Source: Bythopirellula sp.
GTDB lineage: Bacteria > Planctomycetota > Planctomycetia > Pirellulales > Lacipirellulaceae
Reading direction: 5' to 3'
DNA length: 64,000 nucleotides
Assembly: GCA_028285205.1 (NCBI GenBank)
Contig: JANQQA010000208.1
Location: forward strand, 1-64,000
The notes under the pieces are model-generated. The model did not search any database. It saw only the letters and a program-made list of their open reading frames with translations, and was not told the DNA's origin. Position numbers and translations under genes: made by a program. Positions 1-64,000 of this stretch are shown piece after piece. Position 1 is the stretch's first letter. Each line of letters opens with the position of its first letter.

Positions 1-673
1 CATCCAGTAGCCGCTTACCAGCCGCTTGATGAATGGCGCGGCCACCCGCGACGCTGCCGGTGAATGCCACATAATCGACCCGGGGGTCGGCAACCACTCG
101 CGCCACATCGTCCCGGGTGAGCACCAAGTCGGTGACGAGGCCCTCGTACTCTAAGTTGCTAAACGCATTGGCGAGCGCTCGACCAGTAAGGGGTGTGCGG
201 GCGCTGTGTTTCAGTAGCACTACGTTGCCAGCAAGTAAAGCTGGGACAATGACATTCACTGGGATCAGCAGCGGATAATTCCAAGCCGCGAGATTGAACA
301 CGACGCCTAGCGGCTCATGCTCGATTCGTCGGCTGAACTCTGTGGTCGACTCGATGACTTCGGAAGCAAGGGCTGAGTGCGCATCGCCAATCGCCTGTTT
401 GGCGCGTGCAAAAAATGTGTTCAGCTCGCCCTGTGCTTCAGCCAGCGGTTTGCCCATCTGTCGTGAGATATCACGGGCAATCGAATCACTAGCCGAACGG
501 ACCTTCTCCAACCCAGCTTGGACGATCCGGCAGCGATCATCCAATGGCACCTTTCGCCACTGGAGTTGTGCGTCTCGCGCGAATTGGATTCTGGATTCGA
601 TTTCGCTTGAGCTATTCAGCGGAACTTCGTCAACGATAGTCCCGTCGAAGGGGTTAACCACACGTAGAGACAT
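1..673 (-). CDS. Aldehyde dehydrogenase family protein, N-terminal 224 residues (gene runs off the left edge)
   Basis: The reading frame opens with ATG at 673 (MSLRVVNPFDGTIVDEVP) and stays open to base 1, so the C-terminal half with the catalytic Cys is outside the window. The visible part matches the NAD(P)-binding half of the ALDH superfamily: AWNYPLLIPVN followed by LLAGNVVLLKHSARTPLTG is the cofactor-binding segment, and FTGSVAGGRAI is the glycine motif of the Rossmann fold. ALDHs oxidise aldehydes to acids in the cytoplasm. The substrate cannot be told from this half; a succinate-semialdehyde type is possible. The gene is divergent from the propeller protein to its right. A link to the nearby betaine-type genes is only a guess from proximity. 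Confidence 0.9.
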   Translation of the reverse strand, partial: MSLRVVNPFDGTIVDEVPLNSSSEIESRIQFARDAQLQWRKVPLDDRCRIVQAGLEKVRSASDSIARDISRQMGKPLAEAQGELNTFFARAKQAIGDAHSALASEVIESTTEFSRRIEHEPLGVVFNLAAWNYPLLIPVNVIVPALLAGNVVLLKHSARTPLTGRALANAFSNLEYEGLVTDLVLTRDDVARVVADPRVDYVAFTGSVAGGRAIHQAAGKRLLD

Positions 674-1013
674 CAGATGAGCAGATTCTCGCGAGGATTG
701 TAGAGATTGGCGACAACGACCTGGAAGTTTGGACTATCGGCGGCACTATCGCGAAAAAGATCGTACCAGTTTCTAGTACACTAACCAAGATAGCTCAGAG
801 AAAACAGGCACTATTCAAGAGAATCAATCAACGAAGCGATACAGCCGTGGTACCGATGCTGGGTCGCTGCCCCAACCGGTACACGGTATCATATCAGAGT
901 CCTGCTGTTTCTCATTGGTGTCAGTTTCACACGTAGCAGTCTGCCCGTCGGCAATGAACAGAACAATCTCGACTGCGCCACTCAAAGTGATTGCGGTGAA
1001 TCATCAAACTGCT
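674..1013. other. Divergent intergenic region
   Basis: This stretch separates the leftward aldehyde dehydrogenase from the rightward propeller gene and should hold both promoters. I see no convincing -35/-10 pair, operator or RNA structure. In-frame TTG (915) and ATG (954) codons near its right end are possible upstream starts of the propeller gene. Confidence 0.5.
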
Positions 1014-4000
1014 ATGAGCCTCTGGGAACCGAAGCTAAACGGTCCGGTAGGATCTGTGGGGAAGCGCCGAGCAATGGTGCTGGTGTGGGCCTTGCTGGTC
1101 GGTATCTGGACTAGCGTCGCATCAACCGAAGGCGCCCAAGTCGGCACCTGGTCGACTTACCGAGGCGGCAACACTCGGGGAAGTTATCTCGCCGCCAACT
1201 TGCCGACCGATTTGCAACTTATCTGGCAGCATGTTCCAGCTCAACCACCGAGGCCTGCCTGGCCGGCACCAGCGCGGGGTAGTTACTGGCAAGAGCTCTC
1301 GAAAATCTCGCCTAGGGTTGTCGACGATCATACGTTTCATCCCGTCTTGGCGAACGATGCGGTGTTGTTTGGTTCATCGGCCGATGATTCGGTGTACTGC
1401 CTGGAGCTAACTACTGGCAGGATGCGTTGGCGTCTGACATCCGATGGTCCGGTGCGATACGCACCTTGCGTGGTTGGGAACCAGGTACTGGTTGGCAGCG
1501 ACGATGGGTGCGTTTACTGCGTAAACCTTGCGAATGGACAGATTATTTGGAAGCGGCAACTGGCCCCGCAGAACCGAATGATCCCCGGCAATGGACGGCT
1601 CATCTCTCCCTGGCCAGTGCGGACGAACGTAGCAGTGGCAGATGGGGTGGCGTATGTGGGGGCCGGCCTCTATCCATCGCAGGGCGTATATGTTCACGCC
1701 TTCGAAGCAGCCAGTGGAAAACGGCTTTGGCGTAAGAAAATCGACTACACAGTACACGGTTACTTGCTCATTTCGCAAGACCAGCTGATCGTCCCAACAG
1801 GGCGAAGCACCCCCATCGTACTGCACCGTAGCGATGGACGGTTTCTGACACAACTTCCAGGATCGCCCGGTTCGTATGCTGTGGTCACCGACAGTTCAGT
1901 TCTCAGTGGTCGAGGAAACGATGGCACTTTGGGAGCGGCAGATGTGGCCTCGCATGAGTCCCTCGTAAGTGTCCCCGCTCAACACGTTTGCGTCACACCC
2001 CAACAATCGTATCTGCTCGGCCGGAATCAATTGGTGGCCGTGGACTTGCCAAGATTCATGCAACTCAGCCGCCAGCTTAATTCTCAGACAGCGCGTCAAG
2101 CGAAGCTCACAGAACAACTTGAGAAACTTCGCCAATCTCCAACTGCCGACACGGCGAAAATTGAGCGAGACGAGTCTTTGTTACAACGGCTGACCGAGGA
2201 TATTGGTGTATTGCAGTCGCAACGAAAAGCCTGCCGGCTTTGGGATGTGGCGGCGTCTCATCAAAGCTGCCTGGCAGCGTGCGAAAACATGTTGGTTCTC
2301 GGCGGAGCGGGAGTGATCGAGCTGCGCGATCGGACAGACGGCCAATTGCTCAGCAATCTCACAATCGCTGGCCAGGCACTAGGTGTCGCGATGTCGGAAC
2401 GCTATTTGGTCGTAACGACCGATGCTGGGAGCATCTACTGCTTTGGCGCTCGACCGACTGAAGTGTCTGATGAACCTACGGGGGACGGCACTTTAGAAAC
2501 CACTGGTTCCCAACTGTGGGACGATCGAGTTGCCAGCTTGATTAGCGAACACCTGCGACCGACCTTTGGATCGACGGCGGGATATGCGCTTGTCGCAGGG
2601 GCGGAAAACACTGATCTCGTCGATGCGCTGTGGCGTCAAACAGAGATGACCATTGTCGTGATTGACAGTCGTCCTGGTGCCGTCGACGCACTTCGCCAAC
2701 ACCTCCTACATCAGGGTGTCTACGGTAGTCGAGTGGCCGCCCACCTGATCGATCCTGGGCGTCTGCCAATGGCAGACTACTTTGCCAATTTGGTCGTTTC
2801 GGCACGAGGGCTTGCCAAGCAACCGGAACGGCGTTGGGCAGTGGATGAACTCTTGCGAGCGCTTCGACCGCATGGTGGACTCGCCTGGCTTGATATCGAC
2901 GAGCCACCAACTTTTCGCGACGCTCTTGAAGGCGCTGGACGTTGGAACCATCAATATGGCAACACTGAGAATACCGCCGTCAGTGAGGACTCGCATATTC
3001 ATCGAGATCTGCGATTGCAATGGTTTGGCGGTCCAGGTCCGGTTCGCATGGTCGACCGGCACTTGCGCGCACCGGCCCCGTTAGTGGCCGATGGCCGGAT
3101 GTTCATCGGTGGTGAGAATTCGATTGTTTGCGTCGATTCCTACAACGGAACCGAATACTGGCAATTGGACTTACCCACTTCTCAACGTTACTCCATGCCG
3201 TACGATGCCGGTTATTCATCAATCGACGCCGATCATTTCGCCGTGGCCGTTCAAGACACTGCATGGTTGGTCGATGCACGTAACGGCGAGGTCAAGGAGA
3301 AGCTTCGCGTCCCGTCGACTGATGAAACTCACAAGTTCCATTGGGGATATTTGGCGCTAAAACAGAATCGGCTGTTTGGCTCGATACAAAAAGCAACGGC
3401 GTCACGCACTGCGCCAAGTCGTGACCAGATCGATCGTGACTATAGCAACGATCGGCCCGTCGTCACCGGCAATGGACTTTTTGTCATGGACGTTCCCAGC
3501 AAAAATCTCCGTTGGCATCATCGGGCGATCGTGATCAATCCGACGATTTCCATCTCGTCCGACCGCGTTTACTTTGTTGCTTCAAGAGTCGAGTCACTGC
3601 ATGACCATCCGACTGGGAGAATCGAATTGCAAGAGTTGCTGGCTGGCGGCGCAGATGTTGTAGCCCTCGATTCAGCGACCGGCAACAGCGTGTGGAAAAC
3701 AGAGCTCCCGCCGTCTATGCTCTCCTGCCGCAACATTTTGTATCTACAAGTGACGAACGATCGGCTCATCCTTAGTGGCTCTTACAGCCGTGATAACGAC
3801 TCCTGGTATCGCGTCGCGGTGCTCGATGCAGAGTCTGGGAATACGATCTGGACGGCGGAACATCAGAAAGGTAAGCCGGGCGCGTTCACCCATGGCGAGC
3901 AGGTGCATCACCCAGTCATTCTCGGTGACCGACTTATCTGTGAGCCCGCAATCTACGAGCTAGAATCTGGCCGCCGAATTGCTCCAGACGGTACGTCCGC

Positions 4001-4298
4001 AGACTGGACGCTGGCGCGTCCTGCTCATAGTTGCGGTACGATTTCTGGCGCGGGAAACTGCTTGTTCTTTCGCTCTGGCAACCCTACGGTGATGGATTTG
4101 GGCCCAGGCCTTAGGGGACGTCAGCGGTTTCGCACAATTTCGCCCACGCGACCTGGCTGCTGGATCAACATCATTCCCGCCGATGGGTTGGTGCTCATCC
4201 CCGAGGCAAGTGCCAGTTGCGTTTGCCATTATTCATTACAAACATCGATGGCGTTTCAGCCGGTGCCAGCGAGCGCAGAGGCGGCACCGCAACGCTAA
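1014..4298 (+). CDS. Secreted PQQ-type beta-propeller protein with an inserted methyltransferase-like domain
   Basis: The protein of about 1,094 residues has a signal peptide (KRR followed by MVLVWALLVGIWTSVAS) and repeated PQQ/BamB-like blades such as DDSVYCLELTTGRMRW, VYCVNLANGQIIWKR and VVALDSATGNSVWKTEL. Two insertions interrupt the propeller. One is a probable coiled coil (about residues 349-410). The other is a Rossmann-like segment (about 505-632) that starts YALVAGAENTDLVDALW and resembles a class I SAM methyltransferase with a degraded glycine motif. The start is uncertain: ATG 1014 keeps the basic n-region, while ATG 1074 has a GGGGA sequence upstream but no basic residues. The stop overlaps that of the convergent FAD gene. 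Function unknown; a periplasmic or surface scaffold is likely. Confidence 0.85.
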   Translation: MSLWEPKLNGPVGSVGKRRAMVLVWALLVGIWTSVASTEGAQVGTWSTYRGGNTRGSYLAANLPTDLQLIWQHVPAQPPRPAWPAPARGSYWQELSKISPRVVDDHTFHPVLANDAVLFGSSADDSVYCLELTTGRMRWRLTSDGPVRYAPCVVGNQVLVGSDDGCVYCVNLANGQIIWKRQLAPQNRMIPGNGRLISPWPVRTNVAVADGVAYVGAGLYPSQGVYVHAFEAASGKRLWRKKIDYTVHGYLLISQDQLIVPTGRSTPIVLHRSDGRFLTQLPGSPGSYAVVTDSSVLSGRGNDGTLGAADVASHESLVSVPAQHVCVTPQQSYLLGRNQLVAVDLPRFMQLSRQLNSQTARQAKLTEQLEKLRQSPTADTAKIERDESLLQRLTEDIGVLQSQRKACRLWDVAASHQSCLAACENMLVLGGAGVIELRDRTDGQLLSNLTIAGQALGVAMSERYLVVTTDAGSIYCFGARPTEVSDEPTGDGTLETTGSQLWDDRVASLISEHLRPTFGSTAGYALVAGAENTDLVDALWRQTEMTIVVIDSRPGAVDALRQHLLHQGVYGSRVAAHLIDPGRLPMADYFANLVVSARGLAKQPERRWAVDELLRALRPHGGLAWLDIDEPPTFRDALEGAGRWNHQYGNTENTAVSEDSHIHRDLRLQWFGGPGPVRMVDRHLRAPAPLVADGRMFIGGENSIVCVDSYNGTEYWQLDLPTSQRYSMPYDAGYSSIDADHFAVAVQDTAWLVDARNGEVKEKLRVPSTDETHKFHWGYLALKQNRLFGSIQKATASRTAPSRDQIDRDYSNDRPVVTGNGLFVMDVPSKNLRWHHRAIVINPTISISSDRVYFVASRVESLHDHPTGRIELQELLAGGADVVALDSATGNSVWKTELPPSMLSCRNILYLQVTNDRLILSGSYSRDNDSWYRVAVLDAESGNTIWTAEHQKGKPGAFTHGEQVHHPVILGDRLICEPAIYELESGRRIAPDGTSADWTLARPAHSCGTISGAGNCLFFRSGNPTVMDLGPGLRGRQRFRTISPTRPGCWINIIPADGLVLIPEASASCVCHYSLQTSMAFQPVPASAEAAPQR

Positions 4299-5518
4299 TG
4301 CCCCAGGCAGTAATACGTTTCATAGTAGTGCTGCGCTTGCTGACGCGCCGTTGCCCAATCCCATGGCTGCTCGGTGAAACGATCAGGGCTGAGACTCTCG
4401 ACGTAGGCCGATGGATTGGGCTCGAGCATCGACTCCACTAGATGGCGTCCAATTCCGGCAGATCCAGAGACTCCGTGAGCGTTACATCCGCCCGCCATGT
4501 AGAATCCCTTGACGCGAGAACTTTCGCCGATGATGAACCGACCGTCTGGTGTGAAAGTCGGCCAACCTTTGAATACACTACGGACTCCTAGCTGCGACAC
4601 TTGCGGCATCTCCGGCGATAGCTGCTCGGCAAACGTGGCCAGCACATCCCAATCAGCATCAATCGGCGGCGGATCAACGTCGAGTGGAAAAGTGGTTGGA
4701 TCGACGGACAGTCCTTTTGGCTCCCACCCGCCACACAAGAGTGCATTGACTTCCGCACGCAAGTAGAGCGTTGAATCGGGTATGCGCACTACGGGTAAGC
4801 TCGGCTTGAGGCCATTGGCTTCGACCGTCACGAAGTATTCGTGGCGGACAGGCAGGATGGGAAGTTCCAGGCCCACGCTCTTGGCAATGTGATATGCATG
4901 TGCACCAGCGGCGTTCATCACCGCATTACATTCAATCTGATTCTCGTCAGTCTCCACAGCACGGACGCGACCATCCTGGACATCGACATTCGTGACTGCT
5001 GAACTGGTCAAGAACTGCACACCGAGTTTCCGTGCCTGCCGCACGTAAGACATCGTTAAGTCGGAAGGTTGCAGGTAGCCGTCACTAGGACACCACAAGA
5101 TCGCCTTGGCCCGACTAAAGTTGAGCATTGGCCATTTCTCATTGGCGAGGTCATTATCGATAAACTCAACTTCGAGTCCCGCCTCATCGGCAACGGATTT
5201 CATGTGCCGAAACTCATCCACGCGTTCCTCGCAGAGTGCGATCCGCAGCGACCCGACCTGACGCCATCCGGGGTTGGCCTGACCGCCCTGTTGCAGCTGC
5301 GAGAAGGTTGCAACCGACCACATCGCAAGTTTGGTACGCTCCACGGTGTTGCGAACCTGGCCCACCAACCCGGCTGCTTGAGGAGTCGTAGCAGCTGCTA
5401 AATGCGCCTCCTTTTCCAAGAGTATTACGTCGGTCTTGCCAGCCTTGGCAAGACTATAGGCGACCGCGCAGCCGACCGCTCCACCACCGATGACGACAAT
5501 TTCAGTCCGCTGTTTCAC
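4295..5518 (-). CDS. FAD-dependent oxidoreductase of the DAO family (dimethylglycine/sarcosine dehydrogenase-like)
   Basis: The 407-residue protein starts with a dinucleotide-binding motif (VVIGGGAVGCAVAYSLAKAG) followed by the acidic LLEKE strand end, and has the late FAD-contacting segment FTPDGRFIIGESS and NAHGVSGSAGIG. This is the FAD amine-oxidase (DadA/sarcosine/dimethylglycine dehydrogenase) fold. It lacks the C-terminal folate-binding GcvT-like domain of full-length dimethylglycine dehydrogenase. The start overlaps the end of the Rieske gene by 17 bp, so the two are co-transcribed and probably act in sequence on N-methylated substrates. A second paralogue lies at 26042-27307. The exact substrate (dimethylglycine, sarcosine or another secondary/tertiary amine) is inferred from context. 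Confidence 0.88.
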   Translation of the reverse strand: MKQRTEIVVIGGGAVGCAVAYSLAKAGKTDVILLEKEAHLAAATTPQAAGLVGQVRNTVERTKLAMWSVATFSQLQQGGQANPGWRQVGSLRIALCEERVDEFRHMKSVADEAGLEVEFIDNDLANEKWPMLNFSRAKAILWCPSDGYLQPSDLTMSYVRQARKLGVQFLTSSAVTNVDVQDGRVRAVETDENQIECNAVMNAAGAHAYHIAKSVGLELPILPVRHEYFVTVEANGLKPSLPVVRIPDSTLYLRAEVNALLCGGWEPKGLSVDPTTFPLDVDPPPIDADWDVLATFAEQLSPEMPQVSQLGVRSVFKGWPTFTPDGRFIIGESSRVKGFYMAGGCNAHGVSGSAGIGRHLVESMLEPNPSAYVESLSPDRFTEQPWDWATARQQAQHYYETYYCLGH

Positions 5519-6785
5519 GTTGCTCCGATCGATAGTCGCTTGTCATTTGATTCAAATACCACTGCACGAATCCTGCTACGTTATATTCCTTGTATGTTGA
5601 CAATGGTCCAGGCACATAACGCGACGAACTCACCCCTCGTTGAGCCCGTTCGCAGAGCGCCCAGTCCTGCTCGGAGGTCAGTTGCCAGAACGGCATGATG
5701 TCCTCCAGTTGATAATCTCGGCCCTCGACTGCCGCGGCGTCGACCAACCAAGTTACACGTACCCTGGTCCGCTTAGGACCGGCTGGAAGCAAGCGAGTGC
5801 TCACGGCATGGTCGCAACTGGAGTGGTTCCACAGATTGGGTACCGTACGCATGCGTAAGGTTCCCACGCCCGGATCAGTATAGTCTCCCATCAGCGGGGC
5901 AACCTGCCGGCCATCCATCGATTCACTCACAAATCCTTCGACAAGGGGCGTGCGATTTGCGGAGAACCAACCATTACGCTGAGCGTTTGGAAAAACCGTC
6001 ATTCCTGATTCTCGGTGACTAATCGCCAGCCCAGCCGCCGCACATTTTTCTTCACTCCGTGCCACCGCTGCATCAATTTGTGCCTGCACACGCGGGCTCG
6101 TGTCGTCGGTGTTGTAGTGGTCAAAATTCGCTTTGATGTATTGAGGGTGATTGACATTACAGTGGTAACACTCGCGATTGTTTTCCCAGACTAGTTTCCA
6201 GTTGGCCGCGACCTCGTATTCAACCGCTTTAGCGACCTTTGCTTGTTCAAGACCTTGTGGACGAGCCATGGTTTCGATGAGTTCATCTGCCTGCTGGAAG
6301 TCTAACGGCTCTTCCGCTAGCGATACGAAAATCAGACCGGCTGTCGTGCGCACCTGCGCGAACAATAACCCCAAGTCGCCCTTGTCTAAATCCTCTTGCA
6401 TGCCACGACACGACAATAACGAACCGTCGCGACCATAGGTCCATTGATGGTAGGGGCATACAATTCGCCCGAGGTGACCTGAGCCCTGGTCACATAATTC
6501 CGTGCCCCGATGCCGGCAGACATTCCAGAATGCGTTAATCCGCTTGTCATCATCCCGTAGGATAATCAACGAATCCCCGTCGACGTTCAATGTGAAATAA
6601 TCACCAGGAGCAGGGATTTCACAGCTATGGCCGGCAAACAACCAGCCCTTACGCCAGATGCGCTGCATCTCCGCGCGATAGAGCAGTTCATCGGAATAGA
6701 ACTCGCCCGGTAAACTGAACCCCTGCTTGTAGGAGGAGATGAGATTGGCGATATGCTGGCTTTGCTCATCCGAAGACATGCTCAA
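5502..6785 (-). CDS. Rieske non-haem iron oxygenase alpha subunit (glycine betaine/carnitine monooxygenase-like)
   Basis: The 427-residue protein has a full Rieske [2Fe-2S] site, C90-R-H92 and C110-P-Y-H113, and a catalytic domain with the mononuclear-iron motif ENNRECYHCNVNHPQ (His208, His213), plus a later acidic ligand candidate in SEQDWALCERAQRG. Glu205 occupies the bridging position where most ring-hydroxylating oxygenases have Asp. Glu there is typical of oxygenases acting on quaternary amines (GbcA/CntA type). Such enzymes N-demethylate glycine betaine or cleave carnitine. The FAD oxidoreductase follows directly, which favours betaine demethylation. No ferredoxin-reductase partner (GbcB-like) is encoded in the window. 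A second ATG at 6779 is an alternative start. Confidence 0.88.
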   Translation of the reverse strand: MSMSSDEQSQHIANLISSYKQGFSLPGEFYSDELLYRAEMQRIWRKGWLFAGHSCEIPAPGDYFTLNVDGDSLIILRDDDKRINAFWNVCRHRGTELCDQGSGHLGRIVCPYHQWTYGRDGSLLSCRGMQEDLDKGDLGLLFAQVRTTAGLIFVSLAEEPLDFQQADELIETMARPQGLEQAKVAKAVEYEVAANWKLVWENNRECYHCNVNHPQYIKANFDHYNTDDTSPRVQAQIDAAVARSEEKCAAAGLAISHRESGMTVFPNAQRNGWFSANRTPLVEGFVSESMDGRQVAPLMGDYTDPGVGTLRMRTVPNLWNHSSCDHAVSTRLLPAGPKRTRVRVTWLVDAAAVEGRDYQLEDIMPFWQLTSEQDWALCERAQRGVSSSRYVPGPLSTYKEYNVAGFVQWYLNQMTSDYRSEQRETAD

Positions 6786-7006
6786 GTTACACTCCCAACT
6801 CGATGGTTGCCGACCTGGCTGTGAAAGTCTCTTGCGACGTTGAATCCATTTCGAATGTGATTAGGCAAATGGAGGCAAGCCTCATTATGACTTGTCCGAG
6901 TTGTTTTTCGGTACCCATTTTTTAAGCAGTCCGTTCGAATCAAGAGCGAGAGGACGAAACGAGCAAAGACTGTGTGGTCAAACCAATAATCACAGCAAAT
7001 TCACAA

Positions 7007-7867
7007 TTAGGATTGCCACATCCCAGGAAGCACTAGATTACGGACCCAGTTGCGCACCTCGGTCAAACGCACATCTTCGTTCATCACGTCGGCATCAATT
7101 CCTAAAAGCCAAGCGATATCATTCCGAGAAGGGTCTTTGTGCAGTTCTTCCAGCAAGTCAACGTACTCATGGGCCGCCTGTTCCGATTTAAAGAAGCCAT
7201 ATCTAATCAGCTTCTCAATTCGACAGTAGATTAGCCGGGCCAGCTCGTGCAGATCATACTCCGGATGGTACTGCAGTCCCCAGAACTGGGTTCCAAGATG
7301 GGTCACGCAGACTGCCTGGATCGAAGTCCAAGCATTACGCGCCAAGCATTCGGCACCTGGGGGCAGATGGGTAATTTCGTCATCGTGGCTAATAAACGCA
7401 TCAAAAACCGATGGCTTGCCTTCAAAGAGCGGATGGCTGCGTCCAGTGGGAGTAAGTTGAATCTTTCGAGCGATTCCCATTTCTCTGCCGTGCGGATTGG
7501 CCTGCACGCGTCCGCCGGCCGCGACGACAGCGATTTGGGCGGCCCAGCAACTACCGAATCCAGGAACACCTGCGGCAAATGCTGCGCGAGCAAATTCCAC
7601 CTGTTGGCGAACTTCAACCGAATCGTCATTCAGACAGAGGCTACAGCCCGTCCACGCGATCCCATCATAGGAACCGAGTTCGCGACCGCTGGGTAGTTCA
7701 ACGTCTGGATCCGATGGGAATACAATCTCACACGTCGTTCCTTCTGGCGAACATTTCTTGAGCATCGTCACATACAGATCAGCAGCCACCGATGCCCCAC
7801 CAGATTGGAGTTGGTCGCGAGCCGCTTTGGTGTATCCGTCGACGATCAGAAAATGTGGAGGTTTCAA
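7007..7867 (-). CDS. Class I glutamine amidotransferase-like protein
   Basis: The 286-residue protein carries a complete class I GATase triad: Cys107 in GFGSCWAAQ, and His201 and Glu203 in GLQYHPEYD. These enzymes hydrolyse glutamine and pass ammonia to a partner, or in stand-alone forms hydrolyse gamma-glutamyl compounds. No synthetase domain is fused, and the C-terminus from about residue 215 is an uncharacterised helical tail. The start is TTG at 7867, within the TTGA that also ends the upstream HAD gene, so translation is probably coupled. MKPPHFLIVDGY begins the first strand of the fold, supporting this start. The substrate is unknown; the neighbouring amine-oxidation genes suggest nitrogen metabolism. 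Confidence 0.85.
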   Translation of the reverse strand: MKPPHFLIVDGYTKAARDQLQSGGASVAADLYVTMLKKCSPEGTTCEIVFPSDPDVELPSGRELGSYDGIAWTGCSLCLNDDSVEVRQQVEFARAAFAAGVPGFGSCWAAQIAVVAAGGRVQANPHGREMGIARKIQLTPTGRSHPLFEGKPSVFDAFISHDDEITHLPPGAECLARNAWTSIQAVCVTHLGTQFWGLQYHPEYDLHELARLIYCRIEKLIRYGFFKSEQAAHEYVDLLEELHKDPSRNDIAWLLGIDADVMNEDVRLTEVRNWVRNLVLPGMWQS

Positions 7868-8628
7868 GCTCTTGGCTCCGCTAGACGTTGAATGATCCCA
7901 GGCAATTGGTCGTACGATTCACAGAATGCATCTGCCTCGCTGCCTTTTCTGTCCACGTCGCGCGTTGCGGTGAAGAGAACGGCCTTCATCCCGAGTGCGT
8001 GCGCACCTCGAATATCATTATGCTCTCGATCACCAATATGCACGATCTCGTCGAGTCTCACTCCAAGTTGTTCAGCAGCCGATTGGAACATCGCCCGATG
8101 TGGCTTGCTATAGCCGACTTCATCCGAAAACGCAAAACCTGTGAAGTACTTCTTGACGCCGTGGTTTTCCAAAAGATTGCGAAGCTGCCGCCCTGGGGTC
8201 ACGATCGCATCAGACACAATGGCCAACGGATAGCGCGAAGACAATTCGGCCAGTGCGCGATCGCACCCTTCAATCAGCTTCGGTGGTATGTCAACTTCCA
8301 CGACCTCAAGTTCACCGATCAACTGTTCAACGGCTGGTGATGGCAAGGAGCGATTAAGGCCCTTGAGGATGACATCGATCCGCTGACTTACCGTCCAAGT
8401 CACGTGCTGATCGTGCCAGACAAAGTTGAAGGCAGCATCTGCGACGTCAAAGGCAAGATCGACGACCGCTGCGTCGATTGGCTGAACGGCGTTCAGTGCT
8501 TCGTGCAGGAGGTGACGGCGTTGGGCAAACTTCGTGCGCAAGCCGCCTTCGGCTCGCTCGATTTCGTCTGAGTCGTCCGCGACAATCGTGTCCCAAAGAT
8601 CAAACGTAATTGCTTTCACGGCACTCAT
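7864..8628 (-). CDS. HAD-superfamily hydrolase
   Basis: From ATG 8628 the 254-residue product begins MSAVKAITFDLWDTIV, which places the nucleophile at Asp10. Later motifs are present: IVSDAI (motif II), the lysine in YSKPHRAMF (motif III) and HIGDREHNDIRGAHALGM (motif IV). An insert of about 100 residues after motif I fits a C1-type helical cap. In motif I (DLWDT) position +2 is Trp rather than the Asp used as general acid by most phosphatases, so phosphatase activity is not assured. An upstream in-frame ATG at 8664 would only add residues before the first strand. The gene is coupled to the glutamine amidotransferase by a 4-bp overlap. Confidence 0.85.
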   Translation of the reverse strand: MSAVKAITFDLWDTIVADDSDEIERAEGGLRTKFAQRRHLLHEALNAVQPIDAAVVDLAFDVADAAFNFVWHDQHVTWTVSQRIDVILKGLNRSLPSPAVEQLIGELEVVEVDIPPKLIEGCDRALAELSSRYPLAIVSDAIVTPGRQLRNLLENHGVKKYFTGFAFSDEVGYSKPHRAMFQSAAEQLGVRLDEIVHIGDREHNDIRGAHALGMKAVLFTATRDVDRKGSEADAFCESYDQLPGIIQRLAEPRA

Positions 8629-8747
8629 GGTCGCATCGTAGCATAGAGTATCACCTGGATTCAATTACCAGCGCAATCGGCGCAGGTTTACAGATACGGT
8701 GTCTGGCAACGACCTAAACAAACGACGAAAAGATGTGATGGCAAGGG

Positions 8748-10112
8748 ATGTCCGCGATTGCGAGCGCAGAGTATAGTGCGAGCATGAAAGATCGACGCTA
8801 CGAACGCTGGCGCTGGACGACTTTTGGAGTGACCTGGCTCATTTATGCCAGTCTTTACTTAACACGCAAGTCTTTCTCCGTCGCTAAGATCGCTTTCGAA
8901 GACGATGCCGAAGTCACGTTGACCAGGGATGACTACGGCGACATCGATTCCTTTTATCTCACCACATACATGTTCGGCCAGTTTGTGTTTGGCCCGCTCG
9001 GAGACCGCTTCGGACCGCGGCGCGTCCTACTCTTTGGTCTGTCGCTGAGTGTTGTGGCTGCGGTCGCCTACGGCTTTTCTACCAGTTTTCTTGTGATGGC
9101 CTTGCTGGCGGTAGCCCAAGGCGTCGCACAGTCAACCGGTTGGAGTAACACGACGAAAGTGATGAGTTCGTGGTTTTCACAACGCGAGCGAGGCAGAATT
9201 ATCGGTTGGTGGTGCACCCACTACACGGTGGGTGCTGCCGTTGCACTGCCGCTTGCCGGCTATCTGATGACTAGGTTTGGGAGCCCCAGACCTGCGGACG
9301 AAGCAGGATCCGCCATCATACCTTACTGGCCCGCCGCGTTTTGGGGCGCAGCTGCGATGGTATTCATCGTGCTAGTTATTGCTCTGTTTTTCCTACGCGA
9401 GCGCCCCGAGGACTTGGATCTACCTTCCATCGAAGAGTACCACCAAGAACAGGAGTCGGTGATACTCGAAGGAGACAGCTCGCCGGATGAACCAGAAAGG
9501 TCTTGGAAGGTAATCGGAGAAGTCTTACGAGTGCCGGCTATTTGGATTCTCGGCTTGGCGTATTTCTCAATCAAATTGACCCGCTACGCGTTTTATTTTT
9601 GGGGTCCGAAGTACATCTACGAAAGTTTAGGTGCCGACGCGCAGGTAAGCACGATCATCGCGGCTGCAATGCCCATCGGAGGAGTCCTAGGAGTCATCGC
9701 GACCGGTTACATTAGTGACTACTGCTTTCAATCTCGTCGTGTGCCAGTCACCATCCTATCACTGCTCATGACGGCGGGCATCTTGCTGCTTGGATTCAGC
9801 AATATTGCGAACTACTGGGTGATGGCGGGATTTTTCTTTGCCGTCGGCATGTTTCTGCTTGGCCCAGACACGCTTATCTCAGCGACAGCCGCGATTGATT
9901 TTGGAACAAAAAAGGGAGCGGGAACCGCTGCTGGCCTCATCAATGGCGTGGGATCTTTGGGGGCGATTCTGGGCGGGTGGCTACCTGGCTACATTACCAC
10001 CGAGGACGATTGGTCCAAACTGTTTTATGTTTTCTTTGTCGGAATTTTGGTCTCGGCAGTCGTACTCGTCCCCTTGTGGAATGCCAGACCTCATTCCGTG
10101 GAGCGTGATTGA
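8748..10112 (+). CDS. MFS transporter of the organophosphate:phosphate antiporter (GlpT/UhpT) type
   Basis: The 454-residue protein has about 12 hydrophobic segments and a charged central loop (about residues 220-255). The segment GWSNTTKVMSSWFSQRERGRIIG and the following WWCTHYTVG resemble the GlpT/UhpT family, where the corresponding region reads GWP...WWSQKERG. The early LTRKSFSVA fits the substrate-binding basic residue region of that family. Members exchange phosphate for glycerol-3-phosphate, sugar phosphates or similar molecules across the inner membrane. The substrate here is not known. A second ATG at 8784 is a possible start. The stop overlaps the ATG of the next gene (TGATG), so the two are cotranscribed. 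Confidence 0.85.
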   Translation: MSAIASAEYSASMKDRRYERWRWTTFGVTWLIYASLYLTRKSFSVAKIAFEDDAEVTLTRDDYGDIDSFYLTTYMFGQFVFGPLGDRFGPRRVLLFGLSLSVVAAVAYGFSTSFLVMALLAVAQGVAQSTGWSNTTKVMSSWFSQRERGRIIGWWCTHYTVGAAVALPLAGYLMTRFGSPRPADEAGSAIIPYWPAAFWGAAAMVFIVLVIALFFLRERPEDLDLPSIEEYHQEQESVILEGDSSPDEPERSWKVIGEVLRVPAIWILGLAYFSIKLTRYAFYFWGPKYIYESLGADAQVSTIIAAAMPIGGVLGVIATGYISDYCFQSRRVPVTILSLLMTAGILLLGFSNIANYWVMAGFFFAVGMFLLGPDTLISATAAIDFGTKKGAGTAAGLINGVGSLGAILGGWLPGYITTEDDWSKLFYVFFVGILVSAVVLVPLWNARPHSVERD

Positions 10113-11290
10113 TGAGTACTTCGAACTCTGACCGCGACAATCGTGAAGCCCGCATTCAAACTCATCGAAGCACGATGAGCGTAGCACTGTCACGTTGCAA
10201 CGCTCTCGTAGCACGAACTTGTTTCCCTGTGTTCATGATTGGCGTTGCGTTGAGTCTCGGTGTCGCACCTGCCGATGCGGAGGAAGCGGCCTCACCGAAG
10301 GATACCGTGCCGCCGGCTCAGATTTCGGCGGACGAGCCGCTGGCTGATGAATTCTCCTTCCGACGGGCTGTCGACTATCTCGACAATGCGGCTCTCGACT
10401 GGCAACATCGGATGCGCTGCGTGACGTGCCATACAAATGGTTTGTTCTTGGCATGTCGCGCGGAAGTTGCGCCTAACAGCCGGCCCAATCAACTAGCGCG
10501 GGAATTTACTCGTGAATACTTGAAACGCTACGTGATTGACAAAGAGCCGGCACGAGGTGCCCGCGGTGCGATTGAAGGCATTGTTTCGGCTACTGCTCTG
10601 TTGGCTATCAGTGACGTCAAGACCACAGGCAAGTTGGATGCGATTACCCGCCAGTCTCTTGACTACATTTGGACGCAACAAAATGAACAAGGGTGCTGGG
10701 AAGAATGGCTGAAATGCAACTGGCCGCCGTTCGAGGTCGACGATCACTTCGGAGTCACGCTGGTAGCGCTGGCAGTCGGCGCGGCACCTGATGAGTATGC
10801 GCAGACCCCCGCAGCTCAGGAAGGCCTAAGAAAGTTGCGCAAGTATCTGCAAAATCATCCGCCGGAGAACTTGCACCAGCGTGCGATGTTGCTGTTGGCT
10901 TCAACCACCTGCGAAGACGTTCTTGAACCTGACAAGCAGCGAGAGACGATTGCGGAGTTACTCTCGCGGCAACAAGGCGACGGTGGTTGGAACCTATTTG
11001 CGTTAGGTGACTGGCAGCGCTCCGACGGGCAGGAGCAAGACCGCACGTCGAGCGACGGTTACGCAACTGGGTTTGTGACGTACGTCCTCCTGCGAGCTGG
11101 CGTCGCTGCCAGTGACCCTCCGATTCAGGAAGCTGTCAGCTGGCTGAAGACCAACCAACGCGCCAGTGGCCGGTGGTATGCTCGTTCGCCAAGGCGAGAC
11201 GGCAAGCATTACATCAGCCATGCTGGAACGGCCTACGCGGTAATGGCGTTGGCCGCCAGCGGTGAACGACTGCAGCCATCAGATCGTTAA
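10112..11290 (+). CDS. Secreted terpene-cyclase-like repeat protein with a CxxCH haem motif
   Basis: The product of about 393 residues has a long basic N-terminus, then a hydrophobic signal segment (CFPVFMIGVALSLGVAPADA), so it is probably exported. A single CVTCH motif (Cys103, Cys106, His107) could bind c-type haem. The rest is alpha/alpha-barrel repeats of the prenyltransferase/squalene-oxidase type, including a QW-like motif RQQGDGGWN and the paired SYATGF/ISHAGTAYAVMAL-style helices. It lacks an obvious DXDD cyclase acid, so it is unlikely to be a true squalene-hopene cyclase. ATG 10112 overlaps the stop of the MFS gene by one base; an internal ATG near 10178 would give a more usual signal-peptide length. 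Confidence 0.8.
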   Translation: MSTSNSDRDNREARIQTHRSTMSVALSRCNALVARTCFPVFMIGVALSLGVAPADAEEAASPKDTVPPAQISADEPLADEFSFRRAVDYLDNAALDWQHRMRCVTCHTNGLFLACRAEVAPNSRPNQLAREFTREYLKRYVIDKEPARGARGAIEGIVSATALLAISDVKTTGKLDAITRQSLDYIWTQQNEQGCWEEWLKCNWPPFEVDDHFGVTLVALAVGAAPDEYAQTPAAQEGLRKLRKYLQNHPPENLHQRAMLLLASTTCEDVLEPDKQRETIAELLSRQQGDGGWNLFALGDWQRSDGQEQDRTSSDGYATGFVTYVLLRAGVAASDPPIQEAVSWLKTNQRASGRWYARSPRRDGKHYISHAGTAYAVMALAASGERLQPSDR

Positions 11291-11638
11291 GTGGTTGGTT
11301 GTACGGGCTGTAAACTGGAGTTGGGCGCGAAATCTGGATGATAAGCGCATGAACTTTGACAGTTTGCGAAAAAGAGATGAAATATTGGTTAATAGAATGA
11401 GGCATGTCGTTCCAACAATGGCGTAAGACTGGCAGCCCTGCTTATACTGCCGGAGGAATCTGAGAGAGGGAGTTTTGGTCGGCCATTGACCATCATGGCG
11501 TAGGATGCGCGGCAGAGATAGTTTCGTCCAGGTTGGATTGCTATTAGCAGACTATCTCCTGAATTCTGTGCGATGTGAGTCATGTTTGCGACTTGGCCGG
11601 GACGCGTATCCTTTGCCTATTTCGTTGGAGATTGACTC
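11291..11638. other. Intergenic region upstream of a PEP-CTERM gene
   Basis: No ORF of substance is visible. The right end carries a plausible ribosome binding site (TGGAGATTGACTC before the ATG at 11639). I see no clear terminator for the preceding gene and no repeat of the 20-bp operator found further right. Confidence 0.5.
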
Positions 11639-12526
11639 ATGAATTCGACTGTTGAAAGGTTGCTTTGCGCAATCGTTGTTTTGACGCTTCTCTCTGGGTT
11701 TGCGACGACAGGTTTCGCAAGCACACTTCCCGCGGTTACCAGCGGCACGTTGGTGGCCCAGTTCGATCCAGATCCGACTTACCTGTCGCTTGACGGTAGC
11801 GGGACGGACGTAGCAAGTTGGACCGCGGCGAACGACAATTCCATCGTGTTGTCGCGCACCGGTACCGCGGCAAGCAACTCCAATATCTCGTTCGATGCCA
11901 GCGAACTTGGCGGCAATGGCGCGGTGGTCGTGAATGATTTTACGGGTGATAACCTCGTCTTACAGGGTTCGGTTCCAGGTACGCGGACGGCATCAACGGT
12001 GTTTTTCCTGGGATACTTTTCACCGGGACGCGACGGCAGCCTGACCGACGGCTCCGGTCAGTACGTTTACTCGTACGCCGTTGACGGTCCGTCCGGATCT
12101 CAACTCGATTTTCAAACTGACGATGGAAATGCGGAGTTGTTCGGCGGAAGCGGGACGCAATTTGTGGGCGACATTAGCTCCCGCGCCGGCGAGTACACCG
12201 TCTACCGCATTGAGTCTGGGGGCGGAGACGGCGACGATTGGGCCGTGTACGTAGACGGCGCGCTCCTTGGTAGTGGCGACGAAGGAACGAACTACAGTGT
12301 CAGCGGCGATTTAATCCTGTTTGGCTATCAGAATAGCAGCGGCGTGAGCGGCGGATTTAACTTCGTCGGCAACGTCGGCCAGCTCCTGATCTACGACGGC
12401 GTCCTCGACAGCAACGACACTGCCTCAGTAGAGAGGTACCTAGCTGGCAAGATTCCCGAACCATCGGCAATCGCCATGGTAGTGGTCGGATTGATCAGTT
12501 GTGGCGGTTTCCGTCGCAGACGGTGA
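11639..12526 (+). CDS. PEP-CTERM protein with a LamG/concanavalin-like domain
   Basis: The 295-residue protein has a signal peptide (LLCAIVVLTLLSGFATTGFAS), a beta-sandwich-like central region (about 35-270; FVGDISSRAGEYTVYRIESG, VYVDGALLGSGDEG) and a C-terminal PEP-CTERM tail: PEPSAIAMVVVGLISCGG then FRRRR. The tail directs exosortase processing to the cell surface or exopolymer. The LamG-like region is a close relative of the second half of the ORF at 14051-17086, with colinear DNA similarity. No catalytic residues are evident, so binding or matrix roles are more likely than enzymatic ones. Confidence 0.88.
   Translation: MNSTVERLLCAIVVLTLLSGFATTGFASTLPAVTSGTLVAQFDPDPTYLSLDGSGTDVASWTAANDNSIVLSRTGTAASNSNISFDASELGGNGAVVVNDFTGDNLVLQGSVPGTRTASTVFFLGYFSPGRDGSLTDGSGQYVYSYAVDGPSGSQLDFQTDDGNAELFGGSGTQFVGDISSRAGEYTVYRIESGGGDGDDWAVYVDGALLGSGDEGTNYSVSGDLILFGYQNSSGVSGGFNFVGNVGQLLIYDGVLDSNDTASVERYLAGKIPEPSAIAMVVVGLISCGGFRRRR
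11731..12440 (+). repeat. Copy 1 of a diverged 710-bp direct repeat
   Basis: This segment encodes the LamG-like domain and aligns end to end, with the same total length, with 15712-16421. Long stretches are nearly identical, for example around GGGACGGACGT...GCAAGTTGGACCGC. Most differences look synonymous or conservative, pointing to an old tandem duplication kept under selection. Confidence 0.75.
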
Positions 12527-12552
12527 TGTTCCACCGCGAACGAGACAGCGCC

Positions 12553-12578
12553 GGGCCGAGCCGACCAAGGCTCGGCCC
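12553..12578 (+). terminator. Stem-loop after the PEP-CTERM gene
   Basis: A perfect 9-bp stem, GGGCCGAGC with GCTCGGCCC, closes an 8-base loop 26 bp after the stop codon. No T-run follows directly, so it may be a Rho-dependent or transcript-stabilising hairpin. A separate run of eight T lies at 12646-12653. Confidence 0.55.
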
Positions 12579-12813
12579 GCCTCACTCAATGCGGGTGGGC
12601 TAACTGCGATTTGAAGAACCCTTCACCGGTTCGCCCCGCAGCGGATTTTTTTTGGAGCGCTGGAAACATTACTGGTAAGTAGTTAGACAAGTGGGTCCCA
12701 GGTCGACACAACATGCGACAGGCAAGGCGACTAAAAGTCGAAAACTACGTGGTCGGATACGTTGCGGCAGCTTGCCCCCGCCCCGAAGGAGCGAATCGGG
12801 AGGATGTACGCTG

Positions 12814-13998
12814 ATGAACTGTAATCCCAGAGATCTCAAACTTCTTTCTGGCAGGCAGTTTGTTCCTACAATGATCACCGCCCTCGCTCTTGGTGTGGGC
12901 GTTGCCAACCCACTTAGTGCCATTATTTTTGAGAGACATGTCACCCTTTCCGGACAGCCCGCGCCCGGCGAACCCGGATGGGTCGCTAACGGCGATCCCC
13001 AGCTCACCGGCACAGCCGTGCTCACGTTCGATACTGTGGCCAGGACACTGGACTTCGACATCGAGCTCGACAACGATCGTTATGTCGTCACTCAAGCGCA
13101 CATCTACGAGGTGGGCACCGACGCCCAGGGGGACTCTGATTACTGCTGGGGCGGACGTTGGTCCAGTCACACGGACTATCTCCAAGGCACTGGCTTTGGC
13201 GTCTCCGGGGCTCGCATAAATGGCGCAAGAACCAATCCCGAGAATTGGTTTCTCATGATCCACACCGGAGGCGGACATTTCGCCAACGATGGCAACGGAC
13301 TAATTCCCTACAACTCCTCGGTACACGAAACACAGCCCTACTCGGGCGTTACTGAATCGGGATCACGATTCAACAATCGGGTCGGTCGCAAACTCGACAA
13401 CTTGCTCCTTCGCGAAGTCAATCCAGTTTCAGGTTCGTTTCCCAATTCGGTGTATCCTGATCCGGGGCATTTTCTTCGCGAGAACGACCAACCCTTTCCC
13501 GACTCCCTCGGCAACGCATGGCTTGAATCCGATGGCAGCGGTGGTTGGCAGCTCACCTCGGCAGCCATCGACGCCGGGTACGATCTCGACACGGAGTACC
13601 TTTTCTACCGTTATGACGACCAAGGACCCAGTTGGGACTTTGGCGGGCCCGAAGGTGCCGCGGGTGGATTCCTCAGCAATCCTTTCGACCTCGTCGGAGA
13701 CCTTAATTTGGACGGCAACGTCGACGCTGCCGACTGGCCACTGTTGGTCAACCGATATGGTTCCGACCTAAGCGGGCTGACGGAAGAGCAAAGAATACAC
13801 GCAGGCGATCTAGATCTCGATGGTCGACACTCGCTGGCTGATATCACGGAGTTTCGCAACGTTTTCGTCGCGGGAGGCGGTCAGCTGTCAGACCTGAAAT
13901 CGTTTGCAGTTCCAGAACCTATCACATTTTCGATGTTGATAGTCGGGCTCTGGGCCACTCCGTGGCGGCACGCGTCAAGACGGAGAGTGATTAACTAA
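12814..13998 (+). CDS. PEP-CTERM protein with dockerin-type repeats
   Basis: From ATG 12814 (GGGAGG lies about 11 bases upstream) the 394-residue product starts MNCNPRDLKLL and has a signal segment (MITALALGVGVANPLSA). Residues about 45-300 form a beta-rich domain I do not recognise. Two calcium-loop-like dockerin repeats follow: GDLNLDGNVDAADWPLLVNR and GDLDLDGRHSLADITEFRN. The tail is VPEPITFSMLIVGLW with a basic end (RHASRRR). An in-frame upstream ATG at 12691 would put about 40 non-signal residues first and is less likely. The protein is probably surface-exposed; the binding partner is unknown. Confidence 0.82.
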   Translation: MNCNPRDLKLLSGRQFVPTMITALALGVGVANPLSAIIFERHVTLSGQPAPGEPGWVANGDPQLTGTAVLTFDTVARTLDFDIELDNDRYVVTQAHIYEVGTDAQGDSDYCWGGRWSSHTDYLQGTGFGVSGARINGARTNPENWFLMIHTGGGHFANDGNGLIPYNSSVHETQPYSGVTESGSRFNNRVGRKLDNLLLREVNPVSGSFPNSVYPDPGHFLRENDQPFPDSLGNAWLESDGSGGWQLTSAAIDAGYDLDTEYLFYRYDDQGPSWDFGGPEGAAGGFLSNPFDLVGDLNLDGNVDAADWPLLVNRYGSDLSGLTEEQRIHAGDLDLDGRHSLADITEFRNVFVAGGGQLSDLKSFAVPEPITFSMLIVGLWATPWRHASRRRVIN

Positions 13999-14050
13999 GC
14001 ATCATCGACACGAACTTACTTCGACCAAACTCAATAGGTGAGACAATATT

Positions 14051-17000
14051 ATGAAGCAAGCAGCTAAATCTTTAACGGTATCTGCAGCATGCTTGGCTCT
14101 GCTGCTTGTCTCCACGGCCCAAGCGCAAACTCTGCCATCGATCTCCGATTTGCAGCTGCGCCTGACTGCGGATTCTGGAACGAGTACCACGGTAGATGGG
14201 GCGGGTATATTCGATTGGTTCGACACGGAACATGGCCATTTGTTCTTCAATGCGAATGAGACCTTGCCTACGTACGTCGCCGATTCAGGCGGAGGCGTGG
14301 CTGCCATCGATTTTGAAAGAAGCAGTGGCTTCGTCGGCGACTTTAGCGGTTCTGCCGGTTTCACGATGGGCGATGCGACGATCTTTGTCGTTGCGCGTTT
14401 CGATGGCTACACCCATAGCTCAGGCAGTTCGTCTTACTTCTTCTCGATCGATAACTTTGCCGATCCTGGTATCCCTGATACTAGCGAACATACGCTAGGG
14501 CGAGATGCCAACACTCTTGGGCCTGACCAGCTCTATCACTGGCGCGCACAGCCTGACCCGGCGGCCGCTTATGGGACGAATATCATCGAAGACCAGCCTG
14601 GAACCCCATTTGGAGATTTTAATTACTACACAGCCATCTTTCGCGGCAGCGACGACGGTGGCGGTTCGGTCAATGAAATGGAGGCCTGGATTAATGGTTC
14701 CTCCGGTGGCAGTCTGACACCGGATGTCGCGCACAACGGCAGTGGCTACAGCGGAGTGACCTCGGAGACTCGCATTGGCCTGTGGACCTCCAACGGCAGT
14801 GGATTGGATGGGATGATGCGCGAAGTGCTCATCTACAATCGCGTTCTCAATTCACAGGAAATCACAGACGTGGAAAACTACTTGGCGCAGCGTGCACTCT
14901 CTCCCGTGCCCCCCAGCCTGCTGCTACAGGTGGATCGCGACACCGGGAACATCTCCATCAAAAACGTTTCTGCAGGCAACCTAAATATCAGCGACTATCT
15001 TGTCGATTCTGCCAGTGGCGCGCTGGATCGGACGATGTGGACCTCGATTGCCAGCAACTACGATCAGGACAACGATCAGTCGGTCGATCCCAATAACACT
15101 TGGCAGGAAGCGGGCGCGGCCACCGACAACACTTTGGAAGAAGCCGCTAACAGTGGGTCGGCAGTTCTAGCGCCGAACCAAGAGGTGGATTTGGGCATGA
15201 CCTGGACACAATACTTCCAAGAAGACTTAACCTTCCAATTCAACAGCGGCACCCAGGTGCCTGTCCAATTTAGCGGCAATGGCGGCAACTCGTTTCCATT
15301 TGGCGACCTGAGTTTTAACGGATCGGTCGGCGTCGAGGATTGGACGGTCCTGGTAGCTGGCTATGGCCAAGACCTCAGTGGCAAGTCTCTTGCGGCGGCG
15401 TATGGCTTGGGAGATTTGAACGGGGACGGAAACCACACGCTGGCGGACATTCAGAGTTTTCGCACAGCTTTTGTTGCCGCCGGGGGTAATCTGGCGGAAC
15501 TGACGGGTGCCCCTGTGCCGGAGCCTGCTTCTGGGGCATTGTTATTACTGGCGGCGACGCTGCATGCCGCTCTTAGCAGAAAGCGAATTCGACGTCCGCT
15601 TTCGAGTGGAGGTAGATTGATGTGCATTCCTGTTAAGAGGTGGACAGTGGCAGTCGCTGTCCTTGGCGTTCTCTCCGTGTTTGCGGGCCGCAGCGTCATA
15701 GCGGCTCCTCCCGCAGTTACCAGCGGCACGCTACTCGCGCACTTTGATGCGGATGCGTCTTTCCTCTCACTCGACGGCGGAGGGACGGACGTGGCAAGTT
15801 GGACCGCTGCAAACGACAATTCGATCGTGTTGTCGCGCACTGGGACCGCGACAAGCAACTCCAACATCTCTTTCGATTCCAGCGAACTTGGTGGCAGTGG
15901 CGCGGTCGTTGTGAATGACTTTTCGGGTGACAATCTTGTTCTCCAGGGTGCCGTTCCAGGTACCCGCACCGCTACCACTGCGTTCTTTCTGGGATACTTT
16001 TCCCCGGGTCGCGACGGTAGCCTTGGCGATGGATCCGGCCAGTACCTCTATTCTTACTCAGCCTCAGGCGGAGAGGGGACACAACTCGATTTTCAGATCG
16101 ACGACGGCAATGCCGAGATATGGGGCGGAGGAGGAACGCAAGGGGTGGGTGATATCAGCGCCCGTAACGGCGAGTATACCGTCTACCGCATTGAGTCGGG
16201 CGGCGGTGCCGGTGACGACTTTGCTGTCTACGTAGACGGAACTCTGCTCGGCAGTGGCAACGAAGGGACGAACTATAACGTCAGCGGCGATTTGATTCTG
16301 TTCGGCTGGCAGAATGGCAGTGGTGTGAGCGGCGGGTTTAACTTCGTCGGCAATGTTGGGCAGCTCCTATTCTACGACGGCAACCTCAACGGCACCGATG
16401 TTGCCGCCGTCGAGAGTTACCTCGCATCGTTCAAGCCGACAACCCTCAGTCTGACGGTCAATACGATCACAGGTGAGATCACGATCAGTGGCGGCGACAT
16501 TGCGCGCGACATCAACGCCTACGAGATCCGCAGCGCATTGGGATCGCTCGATTCGACAGACTGGCTTTCGTCTAATCTTGATAGTCAGAGTCTCGATTCC
16601 ATCGGCGCCGGTGTAGGCGAATCGTGGGATACTTTTAGCGGATCAGATAGCCAACTAACCGAGGCGTTTTTACTTGGCAGCTCGCTGTTTGACAACAGTC
16701 GGACCGAGTCACTTGGCCAGGCATACAACACATCGTTGGATGCGCGTGATCTGGTTTTCGAATATACCGACACCTTGGGAGATACGCGGACCGGGCTGAT
16801 CGAATACGTCGATACGCTGCCCGATGGTGATTTTGATAACGACGGCGACATCGATGGCTCGGACTTCCTCAAGTGGCAACGCGATTTGGGAGATGCCCAG
16901 AGTTTGGCGGATTGGCAGGCAAGTTATGGCTCTGGTTCTCTAGCGGCCAGTTCTGCGACAAACGCAGTCCCCGAACCAGCGACGGCGCTTATGTTCTTCC

Positions 17001-17086
17001 TCGGTTTTCTCAGTTTAGCCCAGTTCAGGCGGCAGGATGCTCGAAGTCAGTTCAGACTTCTAACTGCAGATGCTAGCTCAAGGTAG
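14051..17086 (+). CDS. Two PEP-CTERM proteins joined in one open reading frame
   Basis: The 1,011-residue ORF contains two complete exported-protein architectures. Half 1: signal peptide (1-26, ends TAQAQ), LamG-like domain, a linker beginning LLLQVDRDTGNISI, dockerin-like GDLNGDGNHTLADIQSFR, and a PEP-CTERM tail at 490 (VPEPASGALLLLAATLHAAL then SRKRIRR). Half 2, from Met524: new signal peptide (VAVAVLGVLSVFAG), LamG-like domain related to the gene at 11639, GDFDNDGDIDGSDFLKWQRD, and tail VPEPATALMFFLGFLSL. No stop separates them. Met524 has its own strong ribosome binding site, so half 2 is probably also made alone. If half 1 reads through, an exosortase signal would sit mid-protein. A lost stop codon is the simplest explanation. 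Confidence 0.85.
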   Translation: MKQAAKSLTVSAACLALLLVSTAQAQTLPSISDLQLRLTADSGTSTTVDGAGIFDWFDTEHGHLFFNANETLPTYVADSGGGVAAIDFERSSGFVGDFSGSAGFTMGDATIFVVARFDGYTHSSGSSSYFFSIDNFADPGIPDTSEHTLGRDANTLGPDQLYHWRAQPDPAAAYGTNIIEDQPGTPFGDFNYYTAIFRGSDDGGGSVNEMEAWINGSSGGSLTPDVAHNGSGYSGVTSETRIGLWTSNGSGLDGMMREVLIYNRVLNSQEITDVENYLAQRALSPVPPSLLLQVDRDTGNISIKNVSAGNLNISDYLVDSASGALDRTMWTSIASNYDQDNDQSVDPNNTWQEAGAATDNTLEEAANSGSAVLAPNQEVDLGMTWTQYFQEDLTFQFNSGTQVPVQFSGNGGNSFPFGDLSFNGSVGVEDWTVLVAGYGQDLSGKSLAAAYGLGDLNGDGNHTLADIQSFRTAFVAAGGNLAELTGAPVPEPASGALLLLAATLHAALSRKRIRRPLSSGGRLMCIPVKRWTVAVAVLGVLSVFAGRSVIAAPPAVTSGTLLAHFDADASFLSLDGGGTDVASWTAANDNSIVLSRTGTATSNSNISFDSSELGGSGAVVVNDFSGDNLVLQGAVPGTRTATTAFFLGYFSPGRDGSLGDGSGQYLYSYSASGGEGTQLDFQIDDGNAEIWGGGGTQGVGDISARNGEYTVYRIESGGGAGDDFAVYVDGTLLGSGNEGTNYNVSGDLILFGWQNGSGVSGGFNFVGNVGQLLFYDGNLNGTDVAAVESYLASFKPTTLSLTVNTITGEITISGGDIARDINAYEIRSALGSLDSTDWLSSNLDSQSLDSIGAGVGESWDTFSGSDSQLTEAFLLGSSLFDNSRTESLGQAYNTSLDARDLVFEYTDTLGDTRTGLIEYVDTLPDGDFDNDGDIDGSDFLKWQRDLGDAQSLADWQASYGSGSLAASSATNAVPEPATALMFFLGFLSLAQFRRQDARSQFRLLTADASSR
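15608..15622 (+). promoter_or_regulatory. Internal ribosome binding site and start codon of the second PEP-CTERM unit
   Basis: GGAGGT at 15608-15613 lies 6 bases before an in-frame ATG at 15620-15622. The codons that follow encode a basic n-region and hydrophobic core of a signal peptide. This supports independent translation of residues 524-1011 as a separate 488-residue protein. A TGA overlaps the ATG in the +1 frame, the usual TGATG layout of coupled genes, so a small upstream frame change would restore two separate genes. Confidence 0.7.
15712..16421 (+). repeat. Copy 2 of the diverged 710-bp direct repeat
   Basis: This is the partner of 11731-12440 and encodes the LamG-like domain of the second half of the fused ORF. 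Confidence 0.75.
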
Positions 17087-17098
17087 GCAGGAAACGTC

Positions 17099-17569
17099 TT
17101 GAGAAGACCACTAACTTCACGCAAGTTGCCGCCTCAGATCGAAGTGAGGCTTGGTGCGCTGATACTCACTGTGGCTGTCGTCGGTTGTGGAGCGTCGAGT
17201 ACGCCGGGTCTAATACCCATTTCGGGCACGGTAACTTACCAGGGAAGTCCGTTGCCTGAAGGGGAGTTGCGATACATTCCACAAGATTCGACCGGCGGAC
17301 GAATGGCGCGAGGGAAGATCAAGAACGGTAATTTTTCACTGACAACGGCCCGCCGCGATGACGGGGTGAAACCAGGCCAATACAAGGTAATTGTAGTTGC
17401 GTATGGTCCAGAGCGCGAACCCGATCGAGACGCGAACGGTTACGTTATCAAGGCCTACGAGCGACCACTGCTAGTCCCCAAGAAGTATGCGAAGCCAGAA
17501 ACAACGCCACTGAACGACAACGTCGACGAGAAACATAGCGGTGCAGTGCAGTTTGAGTTGACCGATTAG
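17099..17569 (+). CDS. Small lipoprotein with a transthyretin-like/carboxypeptidase-regulatory fold
   Basis: The 156-residue protein has a hydrophobic signal and a lipobox-like end (LILTVAVVGCGAS), then ISGTVTYQGSPLPEGELRYIP and GNFSLTTARRDDGVKPGQYKVIVVAY. This is the beta-sandwich pattern common in planctomycete lipoproteins encoded beside DUF1559 genes. The start must be TTG at 17099, because the TAG ending the previous gene lies five codons upstream in the same frame and no ATG occurs before the domain. It is probably tethered to a membrane facing the periplasm. Function unknown. Confidence 0.78.
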   Translation: MRRPLTSRKLPPQIEVRLGALILTVAVVGCGASSTPGLIPISGTVTYQGSPLPEGELRYIPQDSTGGRMARGKIKNGNFSLTTARRDDGVKPGQYKVIVVAYGPEREPDRDANGYVIKAYERPLLVPKKYAKPETTPLNDNVDEKHSGAVQFELTD

Positions 17570-17631
17570 CAACTCACACGGTGAACATTGGTGATTGCTC
17601 ATAAAAAATCATGAAACAGGACTGAACCATC

Positions 17632-18687
17632 ATGCCAGTAATCATGCCGAAACGATCCACCAAGTCGGGCGCCGATACTTATGGTTTCACATTGGTCGAA
17701 TTATTGGTCGTGATCGCCATCATCGGCGTACTCGTCGCGCTGCTCCTGCCAGCCGTCCAAGCGGCTCGCGAAGCAGCCCGCAAATCAGCCTGTGTGAACA
17801 ATCTCAAACAGATCGGACTGGCGCTACAGAACTATGAATCGGCCCAACAGGTCTTCCCCTACGGCGCATGGGACTCCGATGGCGAACAGAATCCGAAGGG
17901 GTCGCCTTGGCCGCGCTTCGGCGGGAGCTGGCGGACAGCGATCTTGCCCTACATGGAACAGCAATCGCTCGCAGAACAGCTTTCGCAGATTGATAACGAA
18001 TCCTTCACGCAGTACGACACGAGGTCGCCTTGGGTACTCGCCCCCCAACATCAGTTGGTCCTGGCTCCGTTCATTTGCCCCTCGCAGCCTCAGCCTTGGA
18101 TCCGCGAAGGGATGGATACTTTCGCGATCGCGCCCGCAACCGCGGCAATCTCGACCTACATGGGCAACGCCGGCCCGATTGCTGTCACACCGCCGTCGTC
18201 ATACGGTGCTTCAAGCGCCTGTGGCCTGTGTACGGACGGCTCGTCACTTAATGCGTTTTGTGATTGCTTCACCGGAAATGTAGGGCGCTACCGACGTGGC
18301 TTTTATCATGGTCACAGCGAGGATGGCCCCGGCATGCTCGACATGTTTCCAAACGAGATTACCGTGGCTAAAGTCACCGATGGCACGTCCAACACCCTGC
18401 ACGTCGGAGAGTCACATGGTGTGGACGGAGGCTTGGACGGGTGTGAAGATCGGATGCATTGGATGGGCACCTGGGCGATGTCTTCAACGGTTTACGGTAT
18501 CAACGCGGTCGACGTGGGAACTACATGGCGCGGCGGCGGGTGCAACTTCCGCAGTTACCACCCAGGAGGTGCCCACTTCGTCTATGTTGACGCGTCCGTC
18601 CACTTTCTACAGGAAGACATCGACTTGTGGACGTTCGGGTACTTGGGGAATCGCTACGACGGCCAAGCTATTGATTCCGGTTTCTAG
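17632..18687 (+). CDS. DUF1559 protein with prepilin-type N-terminal methylation site
   Basis: The 351-residue protein begins with a short leader and a type IV pilin-like segment, [20 protein letters not shown], cleaved at Gly18/Phe19. It continues [20 protein letters not shown] and ends with the family's His-Gly-rich motif [17 protein letters not shown]. This family is expanded in planctomycetes. It is presumed to form pseudopilin-like or surface structures; no biochemical role is established. It sits 62 bp after the lipoprotein gene, a common pairing, and is convergent with the oxyanion-transport operon. Confidence 0.92.
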
Positions 18688-18824
18688 GGCATCTCTGGCG
18701 ATTTCGCCCTCGCCCGGAACCAAGAATTCGCCGCTGTGATTCTATTCTTTCGCAGGTTGGGTTGGCCAAGCGGATTCGAAAGTGTCTTACGCGAATCCGG
18801 AAGAAGCGGGAATTGAAACCGCTC

Positions 18825-19700
18825 CTAGAGTGTAAGATCTCGGGATCCCCAGATTCGGGTGATAATCAGAACGACGATCGCTGCTGCGATCATGACAAAC
18901 GAAACGGCAACGGCGCCGTTTAGATTGCCAATACTCAGTTCGAGAAAGACGCTGGTAGAAAGAACTTCCGTCTTGCCTCGGGTGGCACCTGCAAAAACCA
19001 ATAGTGGGCCAAACTCTCCCAGTGAGCGGGCCCATGCAAGCGTCGCAGCGGTCAGCAGCCCAGGACGGAGTTCGGGCAGGATCACCCAACCGAACGCTTG
19101 GAAACGATTGCAGCCCAGCGTTAGCGCCACCTGTTCGCGGCGGGAATCAATCTGGTCAAACGTCGCGCGCATCGTGCGGATCGCAAAGGCGCTCGCGACG
19201 ACGAACTGCCCCAACACAACGGCAGGAACCTGGTAGACGACACTTTCGCGGACGTACTCCGGCATGTACTGAAACAGGATGAGCAGACTCAATCCAACGA
19301 CCAGCGGTGGCAGCACGATCGGAATATCCAAGATCGCATCCAGTAAATTGCGGCCGAAGAATTCGTGACGAGACAACAGATAACCAAGCGGCACGGAAAC
19401 CCAGAGCGACAATATCGTACTGATCGTGCAGGAGACTAAGCTCAGGTAGATAGCATACTGAATATTTGGATCTGCCAAGGCGGCACCGACGGGATTGTCG
19501 ATCACTTTGGCCCACCAGGGATTGGCTTGCGACCACTCTTCACTGATCGTCGGCTCACCGGCACCCGAAACAAGGAAAGCGGCGTTGGCCATGAGCATCG
19601 CGACCAACAAAAACAGGTACATGCCACTGATGACAATCAGGGCCGCGTAGAAGGGCGTGTCTGACCCAATCCGATGTGTTTTGGTTTCCGAAGATGCCAC
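18825..19700 (-). CDS. ABC transporter permease, molybdate/tungstate (ModB) type
   Basis: The 291-residue protein has about six membrane segments and a binding-protein-dependent permease loop near its C-terminal third (VALTLGCNRFQAFGWVILPE), where the ATPase docks. The cytoplasmic-membrane permease of oxyanion transporters has this size and layout. The start is GTG at 19700. It is the last gene of a six-gene leftward operon and lies 18 bp after the binding-protein gene. The anion cannot be decided from sequence: molybdate, tungstate or sulphate are possible. Confidence 0.85.
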   Translation of the reverse strand: MASSETKTHRIGSDTPFYAALIVISGMYLFLLVAMLMANAAFLVSGAGEPTISEEWSQANPWWAKVIDNPVGAALADPNIQYAIYLSLVSCTISTILSLWVSVPLGYLLSRHEFFGRNLLDAILDIPIVLPPLVVGLSLLILFQYMPEYVRESVVYQVPAVVLGQFVVASAFAIRTMRATFDQIDSRREQVALTLGCNRFQAFGWVILPELRPGLLTAATLAWARSLGEFGPLLVFAGATRGKTEVLSTSVFLELSIGNLNGAVAVSFVMIAAAIVVLIITRIWGSRDLTL

Positions 19701-19718
19701 GGTGCTATCGGCCCTACG

Positions 19719-21350
19719 CTACTCGGCTGGTTTCAATCGCCACCGGAATCCAGCTTTCTCGAAAGCTCCCTGCGCCCTTGCTACTTCTTCGAACAACAGG
19801 CGAGCTAGCTGTTTCTGCTTACTCGAGGCTGCGATGCCCAACGGCTGAATTGCCTTCGCCAGCGGCGAGTCAATCGTGACGACATCCACTTTGTCACTTT
19901 CAGCTCGTGCATCCGTAAGATACACAATTGCAGCATCTGCCGAACCGGTCGCGACGCTCGGGATTAGCAAGGCTGAGGTCGCCGTTTGAGTAACCACGTT
20001 GTTTTCGAGGAGCGAATCATAGATATCCGCAGATTCGAGCAGACGACGGGTAAGCACGCCAATCGTGCATTGCTCTGGCTGACCGACCGCTACGCGCACT
20101 CCGGGTTGATTCAGATCAGCAAGTGTCTCAATGCCTTTAGGATTTCCCGCCTGAACAGCAACGACGATTGGCGTGTCGGACACATTCACCTTGTCACGAA
20201 ACAGTTTGCCGACTGTGTCCATGTAGTAGGTATCACAGGCCATATAAACGTCTGGAAACCCACTCAAAGAATCTTGTTCAATAGCCCGCATCTGCGCCGT
20301 GAGAATTCCACAACCGTTATACACGGTGGAGACGTCCACTCCATGGCGGCGCTGGAATGCCTCGACAATCGGCTCTAACGCACGACGATTGACTGCGCCT
20401 GCAAAAAATGTGAGCTCTGGACGATTCGACCATTCGGCCCCCTCAACGGACTCATAGCCGTGCTCCTGAAAGACCTCCAGTCCGCGATTCTGCGCCGTGA
20501 GGAATCGGGTAAAATGCAATGCCCTTTTTGCATTCTTTGATGCCTCCAAGAGACCAATGCTCACTAAGACATGCTTATTCGCGAGCTCTGCGGAGCGCAC
20601 CACCTCTAGCTGTTCATGTTGAACCGCGACGGCATCCCACACAATACCAGCATCCACAGCGCCCAAGAGGACATCATTGGCAACCTCACTGACGGTCGGC
20701 TTGAAAACACCTCGTGAGCGCACGGCAGCCGCGAGTGAGTCCCATCGACCAGATGGCAACAGACTCTCTCGCACTAGTTTCCCGACAGCAGCTTGATCTG
20801 GATCGGCTAGAGAGACCCGCAGGTCGGCACGCACCAGATCTTGCACATCCTGGACCTGCTTGGGATTTCCTGATGGCACGACGATCACTGGGCGCATCTG
20901 GGCGATGGGAAAGCTTTCCGCCACCAGACCCTTACGCTTCGCTATCTGGAGATAGCTGTCGTCGCCTGCCAGGTACAGATCACCGACGTTTGCAACTTCT
21001 ATCTGGCTGAGCAGTGAGTTGGAGCCGCCGTACTGAAGACGAATCGGGACTTGAAATTCTTCCCGATATCGCGTCGCGATGCTCTCCACAGGCACCCGCA
21101 TGCCAGCCGCGCAATAGACGAATAGTTCCGATTCCCCGTCTTGTTCTTCTAGTCCAGAATTCGGCTTCTGCATGAGTAGCAGCAGTAAAACAGCCAGCAC
21201 AGTCAATGACGCACCGGCAGTCAAAAAGACCGGATTGACGGAAGCCGCGCGATGGATCGGGTTAGCTGTCACTTTGTGTAGTCTTACGGGCTCGTTGGGA
21301 AGTACTTCTGCGGTACTGTATGCGCGACATCTCAAACCATATGTCCACAC
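19719..21350 (-). CDS. Membrane-anchored tandem substrate-binding protein (two ModA-like domains)
   Basis: The 543-residue protein has an N-terminal membrane anchor (about 41-60, VFLTAGASLTVLAVLLLLLM) and two consecutive type II periplasmic-binding folds. Domain 1 starts ELFVYCAAGMRVPVESIA (about 75-310) and domain 2 starts ELTFFAGAVNRRALEPIVEA (about 313-540). Both carry the GDLYLAG/PDVYMACD segments typical of ModA-like proteins. Most oxyanion binding proteins have one such domain, so fusion of two is unusual. The start is GTG at 21350, inside the end of the E1-like gene (19-bp overlap). It presumably feeds the adjacent permease and ATPase. Confidence 0.82.
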   Translation of the reverse strand: MWTYGLRCRAYSTAEVLPNEPVRLHKVTANPIHRAASVNPVFLTAGASLTVLAVLLLLLMQKPNSGLEEQDGESELFVYCAAGMRVPVESIATRYREEFQVPIRLQYGGSNSLLSQIEVANVGDLYLAGDDSYLQIAKRKGLVAESFPIAQMRPVIVVPSGNPKQVQDVQDLVRADLRVSLADPDQAAVGKLVRESLLPSGRWDSLAAAVRSRGVFKPTVSEVANDVLLGAVDAGIVWDAVAVQHEQLEVVRSAELANKHVLVSIGLLEASKNAKRALHFTRFLTAQNRGLEVFQEHGYESVEGAEWSNRPELTFFAGAVNRRALEPIVEAFQRRHGVDVSTVYNGCGILTAQMRAIEQDSLSGFPDVYMACDTYYMDTVGKLFRDKVNVSDTPIVVAVQAGNPKGIETLADLNQPGVRVAVGQPEQCTIGVLTRRLLESADIYDSLLENNVVTQTATSALLIPSVATGSADAAIVYLTDARAESDKVDVVTIDSPLAKAIQPLGIAASSKQKQLARLLFEEVARAQGAFEKAGFRWRLKPAE

Positions 21351-22090
21351 ACCTGACAGTCTCGATTTCGCATCAACGAGATGGTTCTAAATTGCATCTG
21401 GCGAAGGTCACAAAACAAAAGTCTTCCGGTGAGAGTCTCACCGATTCCGGCGATCAATTTGATCGCTTCCATCGCCCCTAGGCAACCAACAGTGCCGGAG
21501 ACCGCGCCAAACACAGGGAATTGCCTCCGCCAATTCTTTGGGTGCTCTGGATGCAGGCAGTGCAAACAAGGCGTCTCCCCTGGAATAATCGTGGTGATCT
21601 GTGCTTCCAAATCGTACATAGCGCATTCGACCAGGGGTTTGTTCTGGGAAATGGCTGCGCGGTTAAGAAGGAATCGTTCCTCAAACAGGGGGGCACAGTC
21701 AACAACAACATCCACCTGTTCTACTAAGCGTGTCACATTCTCTGCATTTACGTTTTCAGGGACTGCCTCGATGTTGAGGCGCGGATTAAGCTCAAGCAGA
21801 CGTCGCTGGGCGGATTCGATTCGGGGTGTGCCCAGTGAGCGGTGGGTCATTAGCAGTTGCCGATTCAAGTCGGATGGTTTGACGTTGCCTCCATGGGCAA
21901 TCACTAGTCTGCCGACACCCGCTGCAGCGAGTTCATACGCGACGACGCTACCGAGTCCTCCACACCTTGTGACCAAGACGGAAGCGTTCTTCAGGCGAGT
22001 TTGCCCGGGCTCGCCGAACTCGGGGGACCACATCTGCCATTCGTAGACTTCGCGCTCTTCCTGAGTAAGTTCTTGCATAGAAGTGGTCAT
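21332..22090 (-). CDS. ThiF/MoeB/HesA-type E1-like adenylyltransferase
   Basis: From ATG 22090 the 252-residue protein has the ATP-binding glycine motif RCGGLGSVVAYELAAAGVG (from about 42), the nucleotide-contacting DLNRQLL and two CxxC pairs, CLHC and CQVC, that would hold a structural zinc. It lacks the C-terminal rhodanese domain of some MoeB homologues. E1-like enzymes adenylate the C-terminal Gly-Gly of a MoaD or ThiS partner. Such a partner is encoded directly upstream, overlapping by ATGA, so the two almost certainly work together in molybdopterin-type or other sulphur-transfer chemistry. Confidence 0.88.
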   Translation of the reverse strand: MTTSMQELTQEEREVYEWQMWSPEFGEPGQTRLKNASVLVTRCGGLGSVVAYELAAAGVGRLVIAHGGNVKPSDLNRQLLMTHRSLGTPRIESAQRRLLELNPRLNIEAVPENVNAENVTRLVEQVDVVVDCAPLFEERFLLNRAAISQNKPLVECAMYDLEAQITTIIPGETPCLHCLHPEHPKNWRRQFPVFGAVSGTVGCLGAMEAIKLIAGIGETLTGRLLFCDLRQMQFRTISLMRNRDCQVCGHMV

Positions 22091-22365
22091 CCTCCGCTCA
22101 CGGGAGACAATAAAGTAACTTCGTCTCCTGTTTGGAGCTCGACCGCAAAGTCCTGTCCGATGCACTGGTCCCCGATGCAAACCAAGAGTGAGGGATGCAA
22201 CTGTCCGTTATCGCACTTCGCCAAGTTATCGAATGGTTCTCCATGTAACTGACTGATGCTGTCGAACAGATCGCCTACGGTCGCCGCCGACGGAAGTTCA
22301 AGCTCGTCGCCCGTACGGTTTAGCGCCGTTCTCAGCTGTGCTGTATAGTGGACTCTTACATTCAC
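22087..22365 (-). CDS. MoaD/ThiS-like ubiquitin-fold sulphur carrier
   Basis: The 92-residue protein begins MNVRVHYTAQLRTAL and ends in the required diglycine, DEVTLLSPVSGG. The length and the final SGG match MoaD. The start is GTG at 22365: it forms a GTGA overlap with the stop of the ATPase gene, and GGAGGT lies 9 bases upstream. An upstream TTG at 22392 would add nine residues and hide that binding site. The carrier is predicted to be adenylated by the adjacent E1-like protein and thiocarboxylated to supply sulphur, most likely for the metal-binding pterin of a Mo or W enzyme. Confidence 0.88.
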   Translation of the reverse strand: MNVRVHYTAQLRTALNRTGDELELPSAATVGDLFDSISQLHGEPFDNLAKCDNGQLHPSLLVCIGDQCIGQDFAVELQTGDEVTLLSPVSGG

Positions 22366-23054
22366 TGGGTTGGCACCTCCGCACCTTGGCAAGTTTCCTG
22401 CGGCCGGTCAGGGCGTTTCCCGGTCACAATCTGACCGTTTTGCAGCTGGAATGAAACGTCACCCAAGTATTCCGCCTCGTCAGTATTATGCGTGACGTGA
22501 AGAGTCGTGACACCTGATTGCGTTTGCACTGTCTTCAACAAATCGTACATGGTGCGTCGCGTCATCTCATCTAATGCTGATAACGGCTCATCGAGCAAGA
22601 GAAGTTGCGGTCGAAACGACAGTGCACGCCCGAGCGCTACTCGCTGTTGTTCCCCCCCACTCAGATTGGTAGGAAATCGATCCAACAACGGGGCAATGCC
22701 CAACTGCTTGGCAAGTTCGGAGGTCGTCTTCTCGATCTGTGGCTTTGGACACTTCCGAATAATCAGGGGGAAAGCCATGTTGTCGCGCACTTTCATCCTT
22801 GGGAACAGCGCACCATCTTGCGGGACGTAACCAATCCCTCGTTCGCCTGGTCGCAATCCAGAGACATCTCTGCCAGCCAATGTGATGCGGCCGTTCTCTA
22901 TTGGCCTCAACCCACACAGCGACTCAAGGAGCGTCGTTTTGCCGCTGCCTGTTTTCCCCATGAGCACACCGTACTCACCAGTTGACAATTCAAGAGAGAG
23001 AGGCCCAAGTCGAAAGCTGCCTGCGCGAATTTTGAGATTCTCAATGCGAATCAT
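22362..23054 (-). CDS. ABC transporter ATP-binding protein of the oxyanion transporter
   Basis: The 230-residue protein has Walker A GKTGSGKTT (33-41), signature LSGGEQQRVALG (131-142) and Walker B LLLLDEP (151-157). It lacks the C-terminal regulatory (TOBE/Mop) extension of typical ModC. With the permease and binding protein in the same operon it completes an importer. The ATG at 23054 overlaps the stop of the upstream gene by ATGA, and its stop overlaps the GTG of the MoaD-like gene. Confidence 0.9.
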   Translation of the reverse strand: MIRIENLKIRAGSFRLGPLSLELSTGEYGVLMGKTGSGKTTLLESLCGLRPIENGRITLAGRDVSGLRPGERGIGYVPQDGALFPRMKVRDNMAFPLIIRKCPKPQIEKTTSELAKQLGIAPLLDRFPTNLSGGEQQRVALGRALSFRPQLLLLDEPLSALDEMTRRTMYDLLKTVQTQSGVTTLHVTHNTDEAEYLGDVSFQLQNGQIVTGKRPDRPQETCQGAEVPTQ

Positions 23055-24415
23055 GGCTCGAGACGTCGGCTATAAAATACGACAAAGGCTCCTCCTGCCA
23101 GACCCACGACAACAATGCCGAGTACCGTGGAGCCAACTGTCTTAGCCAATGATCCACTACTGGTTGTGTTGCTCGCCTCAGATCTGGATTGAACATTCTC
23201 CGCTGGAATCGAATCACTCAGGCTGTTGCTTTCCTTGGGCGAATTATCCACATGATGAGATTCGGAGCTGGGGCTTGGGTGCTTTTCAGCGTATGCGTCT
23301 GAGTCGTTAGGTTCCTCCACTACTACCGGAGACGGGCTGGCCTGCTCGTCGTCAAAATTAAGGTCTATGATCTGCAGGCCGGGCAACAGTGCATCAGGGC
23401 TGTTCCTCGTGCCAAGATTGGTTGATGATGGCCCGCGACTGAGGATTCGACTCATTTCTACCTTGACTAAAGGGTGCCCCGGATCGAATCCAAGCGACTT
23501 GGCGGCTTGCGTTTCGTGAGCCACTGTCCAAACATGCGGGAACATGGGTGACTGCATCCAACTTCGATCCAATTCGCATTCACAATCGAGACCTGCAACC
23601 GCAAGCGCGTGCAGTAGTTCTCTCTCCGCATCTTCGCTCAGTTTAATGACCTGTCCGAGATTTCGACCACGTCCGAAAACCAAGGCAATCTGTGGTACGT
23701 CGCTAGCAGAGACGTCCACACCGAGGCTCCACAAGAGTATCTCTTCCCGTTGTGCCTCTTCCTTATCAACAGCCCACACCTGCGGTGGAACTTCAATTGG
23801 TTTCGGGAGATCAGGCAGAGTTGCCTCTACACGCTCGATCGCATCCTCGACCATCGCTAGCGCGCGTTCGTTTTGCTTTGAGTCGTCGCTTTCGATAATG
23901 AGGACGGCACTGTGTAAATCGACGAGCTTCTCCAGCAGCGATTCCCTCAATGCGGAGCTCACGAGAGACTGAATTGTGTTGCGCAGCGCTACCGACTGTT
24001 CACTCTTGAGATCCGGAAGTGAAATCTGCTTGCTGCGGCCGTCAGGCGCGACCAGCACCGCGGCAGGAAAACGATCGATCTCGTGGGACCGCAGGAGAGC
24101 AAGCTGTGTTTGAGTGGCGTTGTTGTCAATATCCACCACTGAAAATTGGACATTGCTCTCCGCCAATCCCTCGATAGCGGTCGCTTTGATGACCTTGGTT
24201 ATGTCCGTGGGCGTTTCGTCGTCAAGCAAAAGCACAAGTTCATACCAGGATCCGTCCATATCGACGAACGCGACATCACGCACGGTGTACTTACACGCCG
24301 AAGTCGATTCGCAAAACAGCGCTGCCAAGACGAATCCTAACCAAGCCGATCGGGATCCGAGCGCGTACAAGTGTACCAATGCGTTGCGGTCAACTACGGA
24401 GCTTGCAAACTTCAA
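23051..24415 (-). CDS. Unrecognised membrane-anchored exported protein heading the oxyanion operon
   Basis: I do not recognise this 454-residue protein. It has an N-terminal hydrophobic segment (LGFVLAALFCESTSACKY), two alpha/beta domains, a Ser/Glu/Asp-rich linker (about 350-420) and a C-terminal membrane segment (VLGIVVVGLAGGAFVVFYSR). The first domain reads like a degenerate thioredoxin fold (VQFSVVDIDNNATQ, then a cis-Pro-like FPAAVLVAPDGR) without a CxxC. The body therefore probably faces the periplasm on a C-terminal anchor. It is the first gene of the operon and overlaps the ATPase gene by 4 bp, so its role is likely tied to metal-oxyanion uptake or cofactor delivery. The start is ATG at 24415. 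Confidence 0.8.
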   Translation of the reverse strand: MKFASSVVDRNALVHLYALGSRSAWLGFVLAALFCESTSACKYTVRDVAFVDMDGSWYELVLLLDDETPTDITKVIKATAIEGLAESNVQFSVVDIDNNATQTQLALLRSHEIDRFPAAVLVAPDGRSKQISLPDLKSEQSVALRNTIQSLVSSALRESLLEKLVDLHSAVLIIESDDSKQNERALAMVEDAIERVEATLPDLPKPIEVPPQVWAVDKEEAQREEILLWSLGVDVSASDVPQIALVFGRGRNLGQVIKLSEDAERELLHALAVAGLDCECELDRSWMQSPMFPHVWTVAHETQAAKSLGFDPGHPLVKVEMSRILSRGPSSTNLGTRNSPDALLPGLQIIDLNFDDEQASPSPVVVEEPNDSDAYAEKHPSPSSESHHVDNSPKESNSLSDSIPAENVQSRSEASNTTSSGSLAKTVGSTVLGIVVVGLAGGAFVVFYSRRLEP

Positions 24416-24795
24416 TGTCTAGCTCCTAGAACCGGAATTTGCAGTAATGCAGTACGTACTAATGTGACCATCATGATAACAGGTGGTGGGTTGATTTTCC
24501 ATTGAATCAGTTGGCGAGTGGATCAGAACAGCGAGCGACCACTTGTGACTAAAGTGGGGTCACGATTCCGTGGTCCCGAATCTCGCTAAACCTTTGTCGC
24601 AAGATCCACGGTTGCTTGATAAGTCGCGTTCTGATCCGCGATGTTGCATTCTACGCAAGAGCTATGCCGCACTAACACGCAGCAGTTGCAGATCGGTTAA
24701 TGCTTCTTTCTGATTCGTTATTGCCATCGATGGACCGTCGGCCCAGCAGATTCCAGTCTTAATCTGGCATACCGAATAATCCGTTAGGACTTCCG
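24416..24795. other. Intergenic region between the oxyanion operon and a phosphotransferase gene
   Basis: Both flanking genes run leftward, so this stretch should hold the operon promoter and the 3' end of the phosphotransferase transcript. I see no clear hairpin terminator, metal-responsive palindrome or Moco-type RNA. Confidence 0.5.
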
Positions 24796-25653
24796 CTATA
24801 GCGTCTGACGGGCCTCGTGATAGGCGTTGAGATTCTCGCTGGCATACTTCTCGTAGTCGAATTCTAGATCCGACTTCTTAGTCTGGATATACGCCCAGAG
24901 TGCTTCGCGGAGTAACGATATGGTTTTCAAAATCCTCAAGTCTCGCAGGTCGCTGTCGATACATTCGCCCCGGTACGCAGTTAGGAAAATCTGCTCTTGC
25001 TCCTCGGTGAACTGGCTGTTTCCGCTTGCGTTTGCCAAATCGAACAGCGGATTCCCAATTCCAGCGTATTCCCAATCGACCAACCACAGTCGGTCTCCCG
25101 CGTCGAGGATATTTTCAGCGAGCAGATCATTGTGACAGAGCGCTGGCGTGAACGGCGACACTCCGTGCATCAGTCGGGCCGCCTGATCGATAGCCTCGTC
25201 GATGTCTTCTGGAAGCAACGCACCTAGCCGTCGCGCCGTTGCTGCGTAGGTCCGCACTGTCTGGAGCGGAGAAAAGTAAATCAGTTCGCCCTCAAGCTGG
25301 TCCCACGCGTCGTGAAGGCGCCGCAACGTCTTCGCCAATCGCACGAGGAGCGACGCATCTCGAATGGCCTCAGCCGTAAGCGTCTCGGATTGGACGAAAT
25401 CGCTGACGAGAATCGAATCCTCGAAGTAGTGGATCGCCGGGGCGAAACCCAATTCTGCCGCCAGCCGCTGGCAGGCCACTTCATTGGACCGATGGATCCC
25501 GAGGTGGGGAAGTGGGCTGCACTGTCGAGCTACGAAGCGGCGGTCGCCATCGTCTACAACGTAGTTACGGTTCGTAATTCCACCCCCCAGTTCTTTGAGG
25601 GTCACAGCTCCACTCCAACAGGGAAGCGCAACGATCTGTTGTTCAGCCATCAT
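24796..25653 (-). CDS. Choline/ethanolamine-kinase-like phosphotransferase
   Basis: The 285-residue protein has the aminoglycoside/choline-kinase fold: an N-terminal ELGGGITNRNYVV segment, the catalytic Brenner motif LCHNDLLAENIL (about 165-176) and the metal-binding, family-specific LVDWEYAGIGNPLFDLAN. DWEYAG..NP.FDLA is characteristic of choline and ethanolamine kinases (LicA type), which phosphorylate small amino alcohols in the cytoplasm. The neighbouring betaine-type catabolic operon supports a choline-related substrate. The second codon is also ATG, so the start may be 25650. A thiamine or other small-alcohol kinase is the main alternative. Confidence 0.83.
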   Translation of the reverse strand: MMAEQQIVALPCWSGAVTLKELGGGITNRNYVVDDGDRRFVARQCSPLPHLGIHRSNEVACQRLAAELGFAPAIHYFEDSILVSDFVQSETLTAEAIRDASLLVRLAKTLRRLHDAWDQLEGELIYFSPLQTVRTYAATARRLGALLPEDIDEAIDQAARLMHGVSPFTPALCHNDLLAENILDAGDRLWLVDWEYAGIGNPLFDLANASGNSQFTEEQEQIFLTAYRGECIDSDLRDLRILKTISLLREALWAYIQTKKSDLEFDYEKYASENLNAYHEARQTL

Positions 25654-26041
25654 GTATTCCTGGGCAAGTATTGCTCAATGTGGTGAAGGTATTTGAGTTT
25701 TCGCCATCTGTCAGTAGCCGCGTACCCCGGAGTCTGCGTTTTCACCGTCGGCACAGTCCGCCCGGCAACAGCGACGACAGACCTTCTGTTTGATGATGGA
25801 AATGCCGTGGCCACGTTCATTTCTACTGCCACAATCGACAGCGCTGTTGACTCAACAACTCTCGCCTGAGAGCCTAATCTAGCACTGATCGAGTCATGCC
25901 GCGCATTCCGTCAGCAGGCCTGCGCGAATGCGCATGGCCGTAGGCAAAATCGCCTGTTAGGCTCAAGGGAATGCCGCATTTCGGTGGCAGCGCTTCGAAG
26001 GGCCTCGTAATATTAGCAAATCCGCTAACTGAGGAGTCTGC
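25654..26041. other. Divergent regulatory region between the phosphotransferase gene and the FAD/ETF operon
   Basis: This region holds the promoters of both directions and the structured element at 25870-25964. The rightward gene has a good ribosome binding site (GAGGAG at 26031-26036, before GTG 26042). No second operator is evident. Confidence 0.55.
25870..25964 (+). promoter_or_regulatory. Possible structured leader RNA upstream of the FAD/ETF operon
   Basis: Three sets of complementary arms nest in 95 bases. GAGCCTAA (25870-25877) pairs with TTAGGCTC (25957-25964) as a closing stem. GCGCATTC (25901-25908) pairs with GAATGCGC (25926-25933), with GCAGGCCTGC in its loop. AGGC (25942-25945) pairs with GCCT (25952-25955). 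A stem enclosing two hairpins is riboswitch-like. It does not match a riboswitch class that I can identify, and the glycine riboswitch core CCGAAGG-GCAA is missing. It could also be a DNA operator. Confidence 0.4.
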
Positions 26042-27307
26042 GTGAGTTTATCAACTGAAACTTATGATGTAATTGTCATTGGCGGTGGTGTTGCAGGTCT
26101 GAGTACAGCCATGCAACTAGCTTTGCGAGGTGCGAAAGTGGTCGTGCTCGAGCGCGAGCGCATCGGTAACGGATCCACCGGCCGAGCAGCGGGGCTACTC
26201 GGACAGCTCCGTGGTAACTCGGAACACACACGAATGCTAATGGACGGCGTTGAAATCGTTAAGGAGTTAGAAGAGAAAGCAGACGTTGAGATTTTCGTAC
26301 AAACTGGCTCGATGCGAATTGCAGAAACAGACGCTCGGGCCGAGGAAATTGCCTCTCTCGTGCGAATGGGCAAATCTATCGGATTCGCTATCGATCATTT
26401 GCCGGCCGATGAAGTTAAGAAGTTGCTTCCCTACATGCGCACTGACGATCTGATCGATGCGTGTTATTGTGCGACGGACGGACATCTTCAACCCGCCGAA
26501 TTAGTCAGTGCTTACGTCAAGGTGGGAAAAGATCACGGTGTTACGTATAAATCAAACTCCCCAGTTACAGAAATGTTGATGGCGGGCGGCACCGCCTACG
26601 GTGTTAAGACGCAAGATGCAGAGTACCATGCTGCCGTTGTCGTTAACGCGGGTGGCCCATGGTCTTACCTGAATGCCGAGATGTCTGAGACCACGCTCCC
26701 AACGGCTGCGATTGGCCACTACTATTTGACGACCCGCCCCGATTCGCAACAGCCGATCGATCGACTTAGTCCCGCTATTCGGAATCGTGAATTGCGAATT
26801 TACTCTCGCCCAGAAAGCGGTGGCTTGATTGTGGGGATGTATGCAGCCGAGCCCGAAATCTATGACATGAAAAGGTTGCCGGTCGACTTTGATATGTCAG
26901 CCATGAAGGCATCTCAAGCCTCGATCGATGTTGCACTCTTGCTTGATGCTGCCCAACGGCGATTCCCGTGGATTACACCGCAGACACCAATGAACATCAC
27001 GACGGGTATCATGACTTTCACTCCGGATGGGCGTCCCTTCTGTGGTAAGATGCCAAATATTGAAGGTGTCTACCACTGTGCCGGTTTTTCAGGTCACGGC
27101 ATCGTGCAAAGCCCAGCGATCGGAGTCATCATGTCCGAGTTGATTTTGGACGGCAATTCTAGCTACGATCTGACGTCGATTAGTGCGGATCGCTACTTCG
27201 ATGTTCCCGAACTCAAGGCTCGACAGGACATCGATACGAAATGTTGCGAAATGGCCGGAAATTATTATGGAAAAGTCGAGCGACCATCTGCGCCAGCGGT
27301 CTCATAA
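26042..27307 (+). CDS. FAD-dependent oxidoreductase of the DAO family (dimethylglycine/sarcosine dehydrogenase-like)
   Basis: The 421-residue protein has the FAD motif VIVIGGGVAGLSTAMQLALR with LERE, and the late motifs FTPDGRPFCGKMP and GFSGHGIVQSPAIG. It belongs to the same family as the protein at 4295-5518. It starts at GTG 26042 behind GAGGAG. It is the first gene of an operon with EtfB, EtfA and a membrane Fe-S protein. This order matches amine dehydrogenases that donate electrons to ETF. In the Pseudomonas glycine-betaine pathway DgcA works with DgcB and ETF, which is the nearest described parallel. The substrate (dimethylglycine or sarcosine) is inferred from that context. Confidence 0.88.
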   Translation: MSLSTETYDVIVIGGGVAGLSTAMQLALRGAKVVVLERERIGNGSTGRAAGLLGQLRGNSEHTRMLMDGVEIVKELEEKADVEIFVQTGSMRIAETDARAEEIASLVRMGKSIGFAIDHLPADEVKKLLPYMRTDDLIDACYCATDGHLQPAELVSAYVKVGKDHGVTYKSNSPVTEMLMAGGTAYGVKTQDAEYHAAVVVNAGGPWSYLNAEMSETTLPTAAIGHYYLTTRPDSQQPIDRLSPAIRNRELRIYSRPESGGLIVGMYAAEPEIYDMKRLPVDFDMSAMKASQASIDVALLLDAAQRRFPWITPQTPMNITTGIMTFTPDGRPFCGKMPNIEGVYHCAGFSGHGIVQSPAIGVIMSELILDGNSSYDLTSISADRYFDVPELKARQDIDTKCCEMAGNYYGKVERPSAPAVS

Positions 27308-27325
27308 GTGTAAGCCAGCAAAATC

Positions 27326-28075
27326 ATGAAGATTCTTGTCCCTGCAAAACGTGTCCCAGACACGGACCAGAAAATCGAGGTTTGCGAAGACCATTCGGGG
27401 ATAGAAACCGGCCACCTACCATTTGTCGTAAACCCGTTCGATGCGATCGCGCTTGAGGAGGCGATTCGCATCAGAGAAGACCGGGTAGACGCGGAGATCG
27501 TGGCGGTCAGTGTTGGTGATCTTGAATACGAAGAGCAACTGCGTACAGCTCTGGCAATGGGCGCGGATCGAGCGATCAGGGTCGATTGCATCGAATCGTT
27601 GGACCCTTGGAACACCGCCTGTGTCCTCAAGGCCCTTGTTGAGCAAGAGTCACCTGATCTGGTCTTGATGGGAAAGCAGGCGGTGGATGGCGATTGCAAT
27701 CAGACCGGGCAGTTTCTTGCCGCGATGTTGGATTGGCCGCAGGCTACGTTTGCTTCACGCATCAAATGCTTGGAAGACAAACTCCTTGTCGATCGCGAGA
27801 CGGATGCCGGTATCGAGACCGTCGAACTCCCGTTTCCAGCAGTGATTACGGTGGACCTGCGACTCAACGAGCCTCGCTATGCATCGTTGCCAGGGATCAT
27901 GAAGGCAAAGAAGAAGGAGATCGCGGAGATTAGCATGGGCGACTTGGGAGTCCAGAACGCGGAAAAAATGCACACGGTCTCTGTGAGATCGGCGAAAACT
28001 GCCCGCAAGCGTGTTATGGTCAGTAGTAGCTGCGAGCTCGCGGAAAAACTACGCGAATCGCTAAAGAGCACGTAA
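27326..28075 (+). CDS. etfB: Electron transfer flavoprotein beta subunit
   Basis: The 249-residue product has the EtfB layout: MKILVPAKRVPDTDQKI at the start, VVNPFDAIALEEAIRI, and GKQAVDGDCNQTGQFLAAMLDW in the AMP-binding region. EtfB pairs with EtfA to form a soluble FAD-containing electron carrier that accepts electrons from dehydrogenases. The gene follows the FAD oxidoreductase after an 18-bp gap, and EtfA comes next. It is a plain (non-bifurcating) type as far as sequence shows. Confidence 0.95.
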   Translation: MKILVPAKRVPDTDQKIEVCEDHSGIETGHLPFVVNPFDAIALEEAIRIREDRVDAEIVAVSVGDLEYEEQLRTALAMGADRAIRVDCIESLDPWNTACVLKALVEQESPDLVLMGKQAVDGDCNQTGQFLAAMLDWPQATFASRIKCLEDKLLVDRETDAGIETVELPFPAVITVDLRLNEPRYASLPGIMKAKKKEIAEISMGDLGVQNAEKMHTVSVRSAKTARKRVMVSSSCELAEKLRESLKST

Positions 28076-28102
28076 CGGATTCCTGAAAATATTGCAGACA
28101 AA

Positions 28103-29068
28103 ATGAACATCTTAGTTTACTTGGAGCACGATGGAAGCGAAGTCAAGAAGGCGAGTCTGTCGGCCCTGTCGTTTGCTCAGGCTCTAACTCACGGACCGGA
28201 CGACTCTGTCCGGTTTCTTCTCATCGGCGAGAACTTGGATAAAGTGGCCAGCCAGGCTGCGAAGTACGCTCCGACTCTCGTCTTGGAGGCAATGGAGCTT
28301 GCCCACCCCATTGCGGAACGCTATGCACTCGTAATCGCTGACGCCGTTGAATCGCAGCAAGCGGACATGCTTGTTGCGGCATCAACTTCGCAGGCTAAAG
28401 ATATCATCAGTCGATCGGCCGCATTGCTGGGAGGAGCAATGGCAAGCGACGTGGTTGCTCACGCGCGAGTCGGTGAGGAACTGCAACTGGATCGCCCAAT
28501 CTATGCAGGAGCGGTAATAGCGACGGTGGTACTCAAAGGTAGCCCGCAGATCATCACGGTGCAGGCTTCTGCTTACGAAGCATCACCTCCAAGTGATTCG
28601 ACTTTCGCTGTGACTCCTCTCTCGCCTAATCTTGATAACGTCCCTCAGCGCGTTCAGATAATAGATGTCGAAACGAAGCGCAGCTCGCGTCCCGACGTAA
28701 CGGAAGCAGACGTTGTCGTTTCTGGGGGACGAGCTCTAAGAACCAGCGAAGACTTTGAACAGCTCGTCGGCGGCCTGGCTGACGCACTCCACGGAGCAAC
28801 GGGTAGTTCACGAGCACTGGTAGATGGCGGGATCACTCCCAATGAACTTCAGGTCGGTCAAACTGGAAAGATTATCGCCCCCGAAGTGTACGTTGCTCTG
28901 GGCATATCCGGCGCAGTCCAACACTTGGCGGGGATGAAAAATTCCAAGACGGTGATCGCAATCAACAATGACTCTGAGGCGCCGATTTTTGAAGAGGCGG
29001 ACTATGGCCTGGTAGGAGATGTCTACGCAATTGTTCCGGACTTGATCGAACAACTAAATTCAGGTTGA
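28103..29068 (+). CDS. etfA: Electron transfer flavoprotein alpha subunit
   Basis: The 321-residue product carries the FAD-binding signature of EtfA: LQVGQTGKIIAPEVYVALG, then ISGAVQHLAGMKNSKTVIAI and ADYGLVGDVY. VSGGRALRTSEDFEQL precedes it. With EtfB it forms the carrier between the FAD oxidoreductase and the membrane Fe-S protein encoded 7 bp downstream. Length and motifs are normal for the family. Confidence 0.95.
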   Translation: MNILVYLEHDGSEVKKASLSALSFAQALTHGPDDSVRFLLIGENLDKVASQAAKYAPTLVLEAMELAHPIAERYALVIADAVESQQADMLVAASTSQAKDIISRSAALLGGAMASDVVAHARVGEELQLDRPIYAGAVIATVVLKGSPQIITVQASAYEASPPSDSTFAVTPLSPNLDNVPQRVQIIDVETKRSSRPDVTEADVVVSGGRALRTSEDFEQLVGGLADALHGATGSSRALVDGGITPNELQVGQTGKIIAPEVYVALGISGAVQHLAGMKNSKTVIAINNDSEAPIFEEADYGLVGDVYAIVPDLIEQLNSG

Positions 29069-29075
29069 AAGGGCC

Positions 29076-31196
29076 ATGGAAAGGGGACTCCTTTCAGCAG
29101 CGCAAGTCGATCCCGTCCTTACTCGCGAGGTGTTCGGCAATGTTTCAAAGACTTCGCAGCTGATCTTCTATCTGCTGGCAGCTGCTGCAGTCCTGTGCTT
29201 TGCTATTGGCGTCTATCGTCGCGTCCGCCTCTGGCAGCTCGGCGCAAAACCTGCTGGCAAGTCCGCTTCTTGCAAGGCGCTGGGTCGCAAGTTGGGGGAC
29301 ATTCTATTCCAGCGTCGCATGATTAACAGGTCTAAGATCAACCTGGCGCATCGATTGCTTTTTGTCGGGTTTGGAATCCTGTTTATTGGTACCGTTCTGA
29401 TAGCCATAGAGCACGTGTTGGCTGACCTTTTGGGTCGCGAGCCGACAGACCCGCTCTTTCACAAAGGCCTCTACTTCGCGCTCTACGAAGTGACCCTCGA
29501 TCTGTTCGGCCTTGCCATGATCGTCGGATGCTGCGTGTTTATGGCGCGCCGTTGGAAGGCCGACTCGAGTATCGATCGGTACCCTGCCGATTGGGTCGTA
29601 CTTTGGGCCTTTCTTCTCATCGGAATCACCGGCTATGTGACCGAGGGTTTGCGGATTATCCAGGCCCAAACTCCGTTGCCAGGTTGGTCATTTGTCGGCT
29701 ACGGGATTGCGTCACTCTTCCAAGCCCTGGACATGTCGCAATCCGCTGCTACTGAGGTCCATATCGCGGCTTGGTGGTTTCATGCTGTCTTAGCTCTGGC
29801 TTTCATTGCAGCCTTTCCGTACACACGGCTTATGCACTCCATCGCCGGTGTATTGAATCTGATGCACGATGCAGAGAACCTTGGTGAAATGCAGCTGGTT
29901 ACCTTGGAGGAACTTGAGGAAACCGGGCGAATCGGTGTCAGTGCGATAGATCATTTTGATCGTTCTCGGCTTATCCAGCTGGACGCCTGTGTCTCTTGTG
30001 GACGCTGTGAGGATGCGTGCCCAGCGTTTGAGGCGGGTAAGCCGCTTTCTCCACGAACTGTCGTGCAGGATCTGCGTACGCATCTTAACGTCGTTGGCCC
30101 CGGAATCTTGGCAACGACTAAGGATGCGAAGGATCCGAGCGACGGAGACTCTGTAGACATTCATGGCGATACAATCTCCGCCGAAACACTTTGGTCATGT
30201 ACTACGTGCGGCGCTTGCGCTGATATCTGCCCACTTGGAGTAACTCCACTCGGCATGATCACCGATATGCGTCGACATCTTGTTGGTGAGGGCCAACTGC
30301 GCGGAGCTCCCGCAACGAGCTTGCAAAAGACGCAACGCTCGGGCAACCCTTGGGGCTTGCCTGCCAATGACCGTTTTGCCTGGGCGGCCGATATCGAAGT
30401 GCCAACTGTCAAAGACAACCCAGAGTTTGAGTACTTGTACTGGGTAGGCTGCGCCGCCGCCTACGACCGCCGCATTCAAAACGTTGCTCGCAGCGTAGTC
30501 AAGCTCTTGAGATACGCCGACGTGAGCTTTGCGGTGCTTGGCGCTGAGGAAAAGTGCACCGGCGAGTCGGCGCGTCGCATGGGCGACGAGTTCTTGTTTC
30601 AAGAATTAGCGGCGGCCAACATCGATACCTTCAAGAAGTACAGAGTACGCAAGATCGTGGCGCACTGTCCGCATTGTGTAAACAGCTTCTTGCAAGACTA
30701 TCCACAGCTGGGCGGCAACTATGAGGTGATACATCACAGCCAGCTGCTCGATCTGTTGGTAGAAACTGGACGGCTACCTGTCTCCACTGCTGATAAGCAA
30801 GGCAAAGTGGTCTATCACGATCCCTGTTATCTAGCCAGAGCCAATGAAGTCACCGAGGCACCTCGCCGTGTTATTGCCGCAGCACATTTCGAAAAGGATG
30901 AGAGCCGCCTGACCGAGTTGCCAAGGAATCGACGCCACACCTCCTGTTGTGGTGGTGGCGGTGGTCGCATGTGGTTTGATGACTCACCGGGCAATCGGAG
31001 TGGCAATGGCCGAATTGATGAAATACTGAACAGCTGTGCTGAAACCGTTGCTGTCTCGTGTCCATTCTGCATGGTCATGGTATCCGACGGCGTAGCCGCT
31101 TCAACGTCGCAGGAATCGGTTCAAGTCCGCGACGTGGCAGAAATACTGGTCGATTCGATCGACCTTGATTCTCTGCCGGGATCAAGTTCCTCGTAG
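29076..31196 (+). CDS. Membrane-bound (Fe-S) oxidoreductase, DgcB/HdrD-like, probable ETF:quinone link
   Basis: The 706-residue protein has about five membrane segments in its first 250 residues, resembling a cytochrome-b-like nitrate-reductase-gamma domain. Two ferredoxin-type [4Fe-4S] motifs follow: CVSCGRCEDACP (about 304) and CTTCGACADICP (about 373). The C-terminus has two Cys-rich CCG-type domains, with VYHDPCYLAR and TSCCGGGGGRMW (about 622). This architecture is known from membrane complexes that take electrons from ETF or flavoproteins to quinone, including DgcB in dimethylglycine oxidation. It closes the FAD-EtfBA operon and so supplies a respiratory exit for amine oxidation. Confidence 0.9.
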   Translation: MERGLLSAAQVDPVLTREVFGNVSKTSQLIFYLLAAAAVLCFAIGVYRRVRLWQLGAKPAGKSASCKALGRKLGDILFQRRMINRSKINLAHRLLFVGFGILFIGTVLIAIEHVLADLLGREPTDPLFHKGLYFALYEVTLDLFGLAMIVGCCVFMARRWKADSSIDRYPADWVVLWAFLLIGITGYVTEGLRIIQAQTPLPGWSFVGYGIASLFQALDMSQSAATEVHIAAWWFHAVLALAFIAAFPYTRLMHSIAGVLNLMHDAENLGEMQLVTLEELEETGRIGVSAIDHFDRSRLIQLDACVSCGRCEDACPAFEAGKPLSPRTVVQDLRTHLNVVGPGILATTKDAKDPSDGDSVDIHGDTISAETLWSCTTCGACADICPLGVTPLGMITDMRRHLVGEGQLRGAPATSLQKTQRSGNPWGLPANDRFAWAADIEVPTVKDNPEFEYLYWVGCAAAYDRRIQNVARSVVKLLRYADVSFAVLGAEEKCTGESARRMGDEFLFQELAAANIDTFKKYRVRKIVAHCPHCVNSFLQDYPQLGGNYEVIHHSQLLDLLVETGRLPVSTADKQGKVVYHDPCYLARANEVTEAPRRVIAAAHFEKDESRLTELPRNRRHTSCCGGGGGRMWFDDSPGNRSGNGRIDEILNSCAETVAVSCPFCMVMVSDGVAASTSQESVQVRDVAEILVDSIDLDSLPGSSSS

Positions 31197-31427
31197 TCAA
31201 ATAAGCCTAGCTCGGATCAAATCCAGGATCGATGTTTATAAGCTCACCCGCATTTGAATCAATGGTTGTATCGCAGCGCAATGGGTTAATCACGAGGTGC
31301 CAGACGCAACTTGCGCGGAGATGGCGTGGCTTCGCGAGAAATTGCTTCAATGCCGTTTGGCATGACGCGATAATTCGACAATCGCTATCGCCCAGAATTA
31401 GTCTTCGCTCAACGGACAATCCACGAG

Positions 31428-32579
31428 ATGAATGAGAAGCGTGTTGCACTGTTAATTGAGACTTCGACGTCCTGGGGAGCGAATATCGTCAAAGGGATAG
31501 CCGATTATGCGCTGACTCATGAAGATTGGACCTTCTACATTGAGCCTCGCGGAAGACATGAGCGTCAATTGGTTCCGACCGAGTGGGACGGTGATGGCAT
31601 CATTGCGCGAGTCACCCATGAAGACCTCGCGATTCAGCTTGACGAATTGAATAAGCCAGCTGTCGATGTCTCTTGGTACTCGTTTGCATCCAGTAAAGTT
31701 GTCTCATGTACTGCGGACGAACTCCTTGGCGGTCAGATGATCGCAAATCACTTTCTGGATCGTGGTTTCAGGAACTATGCATATTGTGGTCCTGTGAATC
31801 GTCCGGGATATTCTGACAAGTTCGGTGCGGCATTTGTTCAAGCCATCGAAGCCTCGGGTCATACCTGTTCCTGCTTTGAAGACAGAGGGGAACGCCATGA
31901 TTGGTATTCGCGATTGGCGCAGTTGGAAGAATGGATCATGACTCTGCCCAAGCCGATAGCGTTGCTTGCGTTCAATGAATATGGCGGACGTCAGATTGCG
32001 GAAGCATGCCGTATACGGGGAGTGCACGTCCCCGACCAAGTCGCGTTGATGGGCGGCGAACACGATGAGTTGACTAGTCAGATCACACGTCCGCCGTTAT
32101 CAACCATCGATTTTTCACCAGCAAGAATCGGCTGGGAGGCTGCCTCTCTACTCGCTAGGCTCTTTAAGGGTGAAGCTCCACCCAGAGAGCCCGTGAAAAT
32201 TCCTCCCGCTAGGATCATCGCCCGACAATCGACGGACTCCTTAGCAATTGATGACCCGATGTTAGTGAAGGCACTCGAGTATATCCGCGAGAACGCGTCG
32301 ACTGCTATTTCGGTGGCGGACGTACTGGACTCGGTTTCAATATCGCGCCGGGTGTTAGAACAGCGGTTTCAAAAGTTCTTGGGCCGCTCGCCGGCGGCGG
32401 AAATTCGCCGAGTCCGTGTTGAAAAGGCTAAGCGATTGCTCGCTGACTCGGATCGCCCAATGGCTGGAATCGCGGCCGCGTGTGGCTTCGAACATCCAGA
32501 AGTTTTAGCGAGAGTGTTTCGTCGACAAGAGGGCATCACACCATCCGTATTCCGCAAGCGAGTTCGGGGCCTGGAATAA
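31428..32579 (+). CDS. XylR-type transcriptional regulator (periplasmic-binding-like domain plus AraC helix-turn-helix)
   Basis: The 383-residue protein has a LacI/PBP1-like sensor domain (about 1-270; NEYGGRQIAEACRIRGVHVP and LMGGEHDELTSQITRPPLS) and a C-terminal AraC DNA-binding domain, with SVADVLDSVSISRRVLEQRF and PMAGIAAACGFEHPEVLARV as its two helix-turn-helix units. XylR-type regulators sense sugars, often xylose, in this phylum. It is convergent with the symporter gene and 230 bp beyond the Fe-S gene. Its targets are not shown by the sequence; it could control the neighbouring symporter or genes elsewhere. Confidence 0.9.
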   Translation: MNEKRVALLIETSTSWGANIVKGIADYALTHEDWTFYIEPRGRHERQLVPTEWDGDGIIARVTHEDLAIQLDELNKPAVDVSWYSFASSKVVSCTADELLGGQMIANHFLDRGFRNYAYCGPVNRPGYSDKFGAAFVQAIEASGHTCSCFEDRGERHDWYSRLAQLEEWIMTLPKPIALLAFNEYGGRQIAEACRIRGVHVPDQVALMGGEHDELTSQITRPPLSTIDFSPARIGWEAASLLARLFKGEAPPREPVKIPPARIIARQSTDSLAIDDPMLVKALEYIRENASTAISVADVLDSVSISRRVLEQRFQKFLGRSPAAEIRRVRVEKAKRLLADSDRPMAGIAAACGFEHPEVLARVFRRQEGITPSVFRKRVRGLE

Positions 32580-32829
32580 CGGAGCGACGAACGAAAGGAC
32601 TCGCGTTTTACTCGAGCTAGCACTTTTGCTATCGCCGCTCTGGCCCGACAGAGCTGTGCGCTAGCCGACGGTAACTCTTGATCAATAGGTTCTCGTCCTA
32701 GAAGTGGCACTTTCTGAAGCACGTCAAGAACAACGACTTACTACACCCTGCCGCCAATCGCCCACGGGGGTTCCTTCTGTCCCTCTGCGAAAGACCGATG
32801 ACGGTAAACTGTGGTATTGCCGGTTCAGC

Positions 32830-34851
32830 TTATTCTTCGGCGAGCGACGCCAATCGGACTCCTTCCCTAGCGAGGTCGTCCGATTTCTGAATATACCGCA
32901 GCCAAACAAGATACAGTCCGAGAAAACTCGCGCAGGCCAGCGCGGCACATACACTCACGGCCTGCCAGTTGCCGACCACAATCAACATCGGCGTTAGGAA
33001 GATCATGATCTGAAACACTAAGGCGAACGGTATTGCAGAGATGTCTCGCTGGTGTTCCGCGGAAACACGTGCACGAAAATCCGTTGGCAATTCTGACTTG
33101 AATCGCGACCATGCACCGAATGGCAATGTTGTGCGATAGAAGTTTCGCAGCACGGGGTCAGGCGTTGGTTCGCTAATCAGGGAGCCGACCACGGATCCCG
33201 CTAGACCAATCAAGCCAAGAATAAGTAGTGACCAATTCTCTGATGCGAGAAACTCCCAGTCGGCCGGCAGATGCGGAGCGACGAGCCGTTGTATAATCGC
33301 AGCAGTCATGCCGACGATCATCCCGATGGCAAAGCCCGGCCCGTTGAAACGCCACCAGTAGAATCGCAGCAGAAGCGGAATCATCAGCCCGCCTCCCAAG
33401 CTCATAATGATCCATCCCCATACGTCGTTGATGCTTTTGACCGAGAATGCGAACAGGAAGCCAGTGCCGACTAACGCGGCAATGAAAATCCAACTAGCCA
33501 GCATCAATTCTCTGACCGATGCTTGAGGACTGACGTGCTTCTGATAGATATCTCGGACGAACAGACCTGCGGTCTGATTCACCCAAGAATCGAACGTCGA
33601 CATAGAGGCGGCCACCAACGCAACCAGCATCAACCCACGAAAACCGGCTGGCACATCAAATAGGAGCACCGCCGGCATGATGCGCTCTGGATTGACAGTG
33701 CCATGGTAGCCTACCAGTAACAGTTTCGATTGCCAGTCGTCGCCCAGAATTCTTGTCAGGCCGGTGATCAGTTCCCTAGGCTGCGAGTCGGGATCGTTGG
33801 TAATCGCAGAAACCAACGTAGCCCAATCGTTTTCTTCGGTCGGAATGTACTGTTGGATGAGAGCGGTTGTCTGTTGAAATACGTCGGGATCTGGAAACAG
33901 CTGGTTTACCAGCACCAGCCCCAGCACAGCGAAACCCATCATCATGGGCCACCTGACCGACATCAGACAAGTCCAGAGCAGTGAGAGCTTTGAACATTCC
34001 GCGTCGCTCCGCGCGCCGAAGTACTTGGGGTCGTCGCCAGCCCCTAACCCAAAGATCAGATTACGTAACACATAGAGACATGCAAACAGCAATAGCGTCT
34101 CATACTGCTCGTAACCTGAAGGCATGGGTGTCCGAACATGCGGCATAGCTGCCGTCCAATCCGGGTTGCCCGTCACACGCGTGGCTAGTTCGGAGAGGGT
34201 CTCCATGTCGCCAATTTTGTTTACTGCCAAGATGGTGATTGTAGTGGCGGAGACCAAAATGATTGCCGCTTGGAACAAATCGGTGACGACCACGCCGTAG
34301 AAACCGGAAAACATCGTATAAATCGTAGCGACGGCAAACATGGCTAGCGCGCACTGGGCCGGGCTGTACGGCAAAAACATCGATAAGAACAAGCCGATCC
34401 CTTTGACAAGATAAGCAAGCATACCGAGAGTTGTGATGATCCCGGAAATGGCCTTGGCGAACTGCGCGAAGCGGCCTCCCGGACCGTCGCCGAAACGGTA
34501 AATCATCCATTCTGCGCCAGTAAGGCAACCGGACCGTCGATGCCATTTGCCAGTCCATAGCATCATGGTCACTAGCACCAGTACCGCCCCACCACGAAAT
34601 TCGATGAACAGCCCACGCGGGCCGAGCATGAAGAGAAATGAGACAATAATCATGGTCCCTGTCACATCGAGAAAGTGTGACATACCTGATACGCCCAGCA
34701 TCCACCAAGGAATCGAGCGCCCACCGACTAGGTAGTCTTCCAGGCTGGACGTCGCTTTCTTCTTGAGGTAGAAGCCGAAGCATACCAGCACGACGACATA
34801 CGTAACAATCACCGCATAGTCGAATGTGTTCAGGTAGGCAGTGGACATCAT
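32830..34851 (-). CDS. Sodium:solute symporter family protein
   Basis: The 673-residue protein has about 13-14 hydrophobic segments and SSS signatures, including LEDYLVGGRSIPWWMLGVSG near the N-terminus and GFRGLMLVALVAASMSTFDS in the sodium-site region. SSS proteins import sugars, amino acids or other solutes with sodium across the inner membrane. It lies leftward downstream of the alpha-mannosidase and GntR genes, with a 248-bp gap, so it is the likely importer of the sugar or oligosaccharide released outside. The C-terminal 80 residues are an additional hydrophobic extension. MM at 34851/34848 gives two equivalent starts. Confidence 0.9.
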   Translation of the reverse strand: MMSTAYLNTFDYAVIVTYVVVLVCFGFYLKKKATSSLEDYLVGGRSIPWWMLGVSGMSHFLDVTGTMIIVSFLFMLGPRGLFIEFRGGAVLVLVTMMLWTGKWHRRSGCLTGAEWMIYRFGDGPGGRFAQFAKAISGIITTLGMLAYLVKGIGLFLSMFLPYSPAQCALAMFAVATIYTMFSGFYGVVVTDLFQAAIILVSATTITILAVNKIGDMETLSELATRVTGNPDWTAAMPHVRTPMPSGYEQYETLLLFACLYVLRNLIFGLGAGDDPKYFGARSDAECSKLSLLWTCLMSVRWPMMMGFAVLGLVLVNQLFPDPDVFQQTTALIQQYIPTEENDWATLVSAITNDPDSQPRELITGLTRILGDDWQSKLLLVGYHGTVNPERIMPAVLLFDVPAGFRGLMLVALVAASMSTFDSWVNQTAGLFVRDIYQKHVSPQASVRELMLASWIFIAALVGTGFLFAFSVKSINDVWGWIIMSLGGGLMIPLLLRFYWWRFNGPGFAIGMIVGMTAAIIQRLVAPHLPADWEFLASENWSLLILGLIGLAGSVVGSLISEPTPDPVLRNFYRTTLPFGAWSRFKSELPTDFRARVSAEHQRDISAIPFALVFQIMIFLTPMLIVVGNWQAVSVCAALACASFLGLYLVWLRYIQKSDDLAREGVRLASLAEE

Positions 34852-35099
34852 TTACTGGTGATTGAGAGGAGAAAGCAAGAGAACTCGTCGGTCGTTGAGG
34901 CCAAGTATTGCAACTATCGGAAAGTGATCCGACGGGGACCTGCTTTCGTAGTCAGTCTCGTTAGCGGCGACCGATGACACCGTCCGCTGCCGCGCGCGTA
35001 TCGCGCAGCCAGACAGATCGCGTTGAAGGACAAACGGTACAGTTGTGCAATTCTGACAAACACACGTTGCGCTCTCACGACGGTAGTTATCAAACATCG

Positions 35100-38000
35100 C
35101 TAGGAAAAGTGCAAACTAATGATTTCTGATGGCACGTAGTCAAATGAAATGCAAATCCAAGGGTCGTGACTATCGCAATGTTCGGTGTATAGCTCAAGCT
35201 GTCCAAGGTCATCTTCGAGAATGTTGGATCTTCGGGCTGTCGTGAACGGTAGCTTCGTTTTAAGAACTGCCTTACCGCGCTGTCCGTATGGATCATAGAG
35301 CCGAACGACGACACCCTCACCTTCTTCCGCCGGTTTCACGGTGTCTAATATGAGATGCCCTTCCACCAAGAACGCTGATTGACTGGCATCGCCAGCGGGT
35401 CGATTCACTAGCAGCAGCGGTTGGTTGAATGTTGTCGCCTCGCCAACCACATTACCTTTTCGCCAATCGCCTTGATGTGGAACAACCGCGTACGCGAATT
35501 GATGCTTCCCAATGTCACAGTTTTCATCGGGATACGTTGGCGCACGAAGCAAACTGAGAGCAAGAACACCGCGGTCGACGCTAAACCCGTATTTGCAATC
35601 GGTCAGCAGCGTCAAACCATATCCGGGCTCGGAAAGATCTGCCCAGCGATGGCCGGGTACCTCGAATTGGGCCGCGTCGGCGGCCGTGTTGCGATGGGTT
35701 GGACGCTCGGCGAAACCAAATGGCATTTCGAAAGTCGCACGGTCGGAGCGCACGGTCGTCGGGAACAATACCTTCAGCAACTTGTGCTTCTCTTGCCAGT
35801 CTACCTCGCAATGAACTTCTAGCCGGCGAGCATCCGCGTCCAAACGGATCGTCTGTGTCATCTTGCTGCGCTCGCCGATCGCGCGTTCAAAGACGATCTG
35901 AGCTCGCAACGGACCCTGCGATTGAACGTGGCATTTGGTGGCCGGAGCACATGGTAATCCTGTTTCCAGAATTGATGGTTCGACATCCCACGCGTCCCAG
36001 AGACCGGGCCGATCGTCATGGAGCATCAATTTGTTGCCGGGCGCACTGAGGACCTGCTGGCCAGAGGTTAGATCGACAAGTTCCAAGACCTCTCCACTTT
36101 CGGACAGCACCGCTGCTATCTTCCCGTTCTCCAGCCGTAACGCCCCCTCGTGCAATACAACCGTTACGGGAGCGACTGGTGTGTTGTCAGGTACAATCTG
36201 TCCAAACCCTAATGGGGGCGAATCGGTTAGCGAGAGGCCTCGGCCCGCGACAGTGACTACCTCGCGCCGGGGGAAACTCGTTGTGTTTAACGGCACAAGT
36301 TGTGTCGGCTCAGAATCGTCTGGCGTCAAGCACTCGAGCAGTTCGTCTCGAATCGCTTGACCGAATTCCAGGATCGAGGCGAAATCACCTCGCGCTTGTT
36401 CATGCACTTCGGCGATCGAAGATCCCGGTAGGATGTCGTGGAATTGGTTCAACAGTAGTTTCTTCCACAACTGATCGACTCTCTCTTTTGGGTAGACAGT
36501 CTGTGATTCGTTGCGCGCCAGGACGCCCAGCAATTCGATATCGTGCAGCAGCCGCTCGCTTTTTCGCAAGCCTCGCTTCATCATCGCCTGACTCGTGTAC
36601 GTTCCGCGATGCAACTCCAAGTAAAGTTCGCCTATGACGGTCGGAATCGAGCGAGTGTTCTGCTCCAAGCGCTCGAAGAATTGCTCGGGGGAACGTGTCG
36701 TGCAGCGAGGAACTCCCAGAAGGTTTTCAGTTCGGCGTAAGGTCTCAAGCATTTCCGTAGTTGGACCTCCACCTCCATCGCCGTGTCCGAACAGGTAGTA
36801 AGCTTCAAGGCCTCGATCTGAATTCTTGTAATTCGCTGCGTGATAGCGTAATTCTTCGACGTTACAGGTGCCGTTATAGGTGTCAGCTGGAGGAAAATGC
36901 GTCAGTACCCGACTGCCGTCCGGGCTCTCCCAATAGAACGTATGGTGCTGCGGCGACGTGAATCGATTCCAAGATAGCTTCTGGGTTAGAAACCTATCAA
37001 TTCCTGCCTGTTGCATAATCTGCGGAAGCTGCCCTGCATAACCGAAAACGTCCGGGTTCCAAAACTCCGAACACCGTAAGCCAAAGCGGCTCTCAAAGTA
37101 CCTCTGACCGAACAGGAACTGCCTGCACAACGATTCGCCCGCGGGAAGATTGCAGTCAGGCTCAATGTATGTGCCGCCTACAGGGATCCATTGGCCTCCT
37201 TCGACTTTTTCCCGAATCCTGCGAAAGAGGTCAGGATTTTTTTGTTCAATGCACTCGTATTGGTAGGCTTGTGAGCACGCAAAAATGAACTCTGGGTACT
37301 CGTTCATATTGCGGACGGCCGAACTAAAGGTCCTTACGGTCTTCCGATAGGTCTCGGCGATTGGCCATAGCCAAGCTGTGTCGATATGGGCGTGGCCAAC
37401 GGCACTTAGTTGATGACAGACTCCACCATTGCCAACTGCAAGTAAAGCGGCGAGCGCAGTCCGAGCCTCTTCCCATGTGTCACGGTTGTCAGGATCAAGC
37501 GCGTTGCAAACTGCGTTTAGATCGTATCGCAACTGCCCCGCCCAAGCAGAATCCAGGGCGGGTCGGACCAGCGGTTTCTGTCCTGGGCCAATCGATCTAG
37601 ATTCTTGTGGAGGGGTTTGATCGGCGAGCAGCTCATACAGCACTCGCACGTCGTGATAGAGGTCCCATGCCTTGTGATCAAAGCTGCGAATCTCGCAGAG
37701 CTCCAGCCAATGCGAGGGACGCGGAGAAGCTTTTGGGAACGGCAGCCCAGGAATTCCATCCGCCCCCAGCAGATGGTTGCAAGCGACCTCGACAAACACC
37801 GTCAATTCCTCGCCTCCGGCCGCAACATCCAGGAGTCGAGCGGTATCGCGACCAGGATTGAACCCTTGGACCGCTTGGCCATTCATCCAAAGTAGCGCTT
37901 CACTGTTACTCGACCAAGCTAGATCAACGCGACGGCCGTGCCAATGGTCAGGCACATGAATCCTCAGCCGAAACCAATACGTGGCGAAGGTCGGTCCCAG

Positions 38001-38324
38001 CGATTCCCCCATCTCAACCGGTCGAAATGGGAGTTGCATTCCCTCAACGACGGTGATCCGGTCGACAGGTCCAGCGATCTCGAGCTGTTGAACGGGTACA
38101 CGCTCAGGATAGATCGCCTCTGCCAACCGGGTCTTCAGCGATTGAACGCGCCCTAAGATATAGTTGCTTTCACCCAAATACTGTGGCGAACCCGCAGCAT
38201 TGGCAGTGAGCTGCTCAGCCCGCACGTGCTCTGCCTGCGATTTTTCTTGCTGCTGGTGCATCTGTGTCGTTGTAGAGTCTTTTTGTGTCGTTGGAGAGGT
38301 AACGCCGGCAAGGCTCGGGCTCAC
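35100..38324 (-). CDS. Alpha-mannosidase, glycoside hydrolase family 38
   Basis: The 1,074-residue protein has the GH38 zinc motif GHAHIDTAWLWP (about 307-318), the nucleophile region EFWNPDVFGYAGQLPQ (Asp about 425) and GGTYIEPDCNLPAGES. It has the usual length with beta-sandwich domains after the catalytic and three-helix domains. No signal peptide is seen, so it should trim alpha-mannosyl residues in the cytoplasm. It follows the GntR regulator after 15 bp and was probably transcribed with it. The start GTG 38324 is uncertain: ATG 38261 would remove a Ser/Thr/Gln-rich stretch that is not part of the fold. Confidence 0.92.
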   Translation of the reverse strand: MSPSLAGVTSPTTQKDSTTTQMHQQQEKSQAEHVRAEQLTANAAGSPQYLGESNYILGRVQSLKTRLAEAIYPERVPVQQLEIAGPVDRITVVEGMQLPFRPVEMGESLGPTFATYWFRLRIHVPDHWHGRRVDLAWSSNSEALLWMNGQAVQGFNPGRDTARLLDVAAGGEELTVFVEVACNHLLGADGIPGLPFPKASPRPSHWLELCEIRSFDHKAWDLYHDVRVLYELLADQTPPQESRSIGPGQKPLVRPALDSAWAGQLRYDLNAVCNALDPDNRDTWEEARTALAALLAVGNGGVCHQLSAVGHAHIDTAWLWPIAETYRKTVRTFSSAVRNMNEYPEFIFACSQAYQYECIEQKNPDLFRRIREKVEGGQWIPVGGTYIEPDCNLPAGESLCRQFLFGQRYFESRFGLRCSEFWNPDVFGYAGQLPQIMQQAGIDRFLTQKLSWNRFTSPQHHTFYWESPDGSRVLTHFPPADTYNGTCNVEELRYHAANYKNSDRGLEAYYLFGHGDGGGGPTTEMLETLRRTENLLGVPRCTTRSPEQFFERLEQNTRSIPTVIGELYLELHRGTYTSQAMMKRGLRKSERLLHDIELLGVLARNESQTVYPKERVDQLWKKLLLNQFHDILPGSSIAEVHEQARGDFASILEFGQAIRDELLECLTPDDSEPTQLVPLNTTSFPRREVVTVAGRGLSLTDSPPLGFGQIVPDNTPVAPVTVVLHEGALRLENGKIAAVLSESGEVLELVDLTSGQQVLSAPGNKLMLHDDRPGLWDAWDVEPSILETGLPCAPATKCHVQSQGPLRAQIVFERAIGERSKMTQTIRLDADARRLEVHCEVDWQEKHKLLKVLFPTTVRSDRATFEMPFGFAERPTHRNTAADAAQFEVPGHRWADLSEPGYGLTLLTDCKYGFSVDRGVLALSLLRAPTYPDENCDIGKHQFAYAVVPHQGDWRKGNVVGEATTFNQPLLLVNRPAGDASQSAFLVEGHLILDTVKPAEEGEGVVVRLYDPYGQRGKAVLKTKLPFTTARRSNILEDDLGQLELYTEHCDSHDPWICISFDYVPSEIISLHFS

Positions 38325-38339
38325 CAGTGGAAGCTAGAG

Positions 38340-39422
38340 CTACTTCTTGCGGCCTCCGGGCGCAGGGCCAATTGATCCGCCGTCAGTGTACTTCAGCTTC
38401 GCAGGCTCCATAAGCAATGGCCCTTCCCAGCTGTCCACAGTACCACCTGCGGCAAACCAGTCGATGCACGAATCCATGAACTCGGCAGGATTAAGCCGTT
38501 CGAAGGCAGCGACCGGGGGGTTGATGAATTTACCAATCCCTTCACAGTCGATCGTGCATACAGACAACTGATCACCAATCGAGATGCCTTTCTCGCTGGC
38601 TGCTCGAATGACACCCATGGCGGCGGGCAGTGTCACGCACAGCACAGCAGTCGTCTGCTCATCGATCTGCTTAATCCATTTTCGAGCCACCTGCACTCCG
38701 GCTTCAAAGATGTTTTCCTCGATGCCACAAGGCTCATCAATGAGGCGTCCACCCACCTCTTCACTTCTAAGCCAATTGCCCCATTCATCAATTCGTGCCT
38801 GCGTGATCGAGTTATGCCCTTGGATGTTAATGCAGTCGATGCGACGATGGCCGAGTCGCTGCAGGCGTCGCATGGTCGTTGCGATTAGCCTCGGTGGAAA
38901 CAATACGATCGAGGGCATGTTGAAGTGCGACAGATCTTCAGATAGGGCTACGACGCCCCGCGCCTCGGTCAGCAGATCGGTCATCCAAGGGGATATAGGT
39001 TCCGAACTCGTGACCAGGAAGACTCCGTCGAAGGTCCTGATGGTCTCTGTGAGCACTGGATCACCCCAGTGATGATAGTTGACAACACGGACTCGACCGC
39101 CGCGAAGCTGTGCGGCGGCCTCGACAGCCCCTAACCATAGCTGGATATCTGGCGAAAATGATTGCGGCGAAATGCTGGGAGAAACGAAAGCAATCTGCAT
39201 TCCTTCAGCTTTGGAGCGTGCTTTCGAACTTAGTACTAAACGCCTATTGGCAGCACGCTCCAGGAGGCCTTTTTCTTCAAGATCATCAAGCGCTTTTCGC
39301 AGCGTGACACGGCTAACGCCGATGTCGTCGGCAAGATCTCGCTCCGCAGGGATACCAGTGAGTGCGTAATCTCCCTTCAGGATGCGGCGTTCTAGCAAAC
39401 TGGCGATGCGGACGTGTTTCAT
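38340..39422 (-). CDS. GntR-family regulator with a LacI-like ligand-binding domain (AraR-like architecture)
   Basis: The 360-residue protein has an N-terminal GntR winged helix (1-70; IPAERDLADDIGVSRVTLRK is the recognition region) and a PBP1/LacI-like sensor domain (about 75-350; MQIAFVSPSISPQSFSPDIQ). It lies directly upstream of the GH38 alpha-mannosidase. A palindrome resembling those upstream of the nearby secreted hydrolase and PEP-CTERM genes lies 51 bp before its own start. It is therefore the best candidate for the repressor of this regulon and likely autoregulated. Its inducer is presumably a mannose-type sugar, though nothing in the sequence proves that. Confidence 0.9.
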   Translation of the reverse strand: MKHVRIASLLERRILKGDYALTGIPAERDLADDIGVSRVTLRKALDDLEEKGLLERAANRRLVLSSKARSKAEGMQIAFVSPSISPQSFSPDIQLWLGAVEAAAQLRGGRVRVVNYHHWGDPVLTETIRTFDGVFLVTSSEPISPWMTDLLTEARGVVALSEDLSHFNMPSIVLFPPRLIATTMRRLQRLGHRRIDCINIQGHNSITQARIDEWGNWLRSEEVGGRLIDEPCGIEENIFEAGVQVARKWIKQIDEQTTAVLCVTLPAAMGVIRAASEKGISIGDQLSVCTIDCEGIGKFINPPVAAFERLNPAEFMDSCIDWFAAGGTVDSWEGPLLMEPAKLKYTDGGSIGPAPGGRKK

Positions 39423-39921
39423 GGGATTCGAGGTAACCGCGATGAGAGCTATGAAGCCATTTAGACCAATTGATAGTCCAAACTTGGTATATTTTTATCG
39501 TAATATGCAATCGTGTATATGGGAAGTAACAAATGGCGGAATCCACTCCAGTTGACATCCTGACATCAGCGCTCGATCTCGAAGGAAACAGTTGAGGATC
39601 TTGCCGGAGACCCTAAGATTCTCCAAACAGCAGGCAAAGGCGGTCGGATTTTCCCAGGAATCTCAGGCACCGATTCCTTACCGATACAGATTCATACTTC
39701 TCACGAAACCGCCGATTATCTAATGCAGTACGAAGCAACAAATGATTTGCCGCGCCGCAATAATGCGGATCTTTCTCTCCACAAATTTCGCAACGGCCAA
39801 TTATCGAGCAACAGCCATCATCCCCGCCGATGGCATGGGCAATGATGACGCAAGCAACGCTCATGGTACGACATGAATTCGCCGAACACCTATTCAAGTG
39901 CGCCGGGACGCCACGGACGAG
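39423..39921. other. Intergenic region upstream of the GntR gene
   Basis: It contains the operator-like site at 39473-39492 and, overlapping it, another half-site TTAGACCAAT at 39461-39470. The remainder up to the end of the hydrolase gene shows no gene. I see no clear terminator for the hydrolase. Confidence 0.55.
39473..39492. promoter_or_regulatory. Operator-like palindrome A, upstream of the GntR gene
   Basis: ATAGTCCAAACTTGGTATAT matches the 20-bp consensus GTATACCAAATTTGGTATAC at 14 or 15 positions; the right half is nearly perfect. Its position 51 bp upstream of the regulator start suggests autoregulation. It is the weakest of the five sites. Confidence 0.55.
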
Positions 39922-42900
39922 TTACAACTGCCCCTCAAAACCGTTCAGTAGAGCGGTAAGTAGATCGTCTTCAGTAAAAATCGAATCTTCCGCCTCGATG
40001 AGCAGATCTACCGATTCTTCGCGAAGCAACAACGCTTCGATGATCTGTTGTGGGAGAACTACGTCCGCATATGCCACGCTTGGTGTCCGTTCGGTTTCCG
40101 CTTCAAGGTCTGTTCCCTTGCGCGTCGGACTGTTCGTACTGAACATTGCGAATCCTGCGTCCACCGCGACCACACGATCACCTGTCTCAGTCTCGGCCCA
40201 GTCTACCGTTGATAGATTATCAGCGCCACTGAATTGAGCCGCTGGCACTGGCGCGGATTCAATACCCTCCAATGCTATTACGCTTGAGGCTCCGAAATTA
40301 CGTTGCCACAACAAGAAATCTGCGCCATCAACTAGCCCATTCTCGGAGCCGTCCGCACCGGTGCCCGGCGAAACGCTAGTCGAGTATTCAGCGGACCACA
40401 TAGTCAAATCATCGTCGTTGACCGTCCCGTCGGAGTTGTAATCTCCCGGCAAACCCGACGGCGACTCCACATCGAAACTCGCCGTCAACAAGCTTTGGCC
40501 GATGTTGCCTCGACCATCAGCTGGTGTGAGGCGTAGCTGGTAAGTCCCGGCTGGCAGGCTTGACGTGTCCCAAATGTACTGGTCGTCCCAAGTACTATGC
40601 CCCGCCGAAGCATCATAGCCACTCTGCGAGAAGGCACTGAAACCTTCGTACGCATGATCGAGCTCATTCCAGTTAGACCCACCATCATTCGTCCACTCAA
40701 TGCGAACGTGGTTGTCTTCTTGCTGAGTCCATTGATCCATCAGCCCCGTCTTCCAATCGTCGGTCATTGACCATGTTACCGACACTGTGGGCTGCGTCGG
40801 ATTGACGGTGGCTAGGGCTGACTCAAGCGTGGGAGCAACCAAATCTCCAAAAGAGTGCAATACGCGGACGCTATCGATCGGAATGTTGTTGCCCGTGATC
40901 CGGAAGTCAGACATGCCATTCTGTCGATTGGCAAACAGTGCATCGTCCAAATAGAAACGGGCGGTCCGCCACTCTCCGCTGTTTTCCAGAGCTACGGAGT
41001 TGGCATTCCGGTAGGGGGCACCTGTGGAATCGTATTGGACGTTCAGGTTGCCTGATCCAACGTCTCGATAGACAACCTCGACCACTGCGTTCAGTCCCGC
41101 TTGAACCGCATTCGCAAAGTCGTTGTCAACGCGCATGTAGATGTACAACGAGGTCGCCGCTCCCGAGAGCTGCCTGACACTACGACCATCATTCGTGGTT
41201 GCAGTCGTCTGTCCGTCGCCGGCGAGTTCCACCTGCTCCAGGCCAATGCTTGTGTTCGTTGTACCGAGGTCAGCGTGGACTGTGAGCATTCGTTCTTTCA
41301 CTACGCGAACGCGACGGACAAACAAGTTTCCACCTACTTTCTCAAGCCGAAAGTCTGTGTCGCCGTTTTGATTGTTGCCGAAGTAAGCGTCGGAAACATC
41401 GAAACGATGAGTTCGCCAGGTCCCGCTATCGGTCAGTGCTGCGGATCCGCCCACCGCGTAGAATGCTGCCGTGCCGTCGTATTGAAGTCCGAACTGACCC
41501 GTGCCTGAATCCAGATACTCCACTTCGATCGTCACGTCACGTCCATCGGCCTCTTGAGACAGGAAGCTGTCATCCACGGCAAAATAGAGGAAGTCGTCTG
41601 TCGAATAGATCGCATCGAATGCATTGCCATCGACAGAGAACATCATCGTTTGCGTCTGACCGTCGGGGTTGTCAACTGAGGTGAGTCGCTCGTTACCGGA
41701 AGCCTGCCAAACCGCCTCACCGCCAACGTTCGATCGATTCTCAAGCTCAACCTCGGTGGGGATAGTGTCGTTGATCGAGATCTTATCCTGCAGCGCCTGC
41801 TTCGCCACGCCGGTCAGTGCCATCCACCAGTCGTTCGGTCTCGGATCACTTATCTGGTAGGTCAGCGGATCGCCCTGGGCGTCGGTGTCCGGAACGGGCG
41901 GGTCGTCGCTGGCGGGGATGATATTGGTACCTTCGTCGTACTCATCGAACATGCCGATAAAGTACCAGGGAGCGTCAGTCTGGTTAGCCGCATCGCTGAT
42001 CATCCGCCAATAGAAGTTTCCGTCTTCGCGATCACGCGATGTGGCAGTGTCATCATTTTGGAGGTGCGTCCAAGAGAAGCCCGGGAAGATATGAGGTATG
42101 TGATCGGTCACGCCGTTCAAGCGTATCTCATCGGACGCATAAGAGTCTCCGCCCCTCCAATATCCCTGCCAGGGTATATAGGCATCGTGCATGCCAGCAT
42201 TGGCAATCTGTGCGCTGGATTCGGTATGGCGCCCCGCGCCCACCACATAAACGCCGCGCGACTTGAAGTAATTGAGTAAGTCGGTCTGCTGCGCGGTCGT
42301 GTAGCTGTTCCCGCCACTTACATAAAGACCAAAAATCGCTACGACCGGCTTGCCATCTTCACGCTGGTAGTGCGAGTCGTTCAAGATATCCATGCGGTTG
42401 GTATCAGTCAGAAACTCCCAGTCGTCTTTGACCTGCTGAACTCTTTCCCAGCGTTGAGCCTCGGTACCACCGTTTTGAATGTCATACTCGATGGCCCAGG
42501 TTCGTCCCTCGCGGTGGGCCGCGTCGCGTGCATTGGTTACGGGCCATTGCGGCTCACCGACATAGGAACCGTCAGGCTGCTTGAACATGAACGAGGGGGT
42601 AAACCTCTGCACGAGCACTCCATCAATGTCATGCTCTCGCATCCACTGAAAGTGGCGATTCACCACGGATGAGTTGGCTGAGGAGAATAGGTAGGCTTGT
42701 TCCCCACTGGCAGTGGTCACGCCAGGAACAGCAAAAACTTCCGTCGAGTCGTAGTCATTCACGTCAGGCCACTGCTCGATCGACCAATTGCCAGGTTGAC
42801 CCCAATGTACGTAGCCTTCGTCGGCAGCATCGTTGGGTGTATTGAACCAGCCCTGGTAACCGGCGAGCACTTTTCCTTGTAGTGTCGACGCATCCACGTC

Positions 42901-43461
42901 GCGACTTACCCCAGCGTAGGGCGATTCCCAAGGCGGCGACCACACCCAATCAAGGCCGCTGTTGGCGAACGGTTCGTCCGATAACTCAACGGATGCAATC
43001 GGTACCCCATTCGTGACGACGCGGAAGTCACGACCATTCGTGCCGTTGCCAAGCTGCACATTATCGAGGTAATGGAACGAACTAACGAATTCTTGGGTAT
43101 CGACGCGAGAAGAGCGCGTGTGAAATTCCGTCTGATCAAAATTTTCAGAGACACTATCATACTGCACTCTGATGGTTCCAGAGCCTTCGTCGTAGTAGTT
43201 CACCTTGACGAACATCGTGTCGCCAACCTGAAATCCTGGAAAGGCCGCTGGTGAGGTATTGTAGTAGAGGTAGGCAGGACCAACGTGGACGTCGATGCCT
43301 TCACGCTGCTCCAGCACCCAGGTCCCATCACCGCTATTGGAGGAGGGTGCATCAAAAGTGACGACCGTCAGCAACTGCCGCTGTTCGAGCCTTTCGAAGG
43401 AGGTCTTACGACCCGCACGAAGGCGATTGACGCCAAATGGTTTTTCTGAGTTTCCGCCCAT
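39922..43461 (-). CDS. Large secreted GH71/GH99-like hydrolase with LEPR-box, carbohydrate-binding modules and dockerin repeats
   Basis: From ATG 43461 the 1,179-residue protein opens with a LEPR-box, TSFERLEQRQLLTV (20-33), a planctomycete export-associated motif. A beta-sandwich (about 35-180) precedes a GH71/GH99-like catalytic domain (about 190-560) beginning GKVLAGYQGWFN, with WMREHDIDGVLVQRF and MFDEYDEGTNI. Two more carbohydrate-binding-like beta domains (about 575-700 and 715-850), another beta domain and dockerin-type repeats (GDYNSDGTVNDDDLTMW, GLVDGADFLLWQRN; about 1005-1055) follow. It has no PEP-CTERM. An in-frame ATG 240 bp upstream lacks export features. Operator B lies at its promoter, so it is a probable regulon member. 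Exact activity is inferred; endo-alpha-mannanase-like is plausible. Confidence 0.85.
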   Translation of the reverse strand: MGGNSEKPFGVNRLRAGRKTSFERLEQRQLLTVVTFDAPSSNSGDGTWVLEQREGIDVHVGPAYLYYNTSPAAFPGFQVGDTMFVKVNYYDEGSGTIRVQYDSVSENFDQTEFHTRSSRVDTQEFVSSFHYLDNVQLGNGTNGRDFRVVTNGVPIASVELSDEPFANSGLDWVWSPPWESPYAGVSRDVDASTLQGKVLAGYQGWFNTPNDAADEGYVHWGQPGNWSIEQWPDVNDYDSTEVFAVPGVTTASGEQAYLFSSANSSVVNRHFQWMREHDIDGVLVQRFTPSFMFKQPDGSYVGEPQWPVTNARDAAHREGRTWAIEYDIQNGGTEAQRWERVQQVKDDWEFLTDTNRMDILNDSHYQREDGKPVVAIFGLYVSGGNSYTTAQQTDLLNYFKSRGVYVVGAGRHTESSAQIANAGMHDAYIPWQGYWRGGDSYASDEIRLNGVTDHIPHIFPGFSWTHLQNDDTATSRDREDGNFYWRMISDAANQTDAPWYFIGMFDEYDEGTNIIPASDDPPVPDTDAQGDPLTYQISDPRPNDWWMALTGVAKQALQDKISINDTIPTEVELENRSNVGGEAVWQASGNERLTSVDNPDGQTQTMMFSVDGNAFDAIYSTDDFLYFAVDDSFLSQEADGRDVTIEVEYLDSGTGQFGLQYDGTAAFYAVGGSAALTDSGTWRTHRFDVSDAYFGNNQNGDTDFRLEKVGGNLFVRRVRVVKERMLTVHADLGTTNTSIGLEQVELAGDGQTTATTNDGRSVRQLSGAATSLYIYMRVDNDFANAVQAGLNAVVEVVYRDVGSGNLNVQYDSTGAPYRNANSVALENSGEWRTARFYLDDALFANRQNGMSDFRITGNNIPIDSVRVLHSFGDLVAPTLESALATVNPTQPTVSVTWSMTDDWKTGLMDQWTQQEDNHVRIEWTNDGGSNWNELDHAYEGFSAFSQSGYDASAGHSTWDDQYIWDTSSLPAGTYQLRLTPADGRGNIGQSLLTASFDVESPSGLPGDYNSDGTVNDDDLTMWSAEYSTSVSPGTGADGSENGLVDGADFLLWQRNFGASSVIALEGIESAPVPAAQFSGADNLSTVDWAETETGDRVVAVDAGFAMFSTNSPTRKGTDLEAETERTPSVAYADVVLPQQIIEALLLREESVDLLIEAEDSIFTEDDLLTALLNGFEGQL

Positions 43462-43497
43462 TCGTTCTCTTTCCGTGAATAGTAAACCAAGTGTGTA

Positions 43498-43517
43498 GTA
43501 TACCAAAAACGGTATAC
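43498..43517. promoter_or_regulatory. Operator-like palindrome B, upstream of the large GH71/GH99-like gene
   Basis: GTATACCAAAAACGGTATAC has perfect outer half-sites GTATACC/GGTATAC. On the minus strand its end forms a -10 box TATACT (complement of 43497-43502), with TGTCAA 16 bases upstream. It lies 36 bp before the hydrolase ATG. Confidence 0.75.
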
Positions 43518-43529
43518 ATTGACACAATT

Positions 43530-43549
43530 CTGTCAAATGTTTGGTACAG
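43530..43549. promoter_or_regulatory. Second, weaker operator-like site B2
   Basis: CTGTCAAATGTTTGGTACAG shares its right half, TTGGTACAG, with operator C and lies 32 bp (about three helical turns) centre to centre from site B. The spacing would allow cooperative binding of two dimers. Confidence 0.45.
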
Positions 43550-43830
43550 CGAAGTCGTCCGATCACCTTCAAGCGGATCTCCACGACATCCGTACTTCGC
43601 GATTGGAATGACCCGGAAGTCCGCGGAGGAACTAAGTTTTTTCTTCCCCCGACAGCCAAGCGACGGACTCGGCTGGTCATTATCTCCTCGAAACTGGTCA
43701 AGGCTTTTGCGCGGGGAAGTCACCGACGAGTGGGCTACTTTTCCTGGTGGTTGGACAGCAATTGCTGGCAATACGGGGGGTCACAGTTCCTTCAAATCTC
43801 GGCAAATCTTGAAGAAGCCTCTCCAAAAAC

Positions 43831-43858
43831 TTGACAGGTAGACCAATATTGGTACAGT
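43831..43858 (+). promoter_or_regulatory. Promoter with embedded operator C, upstream of a PEP-CTERM gene
   Basis: TTGACA (43831-43836), a 16-base spacer and TACAGT (43853-43858) form a sigma-70-type promoter. The palindrome GTAGACCAATATTGGTACAG (43838-43857) fills the spacer and reaches into the -10 box, an arrangement suited to steric repression. Confidence 0.7.
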
Positions 43859-44077
43859 GAACGTAGGTAGCTATCGCGGTGAATTCCCCTTCGCGATCGT
43901 TATTTGACAGCCATACTGAGCAAAATCGATGCGAATTGTCACCTGGTGGACTCGCCAACGAGGACCTCGGTGTGGCGACGGTTAAGCTTTTCAAGGAATC
44001 GCTGACTCAGCCGAGCCCAAATTGCTTTGTGCGATCGAATTACTTTTCTGTTTACTTTTTAGAGAGGGAGATGACTC

Positions 44078-45004
44078 ATGAAACGCGTACGTTTGGCAAG
44101 TACCATGGCCGCCTTAACGCTGGCCGTGTCGGTAATGGTCGATCAATCCAGCGGAGCTACGTTTCGGTATCGACTGAGCGGTAACTGGACGACGATCACC
44201 GATGGGAACGGCCCCGGATGGGGACTCAACCCGAACAACGATGGAAGCCCTGGTGCAAGCCTGCCGGGCTCATCCGATGATGCCCGAATCAACTGGGGCG
44301 GTAACACAGTAACCATCGACTCAGCAGTTCCCACCGTAAACAATGTCCAAATTGGCGTTGATGAGAGTGGTACGCTAGTCGTAGACAACGGTGGGGAGAT
44401 ATCTGCGAATCTTGACGTTCTGGCTGGTAACAACAACCCCAATGCCAAAGGCGACTTGGTTGTGAATGGCGGTGGTACTGTGAATGTTGGCAGAATTCTG
44501 TGGTCAGCGCAGAGTGGATCAGACGGCGATATTACCGTCAACAGCGGCGGACAGGTAAATGTTGCAAGCCACCTGTGGTTGGGCGTAACTGGGACATCCA
44601 CCATTGATATCAGTGGTACGATCAACCAGACCGGCGGTATTCTTGGCCTAGGCACCAATGACGCATCGTCCGCCACTGGCGGTACCGCAACTGTGAATAT
44701 CTTGGATGGCGGTCTGCTGGCTCTCAACAACATTTCAGGCGCTGCAGGTCTGCCCTCAATCCAGGCAGGATCCATTATCGATATCACCGGATCCGGTGAA
44801 CTCACACTTCCCGATGACTTTGTTGGGCTGCTGGGTGAGTATGAAGCCGCAGGCAAGCTTGTTGGCAATGGCGGATCGACTCCGTTGACGATCGATTTGG
44901 TCAAGAATCCCGGCTTCACGACAGCCTATATCATCCCGGAACCTGCCGCGCTGCTTCTGCTGGGCTTAGGTTTGGGCGGATTGATGATTGGCAGACGACG
45001 CTGA
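44078..45004 (+). CDS. PEP-CTERM protein with a repetitive beta-helix-like domain, mannan-locus member
   Basis: The 308-residue protein has a signal peptide (ALTLAVSVMVDQSSGA), a Gly/Asn/Val/Thr-rich repeated region (SDDARINWGGNTVTIDS, VQIGVDESGTLVVDNGG, GGTVNVGRILW, SGTINQTGGILGLGT) that looks like a short parallel beta-helix, and a PEP-CTERM tail PEPAALLLLGLGLGGLMIG ending GRRR. No catalytic site is evident. The same module occurs in the protein at 49230-50306 and, in diverged form, in the C-terminal part of the GH99-type enzyme at 46651. It is preceded by operator C and followed by a strong terminator. It may bind glycan at the cell surface; that is inference. Confidence 0.85.
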   Translation: MKRVRLASTMAALTLAVSVMVDQSSGATFRYRLSGNWTTITDGNGPGWGLNPNNDGSPGASLPGSSDDARINWGGNTVTIDSAVPTVNNVQIGVDESGTLVVDNGGEISANLDVLAGNNNPNAKGDLVVNGGGTVNVGRILWSAQSGSDGDITVNSGGQVNVASHLWLGVTGTSTIDISGTINQTGGILGLGTNDASSATGGTATVNILDGGLLALNNISGAAGLPSIQAGSIIDITGSGELTLPDDFVGLLGEYEAAGKLVGNGGSTPLTIDLVKNPGFTTAYIIPEPAALLLLGLGLGGLMIGRRR

Positions 45005-45047
45005 TCGACAGAGATCTGCTCGTCGCTCACCATCAATAGCATCTACG

Positions 45048-45090
45048 GAGTTGGATTAAGTCGCCTTGCGGCTTAGTCCAACTCTTTTTT
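45048..45090 (+). terminator. Strong intrinsic terminator after the PEP-CTERM gene
   Basis: A 17-bp stem (two G-T wobbles) runs from GAGTTGGATTAAGTCGC to GCGGCTTAGTCCAACTC over a 3-base loop and is followed by TTTTTT (45085-45090). It ends the rightward transcript before the convergent hydrolase gene. Confidence 0.92.
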
Positions 45091-45184
45091 GTGCACCAAT
45101 CGAGGGCCTTGGCGGCGCGAGGGTCTCTCTGCCGGTGCGAGCCAACGCCCCTCGCAGACAGAGATCCGCGGAGATCAGACAAAG

Positions 45185-46507
45185 TCAGTCAAACAGTGCC
45201 TGCGGAATATTCTTCGTGAGTGGCGCTTCCCCACGCATTAATGCTCCTGCTTTGCCCACCAGCCGCAGATATGCGTCGCTCGGTAGCCCCTCGTAGTCGA
45301 TGAACTTCGCACCGTTGCCGGTCGGAGGATCATTGGTGCACTTGAAGATCGCCGTACCTTCGTCGACCTCGTCGAACATGGCCACATATAACATCTGGCA
45401 ACGCGCCTGTTTGGCACCCACGATCTGCGACCACAAAAACTCACCTTTTTTCCTCGGGATGAAGTTGAATTTTTCACCCTCCATGTTGTACCAACTGAAT
45501 CCAGGAAACACGACAGGCATGTATTCCATGCCATGATTGTCGCACCACCGCTTGTCGATTCGCCAGTATTTTCGGACATGATGCTCAACATCGGCCTCTG
45601 TGCGATACCTGCCGACAGTCCAGGGGCTGATGACATCAGCGAGTTTGAGGACTTCGTGCAGTTCTGGATCGGTGATCGAATCTCGTTCCTGTAAACGCCA
45701 ACCGGTAGGAACCCCCAGCATCACCGCACATCCGTCTGCTTTCAGAAATTCGATGAGTTCCCGACATTCTGCCAACGAGTACTTCCGCGGTCTGTTCTTG
45801 GAGCCAAATCCAACGCCCCAAATAGCTACGACTGGTTTGCCGTTATGCTGTTGGTAGGTTTCGTCTTCGGTCAGTTGCAATTCGGTGCGAAGATTCTGCC
45901 AATCGTCGCGGACAATTTTCACTCCGCCGCCGGATAGGCCTGTGAGATCGTACATCAGCGCATAGGAGCGTCCGGCTTGCTGCGCCCCTTGCCTGACGTG
46001 GCCAAGTACCGCGTTTCTGTGACGCAACTTGGGTTCAAAATTCAACTCGCTGGCGAAACGCTGCAAGAATACCCCGTCGATGCCGTAGTCCTGCATCCAC
46101 TGAAAGTGCCGTAGCACCGTTTTTCGATTTGCGCTGCTAAATACCTTGGCGATCGTACCATCGGCGTGCCTGAAACCCGTTTCATAGACTTCGTCAGGGT
46201 CCAATTCGGAAATGTCAGGCCACAAGTCCACCGTCACATTACCCGGCGCGAAGCTCTGACGACCCTTCTTTGCCCAGTGCGTCCACCCGAGCCCGGCGCC
46301 GTCGCCCTCACAGTTGAACCACCCCTGGTAGCCGCACATGACCTTGCCTGTGAGCGTACTCCGATCCACCACGGCGACACGGCGCGACGATGCGGTTTCT
46401 TGATTCGCGTTCTTACCGTCTATCGGTTGATCGGCGGCAATGACAGAAGCGTTGGCTCCGATCGTCAGGGGCGAAACGCAAACAAGCATGCGGAGGATTC
46501 GATTCAT
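45185..46507 (-). CDS. Secreted GH71/GH99-like hydrolase
   Basis: From ATG 46507 the 440-residue product begins MNRILRMLVCVSPLTIGA, a signal peptide. The start is supported by GGAGCGG a few bases upstream. The single catalytic domain shares KVMCGYQGWFNCEGDGAG, FQWMQDYGIDGVFLQRF and AMFDEVDEGTAIF with the large hydrolase at 39922, so the two are paralogues. This family is related to GH71/GH99 and acts on alpha-glycans; specific activity is not established here. It lacks accessory modules and a PEP tail, so is probably periplasmic or freely secreted. It diverges from the GH99-type gene, sharing operator D. Confidence 0.85.
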   Translation of the reverse strand: MNRILRMLVCVSPLTIGANASVIAADQPIDGKNANQETASSRRVAVVDRSTLTGKVMCGYQGWFNCEGDGAGLGWTHWAKKGRQSFAPGNVTVDLWPDISELDPDEVYETGFRHADGTIAKVFSSANRKTVLRHFQWMQDYGIDGVFLQRFASELNFEPKLRHRNAVLGHVRQGAQQAGRSYALMYDLTGLSGGGVKIVRDDWQNLRTELQLTEDETYQQHNGKPVVAIWGVGFGSKNRPRKYSLAECRELIEFLKADGCAVMLGVPTGWRLQERDSITDPELHEVLKLADVISPWTVGRYRTEADVEHHVRKYWRIDKRWCDNHGMEYMPVVFPGFSWYNMEGEKFNFIPRKKGEFLWSQIVGAKQARCQMLYVAMFDEVDEGTAIFKCTNDPPTGNGAKFIDYEGLPSDAYLRLVGKAGALMRGEAPLTKNIPQALFD

Positions 46508-46546
46508 GATCCGCTCCATTTTGTCTACGAGCACTCGCGCAAAACC

Positions 46547-46574
46547 TTGACAAGTATACCAAATTTGGTATATT
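46547..46574 (+). promoter_or_regulatory. Promoter with embedded operator D between divergent hydrolase genes
   Basis: TTGACA (46547-46552), 16 bases and TATATT (46569-46574) form the rightward promoter; GTATACCAAATTTGGTATAT (46554-46573) fills the spacer. On the opposite strand the palindrome also offers TATACT (complement of 46553-46558) as a -10 box for the leftward gene, so one operator can serve both. Confidence 0.82.
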
Positions 46575-46650
46575 CGAGGAATCTGAAAGTAGCTACCGAG
46601 AGACTGGGTAGGCTGCGGATGGCACAATCACGCGTGATGAGTAATAGCAA

Positions 46651-48741
46651 ATGTTTCGATGGTCGCTGATGCCGCTGATACTCCTTGCGTGTGCTGACGT
46701 CTGTCAGGCAGACCCAACGGTCGGTGTTTATTACTACCCGTGGTGGGGCGAAAGTCAAGGTGGACATACTCTCGATCAGACGGTCCGTGCACACACGACT
46801 CCCAACCATCAGTTGCCAGCGGTTGGGGACGAGTACAGTAGTCGCGATGCAGGCGTAATTTCAGCTCACATCGACCAAAGCCATCTGGGTAACATCTCGA
46901 TGTGGTCCATGAGTTGGTGGGGGCCGAATTCTTTCGAAGATCGGACTATTCGCAACCACATCCTCCCACATCCACGTGCCGACGAGCTCAGCTACACAAT
47001 CCATTACGAGTCGTCTGGGCGTCTTGGTAGCCACTCGAATCCAAACTACAACAACCTGATTCCCGACTTCCTGCATCTGGGCAACAACGTCTTCAACGAT
47101 CCAAACTACATGCGTATCGATGATCGGCCGGTCGTGGTGATGTATCTCAGCCGGGTATTCTTCAAAGATGCTGCTGGCGCGACTGCGCTAAGCAATTTGC
47201 GTACGACCATGCAGAATCAATTCGGCTACGATCCGTACATCATCGGTGATCACTTGTTCGGTTCCGTTGCAGATGGAGCTGCCAACCTCGATGCGATTAC
47301 CGGCTTTGACGTCTACGGCCAAGTATTTCGTAGCGGCGAGGCGACGCAGCGAAAAATCGACCAGTTGGAGCGAATCTACTCCAACGCGCAAGCCGCTGCG
47401 GATAGTGCCGGTGTCGACTTCGTTCCAGGCCTGACTCCCGGCTACAACGACAAGGCCGTTCGCGCCGGAAATCTTCCGGCACCTCGCTATCTTACGGGCG
47501 AAGACTTTGGGACCACCATGGAAGCTATGTTGGAAGATGCAGTATTGCCGCATACGGACGTGGACATCAATGATTTAATCTTAGTCAACTCATTCAACGA
47601 ATGGCACGAAGATACACAAATCGAAGCCAGTGTGATTGGCCCCTCGACGAACACCGATGACTCGCCCAGCGGTATGGATCTGACCGTGGGCAGATTCTAC
47701 GAAGGGTATGGCAATAAGTATTTGGATATTCTGCGTAATGCCACCCAGACGACCCCTCCCATCACTCCTTCGGAAATCCGCTGGGGGCGAGGTACAGCTG
47801 ATGGCAATTTTGTCGGCAATTACACCGACGTGGCAAACTGGAACGCAAACGATGTTCTACCGGATGCCCAACGAGCACCCAGCGTCAGTGACCGAGCCCG
47901 AGTAGATCGCTCAGGCACCGACATGACCATAGACTCGGTAATCACAGCCAACGATTTCTTATTTGGGGTCGATGAGGCCGGCCAAACGTTTTCCTTCGAA
48001 GCAAGTGCAGATGTGACACTCGCTTCGAATCTATTCGCTTCCTTCAACAGTGGCGATATTGACTTCGACGTCAAGGCGGGTGCCAGCCTCTCAATCGGTG
48101 GAAACTTCTTGCTTGGCCAACATGATGGCAATCAAAGTGGCCAGCAGATGATGAATGATGAAGATATCACCGTGACCATCGAGGGCATCGTCGACAGTGC
48201 GGGCGATGTGATTCTTGGAGATCGCTACGGACTCGTGTCGGCGACGACGTCGTCGGATGTGGATGTCTTGTTGGATATCACGACGGGCGTGCTTCGAGCA
48301 AACGATATCAAGTTTGCGCCCAATGGCGACCTAGCCACCTACTTGAACCCAGCGCTGAACAACTCAATGGGCGTCCGAATCGGTGACGAGGGCATGATTG
48401 TCATCGTAGGGTCTGATTCGACCGCGAAGATGAACAGCCTGATCGCTGATGGGTTGCTTTTCACGGATAGCCTCTTAGGCACCCTAGCAGTGAGCTATGG
48501 CGGAATCGATACCATTGTGGAGGTAGTACTTGGCGGAGACTTTGACAGAGATGGAGATGTCGACGGCGCTGACTATCTCGTGTGGCAACGAGACCCAGGC
48601 GTCGGCGACTTGACGGATTGGCAGAAAAACTACGGCATCCAATCTGGCGCACCCGTGAGCGTCGTGCCCGAGCCAGCCAGTTTGGTGTTGGCGCTTGCTG
48701 GTACGGTTGCACTTGTCAGCATTGCGCGAGGCCACCGTTAG
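46651..48741 (+). CDS. GH99-type hydrolase with a PEP-CTERM tail
   Basis: The 696-residue protein has a short signal peptide (MPLILLACADVCQA), a GH99/WbsX-like catalytic domain (about 20-370) with VGVYYYPWWGE, HIDQSHLGNISMWSMSWWG and NEWHEDTQIEAS, and a Gly/Asp-rich region (about 375-600) with the same SDRARVDRSG...GVDEAG pattern as the stand-alone PEP-CTERM proteins beside it. GDFDRDGDVDGADYLVWQRD is a dockerin-type repeat, and VPEPASLVLALAGTVAL then RGHR is the PEP-CTERM tail. GH99 enzymes cleave inside alpha-mannose chains, so the enzyme probably acts on mannan-type glycans at the cell surface. Operator D lies 78 bp upstream. The codon at 46669 is a possible later start. Confidence 0.86.
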   Translation: MFRWSLMPLILLACADVCQADPTVGVYYYPWWGESQGGHTLDQTVRAHTTPNHQLPAVGDEYSSRDAGVISAHIDQSHLGNISMWSMSWWGPNSFEDRTIRNHILPHPRADELSYTIHYESSGRLGSHSNPNYNNLIPDFLHLGNNVFNDPNYMRIDDRPVVVMYLSRVFFKDAAGATALSNLRTTMQNQFGYDPYIIGDHLFGSVADGAANLDAITGFDVYGQVFRSGEATQRKIDQLERIYSNAQAAADSAGVDFVPGLTPGYNDKAVRAGNLPAPRYLTGEDFGTTMEAMLEDAVLPHTDVDINDLILVNSFNEWHEDTQIEASVIGPSTNTDDSPSGMDLTVGRFYEGYGNKYLDILRNATQTTPPITPSEIRWGRGTADGNFVGNYTDVANWNANDVLPDAQRAPSVSDRARVDRSGTDMTIDSVITANDFLFGVDEAGQTFSFEASADVTLASNLFASFNSGDIDFDVKAGASLSIGGNFLLGQHDGNQSGQQMMNDEDITVTIEGIVDSAGDVILGDRYGLVSATTSSDVDVLLDITTGVLRANDIKFAPNGDLATYLNPALNNSMGVRIGDEGMIVIVGSDSTAKMNSLIADGLLFTDSLLGTLAVSYGGIDTIVEVVLGGDFDRDGDVDGADYLVWQRDPGVGDLTDWQKNYGIQSGAPVSVVPEPASLVLALAGTVALVSIARGHR

Positions 48742-48889
48742 TTCCCTACACTCCCAGCAGCCAGCGATGATCGTGAAGGTCAAATATCCGATGCGGAGGA
48801 GAATCTACATGAACGTGCTAGATGTCGAGCGGGCACGCGCTAGGTTATGTTCGCTGCTAGAAATTGCAGGGAAGCGTGACCCAGATCGC

Positions 48890-48917
48890 TTGACAAGTAT
48901 ACCATATTTGGTATACT
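48890..48917 (+). promoter_or_regulatory. Promoter with embedded operator E
   Basis: TTGACA (48890-48895), 16 bases and TATACT (48912-48917) form a near-consensus promoter. GTATACCATATTTGGTATAC (48897-48916), an almost perfect palindrome, fills the spacer and overlaps the -10 box. Confidence 0.85.
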
Positions 48918-49012
48918 GAGCGAAGAATGGTGGCATGGGCGAGATTCACGGCTGCCAACAGGCACTCATTAGTCAACTATGGCGAAACTAGGCACGAATC
49001 AAGCCAAGATCA

Positions 49013-49039
49013 CTTAGCTATTCGGGCAGCATAGCTAAG
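49013..49039 (+). other. Hairpin in the leader of the PEP-CTERM gene
   Basis: CTTAGCTAT and ATAGCTAAG form a perfect 9-bp stem with a 9-base loop, about 190 bases before the start codon. No T-run follows. It may affect transcript stability; function unknown. Confidence 0.35.
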
Positions 49040-49229
49040 CCGAGCCGTGGTCGGAGCTACGCCAATCGGGTTGCGTTCGGCATAGCTTGCCTTTTCCAAC
49101 AAGTGAGCGGCGGATGACACAAGGCGGCAAGTAAATCGCTCTTCAAGCATGAGTCACTCTTGCAATTCAGCTACTTCATTCGCAGTTCGTATACCTACAA
49201 CAGAACGTTTCGGAGTGGGAGTCAGATCT

Positions 49230-50306
49230 ATGAAAACTTTTGGCGCAAACAAGCAGATCGCAGCGGTCCTCGTCGCGATTCTTACGATGGTCGATCCTGT
49301 TGGAGCTGAGGTCCTACGCTACCGGACCGGTGGTCCATGGGAAGATGTCAGTGATGGCGCTCTCAATGGTTGGGGTGTGAATCCTGATCAACCAGGCGTG
49401 GACGTGCCGATGGCGGACGACGAGGCACGCATTAACTGGGCAGGCAGCACAGTTACTTTAGACTACGAAGCTCCTACGATTAATCGACTGCTGATTGGCG
49501 TGGATGAGAGCGGCACGCTAGAAATCAACGAGGGCGGCGTGCTGAATGCAACCGAAGACGTGGCCGTTGGCAACAATGGTTTTGTCGATGGCTCGCTCGA
49601 TGTAAATGACGGAGCAGTCGTAAACGTCGGTAGGATTTTGTGGGTGGCGAGAGGACCGGTTGTGAATGATGTACTAGGTTTTCTCAACATCAACAGTGGT
49701 GGGGTCGTGAATGTCACGAGCCACCTTTGGTGGGGTTCTACCGGCATCGCCGAAGTAAACATCAGTGGGACTCTCAATCAAACCGATGGAATCCTCGGGC
49801 TTGGCTCGGCGGACTTTAGTACATTCGGTGGGACAGCTACAGTAAACGTCCTCGACGGTGGCGAGCTGAATCTGAACAACATTCACGCCGGCGGCACACA
49901 ACTGTCGATTCAACCCGGCTCGAAAATTGACATCAGCGGATCGGGTCGAGTGACGTTGCCAGGCGACTTTGTCGAAGTGCTTGAAGGTTATCGCGATGCC
50001 GACCTGCTGTTTGGTAACGGCGTTGCCGGCGCAGTGGATATCAATGTCGAGACTTCAGGAGGTGGCCCTGGCGATTTTGATGGAGACGGCGACGTTGACG
50101 GGCAAGACTTCCTTGCCTGGCAACGCAACCCTTCCGTAGGCGACTTGTTCAACGATTGGCAGCCAAACTACGGCTCTGGCGGCGTTATGCAAACCGTCGT
50201 TACAGTCGCTGCAGGATTGTCAGCCGCTAGTGTGCCCGAGCCAGCCAGCATGAGTCTGATCGTACTAGCCTCGCTGTACGTTGTCGGACAGCGACGCCGT
50301 AACTGA
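49230..50306 (+). CDS. PEP-CTERM beta-helix-like protein, paralogue of the gene at 44078
   Basis: From ATG 49230 (GGGAG upstream) the 358-residue product has a signal peptide (IAAVLVAILTMVDPVGA), repeats such as DDEARINWAGSTVTLDY, LLIGVDESGTLEINEGG and SGTLNQTDGILGLGS, a dockerin-type repeat GDFDGDGDVDGQDFLAWQRN, and tail VPEPASMSLIVLASLYVVG ending QRRRN. The repeat region closely parallels the protein at 44078-45004 but adds the dockerin-like unit. It is preceded by operator E. No enzyme motif is visible; a glycan-binding or surface-matrix role in the mannan system is inferred. Confidence 0.85.
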   Translation: MKTFGANKQIAAVLVAILTMVDPVGAEVLRYRTGGPWEDVSDGALNGWGVNPDQPGVDVPMADDEARINWAGSTVTLDYEAPTINRLLIGVDESGTLEINEGGVLNATEDVAVGNNGFVDGSLDVNDGAVVNVGRILWVARGPVVNDVLGFLNINSGGVVNVTSHLWWGSTGIAEVNISGTLNQTDGILGLGSADFSTFGGTATVNVLDGGELNLNNIHAGGTQLSIQPGSKIDISGSGRVTLPGDFVEVLEGYRDADLLFGNGVAGAVDINVETSGGGPGDFDGDGDVDGQDFLAWQRNPSVGDLFNDWQPNYGSGGVMQTVVTVAAGLSAASVPEPASMSLIVLASLYVVGQRRRN

Positions 50307-50351
50307 GGTCGGTTTTTCTCGCCGCGACGGGCGGGATTGCGACTCATTTTT

Positions 50352-50395
50352 GGGGCTCATCACTCACGCCTGATGAGGGCGAGAGGATGAGCCCC
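50352..50395 (+). terminator. Stem-loop after the PEP-CTERM gene
   Basis: GGGGCTCATC and GATGAGCCCC form a perfect 10-bp stem over a 24-base loop, 45 bases after the stop. There is no T-run after it, so it may be a transcript-end hairpin rather than an intrinsic terminator. Confidence 0.5.
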
Positions 50396-50573
50396 AGTTA
50401 TGTCGCTAAACTGACTGTGCGTGGCGAAGTGGCTGAGTGTGACGACCTTGAGGTGATGCGCCTCGCACCAAGAATCCATGCGACTGATTCAGCTCCACCT
50501 GTTGGCGTCAGCTGAATCCTGACGATGCGGCGCACCAATAGAGTGCCGCCCGAATCGCGTCTACAATGGTGGC

Positions 50574-51155
50574 ATGTCAACCGATGACCCTCGTCCCACC
50601 CCCGATGTGACATCGCTGCTCTCGCAAGCGACCGACGGCGACCAAGCGGCAGCCAATGAGCTGTTGCCACTGGTTTATCAGCAACTACGGGCGATCGCAC
50701 AGAACCAAATGGCCGGTGAAAAACCCGGGCATACGTTACAGGCGACCGCGCTGGTCAACGAAGTCTTCCTCCGTATGTTTGGCCGTCGCCAGCTTTCCTG
50801 GCAGAACCGCGCCCACTTCTACGCGACTGCGGCGCAGGCGATGCGGCGAGTGTTACTGGATTACGCCAAGGCCAAGGGCCGGCAGAAGCGGGGTGGCGAT
50901 CGCCAGAAAATGCCGCTTAACGTCGCGGATTTGGCCGCTGTCGAAAATCCTGACCAAATCTTGGCGCTCGACGCGGCGCTTTGTCGCTTAGAAGAGCAGA
51001 ACCCCGAAGCAGCTGAAATCGTGCGGCTGCGGTTCTACGCCGGGCTTAGCATCGATCAGACGGCCGACGCCCTCGAGATGGCTCCACGCACAGTCGATCG
51101 ACGGTGGAAGTTCGCCCGCGCGTGGCTCTACAACGAACTTAGCGAACAAGACTAA
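50574..51155 (+). CDS. ECF-type RNA polymerase sigma factor (planctomycete SigK-like family)
   Basis: The 193-residue protein matches the ECF-like family common in planctomycetes: LLPLVYQQLRAIAQNQM, LVNEVFLRMFGRRQ and HFYATAAQAMRRVLLDYAKA in region 2, and VRLRFYAGLSIDQTADALEM in region 4. It would direct RNA polymerase to a specific promoter set. The Ser/Thr kinase gene follows after 11 bp, a frequent pairing in this phylum, in which the kinase is thought to control the sigma factor or its signal. No anti-sigma factor is encoded nearby. Confidence 0.92.
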   Translation: MSTDDPRPTPDVTSLLSQATDGDQAAANELLPLVYQQLRAIAQNQMAGEKPGHTLQATALVNEVFLRMFGRRQLSWQNRAHFYATAAQAMRRVLLDYAKAKGRQKRGGDRQKMPLNVADLAAVENPDQILALDAALCRLEEQNPEAAEIVRLRFYAGLSIDQTADALEMAPRTVDRRWKFARAWLYNELSEQD

Positions 51156-51166
51156 AGGCAAAGCGA

Positions 51167-53470
51167 ATGACTGATCGAGCCCAAGCTCTTTTCGAACAGA
51201 TCATCGACTTACCGGCGGACGAGCGGGAGCCGGCGCTGGCCAAAAGCTGCAGAGACGACCCGCAACTCCGCGCGCAGGTCGAAGCGTTGCTCGACGCGAA
51301 TGACGGAGCGGGCAGCTTTCTGGGCGAACCGACCATCGACCACGTTGCCGCGTACTCCGAACCTGCTGAACAAGCCGGCTCCGTCATCGGACGGTACAAG
51401 CTGCTGGAAAAGATTGGACATGGCGGGTTCGGCGACGTCTACATGGCCCAGCAGCTCGAGCCGGTGAAGCGTCGCGTTGCCCTCAAGATCATTAAGCTGG
51501 GTATGGACACCAAGCAGGTGGTGGCGCGTTTCGAGGCTGAGCGTCAGGCACTCGCCCTGATGGACCATCCCAACATCGCGCGGGTGCTGGACGGCGGCGA
51601 AACCGCATCGGGCCGACCGTACTTTGTGATGGAGTTGGTGCGCGGTGATCCGATCACCGAGTACTGCGATCGGGAAAAGCTGCCGACACGCGAGCGACTG
51701 AAGCTCTTTCAGCAAGTCTGCCAGGCGATACAGCATGCTCATCAGAAGGGGGTGATCCACCGCGACATCAAGCCGACCAACGTGCTGATCACCGTTGCGG
51801 ATGGGCAACCGCTGGCGAAGGTGATTGACTTTGGGATTGCCAAGGCCACAAACACTGAGCTTACGGAGAAAACCCTGTTCACCGAGTTTCGCCAGCTAAT
51901 CGGGACACCGCAGTATATGAGCCCCGAACAGGCGGAACGCTCCGGCGTCGACATCGACACGCGGAGCGACATATATTCGCTCGGCGTGCTACTGTATGAG
52001 ATGCTCACGGGCCAGACCCCGGTCGATACAACGTCGCTGAAATCTGCCGCTTGGGAAGAGCTGCAGCGCATGATTCGCGAAGAAGAACCGCAGCGGCCGT
52101 CGTTGCGCGTCACGGCGATGGGCCCCGATTCCGACCTGATAGCCAAATCTCGCAGTACCGAGCCGACTCGCCTTGGTCGTCTGCTTCGCGGCGACCTCGA
52201 CTGGATCGTACTGAAGGCTTTGGAGAAGGACCGCACCCGCCGCTATGGCGCTGCGAGTGAACTCGCCGACGACGTGCAGCGCTACCTCGACGACGAAGCG
52301 GTTGTGGCCACCCCGCCGAGCACGGTCTACAAAATCAGCAAGTTTTACCGACGCAACAAAGCGGCAATCGCTGTCGCGACCGCGCTAACTGCGGCTCTGC
52401 TCTTAGGCTTAATCGGGACCACGGTGGCCCAGCTGCGCGCAATGCGCGAACGTGACCATGCCATCGCGGCCGAGCAAAAGGCGCGCAAGGCGTCCGATCG
52501 TGCCGACCGACAGGCCGACCGCGCGCGCCGGATGGCGGCGATGGTCGGCAACCCCTTCAGAAACCAAGAGCAAGCAAGTGAGCTGGCGAGAGCCTGGATG
52601 GCGGATCTCGAAGCCTTCGGTCCGTCTGGCGAATTGAGCGACAAAGAGATTCTCACGCAAACCTGTCAATTGGCCGCTTGGTGGTACCAATATGGCGGCG
52701 GACAAGAGGCCCGCACCTTGATTGAGAAGAACTATGAGCGGGCCAAATCGGTACTCGGCTACGATGACCAGAATTTTCTGACGCTAGTGAACATCAACAT
52801 CGTTTCGCATCAGGGCAGCTACGACGCCCAAACGCTCGCTAAACTGTGGGACGATTTGCTCAAGTCGCTTCGTCAGTGCAAGCCTGACGAGTTTGAGAGT
52901 CTGTTACCCCAGTACGCAGCGGCCTTGCATAAGGCAGATCGCGACGATGACGCGGTCGCCGCGATCGACGAGTATCTCGAACTACGGAACGGATCCAGGC
53001 CCAACCCGAAGCAGGCAGGGATCGAGAACTTCCGACTGCAGGCGAGCCTCGCAGATCTTTCCAGTTGGAGAGAGGAACATTCGAGTCGCTATCAGCAGCT
53101 TGCTGATTTGCAGAAGGAGATGGAATCAAGGCCAGGAGCGAAAAATCCGCTGTTCACCTCCGAAAAACAGTCGCAAGAAAAGCAGGTCTGGGAAGGTACG
53201 CTCGACACAGGAAGCGCCAAGCTGCGTTTGCGGTTCGCCATCTCAAGAAACGCCGAAGGTGAGTTTTCCGGCAAGATGATTAGCCTCGACCAAGACAACG
53301 CCGAAGTGCCGTTGTCGACCATGCAGGCTGAGGATGGCGCGGTCACCATGCAATTCGACACAATTAATGCGTCTTTTCGCGGTAAGCTCAACGAGCAAAC
53401 GAAGGAAACTGTTGGCACGTGGCAGCAAGGTGAGCAGGAATACGACTTCACCATCAAACGCGTTGGATAG
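51167..53470 (+). CDS. Transmembrane Ser/Thr protein kinase paired with the sigma factor
   Basis: The 767-residue protein has a short N-terminal region, a PknB-type kinase domain (about 76-372; GHGGFGDVYMAQ, Lys107, HRDIKPTNV with Asp200, DFGIAKA with Asp221) with all catalytic residues, one membrane segment (about 399-421) and a C-terminal helical part of about 345 residues. The last 80 residues form a beta-rich domain (WEGTLDTGSAKLRLRFAISR, TVGTWQQGEQEYDFTIKRV). The kinase is cytoplasmic and the C-terminal part is outside, where it may sense a signal. It is probably cotranscribed with the ECF sigma factor. Confidence 0.92.
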   Translation: MTDRAQALFEQIIDLPADEREPALAKSCRDDPQLRAQVEALLDANDGAGSFLGEPTIDHVAAYSEPAEQAGSVIGRYKLLEKIGHGGFGDVYMAQQLEPVKRRVALKIIKLGMDTKQVVARFEAERQALALMDHPNIARVLDGGETASGRPYFVMELVRGDPITEYCDREKLPTRERLKLFQQVCQAIQHAHQKGVIHRDIKPTNVLITVADGQPLAKVIDFGIAKATNTELTEKTLFTEFRQLIGTPQYMSPEQAERSGVDIDTRSDIYSLGVLLYEMLTGQTPVDTTSLKSAAWEELQRMIREEEPQRPSLRVTAMGPDSDLIAKSRSTEPTRLGRLLRGDLDWIVLKALEKDRTRRYGAASELADDVQRYLDDEAVVATPPSTVYKISKFYRRNKAAIAVATALTAALLLGLIGTTVAQLRAMRERDHAIAAEQKARKASDRADRQADRARRMAAMVGNPFRNQEQASELARAWMADLEAFGPSGELSDKEILTQTCQLAAWWYQYGGGQEARTLIEKNYERAKSVLGYDDQNFLTLVNINIVSHQGSYDAQTLAKLWDDLLKSLRQCKPDEFESLLPQYAAALHKADRDDDAVAAIDEYLELRNGSRPNPKQAGIENFRLQASLADLSSWREEHSSRYQQLADLQKEMESRPGAKNPLFTSEKQSQEKQVWEGTLDTGSAKLRLRFAISRNAEGEFSGKMISLDQDNAEVPLSTMQAEDGAVTMQFDTINASFRGKLNEQTKETVGTWQQGEQEYDFTIKRVG

Positions 53471-53515
53471 CCGCCGCTGCGGAAGCCTTCTGACAACCTG
53501 GCCGAGGGAATCTCG

Positions 53516-53731
53516 ATGTACAACGACAGCCGACAGCCAACATCTGCAGAACTAGTGGCTTGGGGAACCGCCCTGGGCGCAAGCTTTGGTTCGGGGCTTG
53601 GCGTCGCGTTCGGCGCCGCATACGCGAGCGCCTTCGACTTCGTGCCGCGCGGAATGATCCTCGGTGCAGCATTCGGTCCAGCGGTCGGCATCGCACTTGG
53701 CTTGTTGTTATTCTGGCTGTCCCGGCAGTAG
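53516..53731 (+). CDS. Small glycine-rich membrane protein
   Basis: I do not recognise this 71-residue protein. It starts with MYNDSRQPTSAELVAWGTAL behind a GAGGGAA sequence and has two hydrophobic segments with spaced glycines (LGASFGSGLGVAFGAAYAS and GMILGAAFGPAVGIALGLLL), resembling a glycine zipper. It follows the kinase gene after 45 bp in the same direction and may be cotranscribed. A glycine-zipper fold could allow oligomerisation or tight helix packing in a membrane. It has no known family assigned here and may be a small accessory of the kinase or unrelated. Confidence 0.6.
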   Translation: MYNDSRQPTSAELVAWGTALGASFGSGLGVAFGAAYASAFDFVPRGMILGAAFGPAVGIALGLLLFWLSRQ

Positions 53732-54038
53732 GGTTGCGAGAGGCGAGGTCTTCGATTTTCGCTGAGAAAGTAAAGGCCTCAAAGATCACGCTAACCCGAA
53801 TGGGTGGCCAAAAGTTGTCGTGGAATCGGCCTGGGAAACACCTAAAATAATCAGGGCCTCGGTCTGGATCCGTCTCCACGCGCCCGTAGGGTCCGCCGAG
53901 CGCGAGTTTTGCTTGCGCTAATTACCGGGCCGAAGCTATAAAAATAGGGGTGCGGTAGAGGGTTTTGCTCGACGAAAAACAGTCGGCGGCTGTCAATAAA
54001 CGAATCCGTCGCTGCGCAATGATTGGCTCGCACTCAGC
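53732..54038. other. Convergent intergenic region
   Basis: It separates the small membrane protein from the leftward WD40 kinase. No convincing gene, hairpin terminator or repeat is seen; short reverse ORFs here are not supported by start signals. Confidence 0.5.
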
Positions 54039-57000
54039 TCAAGCGTCGTTATCGATAATTGGTGCTGGTGGAATTGGCGCGGGCGCCGGTGGCAGTGGGA
54101 TACCGTCGTTCGCTCCCTCCGGTCTTGTGGCCGGCAGATTCGGGATTTCGTCGAGCACCTCGATCTGCGGGAATCGTTCCTCAGGACCGGAAAGATCTTC
54201 GACAGGCTCCTGCGGTGAGATCGAGTCCGGCGAGATGAGCGGCACGTTCATCAGCGTGTGGACATCTGCCAGATCGTCCCGCAGCCGGTCGGCGCCGAGC
54301 AGCTTGAGGTTGCCCTGTTCGCCCAACACGACGAGTACCTTGCCATCGCGTGACAAGACGGCACTGGAGATTGCTTCTCCGGAGAACACGTGAAGCGTTG
54401 CCCGATATTGATCGAGCTGCAAATCCCACAGCTTCAACTCTCCGCGCTCGCCGAACAGCATCAGTAGCTCGTCGCCAGGAAGCATACCACCGGGTACCTC
54501 GCGAACGACGCTTACTTGAGAAACCGTCTCGCCGGTCTTCAAGTCGATCACGAGCACCTCACGATCGTACTGCTGAAAGATGACCAGATAGTCGCCGTCC
54601 GCGGAAAAGTGAAGCAGGGTTTCAGTCTGTACCAATGGCAACCGGATCGTCCGACTTTTCTTGGAGTCGACATCTACCAACTCGCAGACAGTATGAGCGG
54701 ATGAACCCGGCAGTCCGTCCGCGCTCTTTAGCGTCATCAGGGTGTGACCACCCGGTACGAATTTCAGTCTGCCGACTTTGCCACCTCCGGCAGGGAGCTT
54801 CCACAACAACTGTTGAGTATCGAGATCGTAGATTTGGACCGTTCGATCCTCTTCGAGCAACGTGGCAAACCGAGTTAAGTCGTCGGAGACGACAATTTGC
54901 TTGATTTCCACCGGTTGTACTAGGTCGGGATAGTGTTCTCCCCACAGCTCTTCGCCCTTTCCTGACTGCAGTTCAAAACGTAGCAATCTCTCAGGCCCTG
55001 CCAAGATGAGATGCTTAGCATCGTTCGAGAGCTTCGCATCGGTCAATTCGTTCTGAACTGGATTGACGTCAAAAGAACCTGCGATCGCTTCACCGAGTCC
55101 TTCGCTAAAATTGCCGAAAATGCCAAGCGCGTTCTTTCCTTGCGTAGGTTTGTGCCGAGGCGGATCCAGAAAATCGCGGGTCGCGAGTGATGTGGCATCC
55201 GCAAGCTCGAACCTCTCCATCTCAAATAACATGGGCGTCGGATACTCCGTCTCGCCCGGTGGGAGTGGTTGAGAGTAATCGATCCCTTCGTCCGACGTAT
55301 CGGGCCCAAGTGCCAGCAGAATGGCCGCTTCGCCTGCCGGCGTGAAAAGTAATCGACGTGGCCTCTCGACGCTGGGTGCGAATTGCTGTCGCGGCTTTGC
55401 GAGGTCCGCAATACTCCACAGTCGCAGCGATTGATCTAATCCGATGGAAGCCAGCTGTTTCCCGTCCGGCGATACTGCAATGCTTACTACATCTCCCAAG
55501 TGCGCTGGAATCCAGTGAGTTTCCAGAGAATCACCAAGCCGCACGAGCTGCACCACAGGTCGGCCTTCCATGGCGGCCGCCAGAACGGAACCTTGGCGAT
55601 CGGTTGCGACAAACTGGTTTCGATCCCCTTCGACGAACACCCCGGAGTGCACGCGACCGAGGTCAATACCCAGCTGTGTAGGCGGACCGTCGAAGTCCAA
55701 CTTATGGAAAAGCAACTCCGTGTCGAACTCGATCTCGTCCAAGTAGGCAAGCGAATCGATTTCGGATACCGATTCTTCGACGTATCGCAGCCCGAAGAAA
55801 AAAGCGGACTCAGGATTCGAACCGATTAGCAGAGAACTCTTGTTTGTCGTTGCTGGCCCAATTCGGATCGTTTTGCCAGTCTGGTTTTCGACATCGTACA
55901 ACCACAGATACTCACCCTCTGCCGTGTGACACGGTGTCGTCAACCATTTGCCATGCACGTAGAACCCTTCGGCAAGGTCGAATTCTTCGCCGACTTGGAG
56001 TACTTTCGTCACTTGTTCACCAGTTTGTAGATCGTGACGCCGCCACTGGTACCACCGATTGATCAACTGCCCCATCTCATCGGTCGCTGGTAGTGTGGCG
56101 TCTTCATACTCGGGGTGCATGGACGCGTATTCGAACTCGGAGAGGAAGGCATGCAGAAAGTATCCCTGCTCCGTCGCACAAAGCATGTTGATCTGTGGCA
56201 CTGAGAACTGCCGGTCAAATCGTCGCTCGCGTGACGCGATATCCCATACCTGGACTTTGGTGAGCATACTGCGATCGGGTGGCGTCGCTGGCAGGTATTC
56301 CTCGCGTGCCACTGCTATGGAACTGCCGTCGAGCGCGAAAACTAGGCGATCGACCGATTCCAATTCCGTTTGCAAGGTGGCCATCTGCTTGCCGGTTTGA
56401 GTGTTCCAAAGCACCACCTCGCCAGGTGAACCGCCGCCCGTTGCGAGCACTTCTCCGTCAGGCGAGTAACTGAGTGCGAACGACTTGGGCTTGCTCATCG
56501 GGATGGCAAACTGTTCCCGCACTACCTGCTTCATCAGGCAATGCCACACAAAGTCGCGCTGGCGAGGCGGACAACGCACCTCATCTTCCAGTAGGAACCT
56601 CGCCATCATCAGGTCCGTGCCCAGCTGAGCACTTGCCTCGCTGAGCGTGCTGTTGTACGCGACTCGCGATGCCTTCTGCTCCTGTTCGACCGCGATAGAA
56701 CGAGCTTTCTCTGCCGCTTGGAAGCTCTTATTGGCCTCCGCCTCCGAGACGACCGCACGATCTCGCTGTCGATTAGCCTCGTCGCGTTCGTTACTGACGG
56801 CAACAGATGAAATTGCAGAGACCGTCGCAACGAGCAACAATCCGATACCGGTAGCGAGCGTGACTCCACGGTGCCGACGTGCCCAGCGCTGAATCTTCTG
56901 TAGCCCGCTATCGGGCATCGCTTCGATCGACTCGTCGGCCAAACAACGCTGGATGTCTTCGGCCAAAGCTCGAGCACTTCGATATCGATCGGCAGGCCGA

Positions 57001-58217
57001 TGAGCCATCGCCTTCAGACAAATTGCTTCCAGCGGTTTGGTGATACGTGAATTGATCGTGCGCGGCGGAGGAAAGATGCCAGTTTCCACTGCCGCCAAAA
57101 CAACACCGATGTCAGATCCTTCAAATGGCGGTCTTCCCGTGAGCAGATGATAGAGTGTCGCCCCCAGGCTATAGACGTCGCTGGTAGAATCCAACTCGTC
57201 AATGCGCCCGGCCGCTTGCTCGGGACTCATGTAGTGGGGAGTCCCAACGGTCGAGCCCAGTTGTGTCGGAGCCGAGTCGGACGCGGAAGGTGGGAGCAAC
57301 GCACTTTCTTCGACAGGTCGGACACGCCTTTTCGCTTGAGTGCCAGCTTTTGCCAAGCCCCAATCGACAACCAATGTTTCGCCGTAGTTTCCCAGCATGA
57401 TGTTGCCCGGCTTCAGATCGCGATGCAGCACGCCGCGGCTATGTGCGTACTCCATCGCATTGCACACATCGATGAACCGCTGCAGCAGCTTCCGCAACTC
57501 GAGTTCAAAACCATCGTCAGCGGGCTCCTTGGCGAATTGCTGATGAAACCGGTTCGTGGCATCATGCATGCTATCGCCGTGCACGAAGCGCATGGCGTAA
57601 AATGGCCGACCATCAGCATAGTGACCAAGTCCGTAAACCGGGACGACGCCGGGATGTTCCAGGCCACCGGTGATCTCAGCCTCTAATACAAAACGCGCAC
57701 GAGCATCATGGTTGTCGGCAAAGTGAGTTTGCAATTCCTTCAGTGCCACGTCACGTGAAAGCTCTCTGTCGAGCGCGACCGAGACCTGGCCGATGCCACC
57801 TTTGGCGTGCATGTGTTTGATTTGGAACCGAGTGCCAGCATCGTGTGTCGAGTTACGCCGGGACGAATTAGAAGTCGTGACATGCGCAGCGGTAGTCAAA
57901 TGGGCCAAGGTGGCATTGAGATCTGGGAAGCCGAGCGTCCGCAGCTCATCCTCCAGCGAATCCGTGCCGCTGAGCGTCGCCAGGCTTTTTGCCGCATCGT
58001 TGCTATGCAAGGCGAGATGCTCTTCGACCAGCGCGTCGAGCCTACACTTCGAATCCTGGGAGAGTGCCCCCTGCTTCACCAGAATCTCACCCAGCGAATC
58101 TGCCTCATCTGCGTGCCGAACTTGCACCGCGTCGATCAAATGTCGTCGGTCGACAAACTCCATTTGCACTGCAAGCACACCATAGAGCAAGTCGCGATCA
58201 GCAAAGCGTGTAGACAT
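54039..58217 (-). CDS. Transmembrane Ser/Thr protein kinase with WD40-like propeller
   Basis: The 1,392-residue protein has an N-terminal helical region typical of planctomycete kinases (1-110), a kinase domain (about 131-425; Lys160 in VALKELQTHF, HRDLKPGN with Asp267, and DWG at 285 in place of DFG), a membrane segment (451-474), a coiled coil, and a long C-terminal WD40/propeller region with repeats such as LASIGLDQSLRLWSIADLAK and VLATGGGSPGEVVLWNTQTG. The end is proline-rich. The catalytic residues are present; the DWG variant is common in this family. The propeller presumably faces outside and senses ligands or proteins. It diverges from the CHAT protein gene. Confidence 0.9.
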   Translation of the reverse strand: MSTRFADRDLLYGVLAVQMEFVDRRHLIDAVQVRHADEADSLGEILVKQGALSQDSKCRLDALVEEHLALHSNDAAKSLATLSGTDSLEDELRTLGFPDLNATLAHLTTAAHVTTSNSSRRNSTHDAGTRFQIKHMHAKGGIGQVSVALDRELSRDVALKELQTHFADNHDARARFVLEAEITGGLEHPGVVPVYGLGHYADGRPFYAMRFVHGDSMHDATNRFHQQFAKEPADDGFELELRKLLQRFIDVCNAMEYAHSRGVLHRDLKPGNIMLGNYGETLVVDWGLAKAGTQAKRRVRPVEESALLPPSASDSAPTQLGSTVGTPHYMSPEQAAGRIDELDSTSDVYSLGATLYHLLTGRPPFEGSDIGVVLAAVETGIFPPPRTINSRITKPLEAICLKAMAHRPADRYRSARALAEDIQRCLADESIEAMPDSGLQKIQRWARRHRGVTLATGIGLLLVATVSAISSVAVSNERDEANRQRDRAVVSEAEANKSFQAAEKARSIAVEQEQKASRVAYNSTLSEASAQLGTDLMMARFLLEDEVRCPPRQRDFVWHCLMKQVVREQFAIPMSKPKSFALSYSPDGEVLATGGGSPGEVVLWNTQTGKQMATLQTELESVDRLVFALDGSSIAVAREEYLPATPPDRSMLTKVQVWDIASRERRFDRQFSVPQINMLCATEQGYFLHAFLSEFEYASMHPEYEDATLPATDEMGQLINRWYQWRRHDLQTGEQVTKVLQVGEEFDLAEGFYVHGKWLTTPCHTAEGEYLWLYDVENQTGKTIRIGPATTNKSSLLIGSNPESAFFFGLRYVEESVSEIDSLAYLDEIEFDTELLFHKLDFDGPPTQLGIDLGRVHSGVFVEGDRNQFVATDRQGSVLAAAMEGRPVVQLVRLGDSLETHWIPAHLGDVVSIAVSPDGKQLASIGLDQSLRLWSIADLAKPRQQFAPSVERPRRLLFTPAGEAAILLALGPDTSDEGIDYSQPLPPGETEYPTPMLFEMERFELADATSLATRDFLDPPRHKPTQGKNALGIFGNFSEGLGEAIAGSFDVNPVQNELTDAKLSNDAKHLILAGPERLLRFELQSGKGEELWGEHYPDLVQPVEIKQIVVSDDLTRFATLLEEDRTVQIYDLDTQQLLWKLPAGGGKVGRLKFVPGGHTLMTLKSADGLPGSSAHTVCELVDVDSKKSRTIRLPLVQTETLLHFSADGDYLVIFQQYDREVLVIDLKTGETVSQVSVVREVPGGMLPGDELLMLFGERGELKLWDLQLDQYRATLHVFSGEAISSAVLSRDGKVLVVLGEQGNLKLLGADRLRDDLADVHTLMNVPLISPDSISPQEPVEDLSGPEERFPQIEVLDEIPNLPATRPEGANDGIPLPPAPAPIPPAPIIDNDA

Positions 58218-58613
58218 CAGCTATAACGCATGGGTTTGCGGGCAATCGACTCAGAAAGACCATTAACTTCTATCTTAGTGATTAATCAACCAGCGCTCCA
58301 GCTGGGCACACTACGGCGCTCCGACATGCTGGAGTTGGAATCAGTCGCAAGTTGCATCGCAAGTTCGAAGTCACAAACCGATGGCATGTTCAATGCAGAT
58401 TCGGCGATACCTTTGCGCTCAGGATGCAAGCTCATTTCGAGCCCGACGGTTCTTCAGTACCGATTATACTCGCGAGCGGGATCCTGGATTCTGACCGTTT
58501 CCCGAGGTATGCTGTTCCAAGGGCAACAAGTGCAAATCACACGATCCTTTGGGGCATCCCGATTATTCGACACGAAATCGTAGCTGCCGACCTAGCGATG
58601 TCGGTTTTCTATC
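58218..58613. other. Divergent intergenic region
   Basis: It lies between the WD40 kinase and the CHAT gene and should hold both promoters. I see no clear promoter boxes, operators or RNA structure. Confidence 0.5.
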
Positions 58614-61600
58614 ATGATGACCCAATCCGTGACGAGAGTTCTCACCGTTCCAGTCAGCTACTATGCAGTCGTTCTTGTCCTAGGAACGTTTCTACTGGCT
58701 TTGTTCGCTCGACCAATCAGTGCCCAGACCCTACAGGAACTCTCGGACCGATACGATGAGCAGTTTGAAAACGAGCGTTACGAAGCGGCCGTCACGACGG
58801 CGCGGCGAGGGTTGGAGATTGCCGACCGAGGGCGTGATCCCGAAACACAGATTGCTTGGCTCGATGGATTGGGCGACGCGCTGTACGAACAGGACGGCAA
58901 AGAACTGGAGGCCGCGAAGTACTACAAGCGTTCCTTAGACATGGAAATCAAGTTGCGAGGTGCCAAGCATGAGAATGTTGCTTGGGGGCTTCGCAACCTA
59001 GCCAACGCGTATTTCTGGGCTGAGCATTATCAAAAAGCACAAGATCTGTATAAGCAAGCCGCGACACTATTCGAGCAGCTACCCGACATCGCAGATGCCG
59101 ACTTGGCCTTTGTGCTCAATGGTTTGGGGAATTCGCATTTCGCCCTAGGTGAATACAGTAAGGCGGAGCAGCCATTGGCTCGGGCCTTGAAGCTGCAAGA
59201 GAGCAGCGAAGACGCCGACGTGATCGACACGGCCGCCTACGCGAGCGACCTGGCGGGTAGTTTGCAATACCTCAATCAATGTTCGCGCGCGATACCTCTG
59301 TTGGAGCGCGCACTGACGATCTATGACAAAGAGCTGGGCGCGCGGCATATTGACTCCACGGAGACGCTCGCCGGTCTAGGCGACGTCTACTACTCGCTCA
59401 ACAAATACGATCAAGCCAGTCGTTACTACGAGCAAGCCCAGGAAATCCGCGAACGGGAGCTAGGCCCTGAACATGCCGATACCCTGTGGATTACCAACGT
59501 GCTGGCTTCATTACAGCGTGACCAGGGTCGCTACGCGGAGGCGGAGCCGCTGTTCCAACGAGTTATTGACATTCGTGAGAAGACCTTGGGAGCCAATCAC
59601 TTCGACTTATCGGTCAGCTTAGGCGATCTGGCCTTGCTGTACACGCGGCAAGGAAGATACGCGAAAGCGGAGATGCTCTATCAGCGCGCCTTGAAGATTC
59701 AAGAAAATCAACCGAGTCCCTCTCATCGGGATGCCGCGCAGACGATCTCTTATCTGGCCGATGTGGCAATCTACCAAAACAAACATCGCCAGGCCGAATC
59801 ACTCTATAAACAAGCGATCACTCGTCTAAGGAAAGTGCTCGATGCGTCAGACGAACAGCGTGATATGGACCTCGCTTGGCAGTACTTCGGACTTGGGAAC
59901 GTCAATCTGGTTCGCGAGTCATTCGCAGAAGCGGAAGCGAATATTCTTCGTGCCACCAAAATGTTCGAGGAGAACTTAGGGCCAGAGGACTATAGTCTCG
60001 TGGCAGCGCATGAGTTGCTGGGATTGATTTACGTCGAGCAGGAGAAATACGAACAGGCTGAACCGCTCCTCAAGAAATCGCTCGAAATCATCCAGAAGGC
60101 ACACGGCTCTAGTCATCCAGACAATGCATTCTTATTCATGGATTTGGCAAATCTCTATCGCAAACAAGGCAACGCCGAGAAGGGTTTGGAACTGGTTGAT
60201 CAGGCGATCACTATTTTAGATCGGGTCAGTGGTTCGGCCGACGACCGAGCGAACGGATACTTCATTCGAGCTCAGATTGCGTGGGATCTAGACGAGCGCA
60301 GTGACGCCCTTGCCGATCTGCGCAAGTCAATGAGCTTGGCTGAACAACAGCGAACTCGCTTTTCGGGTGGAGAAAGACAACGAGCAGCGGCGTTTAGCGA
60401 GCTGCTAGAACCATTCGAGAAGATGATACAGTGGCAGCTCGAAGTGGGTGATGTAGGAGCCGCGTTGGGCGCTATCGAGCGAGCGAAGGCGCGCTCTTTG
60501 CTGGATGAGCTGCAAGTAGCCGGCGCCGATCTCCAGGCAGGCCGATCGAAGCTCGAACGAAAACAACTGCGGGAGCTGGAGGGCAAACTGCAGGCGCGAG
60601 TCTTGGAACTCGAAAAACGCTTTGCCGCAGCAACCGAGGACAGCGAGATCGAATCGCTCACGGCCGAACTGACAGAGGCGAGGAACGCCCTCTATTCGCA
60701 TCATGAAAAGTCACGCTCGTCCAGCCCCGTCTATCGTAACTTGCTCTCTGTAGGCGCCGCACCGCCTCGGTTGAGCCAGGTTCGCAGGAATCTACTTCAA
60801 GAGGGCGATCTGCTGCTGGTCTACTACTTTGGCGAAGAAGCGGGCTATCTCATTTCAATGAGTCGAAAAGGGGAGAAGCTCACGCGTTTGGACGTCGATA
60901 CAGACCAGGCAGCGGTACTGGAGATCGACTCCGGTCCCCTATCCGCAGATCAGCTCAAGGACCTTTTATCGGGCAACGATTCGAGTTTGCTTTCACGATT
61001 ACGGACCCAGCAGCTCGACGTTGCGACGGAGAAAAAGCTCGCATCGCTGGCGCGAGTGTTGCTGCCGGGAGATTTGCTCCGCTCACTCTCGAGCGGTCAG
61101 GTGAATCACCTGCTCATTGTGCCCGACGGCCCACTTGCCCTGTTGCCCTTCGAAACGCTGGTCGTCGAGACTAAGCCGAAGACGAGCTTCCTGCTCGATC
61201 GCGGCCCGCCGATCGACTACGGCCCGTCGACGGCGGTCATGCTGAATTTAGGGCGGCGCGTCTCTAGTGCAAATTCTGCACCGACGTCGATCTTGACGGT
61301 CGGGAACCCTTCTTACGGTCCCGCCTCTGACTCCGACGACTCCACCATGCTTGCTGGCCTGACGACTCGTTCGTCTTATCGGGCTGCCGGCGGAAGACTT
61401 GCGCCACTTCCGTTTTCTGGCCGTGAAGTGGAATGGGTCGAGAGTACGTTCAAAAAGCAAGGTGTCGACAGTCAACGCTTTGAGGGTGCGAATGCCACGG
61501 AGGCAAACATTCGCGAGGCCGTCAGAGGACGTCAGATCATTCACTTCGCGTGTCACGGTTTAGTGGATCAGAGCTTTGGGAACTTCTTCGGCTCGCTCGC

Positions 61601-62000
61601 GCTATCCCCGGGCTCAGAGTCGGCGAACTCCTCTGACGACGGTTTCTTGACACTGCCGGAGATTTGCAGTCTGGATCTGAACGGGTGCGAGTTGGCGATC
61701 CTCAGTGCTTGTGATACGAACTACGGTCCTCAGCAACAGGGCGAGGGTGTTTGGAGCCTGTCGCGAGGATTCCTCGTCGCTGGGTCGCAGCGGGTGGTAG
61801 CAAGCAGTTGGCTGGTAGACGACGAAGCAGCCGCCAGTATTGTCAGCGTATTCTGCAGCTATATCGCCCAAGCGAAGGCAAAAGGAGAAAAGCCGGACTA
61901 CGCCAGAGCTTTGCACGAAGCCAAGCGTTGGGCTCGAAAACAATCCAAATGGAGCAACCCGTACTACTGGGGAACATTTGTCCTAGTAGGACCAGGGTAG
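58614..62000 (+). CDS. Secreted TPR-CHAT protein (caspase-like peptidase fold)
   Basis: The 1,128-residue protein starts MMTQSVTRV and has a signal peptide (ending about Ala40, ARPISAQ), about a dozen TPR-type repeats (about 45-590; for example YAEAEPLFQRVIDIREK, YEQAEPLLKKSLEIIQK), a coiled-coil linker and a C-terminal CHAT domain (about 800-1128). The caspase-like dyad is His981 in IHFACHGL and Cys1033 in LSACDTNYG; both are present. CHAT proteins are peptidases in some bacterial immune or signalling systems, usually cytoplasmic. Here the signal peptide places it outside the cytoplasm. The next gene is also a secreted caspase-like protein, so they may act together. Confidence 0.9.
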   Translation: MMTQSVTRVLTVPVSYYAVVLVLGTFLLALFARPISAQTLQELSDRYDEQFENERYEAAVTTARRGLEIADRGRDPETQIAWLDGLGDALYEQDGKELEAAKYYKRSLDMEIKLRGAKHENVAWGLRNLANAYFWAEHYQKAQDLYKQAATLFEQLPDIADADLAFVLNGLGNSHFALGEYSKAEQPLARALKLQESSEDADVIDTAAYASDLAGSLQYLNQCSRAIPLLERALTIYDKELGARHIDSTETLAGLGDVYYSLNKYDQASRYYEQAQEIRERELGPEHADTLWITNVLASLQRDQGRYAEAEPLFQRVIDIREKTLGANHFDLSVSLGDLALLYTRQGRYAKAEMLYQRALKIQENQPSPSHRDAAQTISYLADVAIYQNKHRQAESLYKQAITRLRKVLDASDEQRDMDLAWQYFGLGNVNLVRESFAEAEANILRATKMFEENLGPEDYSLVAAHELLGLIYVEQEKYEQAEPLLKKSLEIIQKAHGSSHPDNAFLFMDLANLYRKQGNAEKGLELVDQAITILDRVSGSADDRANGYFIRAQIAWDLDERSDALADLRKSMSLAEQQRTRFSGGERQRAAAFSELLEPFEKMIQWQLEVGDVGAALGAIERAKARSLLDELQVAGADLQAGRSKLERKQLRELEGKLQARVLELEKRFAAATEDSEIESLTAELTEARNALYSHHEKSRSSSPVYRNLLSVGAAPPRLSQVRRNLLQEGDLLLVYYFGEEAGYLISMSRKGEKLTRLDVDTDQAAVLEIDSGPLSADQLKDLLSGNDSSLLSRLRTQQLDVATEKKLASLARVLLPGDLLRSLSSGQVNHLLIVPDGPLALLPFETLVVETKPKTSFLLDRGPPIDYGPSTAVMLNLGRRVSSANSAPTSILTVGNPSYGPASDSDDSTMLAGLTTRSSYRAAGGRLAPLPFSGREVEWVESTFKKQGVDSQRFEGANATEANIREAVRGRQIIHFACHGLVDQSFGNFFGSLALSPGSESANSSDDGFLTLPEICSLDLNGCELAILSACDTNYGPQQQGEGVWSLSRGFLVAGSQRVVASSWLVDDEAAASIVSVFCSYIAQAKAKGEKPDYARALHEAKRWARKQSKWSNPYYWGTFVLVGPG

Positions 62001-62046
62001 TTACGAATAGAAGGCTTGGCTCGCAGATCGAAACTCAAGAGGACGA

Positions 62047-63630
62047 ATGAACCAAATGGGACCTTCATCGATGTCTAGTTTATCCGCAGTGGCAAGGTAC
62101 TTCTTCGCGGTACATCTAGTGGCAGTCTTATCGCTTGGTTCGCCGTCGGTTTATGGTCAGAGTGCATCCAACACAGGTTCGTTGGACCAAGTCCAAAATT
62201 CGGCTCCATCGTTTATGGTGCGCGTTGGCGTCGATAAGCCATCGCATACCTATCACGACGGCGAAGTGCTGAAGCTCACTGCCACGTCCGAGCGTGCTGG
62301 ATATCTATACGCCTACTATCAGCAAGCCGATGGGGCGACCTACCAGATCTATCCGAACAAAGCGCAATCGGACAATCGAATCGCTGCACGTATGCCGATT
62401 CAACTGCCAACAGCCGAAGATCGTTTTCGCTGGGTCGTCGCGCCCCCGTTTGGCGAGGAGAGCATCAAAGCGGTCGTGTCCACCGAAAAACTGAGTGCGG
62501 TGGACAAGGAGCAACTCGAAGCAAATCTCTTTTCACCAGTCAATGAAGAGCAACTTAAGGGCCTACGCACCGAGCTGCTCACCAAGTCTCCCTCAAGCTG
62601 GGCAGAACACTCAGTGAACGTGACGACGCTTCCCGCAGCCGCGCCTCCGAAACCAGCTAACAAACGGTTTGGAGTTTTCTGCGGTGTTTCTGAGCACCGT
62701 TATCACTACGTGATCAAGGCCGTGACGGAAGGGAAAGAAGGTCTCGACATTCCCGGTTGCGATCGCGATGCAGCTACACTTGGCGAACTACTGACTACCA
62801 CTGGTGGTCTTGAGCGAGCAAGAATATTTGTTAACAAGCAGGCTACACGCGCTAACTTCGAACAAGCGGTTACGCAATGGCTGCCCTCAGTCTCGAAGCC
62901 GGGTGACGAAGTGTTCATCTTTTTCTCGGGCCACACCGGGCAGATCCCCGACGATGCAAACGACGAGGGCGACGGTCAGGACGAGATCTTGTTGACGCAC
63001 GATTTCGCCGGTCCGGCAATGCTAACTTACCTGTTCCAGCAGCAACAAGCGAACAAGCTCGATCAAGCTGGGCTCGAGCGATTCAAGCAGCTGGTGTTGA
63101 TCTCTGGCATTAAGCCCGGGGCAGCAGAACAACCTTCGGACGAACAGATCGCTAGCAATCTCATGCGGAGTACGGGCGTTTCCGACGATTTGCTAGGGCG
63201 ATGGGTGCAGTCTCTCGACGGCCGCCGAGTGATCGTGATTCTCGACACGTGCTATTCTGGTGGCTACGCCAATGTCGAGAAGAGTTTTTCCGCCGCAGAC
63301 GTTCAGGACAAGATCGATTTTCTCGACACTGAACTGGGGCGGTTGAAAGATATCGGTCAGAGCGATGCGCTGCTGCTAGGATCCTCGAGCGTGAAGAAGG
63401 AATCGCGATTCCGCAGCGACGATTTCCCAGATGGCAGGGGGCCGCTCGGCGCGATGACTTCGTTTCTGGTTGAAGCGTTGATCGAGCCTTCGGACAGCAT
63501 CTCGATGCAAGATGCTTTCGAGCATTGCCAAAACGGAATGAGTGCCTATTTTCAGAGCTTCCCCGAAGAATTCCGACATGCCCCGGTTCTGATCGGCGAG
63601 AATAGCGACCAGATCATGCTGAGGCCCTAG
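62047..63630 (+). CDS. Secreted caspase-family (C14-like) peptidase with an N-terminal DUF4384-type domain
   Basis: The 527-residue protein has a signal peptide (FFAVHLVAVLSLGSPSVYG), a DUF4384-like beta domain (about 55-170; LKLTATSERAGYLYAYYQQ, YQIYPNKAQSDNRI) and a caspase-like domain (about 210-520). Its dyad is His296 in FFSGHTGQ and Cys402 in LDTCYSGG, and IPGCDRDAATLGELL precedes it. An insert rich in Asp and Glu follows the histidine. It is 46 bp after the CHAT gene, behind AGAGGA, and probably cotranscribed. It could cleave proteins outside the cytoplasm; the substrate is unknown. Confidence 0.92.
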   Translation: MNQMGPSSMSSLSAVARYFFAVHLVAVLSLGSPSVYGQSASNTGSLDQVQNSAPSFMVRVGVDKPSHTYHDGEVLKLTATSERAGYLYAYYQQADGATYQIYPNKAQSDNRIAARMPIQLPTAEDRFRWVVAPPFGEESIKAVVSTEKLSAVDKEQLEANLFSPVNEEQLKGLRTELLTKSPSSWAEHSVNVTTLPAAAPPKPANKRFGVFCGVSEHRYHYVIKAVTEGKEGLDIPGCDRDAATLGELLTTTGGLERARIFVNKQATRANFEQAVTQWLPSVSKPGDEVFIFFSGHTGQIPDDANDEGDGQDEILLTHDFAGPAMLTYLFQQQQANKLDQAGLERFKQLVLISGIKPGAAEQPSDEQIASNLMRSTGVSDDLLGRWVQSLDGRRVIVILDTCYSGGYANVEKSFSAADVQDKIDFLDTELGRLKDIGQSDALLLGSSSVKKESRFRSDDFPDGRGPLGAMTSFLVEALIEPSDSISMQDAFEHCQNGMSAYFQSFPEEFRHAPVLIGENSDQIMLRP

Positions 63631-63684
63631 CTTCGTGTCGATCGTTCGCCAATGCATGTTCTCTTGCGACTGGAAACCCTAAGA

Positions 63685-64000
63685 ATGCTCAAGCGTACTT
63701 CCTCAACTCTGATTCCGCTGGTGATTGTCGTTTGCTTACTGCCCTCAAGCATTCACGCTCAAGTTAGTAATCAATCTACTGGCAACAGCTGGGCTCTGCT
63801 GATGTCGGTTGAGCAGTACGACATGGCACCGTCCTTGCGATATACTTCCAACGACGTACTCGAGTTGACTGATGCCCTGACGCAGCGCGGATTCTACAAC
63901 GCTCAGCAGCTTGCGACCCTCTACGACCGCGCTGAGGACAAGCAGTTTCTGCCGTCAAAAGAGAACATGATGCGCGAAATCGCCGCGTTTCTGGAGCGTC
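63685..64000 (+). CDS. Secreted caspase-like protein, N-terminal part (gene runs off the right edge)
   Basis: The frame from ATG 63685 opens with a signal peptide (LKRTSSTLIPLVIVVCLLPS, then SIHAQ) and continues SWALLMSVEQYDMAPSLRYT, then SNDVLELTDALTQRGF, the start of a caspase-like domain (first strand and the substrate-loop region). The catalytic His and Cys lie beyond the window. It is a paralogue-level neighbour of the preceding gene, 54 bp away. An in-frame ATG at 63652 is a less likely start because it lacks the direct signal-peptide layout. Confidence 0.8.
   Translation, partial: MLKRTSSTLIPLVIVVCLLPSSIHAQVSNQSTGNSWALLMSVEQYDMAPSLRYTSNDVLELTDALTQRGFYNAQQLATLYDRAEDKQFLPSKENMMREIAAFLER

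Follow-up and report, generated by a model that had tools for sequence, protein, structure and literature searches.

A conserved palindrome as the very probable operator of an AraR-type GntR protein in a Bythopirellula glycan cluster

The DNA studied (the window) is a 64,000-nt stretch of Bythopirellula sp. GCA_028285205.1 (contig JANQQA010000208.1, positions 1-64,000). It carries a cluster of genes probably devoted to the breakdown of mannose-rich sugars, interspersed with five copies of a palindromic site:

31428-32579, XylR-like LacI-AraC protein beside the symporter gene, a second sugar regulator
32830-34851 (-), sodium:solute symporter (SSF; Pfam), downstream of the GH38 gene
35100-38324 (-), GH38 α-mannosidase (Pfam 6.8e-87), directly downstream of the regulator gene
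38340-39422 (-), regulator with a GntR winged HTH (residues 5-60) and a LacI-type Peripla_BP_3 domain, AraR-type architecture
39473-39492, operator site ATAGTCCAAACTTGGTATAT, 51 bp before the regulator ATG, weakest of the five (19.9 bits)
39922-43461 (-), large GH99-like protein, GH99a (Pfam GH99 2.7e-6, below cut-off)
43498-43517, operator site of the GH99a gene, supplying a TATACT -10 box at 43497-43502
43838-43857, operator site of the PEP-CTERM gene at 44078; TTGACA at 43831-43836, -10 box TACAGT at 43853-43858
44078-45004 (+), PEP-CTERM protein 1, PEP1 (TIGR02595 over cut-off), with predicted β-strand repeats
45185-46507 (-), GH99-like protein (Pfam GH99 below cut-off)
46554-46573, operator site between the divergent GH99-like genes 45185-46507 (-) and 46651-48741 (+); TTGACA at 46547-46552, -10 box TATATT at 46569-46574
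46651-48741 (+), GH99 protein (Pfam 4.5e-17, over cut-off)
48897-48916, operator site of the PEP-CTERM-like gene at 49230; TTGACA at 48890-48895, -10 box TATACT at 48912-48917
49230-50306 (+), PEP-CTERM-like protein 2, PEP2, about 50% identical to PEP1

The regulator joins an N-terminal GntR winged helix (PF00392, 3.5e-12) to a C-terminal LacI/periplasmic-binding-type sugar domain (PF13377, 1.6e-10), both over cut-off, which is the domain combination of the AraR subfamily. Its AlphaFold model is of moderate confidence (mean pLDDT 75). Foldseek matches the model to many LacI-family domains, including the AraR effector domain 3tb6, and the DNA-binding domain matches 4egy. Orthologs with at least 52% identity are found in 7 of the 43 family genomes, the six relatives (G002, G009, G010, G011, G012, and G041) lying at 52-79%; the 79% ortholog is that of Bythopirellula polymerisocia Pla144. 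The regulator and GH38 genes probably share one transcript; their order is kept in G011, G012, and G002, and no GH38 gene was found in the cluster stretches of G009, G010, and G041. The SSF symporter gene lies near the regulator in all six relatives.

Near-full-length homologs of GH99a (63-71%) occur in five of the six relatives that hold the regulator, versus none of the 36 genomes without it. The protein carries an N-terminal FERLEQRQLL motif, which we take to mean that it is probably secreted. The homolog of the 45185-46507 protein is fused to an N-terminal sulfatase in five relatives, as judged by the tblastn span and checked with Pfam in two of them. Against the PDB, the 46651-48741 protein matches an endo-α-1,2-mannosidase (9.5e-11). 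The only other homolog of PEP1 in its own genome is PEP2, the tail of which was recognized by eye and gives no family match. The PEP1 structure model is β-rich (pLDDT 79) and has no PDB match at E ≤0.001, the best being the autotransporter TibA at 5e-3 with a match probability of 0.20. The initial annotation had counted two PEP-CTERM targets; the 46651 hydrolase also seems to end in a PEP-CTERM-like signal, seen by eye with a family match below cut-off.

The five sites had been described as copies of GTATACC-N6-GGTATAC. All of them lie where they were placed, but they fit that pattern unevenly. It is perfect at 43498 and 48897 and has one mismatch at 46554, while the fit is loose at 43838 (three mismatches) and 39473 (four). 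With up to three mismatches the literal pattern gives six matches in the window versus 0.69 expected from shuffles. A matrix built from 21 operator sites of the six related genomes, with no window sequence in training, finds exactly five sites at 9 bits or more in the 64 kb (39473, 43498, 43838, 46554, and 48897), and the reversed matrix finds none. The five scores, from highest to lowest, are 30.4, 30.0, 26.9, 25.2, and 19.9 bits, the last belonging to 39473. Literal-pattern matches at 20303 and 42160 (up to three mismatches) were rejected, as the held-out matrix does not recover them at this threshold. A sixth, weaker site proposed at 43530 also falls below 9 bits and was dropped; by eye, only the half-site TTTGGTACAG is present there.

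Across the 7.9-Mb genome, the core TATACCA-N4-TGGTATA with up to two mismatches occurs only at the five places, all within 9.4 kb. Because a backwards control of the core pattern gives eight places versus five, the evidence lies in this clustering rather than in the number of matches. Two extra 2-mismatch matches, on contigs C128 and C210, are absent from the core-pattern genome scan.

The refined motif is GTATACCAAWWTTGGTATAC, the consensus of 25 sites in seven genomes, and C6, C7, G14, and G15 are invariant across the 21 sites of the relatives. A model built from these 21 sites (R1) was run over the 43 family genomes, at most 150 candidates being scored per genome and weak matches being lost to the filters. 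It gives 10 matches in the genome of the window, namely the five sites read on both strands; neither R1 nor the core pattern reveals further targets there. The six relatives yield 55 matches, corresponding to 28 sites (the 21 used in training and seven new ones). In all seven ortholog-holding genomes every match falls within the regulator's own cluster, so that the genome-wide scan set beforehand came out as the initial annotation anticipated. The 36 genomes without an ortholog give 21 scattered weak matches in eight genomes, with a best score of 14.4 bits versus 19.3 in the window. The literal pattern with at most one mismatch is conserved among the six relatives only in G041, and is matched once each in G015, G025, and G042, all without a regulator ortholog; the degenerate form is present in all six relatives. 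Operator and regulator are therefore kept together in related genomes, as had been expected. An operator lies upstream of the regulator gene at all seven loci, though in G009, G010, and G041 the distance is some 250-350 bp and the gene served may be a different one. What the DNA itself shows is the presence of the sites, their constant position within many of the promoters, and their occurrence alongside this regulator. Conservation of the operator in relatives that hold the regulator gene makes it very likely that this is the regulator's own local control circuit.

Promoter geometry suggests how such a circuit could work. TTGACA or TTGACG stands one base before the operator at 17 of 33 sites in the seven genomes and is absent from this fixed place at the other 16; the window site at 43498 has no TTGACA at the usual position. 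At 15 of the 17 the operator supplies a recognizable -10 box, the remaining two being poor (TCTATA). PEP1 and PEP2 were found in six of the seven loci, and each has such a promoter in all six. Three window sites had been said to fill the 16-bp spacer. The 16-bp spacing after TTGACA is indeed correct for 43838, 46554, and 48897, but the palindrome does more than fill the spacer, most of the -10 box being part of it as well. On the strand of the regulator gene, the 39473 site forms no -10 box (ACTATC). An operator placed within the spacer and -10 box is as expected of a steric repressor.

Sister regulators in the family provide a view of specificity. Regulator residues Glu27, Arg38, and Arg42 are invariant among the seven orthologs and correspond to FadR Glu34, Arg45, and Arg49 (equal-length match ranges 22-54 and 29-61, offset 7); FadR Arg45 contacts guanine (PMC4494728). 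The sister proteins have Tyr instead of Arg38 at this base-contacting position. They are accompanied by the palindrome TATAGCA-N4-TGCTATA, which has the same geometry with one base pair changed per arm and lies 105-301 bp upstream of 12 of 13 sister regulators (the model was built without two of the 12). That the operator changes together with the recognition helix is further evidence pointing to the GntR protein as the binder.

We conclude that the GTATACCAAWWTTGGTATAC palindrome is very probably the operator of the cluster's AraR-type GntR protein, which would control a local repressor regulon with five operators in 9.4 kb. When inducer is absent, a regulator dimer would bind the operator and cover the spacer and -10 box, keeping RNA polymerase from transcribing the PEP-CTERM and GH99-like genes. 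The regulator would also hold down its own gene together with the GH38 and symporter genes that follow it. The block would be released when the LacI-type domain binds a mannose-containing sugar, perhaps one imported by the symporter.

The protein that binds the palindrome might instead be a different one, for example the XylR-like protein at 31428-32579 or a LacI/GntR protein encoded elsewhere, and the GntR protein would then be a mere neighbor. There is a second sugar regulator beside the symporter, and the recognized sequence is not derivable from a protein alone. However, tblastn finds no homolog of the 31428 protein around the clusters of the six relatives, all of which have the GntR gene; operators precede that gene at all seven loci, and the sister proteins have the altered palindrome upstream of themselves. 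We regard a different binder as very unlikely. A purely duplicative origin, in which promoter sequence spread with PEP-CTERM/GH99 paralogs and no regulator is involved, is scarcely credible. PEP1 and PEP2 are indeed paralogs with similar promoters, but the gntR and GH99-like genes, which are not PEP paralogs, have the site too. Moreover, the palindrome has been retained at loci where regulator identity is 52-79%, while regulator-free genomes give only weak, scattered matches.

The mode of action is a separate matter, as the GntR protein, instead of repressing sterically, could be an activator or dual regulator that remodels the promoter from within, as MerR-type factors do. In favor of this, the operator sits between a perfect TTGACA and a -10 box that are 16 bp apart, where 17 bp would be optimal, and some sites are paired about 100-140 bp apart. 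Against it, promoters with near-consensus -35 and -10 boxes do not depend on an activator, most sugar regulators of the GntR/LacI type act as repressors, and polymerase is classically blocked by an operator that overlaps the -10 box. Activation is thus possible but unlikely, and steric repression is the reading that we prefer.

Among the closest known systems is AraR of Bacillus subtilis, which binds palindromic boxes with the consensus At(T/A)tGTaCGTAcaa(A/T)T, containing GT-N4-AC, and in this way represses a number of carbohydrate promoters (PMC4218819). The two proteins share the GntR winged helix and LacI-type effector domain, with fold matches to 3tb6 and 4egy. The window operator, in contrast, is a 20-bp palindrome with the core ACCA-N4-TGGT, and its targets are GH99-like, GH38, and PEP-CTERM genes rather than arabinose genes. 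We do not file the regulator as an AraR ortholog because its operator consensus is not of the AraR type. NanR and GabR have effector domains that differ from that of the window regulator. The operators are direct repeats of TGGTATAW for NanR (FadR subfamily) and of ATACCA for GabR (MocR subfamily) (PMC4494728). As described there, these half-sites (TGGTATA/ATACCA) are nearly the same as those of the window operator, but are direct repeats whereas ours form an inverted repeat.

An α-mannan utilization locus combines a secreted endo-α-mannanase-type enzyme, an exo-α-mannosidase, and uptake. The window has a clear GH38, one GH99 over cut-off and two below, and an SSF symporter. α-Mannan is a putative substrate, less certain than the operator circuit; the regulon would serve an α-mannoside-containing glycan, perhaps sulfated in relatives. 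Sulfatases are present in the relatives' clusters, and GH92 in one genome other than the five with the fusion. This resembles the Polaribacter sulfated α-1,3-mannan locus (PbSulf1-GH195, GH92, and PbSulf2; PMC13063451), in that the relatives hold a sulfatase-GH99-related fusion or GH92. The fused sulfatase domain of G002, however, best matches 7oze and 6s20 in the PDB, with 9FVT, the S1_51 enzyme of the known diatom mannan pathway, 42nd of 44. For this reason diatom C6-sulfated α-1,3-mannan was not adopted as the named substrate, suggestive as the fusion architecture is. Another difference is that tblastn with sulfatase queries from five relatives found no sulfatase in the window. The window's genome has 90 sulfatase matches, one of them 61% identical to the fused domain and located on contig C209, so the activity may just be encoded away from the cluster, and loss of sulfatases in this lineage was set aside.

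A wider synthesis can be offered only tentatively, as we think it less likely to be right than wrong when taken as a whole. The Lacipirellulaceae would possess a class of AraR-type GntR proteins sharing the geometry TATANCA-N4-TGNTATA, with a one-residue/one-base-pair switch in which Arg38 might read C6 (TATACCA) and Tyr38 might read G6 (TATAGCA). As part of the same proposal, co-induced surface PEP-CTERM proteins might capture glycan in partnership with the hydrolases, which would make them the planctomycete equivalent of SusD-type proteins.

To our knowledge, few glycan-use transcription circuits have been worked out in Planctomycetota, and we know of no simple marker of the SusC/D kind by which glycan loci could be delimited in these bacteria. 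Among the literature matches listed, titles and the starts of abstracts mention no regulon of this kind in the phylum. The conserved operator provides an objective boundary for one planctomycete glycan regulon and connects glycan degradation with two otherwise uncharacterized PEP-CTERM-type proteins. The Arg38 and Tyr38 regulators form a natural pair for studying how the specificity of a GntR recognition helix changes.

The five palindromic sites in the window (39473, 43498, 43838, 46554, and 48897) are present at the coordinates originally assigned to them, though the motif GTATACC-N6-GGTATAC that the initial annotation took them to share describes only some of them. The sites at 43498 and 48897 match it perfectly and that at 46554 has one mismatch, but 43838 and 39473 deviate at three and four positions. 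The motif occurs six times in the window with up to three mismatches, versus 0.69 expected from shuffling; the extended form TTGACAN-GTATACC-N6-GGTATA is found three times at the same tolerance, versus 0.01 expected. A symmetric matrix built from 21 sites around orthologs of the regulator in related genomes, with the window sequence excluded, scores 46554 at 30.4 bits, 48897 at 30.0, 43838 at 26.9, 43498 at 25.2, and 39473 at 19.9. Nothing else in the 64 kb reaches 9 bits (motif matches at 20303 and 42160 were dropped on these grounds), and the reversed matrix yields no match at this threshold in the window. The refined consensus of the putative operator is GTATACCAAWWTTGGTATAC. An extra half-site, TAGACCA (39462-39468), adjoins the 39473 operator, as it does at the regulator's site in the relatives G011, G012, and G002.

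Six other members of the 43-genome Lacipirellulaceae set encode an ortholog of the regulator, with identities of 79% (G011 and G012), 75% (G002), 54% (G009), and 52% (G010 and G041); a further 13 matches in the family have only ~30% identity. Within a 396-genome sample of the order, matches at E 1e-80 or better come from these seven genomes only. Palindromes of the same kind lie in the DNA around all six orthologs; operator and regulator are thus conserved together in these relatives. When each genome was left out in turn, its sites were recovered, with additional places in G011 (two, 18.3 and 9.3 bits), G012 (one, 18.2 bits), and G009 (one, 19.2 bits). The reversed-matrix control gave one match in G011 (16.6 bits), one in G012 (14.8 bits), and none in the other genomes.

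With one mismatch allowed, the literal motif is present in five of the 43 family genomes: three matches in the window's own genome, one perfect match in G041 ~8 kb from the ortholog, and one each in G015, G025, and G042, all of which lack an ortholog. A control pattern matches once each in G036 and G040. Being sparse in relatives and also matching ortholog-less genomes, the literal motif makes a poor probe for searching relatives. Model R1, trained on the 21 relatives' sites with the window's genome held out, was run on all 43 genomes, scoring up to 150 candidates per genome. It returns 10 matches in the window's genome, one per strand for each of the five sites. Matches in G011 (14), G012 (13), G002 (12), G009 (4), G010 (6), and G041 (6) all fall within the regulator's own cluster and represent the 21 training sites plus seven new ones; the remaining 36 genomes give 21 matches, spread over eight genomes, with a top score of 14.4 bits. 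Because of the candidate limit, a second search of the window's genome used the core pattern. This pattern occurs at five places and its backwards control at eight, so the count alone is unconvincing; unlike the count, the placement of all five within 9.4 kb of 7.9 Mb is convincing evidence. The clustering foreseen for a GntR-controlled glycan regulon is therefore borne out in this genome by both searches.

Features of the cluster and of related loci (L, stretches around loci in family genomes)
32830-34851, sodium:solute symporter gene (Pfam)
35100-38324, GH38 gene (Pfam GH38)
38340-39422, minus strand, regulator (Pfam GntR and Peripla_BP_3)
39922, GH99-like gene (Pfam GH99, below cut-off)
44078, PEP1 (over the NCBIfam PEP-CTERM cut-off)
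45185-46507, GH99-like gene (Pfam GH99, below cut-off)
46651, GH99c (Pfam GH99, over cut-off; PEP-CTERM tail by eye)
49230, PEP2 (PEP-CTERM tail by eye)
L034:2568-5291 and L040:16825-19560, sulfatase-GH99-like fusions (two of five relatives' fusions)
L024:1266-1283 and L025:1306-1323, putative sister operators (examples among sister loci L013-L025)

Promoter anatomy was surveyed at 33 sites of at least 12 bits over seven loci, using a matrix that includes the window sites. TTGACA (14) or TTGACG (3) stands one base ahead of the operator in 17 of them, giving a 16-bp spacer, where rough arithmetic predicts ~0.03 coincidences. Operator positions 16-20 and the following base agree with TATAAT at four or five of six positions in 15 of these 17; the −10 hexamer is TCTATA in two. 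PEP1 and PEP2 carry such a promoter in every locus where they are found (six of seven, neither being found in the G009 stretch), and GH99c does in the window, G011, and G012. An operator precedes the regulator gene by 51 to ~350 bp in all seven loci; the regulator's site in the window supplies no good −10 box. On the best-supported reading, for which we infer binding, repression, and inducer, the regulator would be a sugar-released repressor that occupies the spacer and −10 box.

Of the six relatives with the regulator, five encode a near-full-length homolog (63-71%) of the 39922 protein; the 36 other genomes have no such homolog, and four of them contain a partial match of 33-37% identity. 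PEP1 has no homolog in its own genome except PEP2. The symporter lies near the regulator in all six relatives' stretches, and GH38 in those of G011, G012, and G002 only. Five relatives have sulfatases in the cluster, and all five have a sulfatase fused to GH99; the window homolog of these fusions, 45185-46507, is the GH99-like part alone. The window yielded no sulfatase, and its genome contains 90 sulfatase matches; one product (G000:C209:74518-75867, on another contig) is a 61% homolog of the fusions' sulfatase part, unlinked to the cluster. The G009 cluster includes GH92, with a fucosidase past the symporter.

The substrate is most likely an α-mannoside-containing glycan, on mixed enzyme evidence. 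According to PMC13063451, a GH99-related enzyme carrying a fused sulfatase takes part in the diatom sulfated α-1,3-mannan pathway, and the relatives' fusion resembles this arrangement. For the one sulfatase domain tested (G002), the enzyme of that pathway, 9FVT, ranks 42nd of 44 PDB matches; the two are not close, and for this reason we do not name diatom sulfated α-1,3-mannan as the substrate. Among neighboring genes, 31428-32579 encodes an XylR-like regulator (LacI-type domain and AraC helix-turn-helix) that adjoins the symporter gene and lacks the operator. An ECF sigma factor and then a serine/threonine protein kinase (50574-53470) immediately follow PEP2. An FAD-dependent oxidoreductase, an electron transfer flavoprotein alpha subunit, and an iron-sulfur/cysteine-rich protein are encoded close together at 26042-31196 and look like a single electron-transfer operon.

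Sister regulators of the same architecture occur at 13 family loci, with the recognition helix GVSYMTARRAV versus GVSRVTLRKAL in the window-type regulator. TATAGCA-N4-TGCTATA is found with up to two mismatches at 10 of the 13 sister loci and at none of the seven window-type loci; three control palindromes match once or twice each in the same 51 kb. Model R2, built from the 10 sister-locus sites and run on 43 genomes at E 2, matches 105-301 bp ahead of every sister gene but that of G007 (12 of 13), including the G034 and G035 sites outside its training set; the 30 genomes lacking such a gene give one weak match. Near a sister regulator in G041, stretch L083 encodes a GH99-family protein and DUF1559 proteins. 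The two operators have identical geometry; each arm differs mainly at a single base pair (C6 to G6), and position 9 is also shifted. That regulator and palindrome change together favors the GntR-type protein as the one that binds the operator. Arg38 of the regulator, a tyrosine in the sister group, is the counterpart of the guanine-contacting FadR Arg45 (PMC4494728). A change at residue 38 alone might explain the operator difference; since V39M, L41A, and K43R also separate the helices, we offer this as a hypothesis.

Local sugar regulators acting through palindromic operators are already well known as a class. Among the literature matches listed, none describes this planctomycete circuit. The window's operator differs from that of AraR (PMC4218819), and it is made up of a NanR/GabR-like half-site, but in inverted orientation. 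What is new is the operator itself, its link to PEP-CTERM-type proteins, and the sister-regulator pair.
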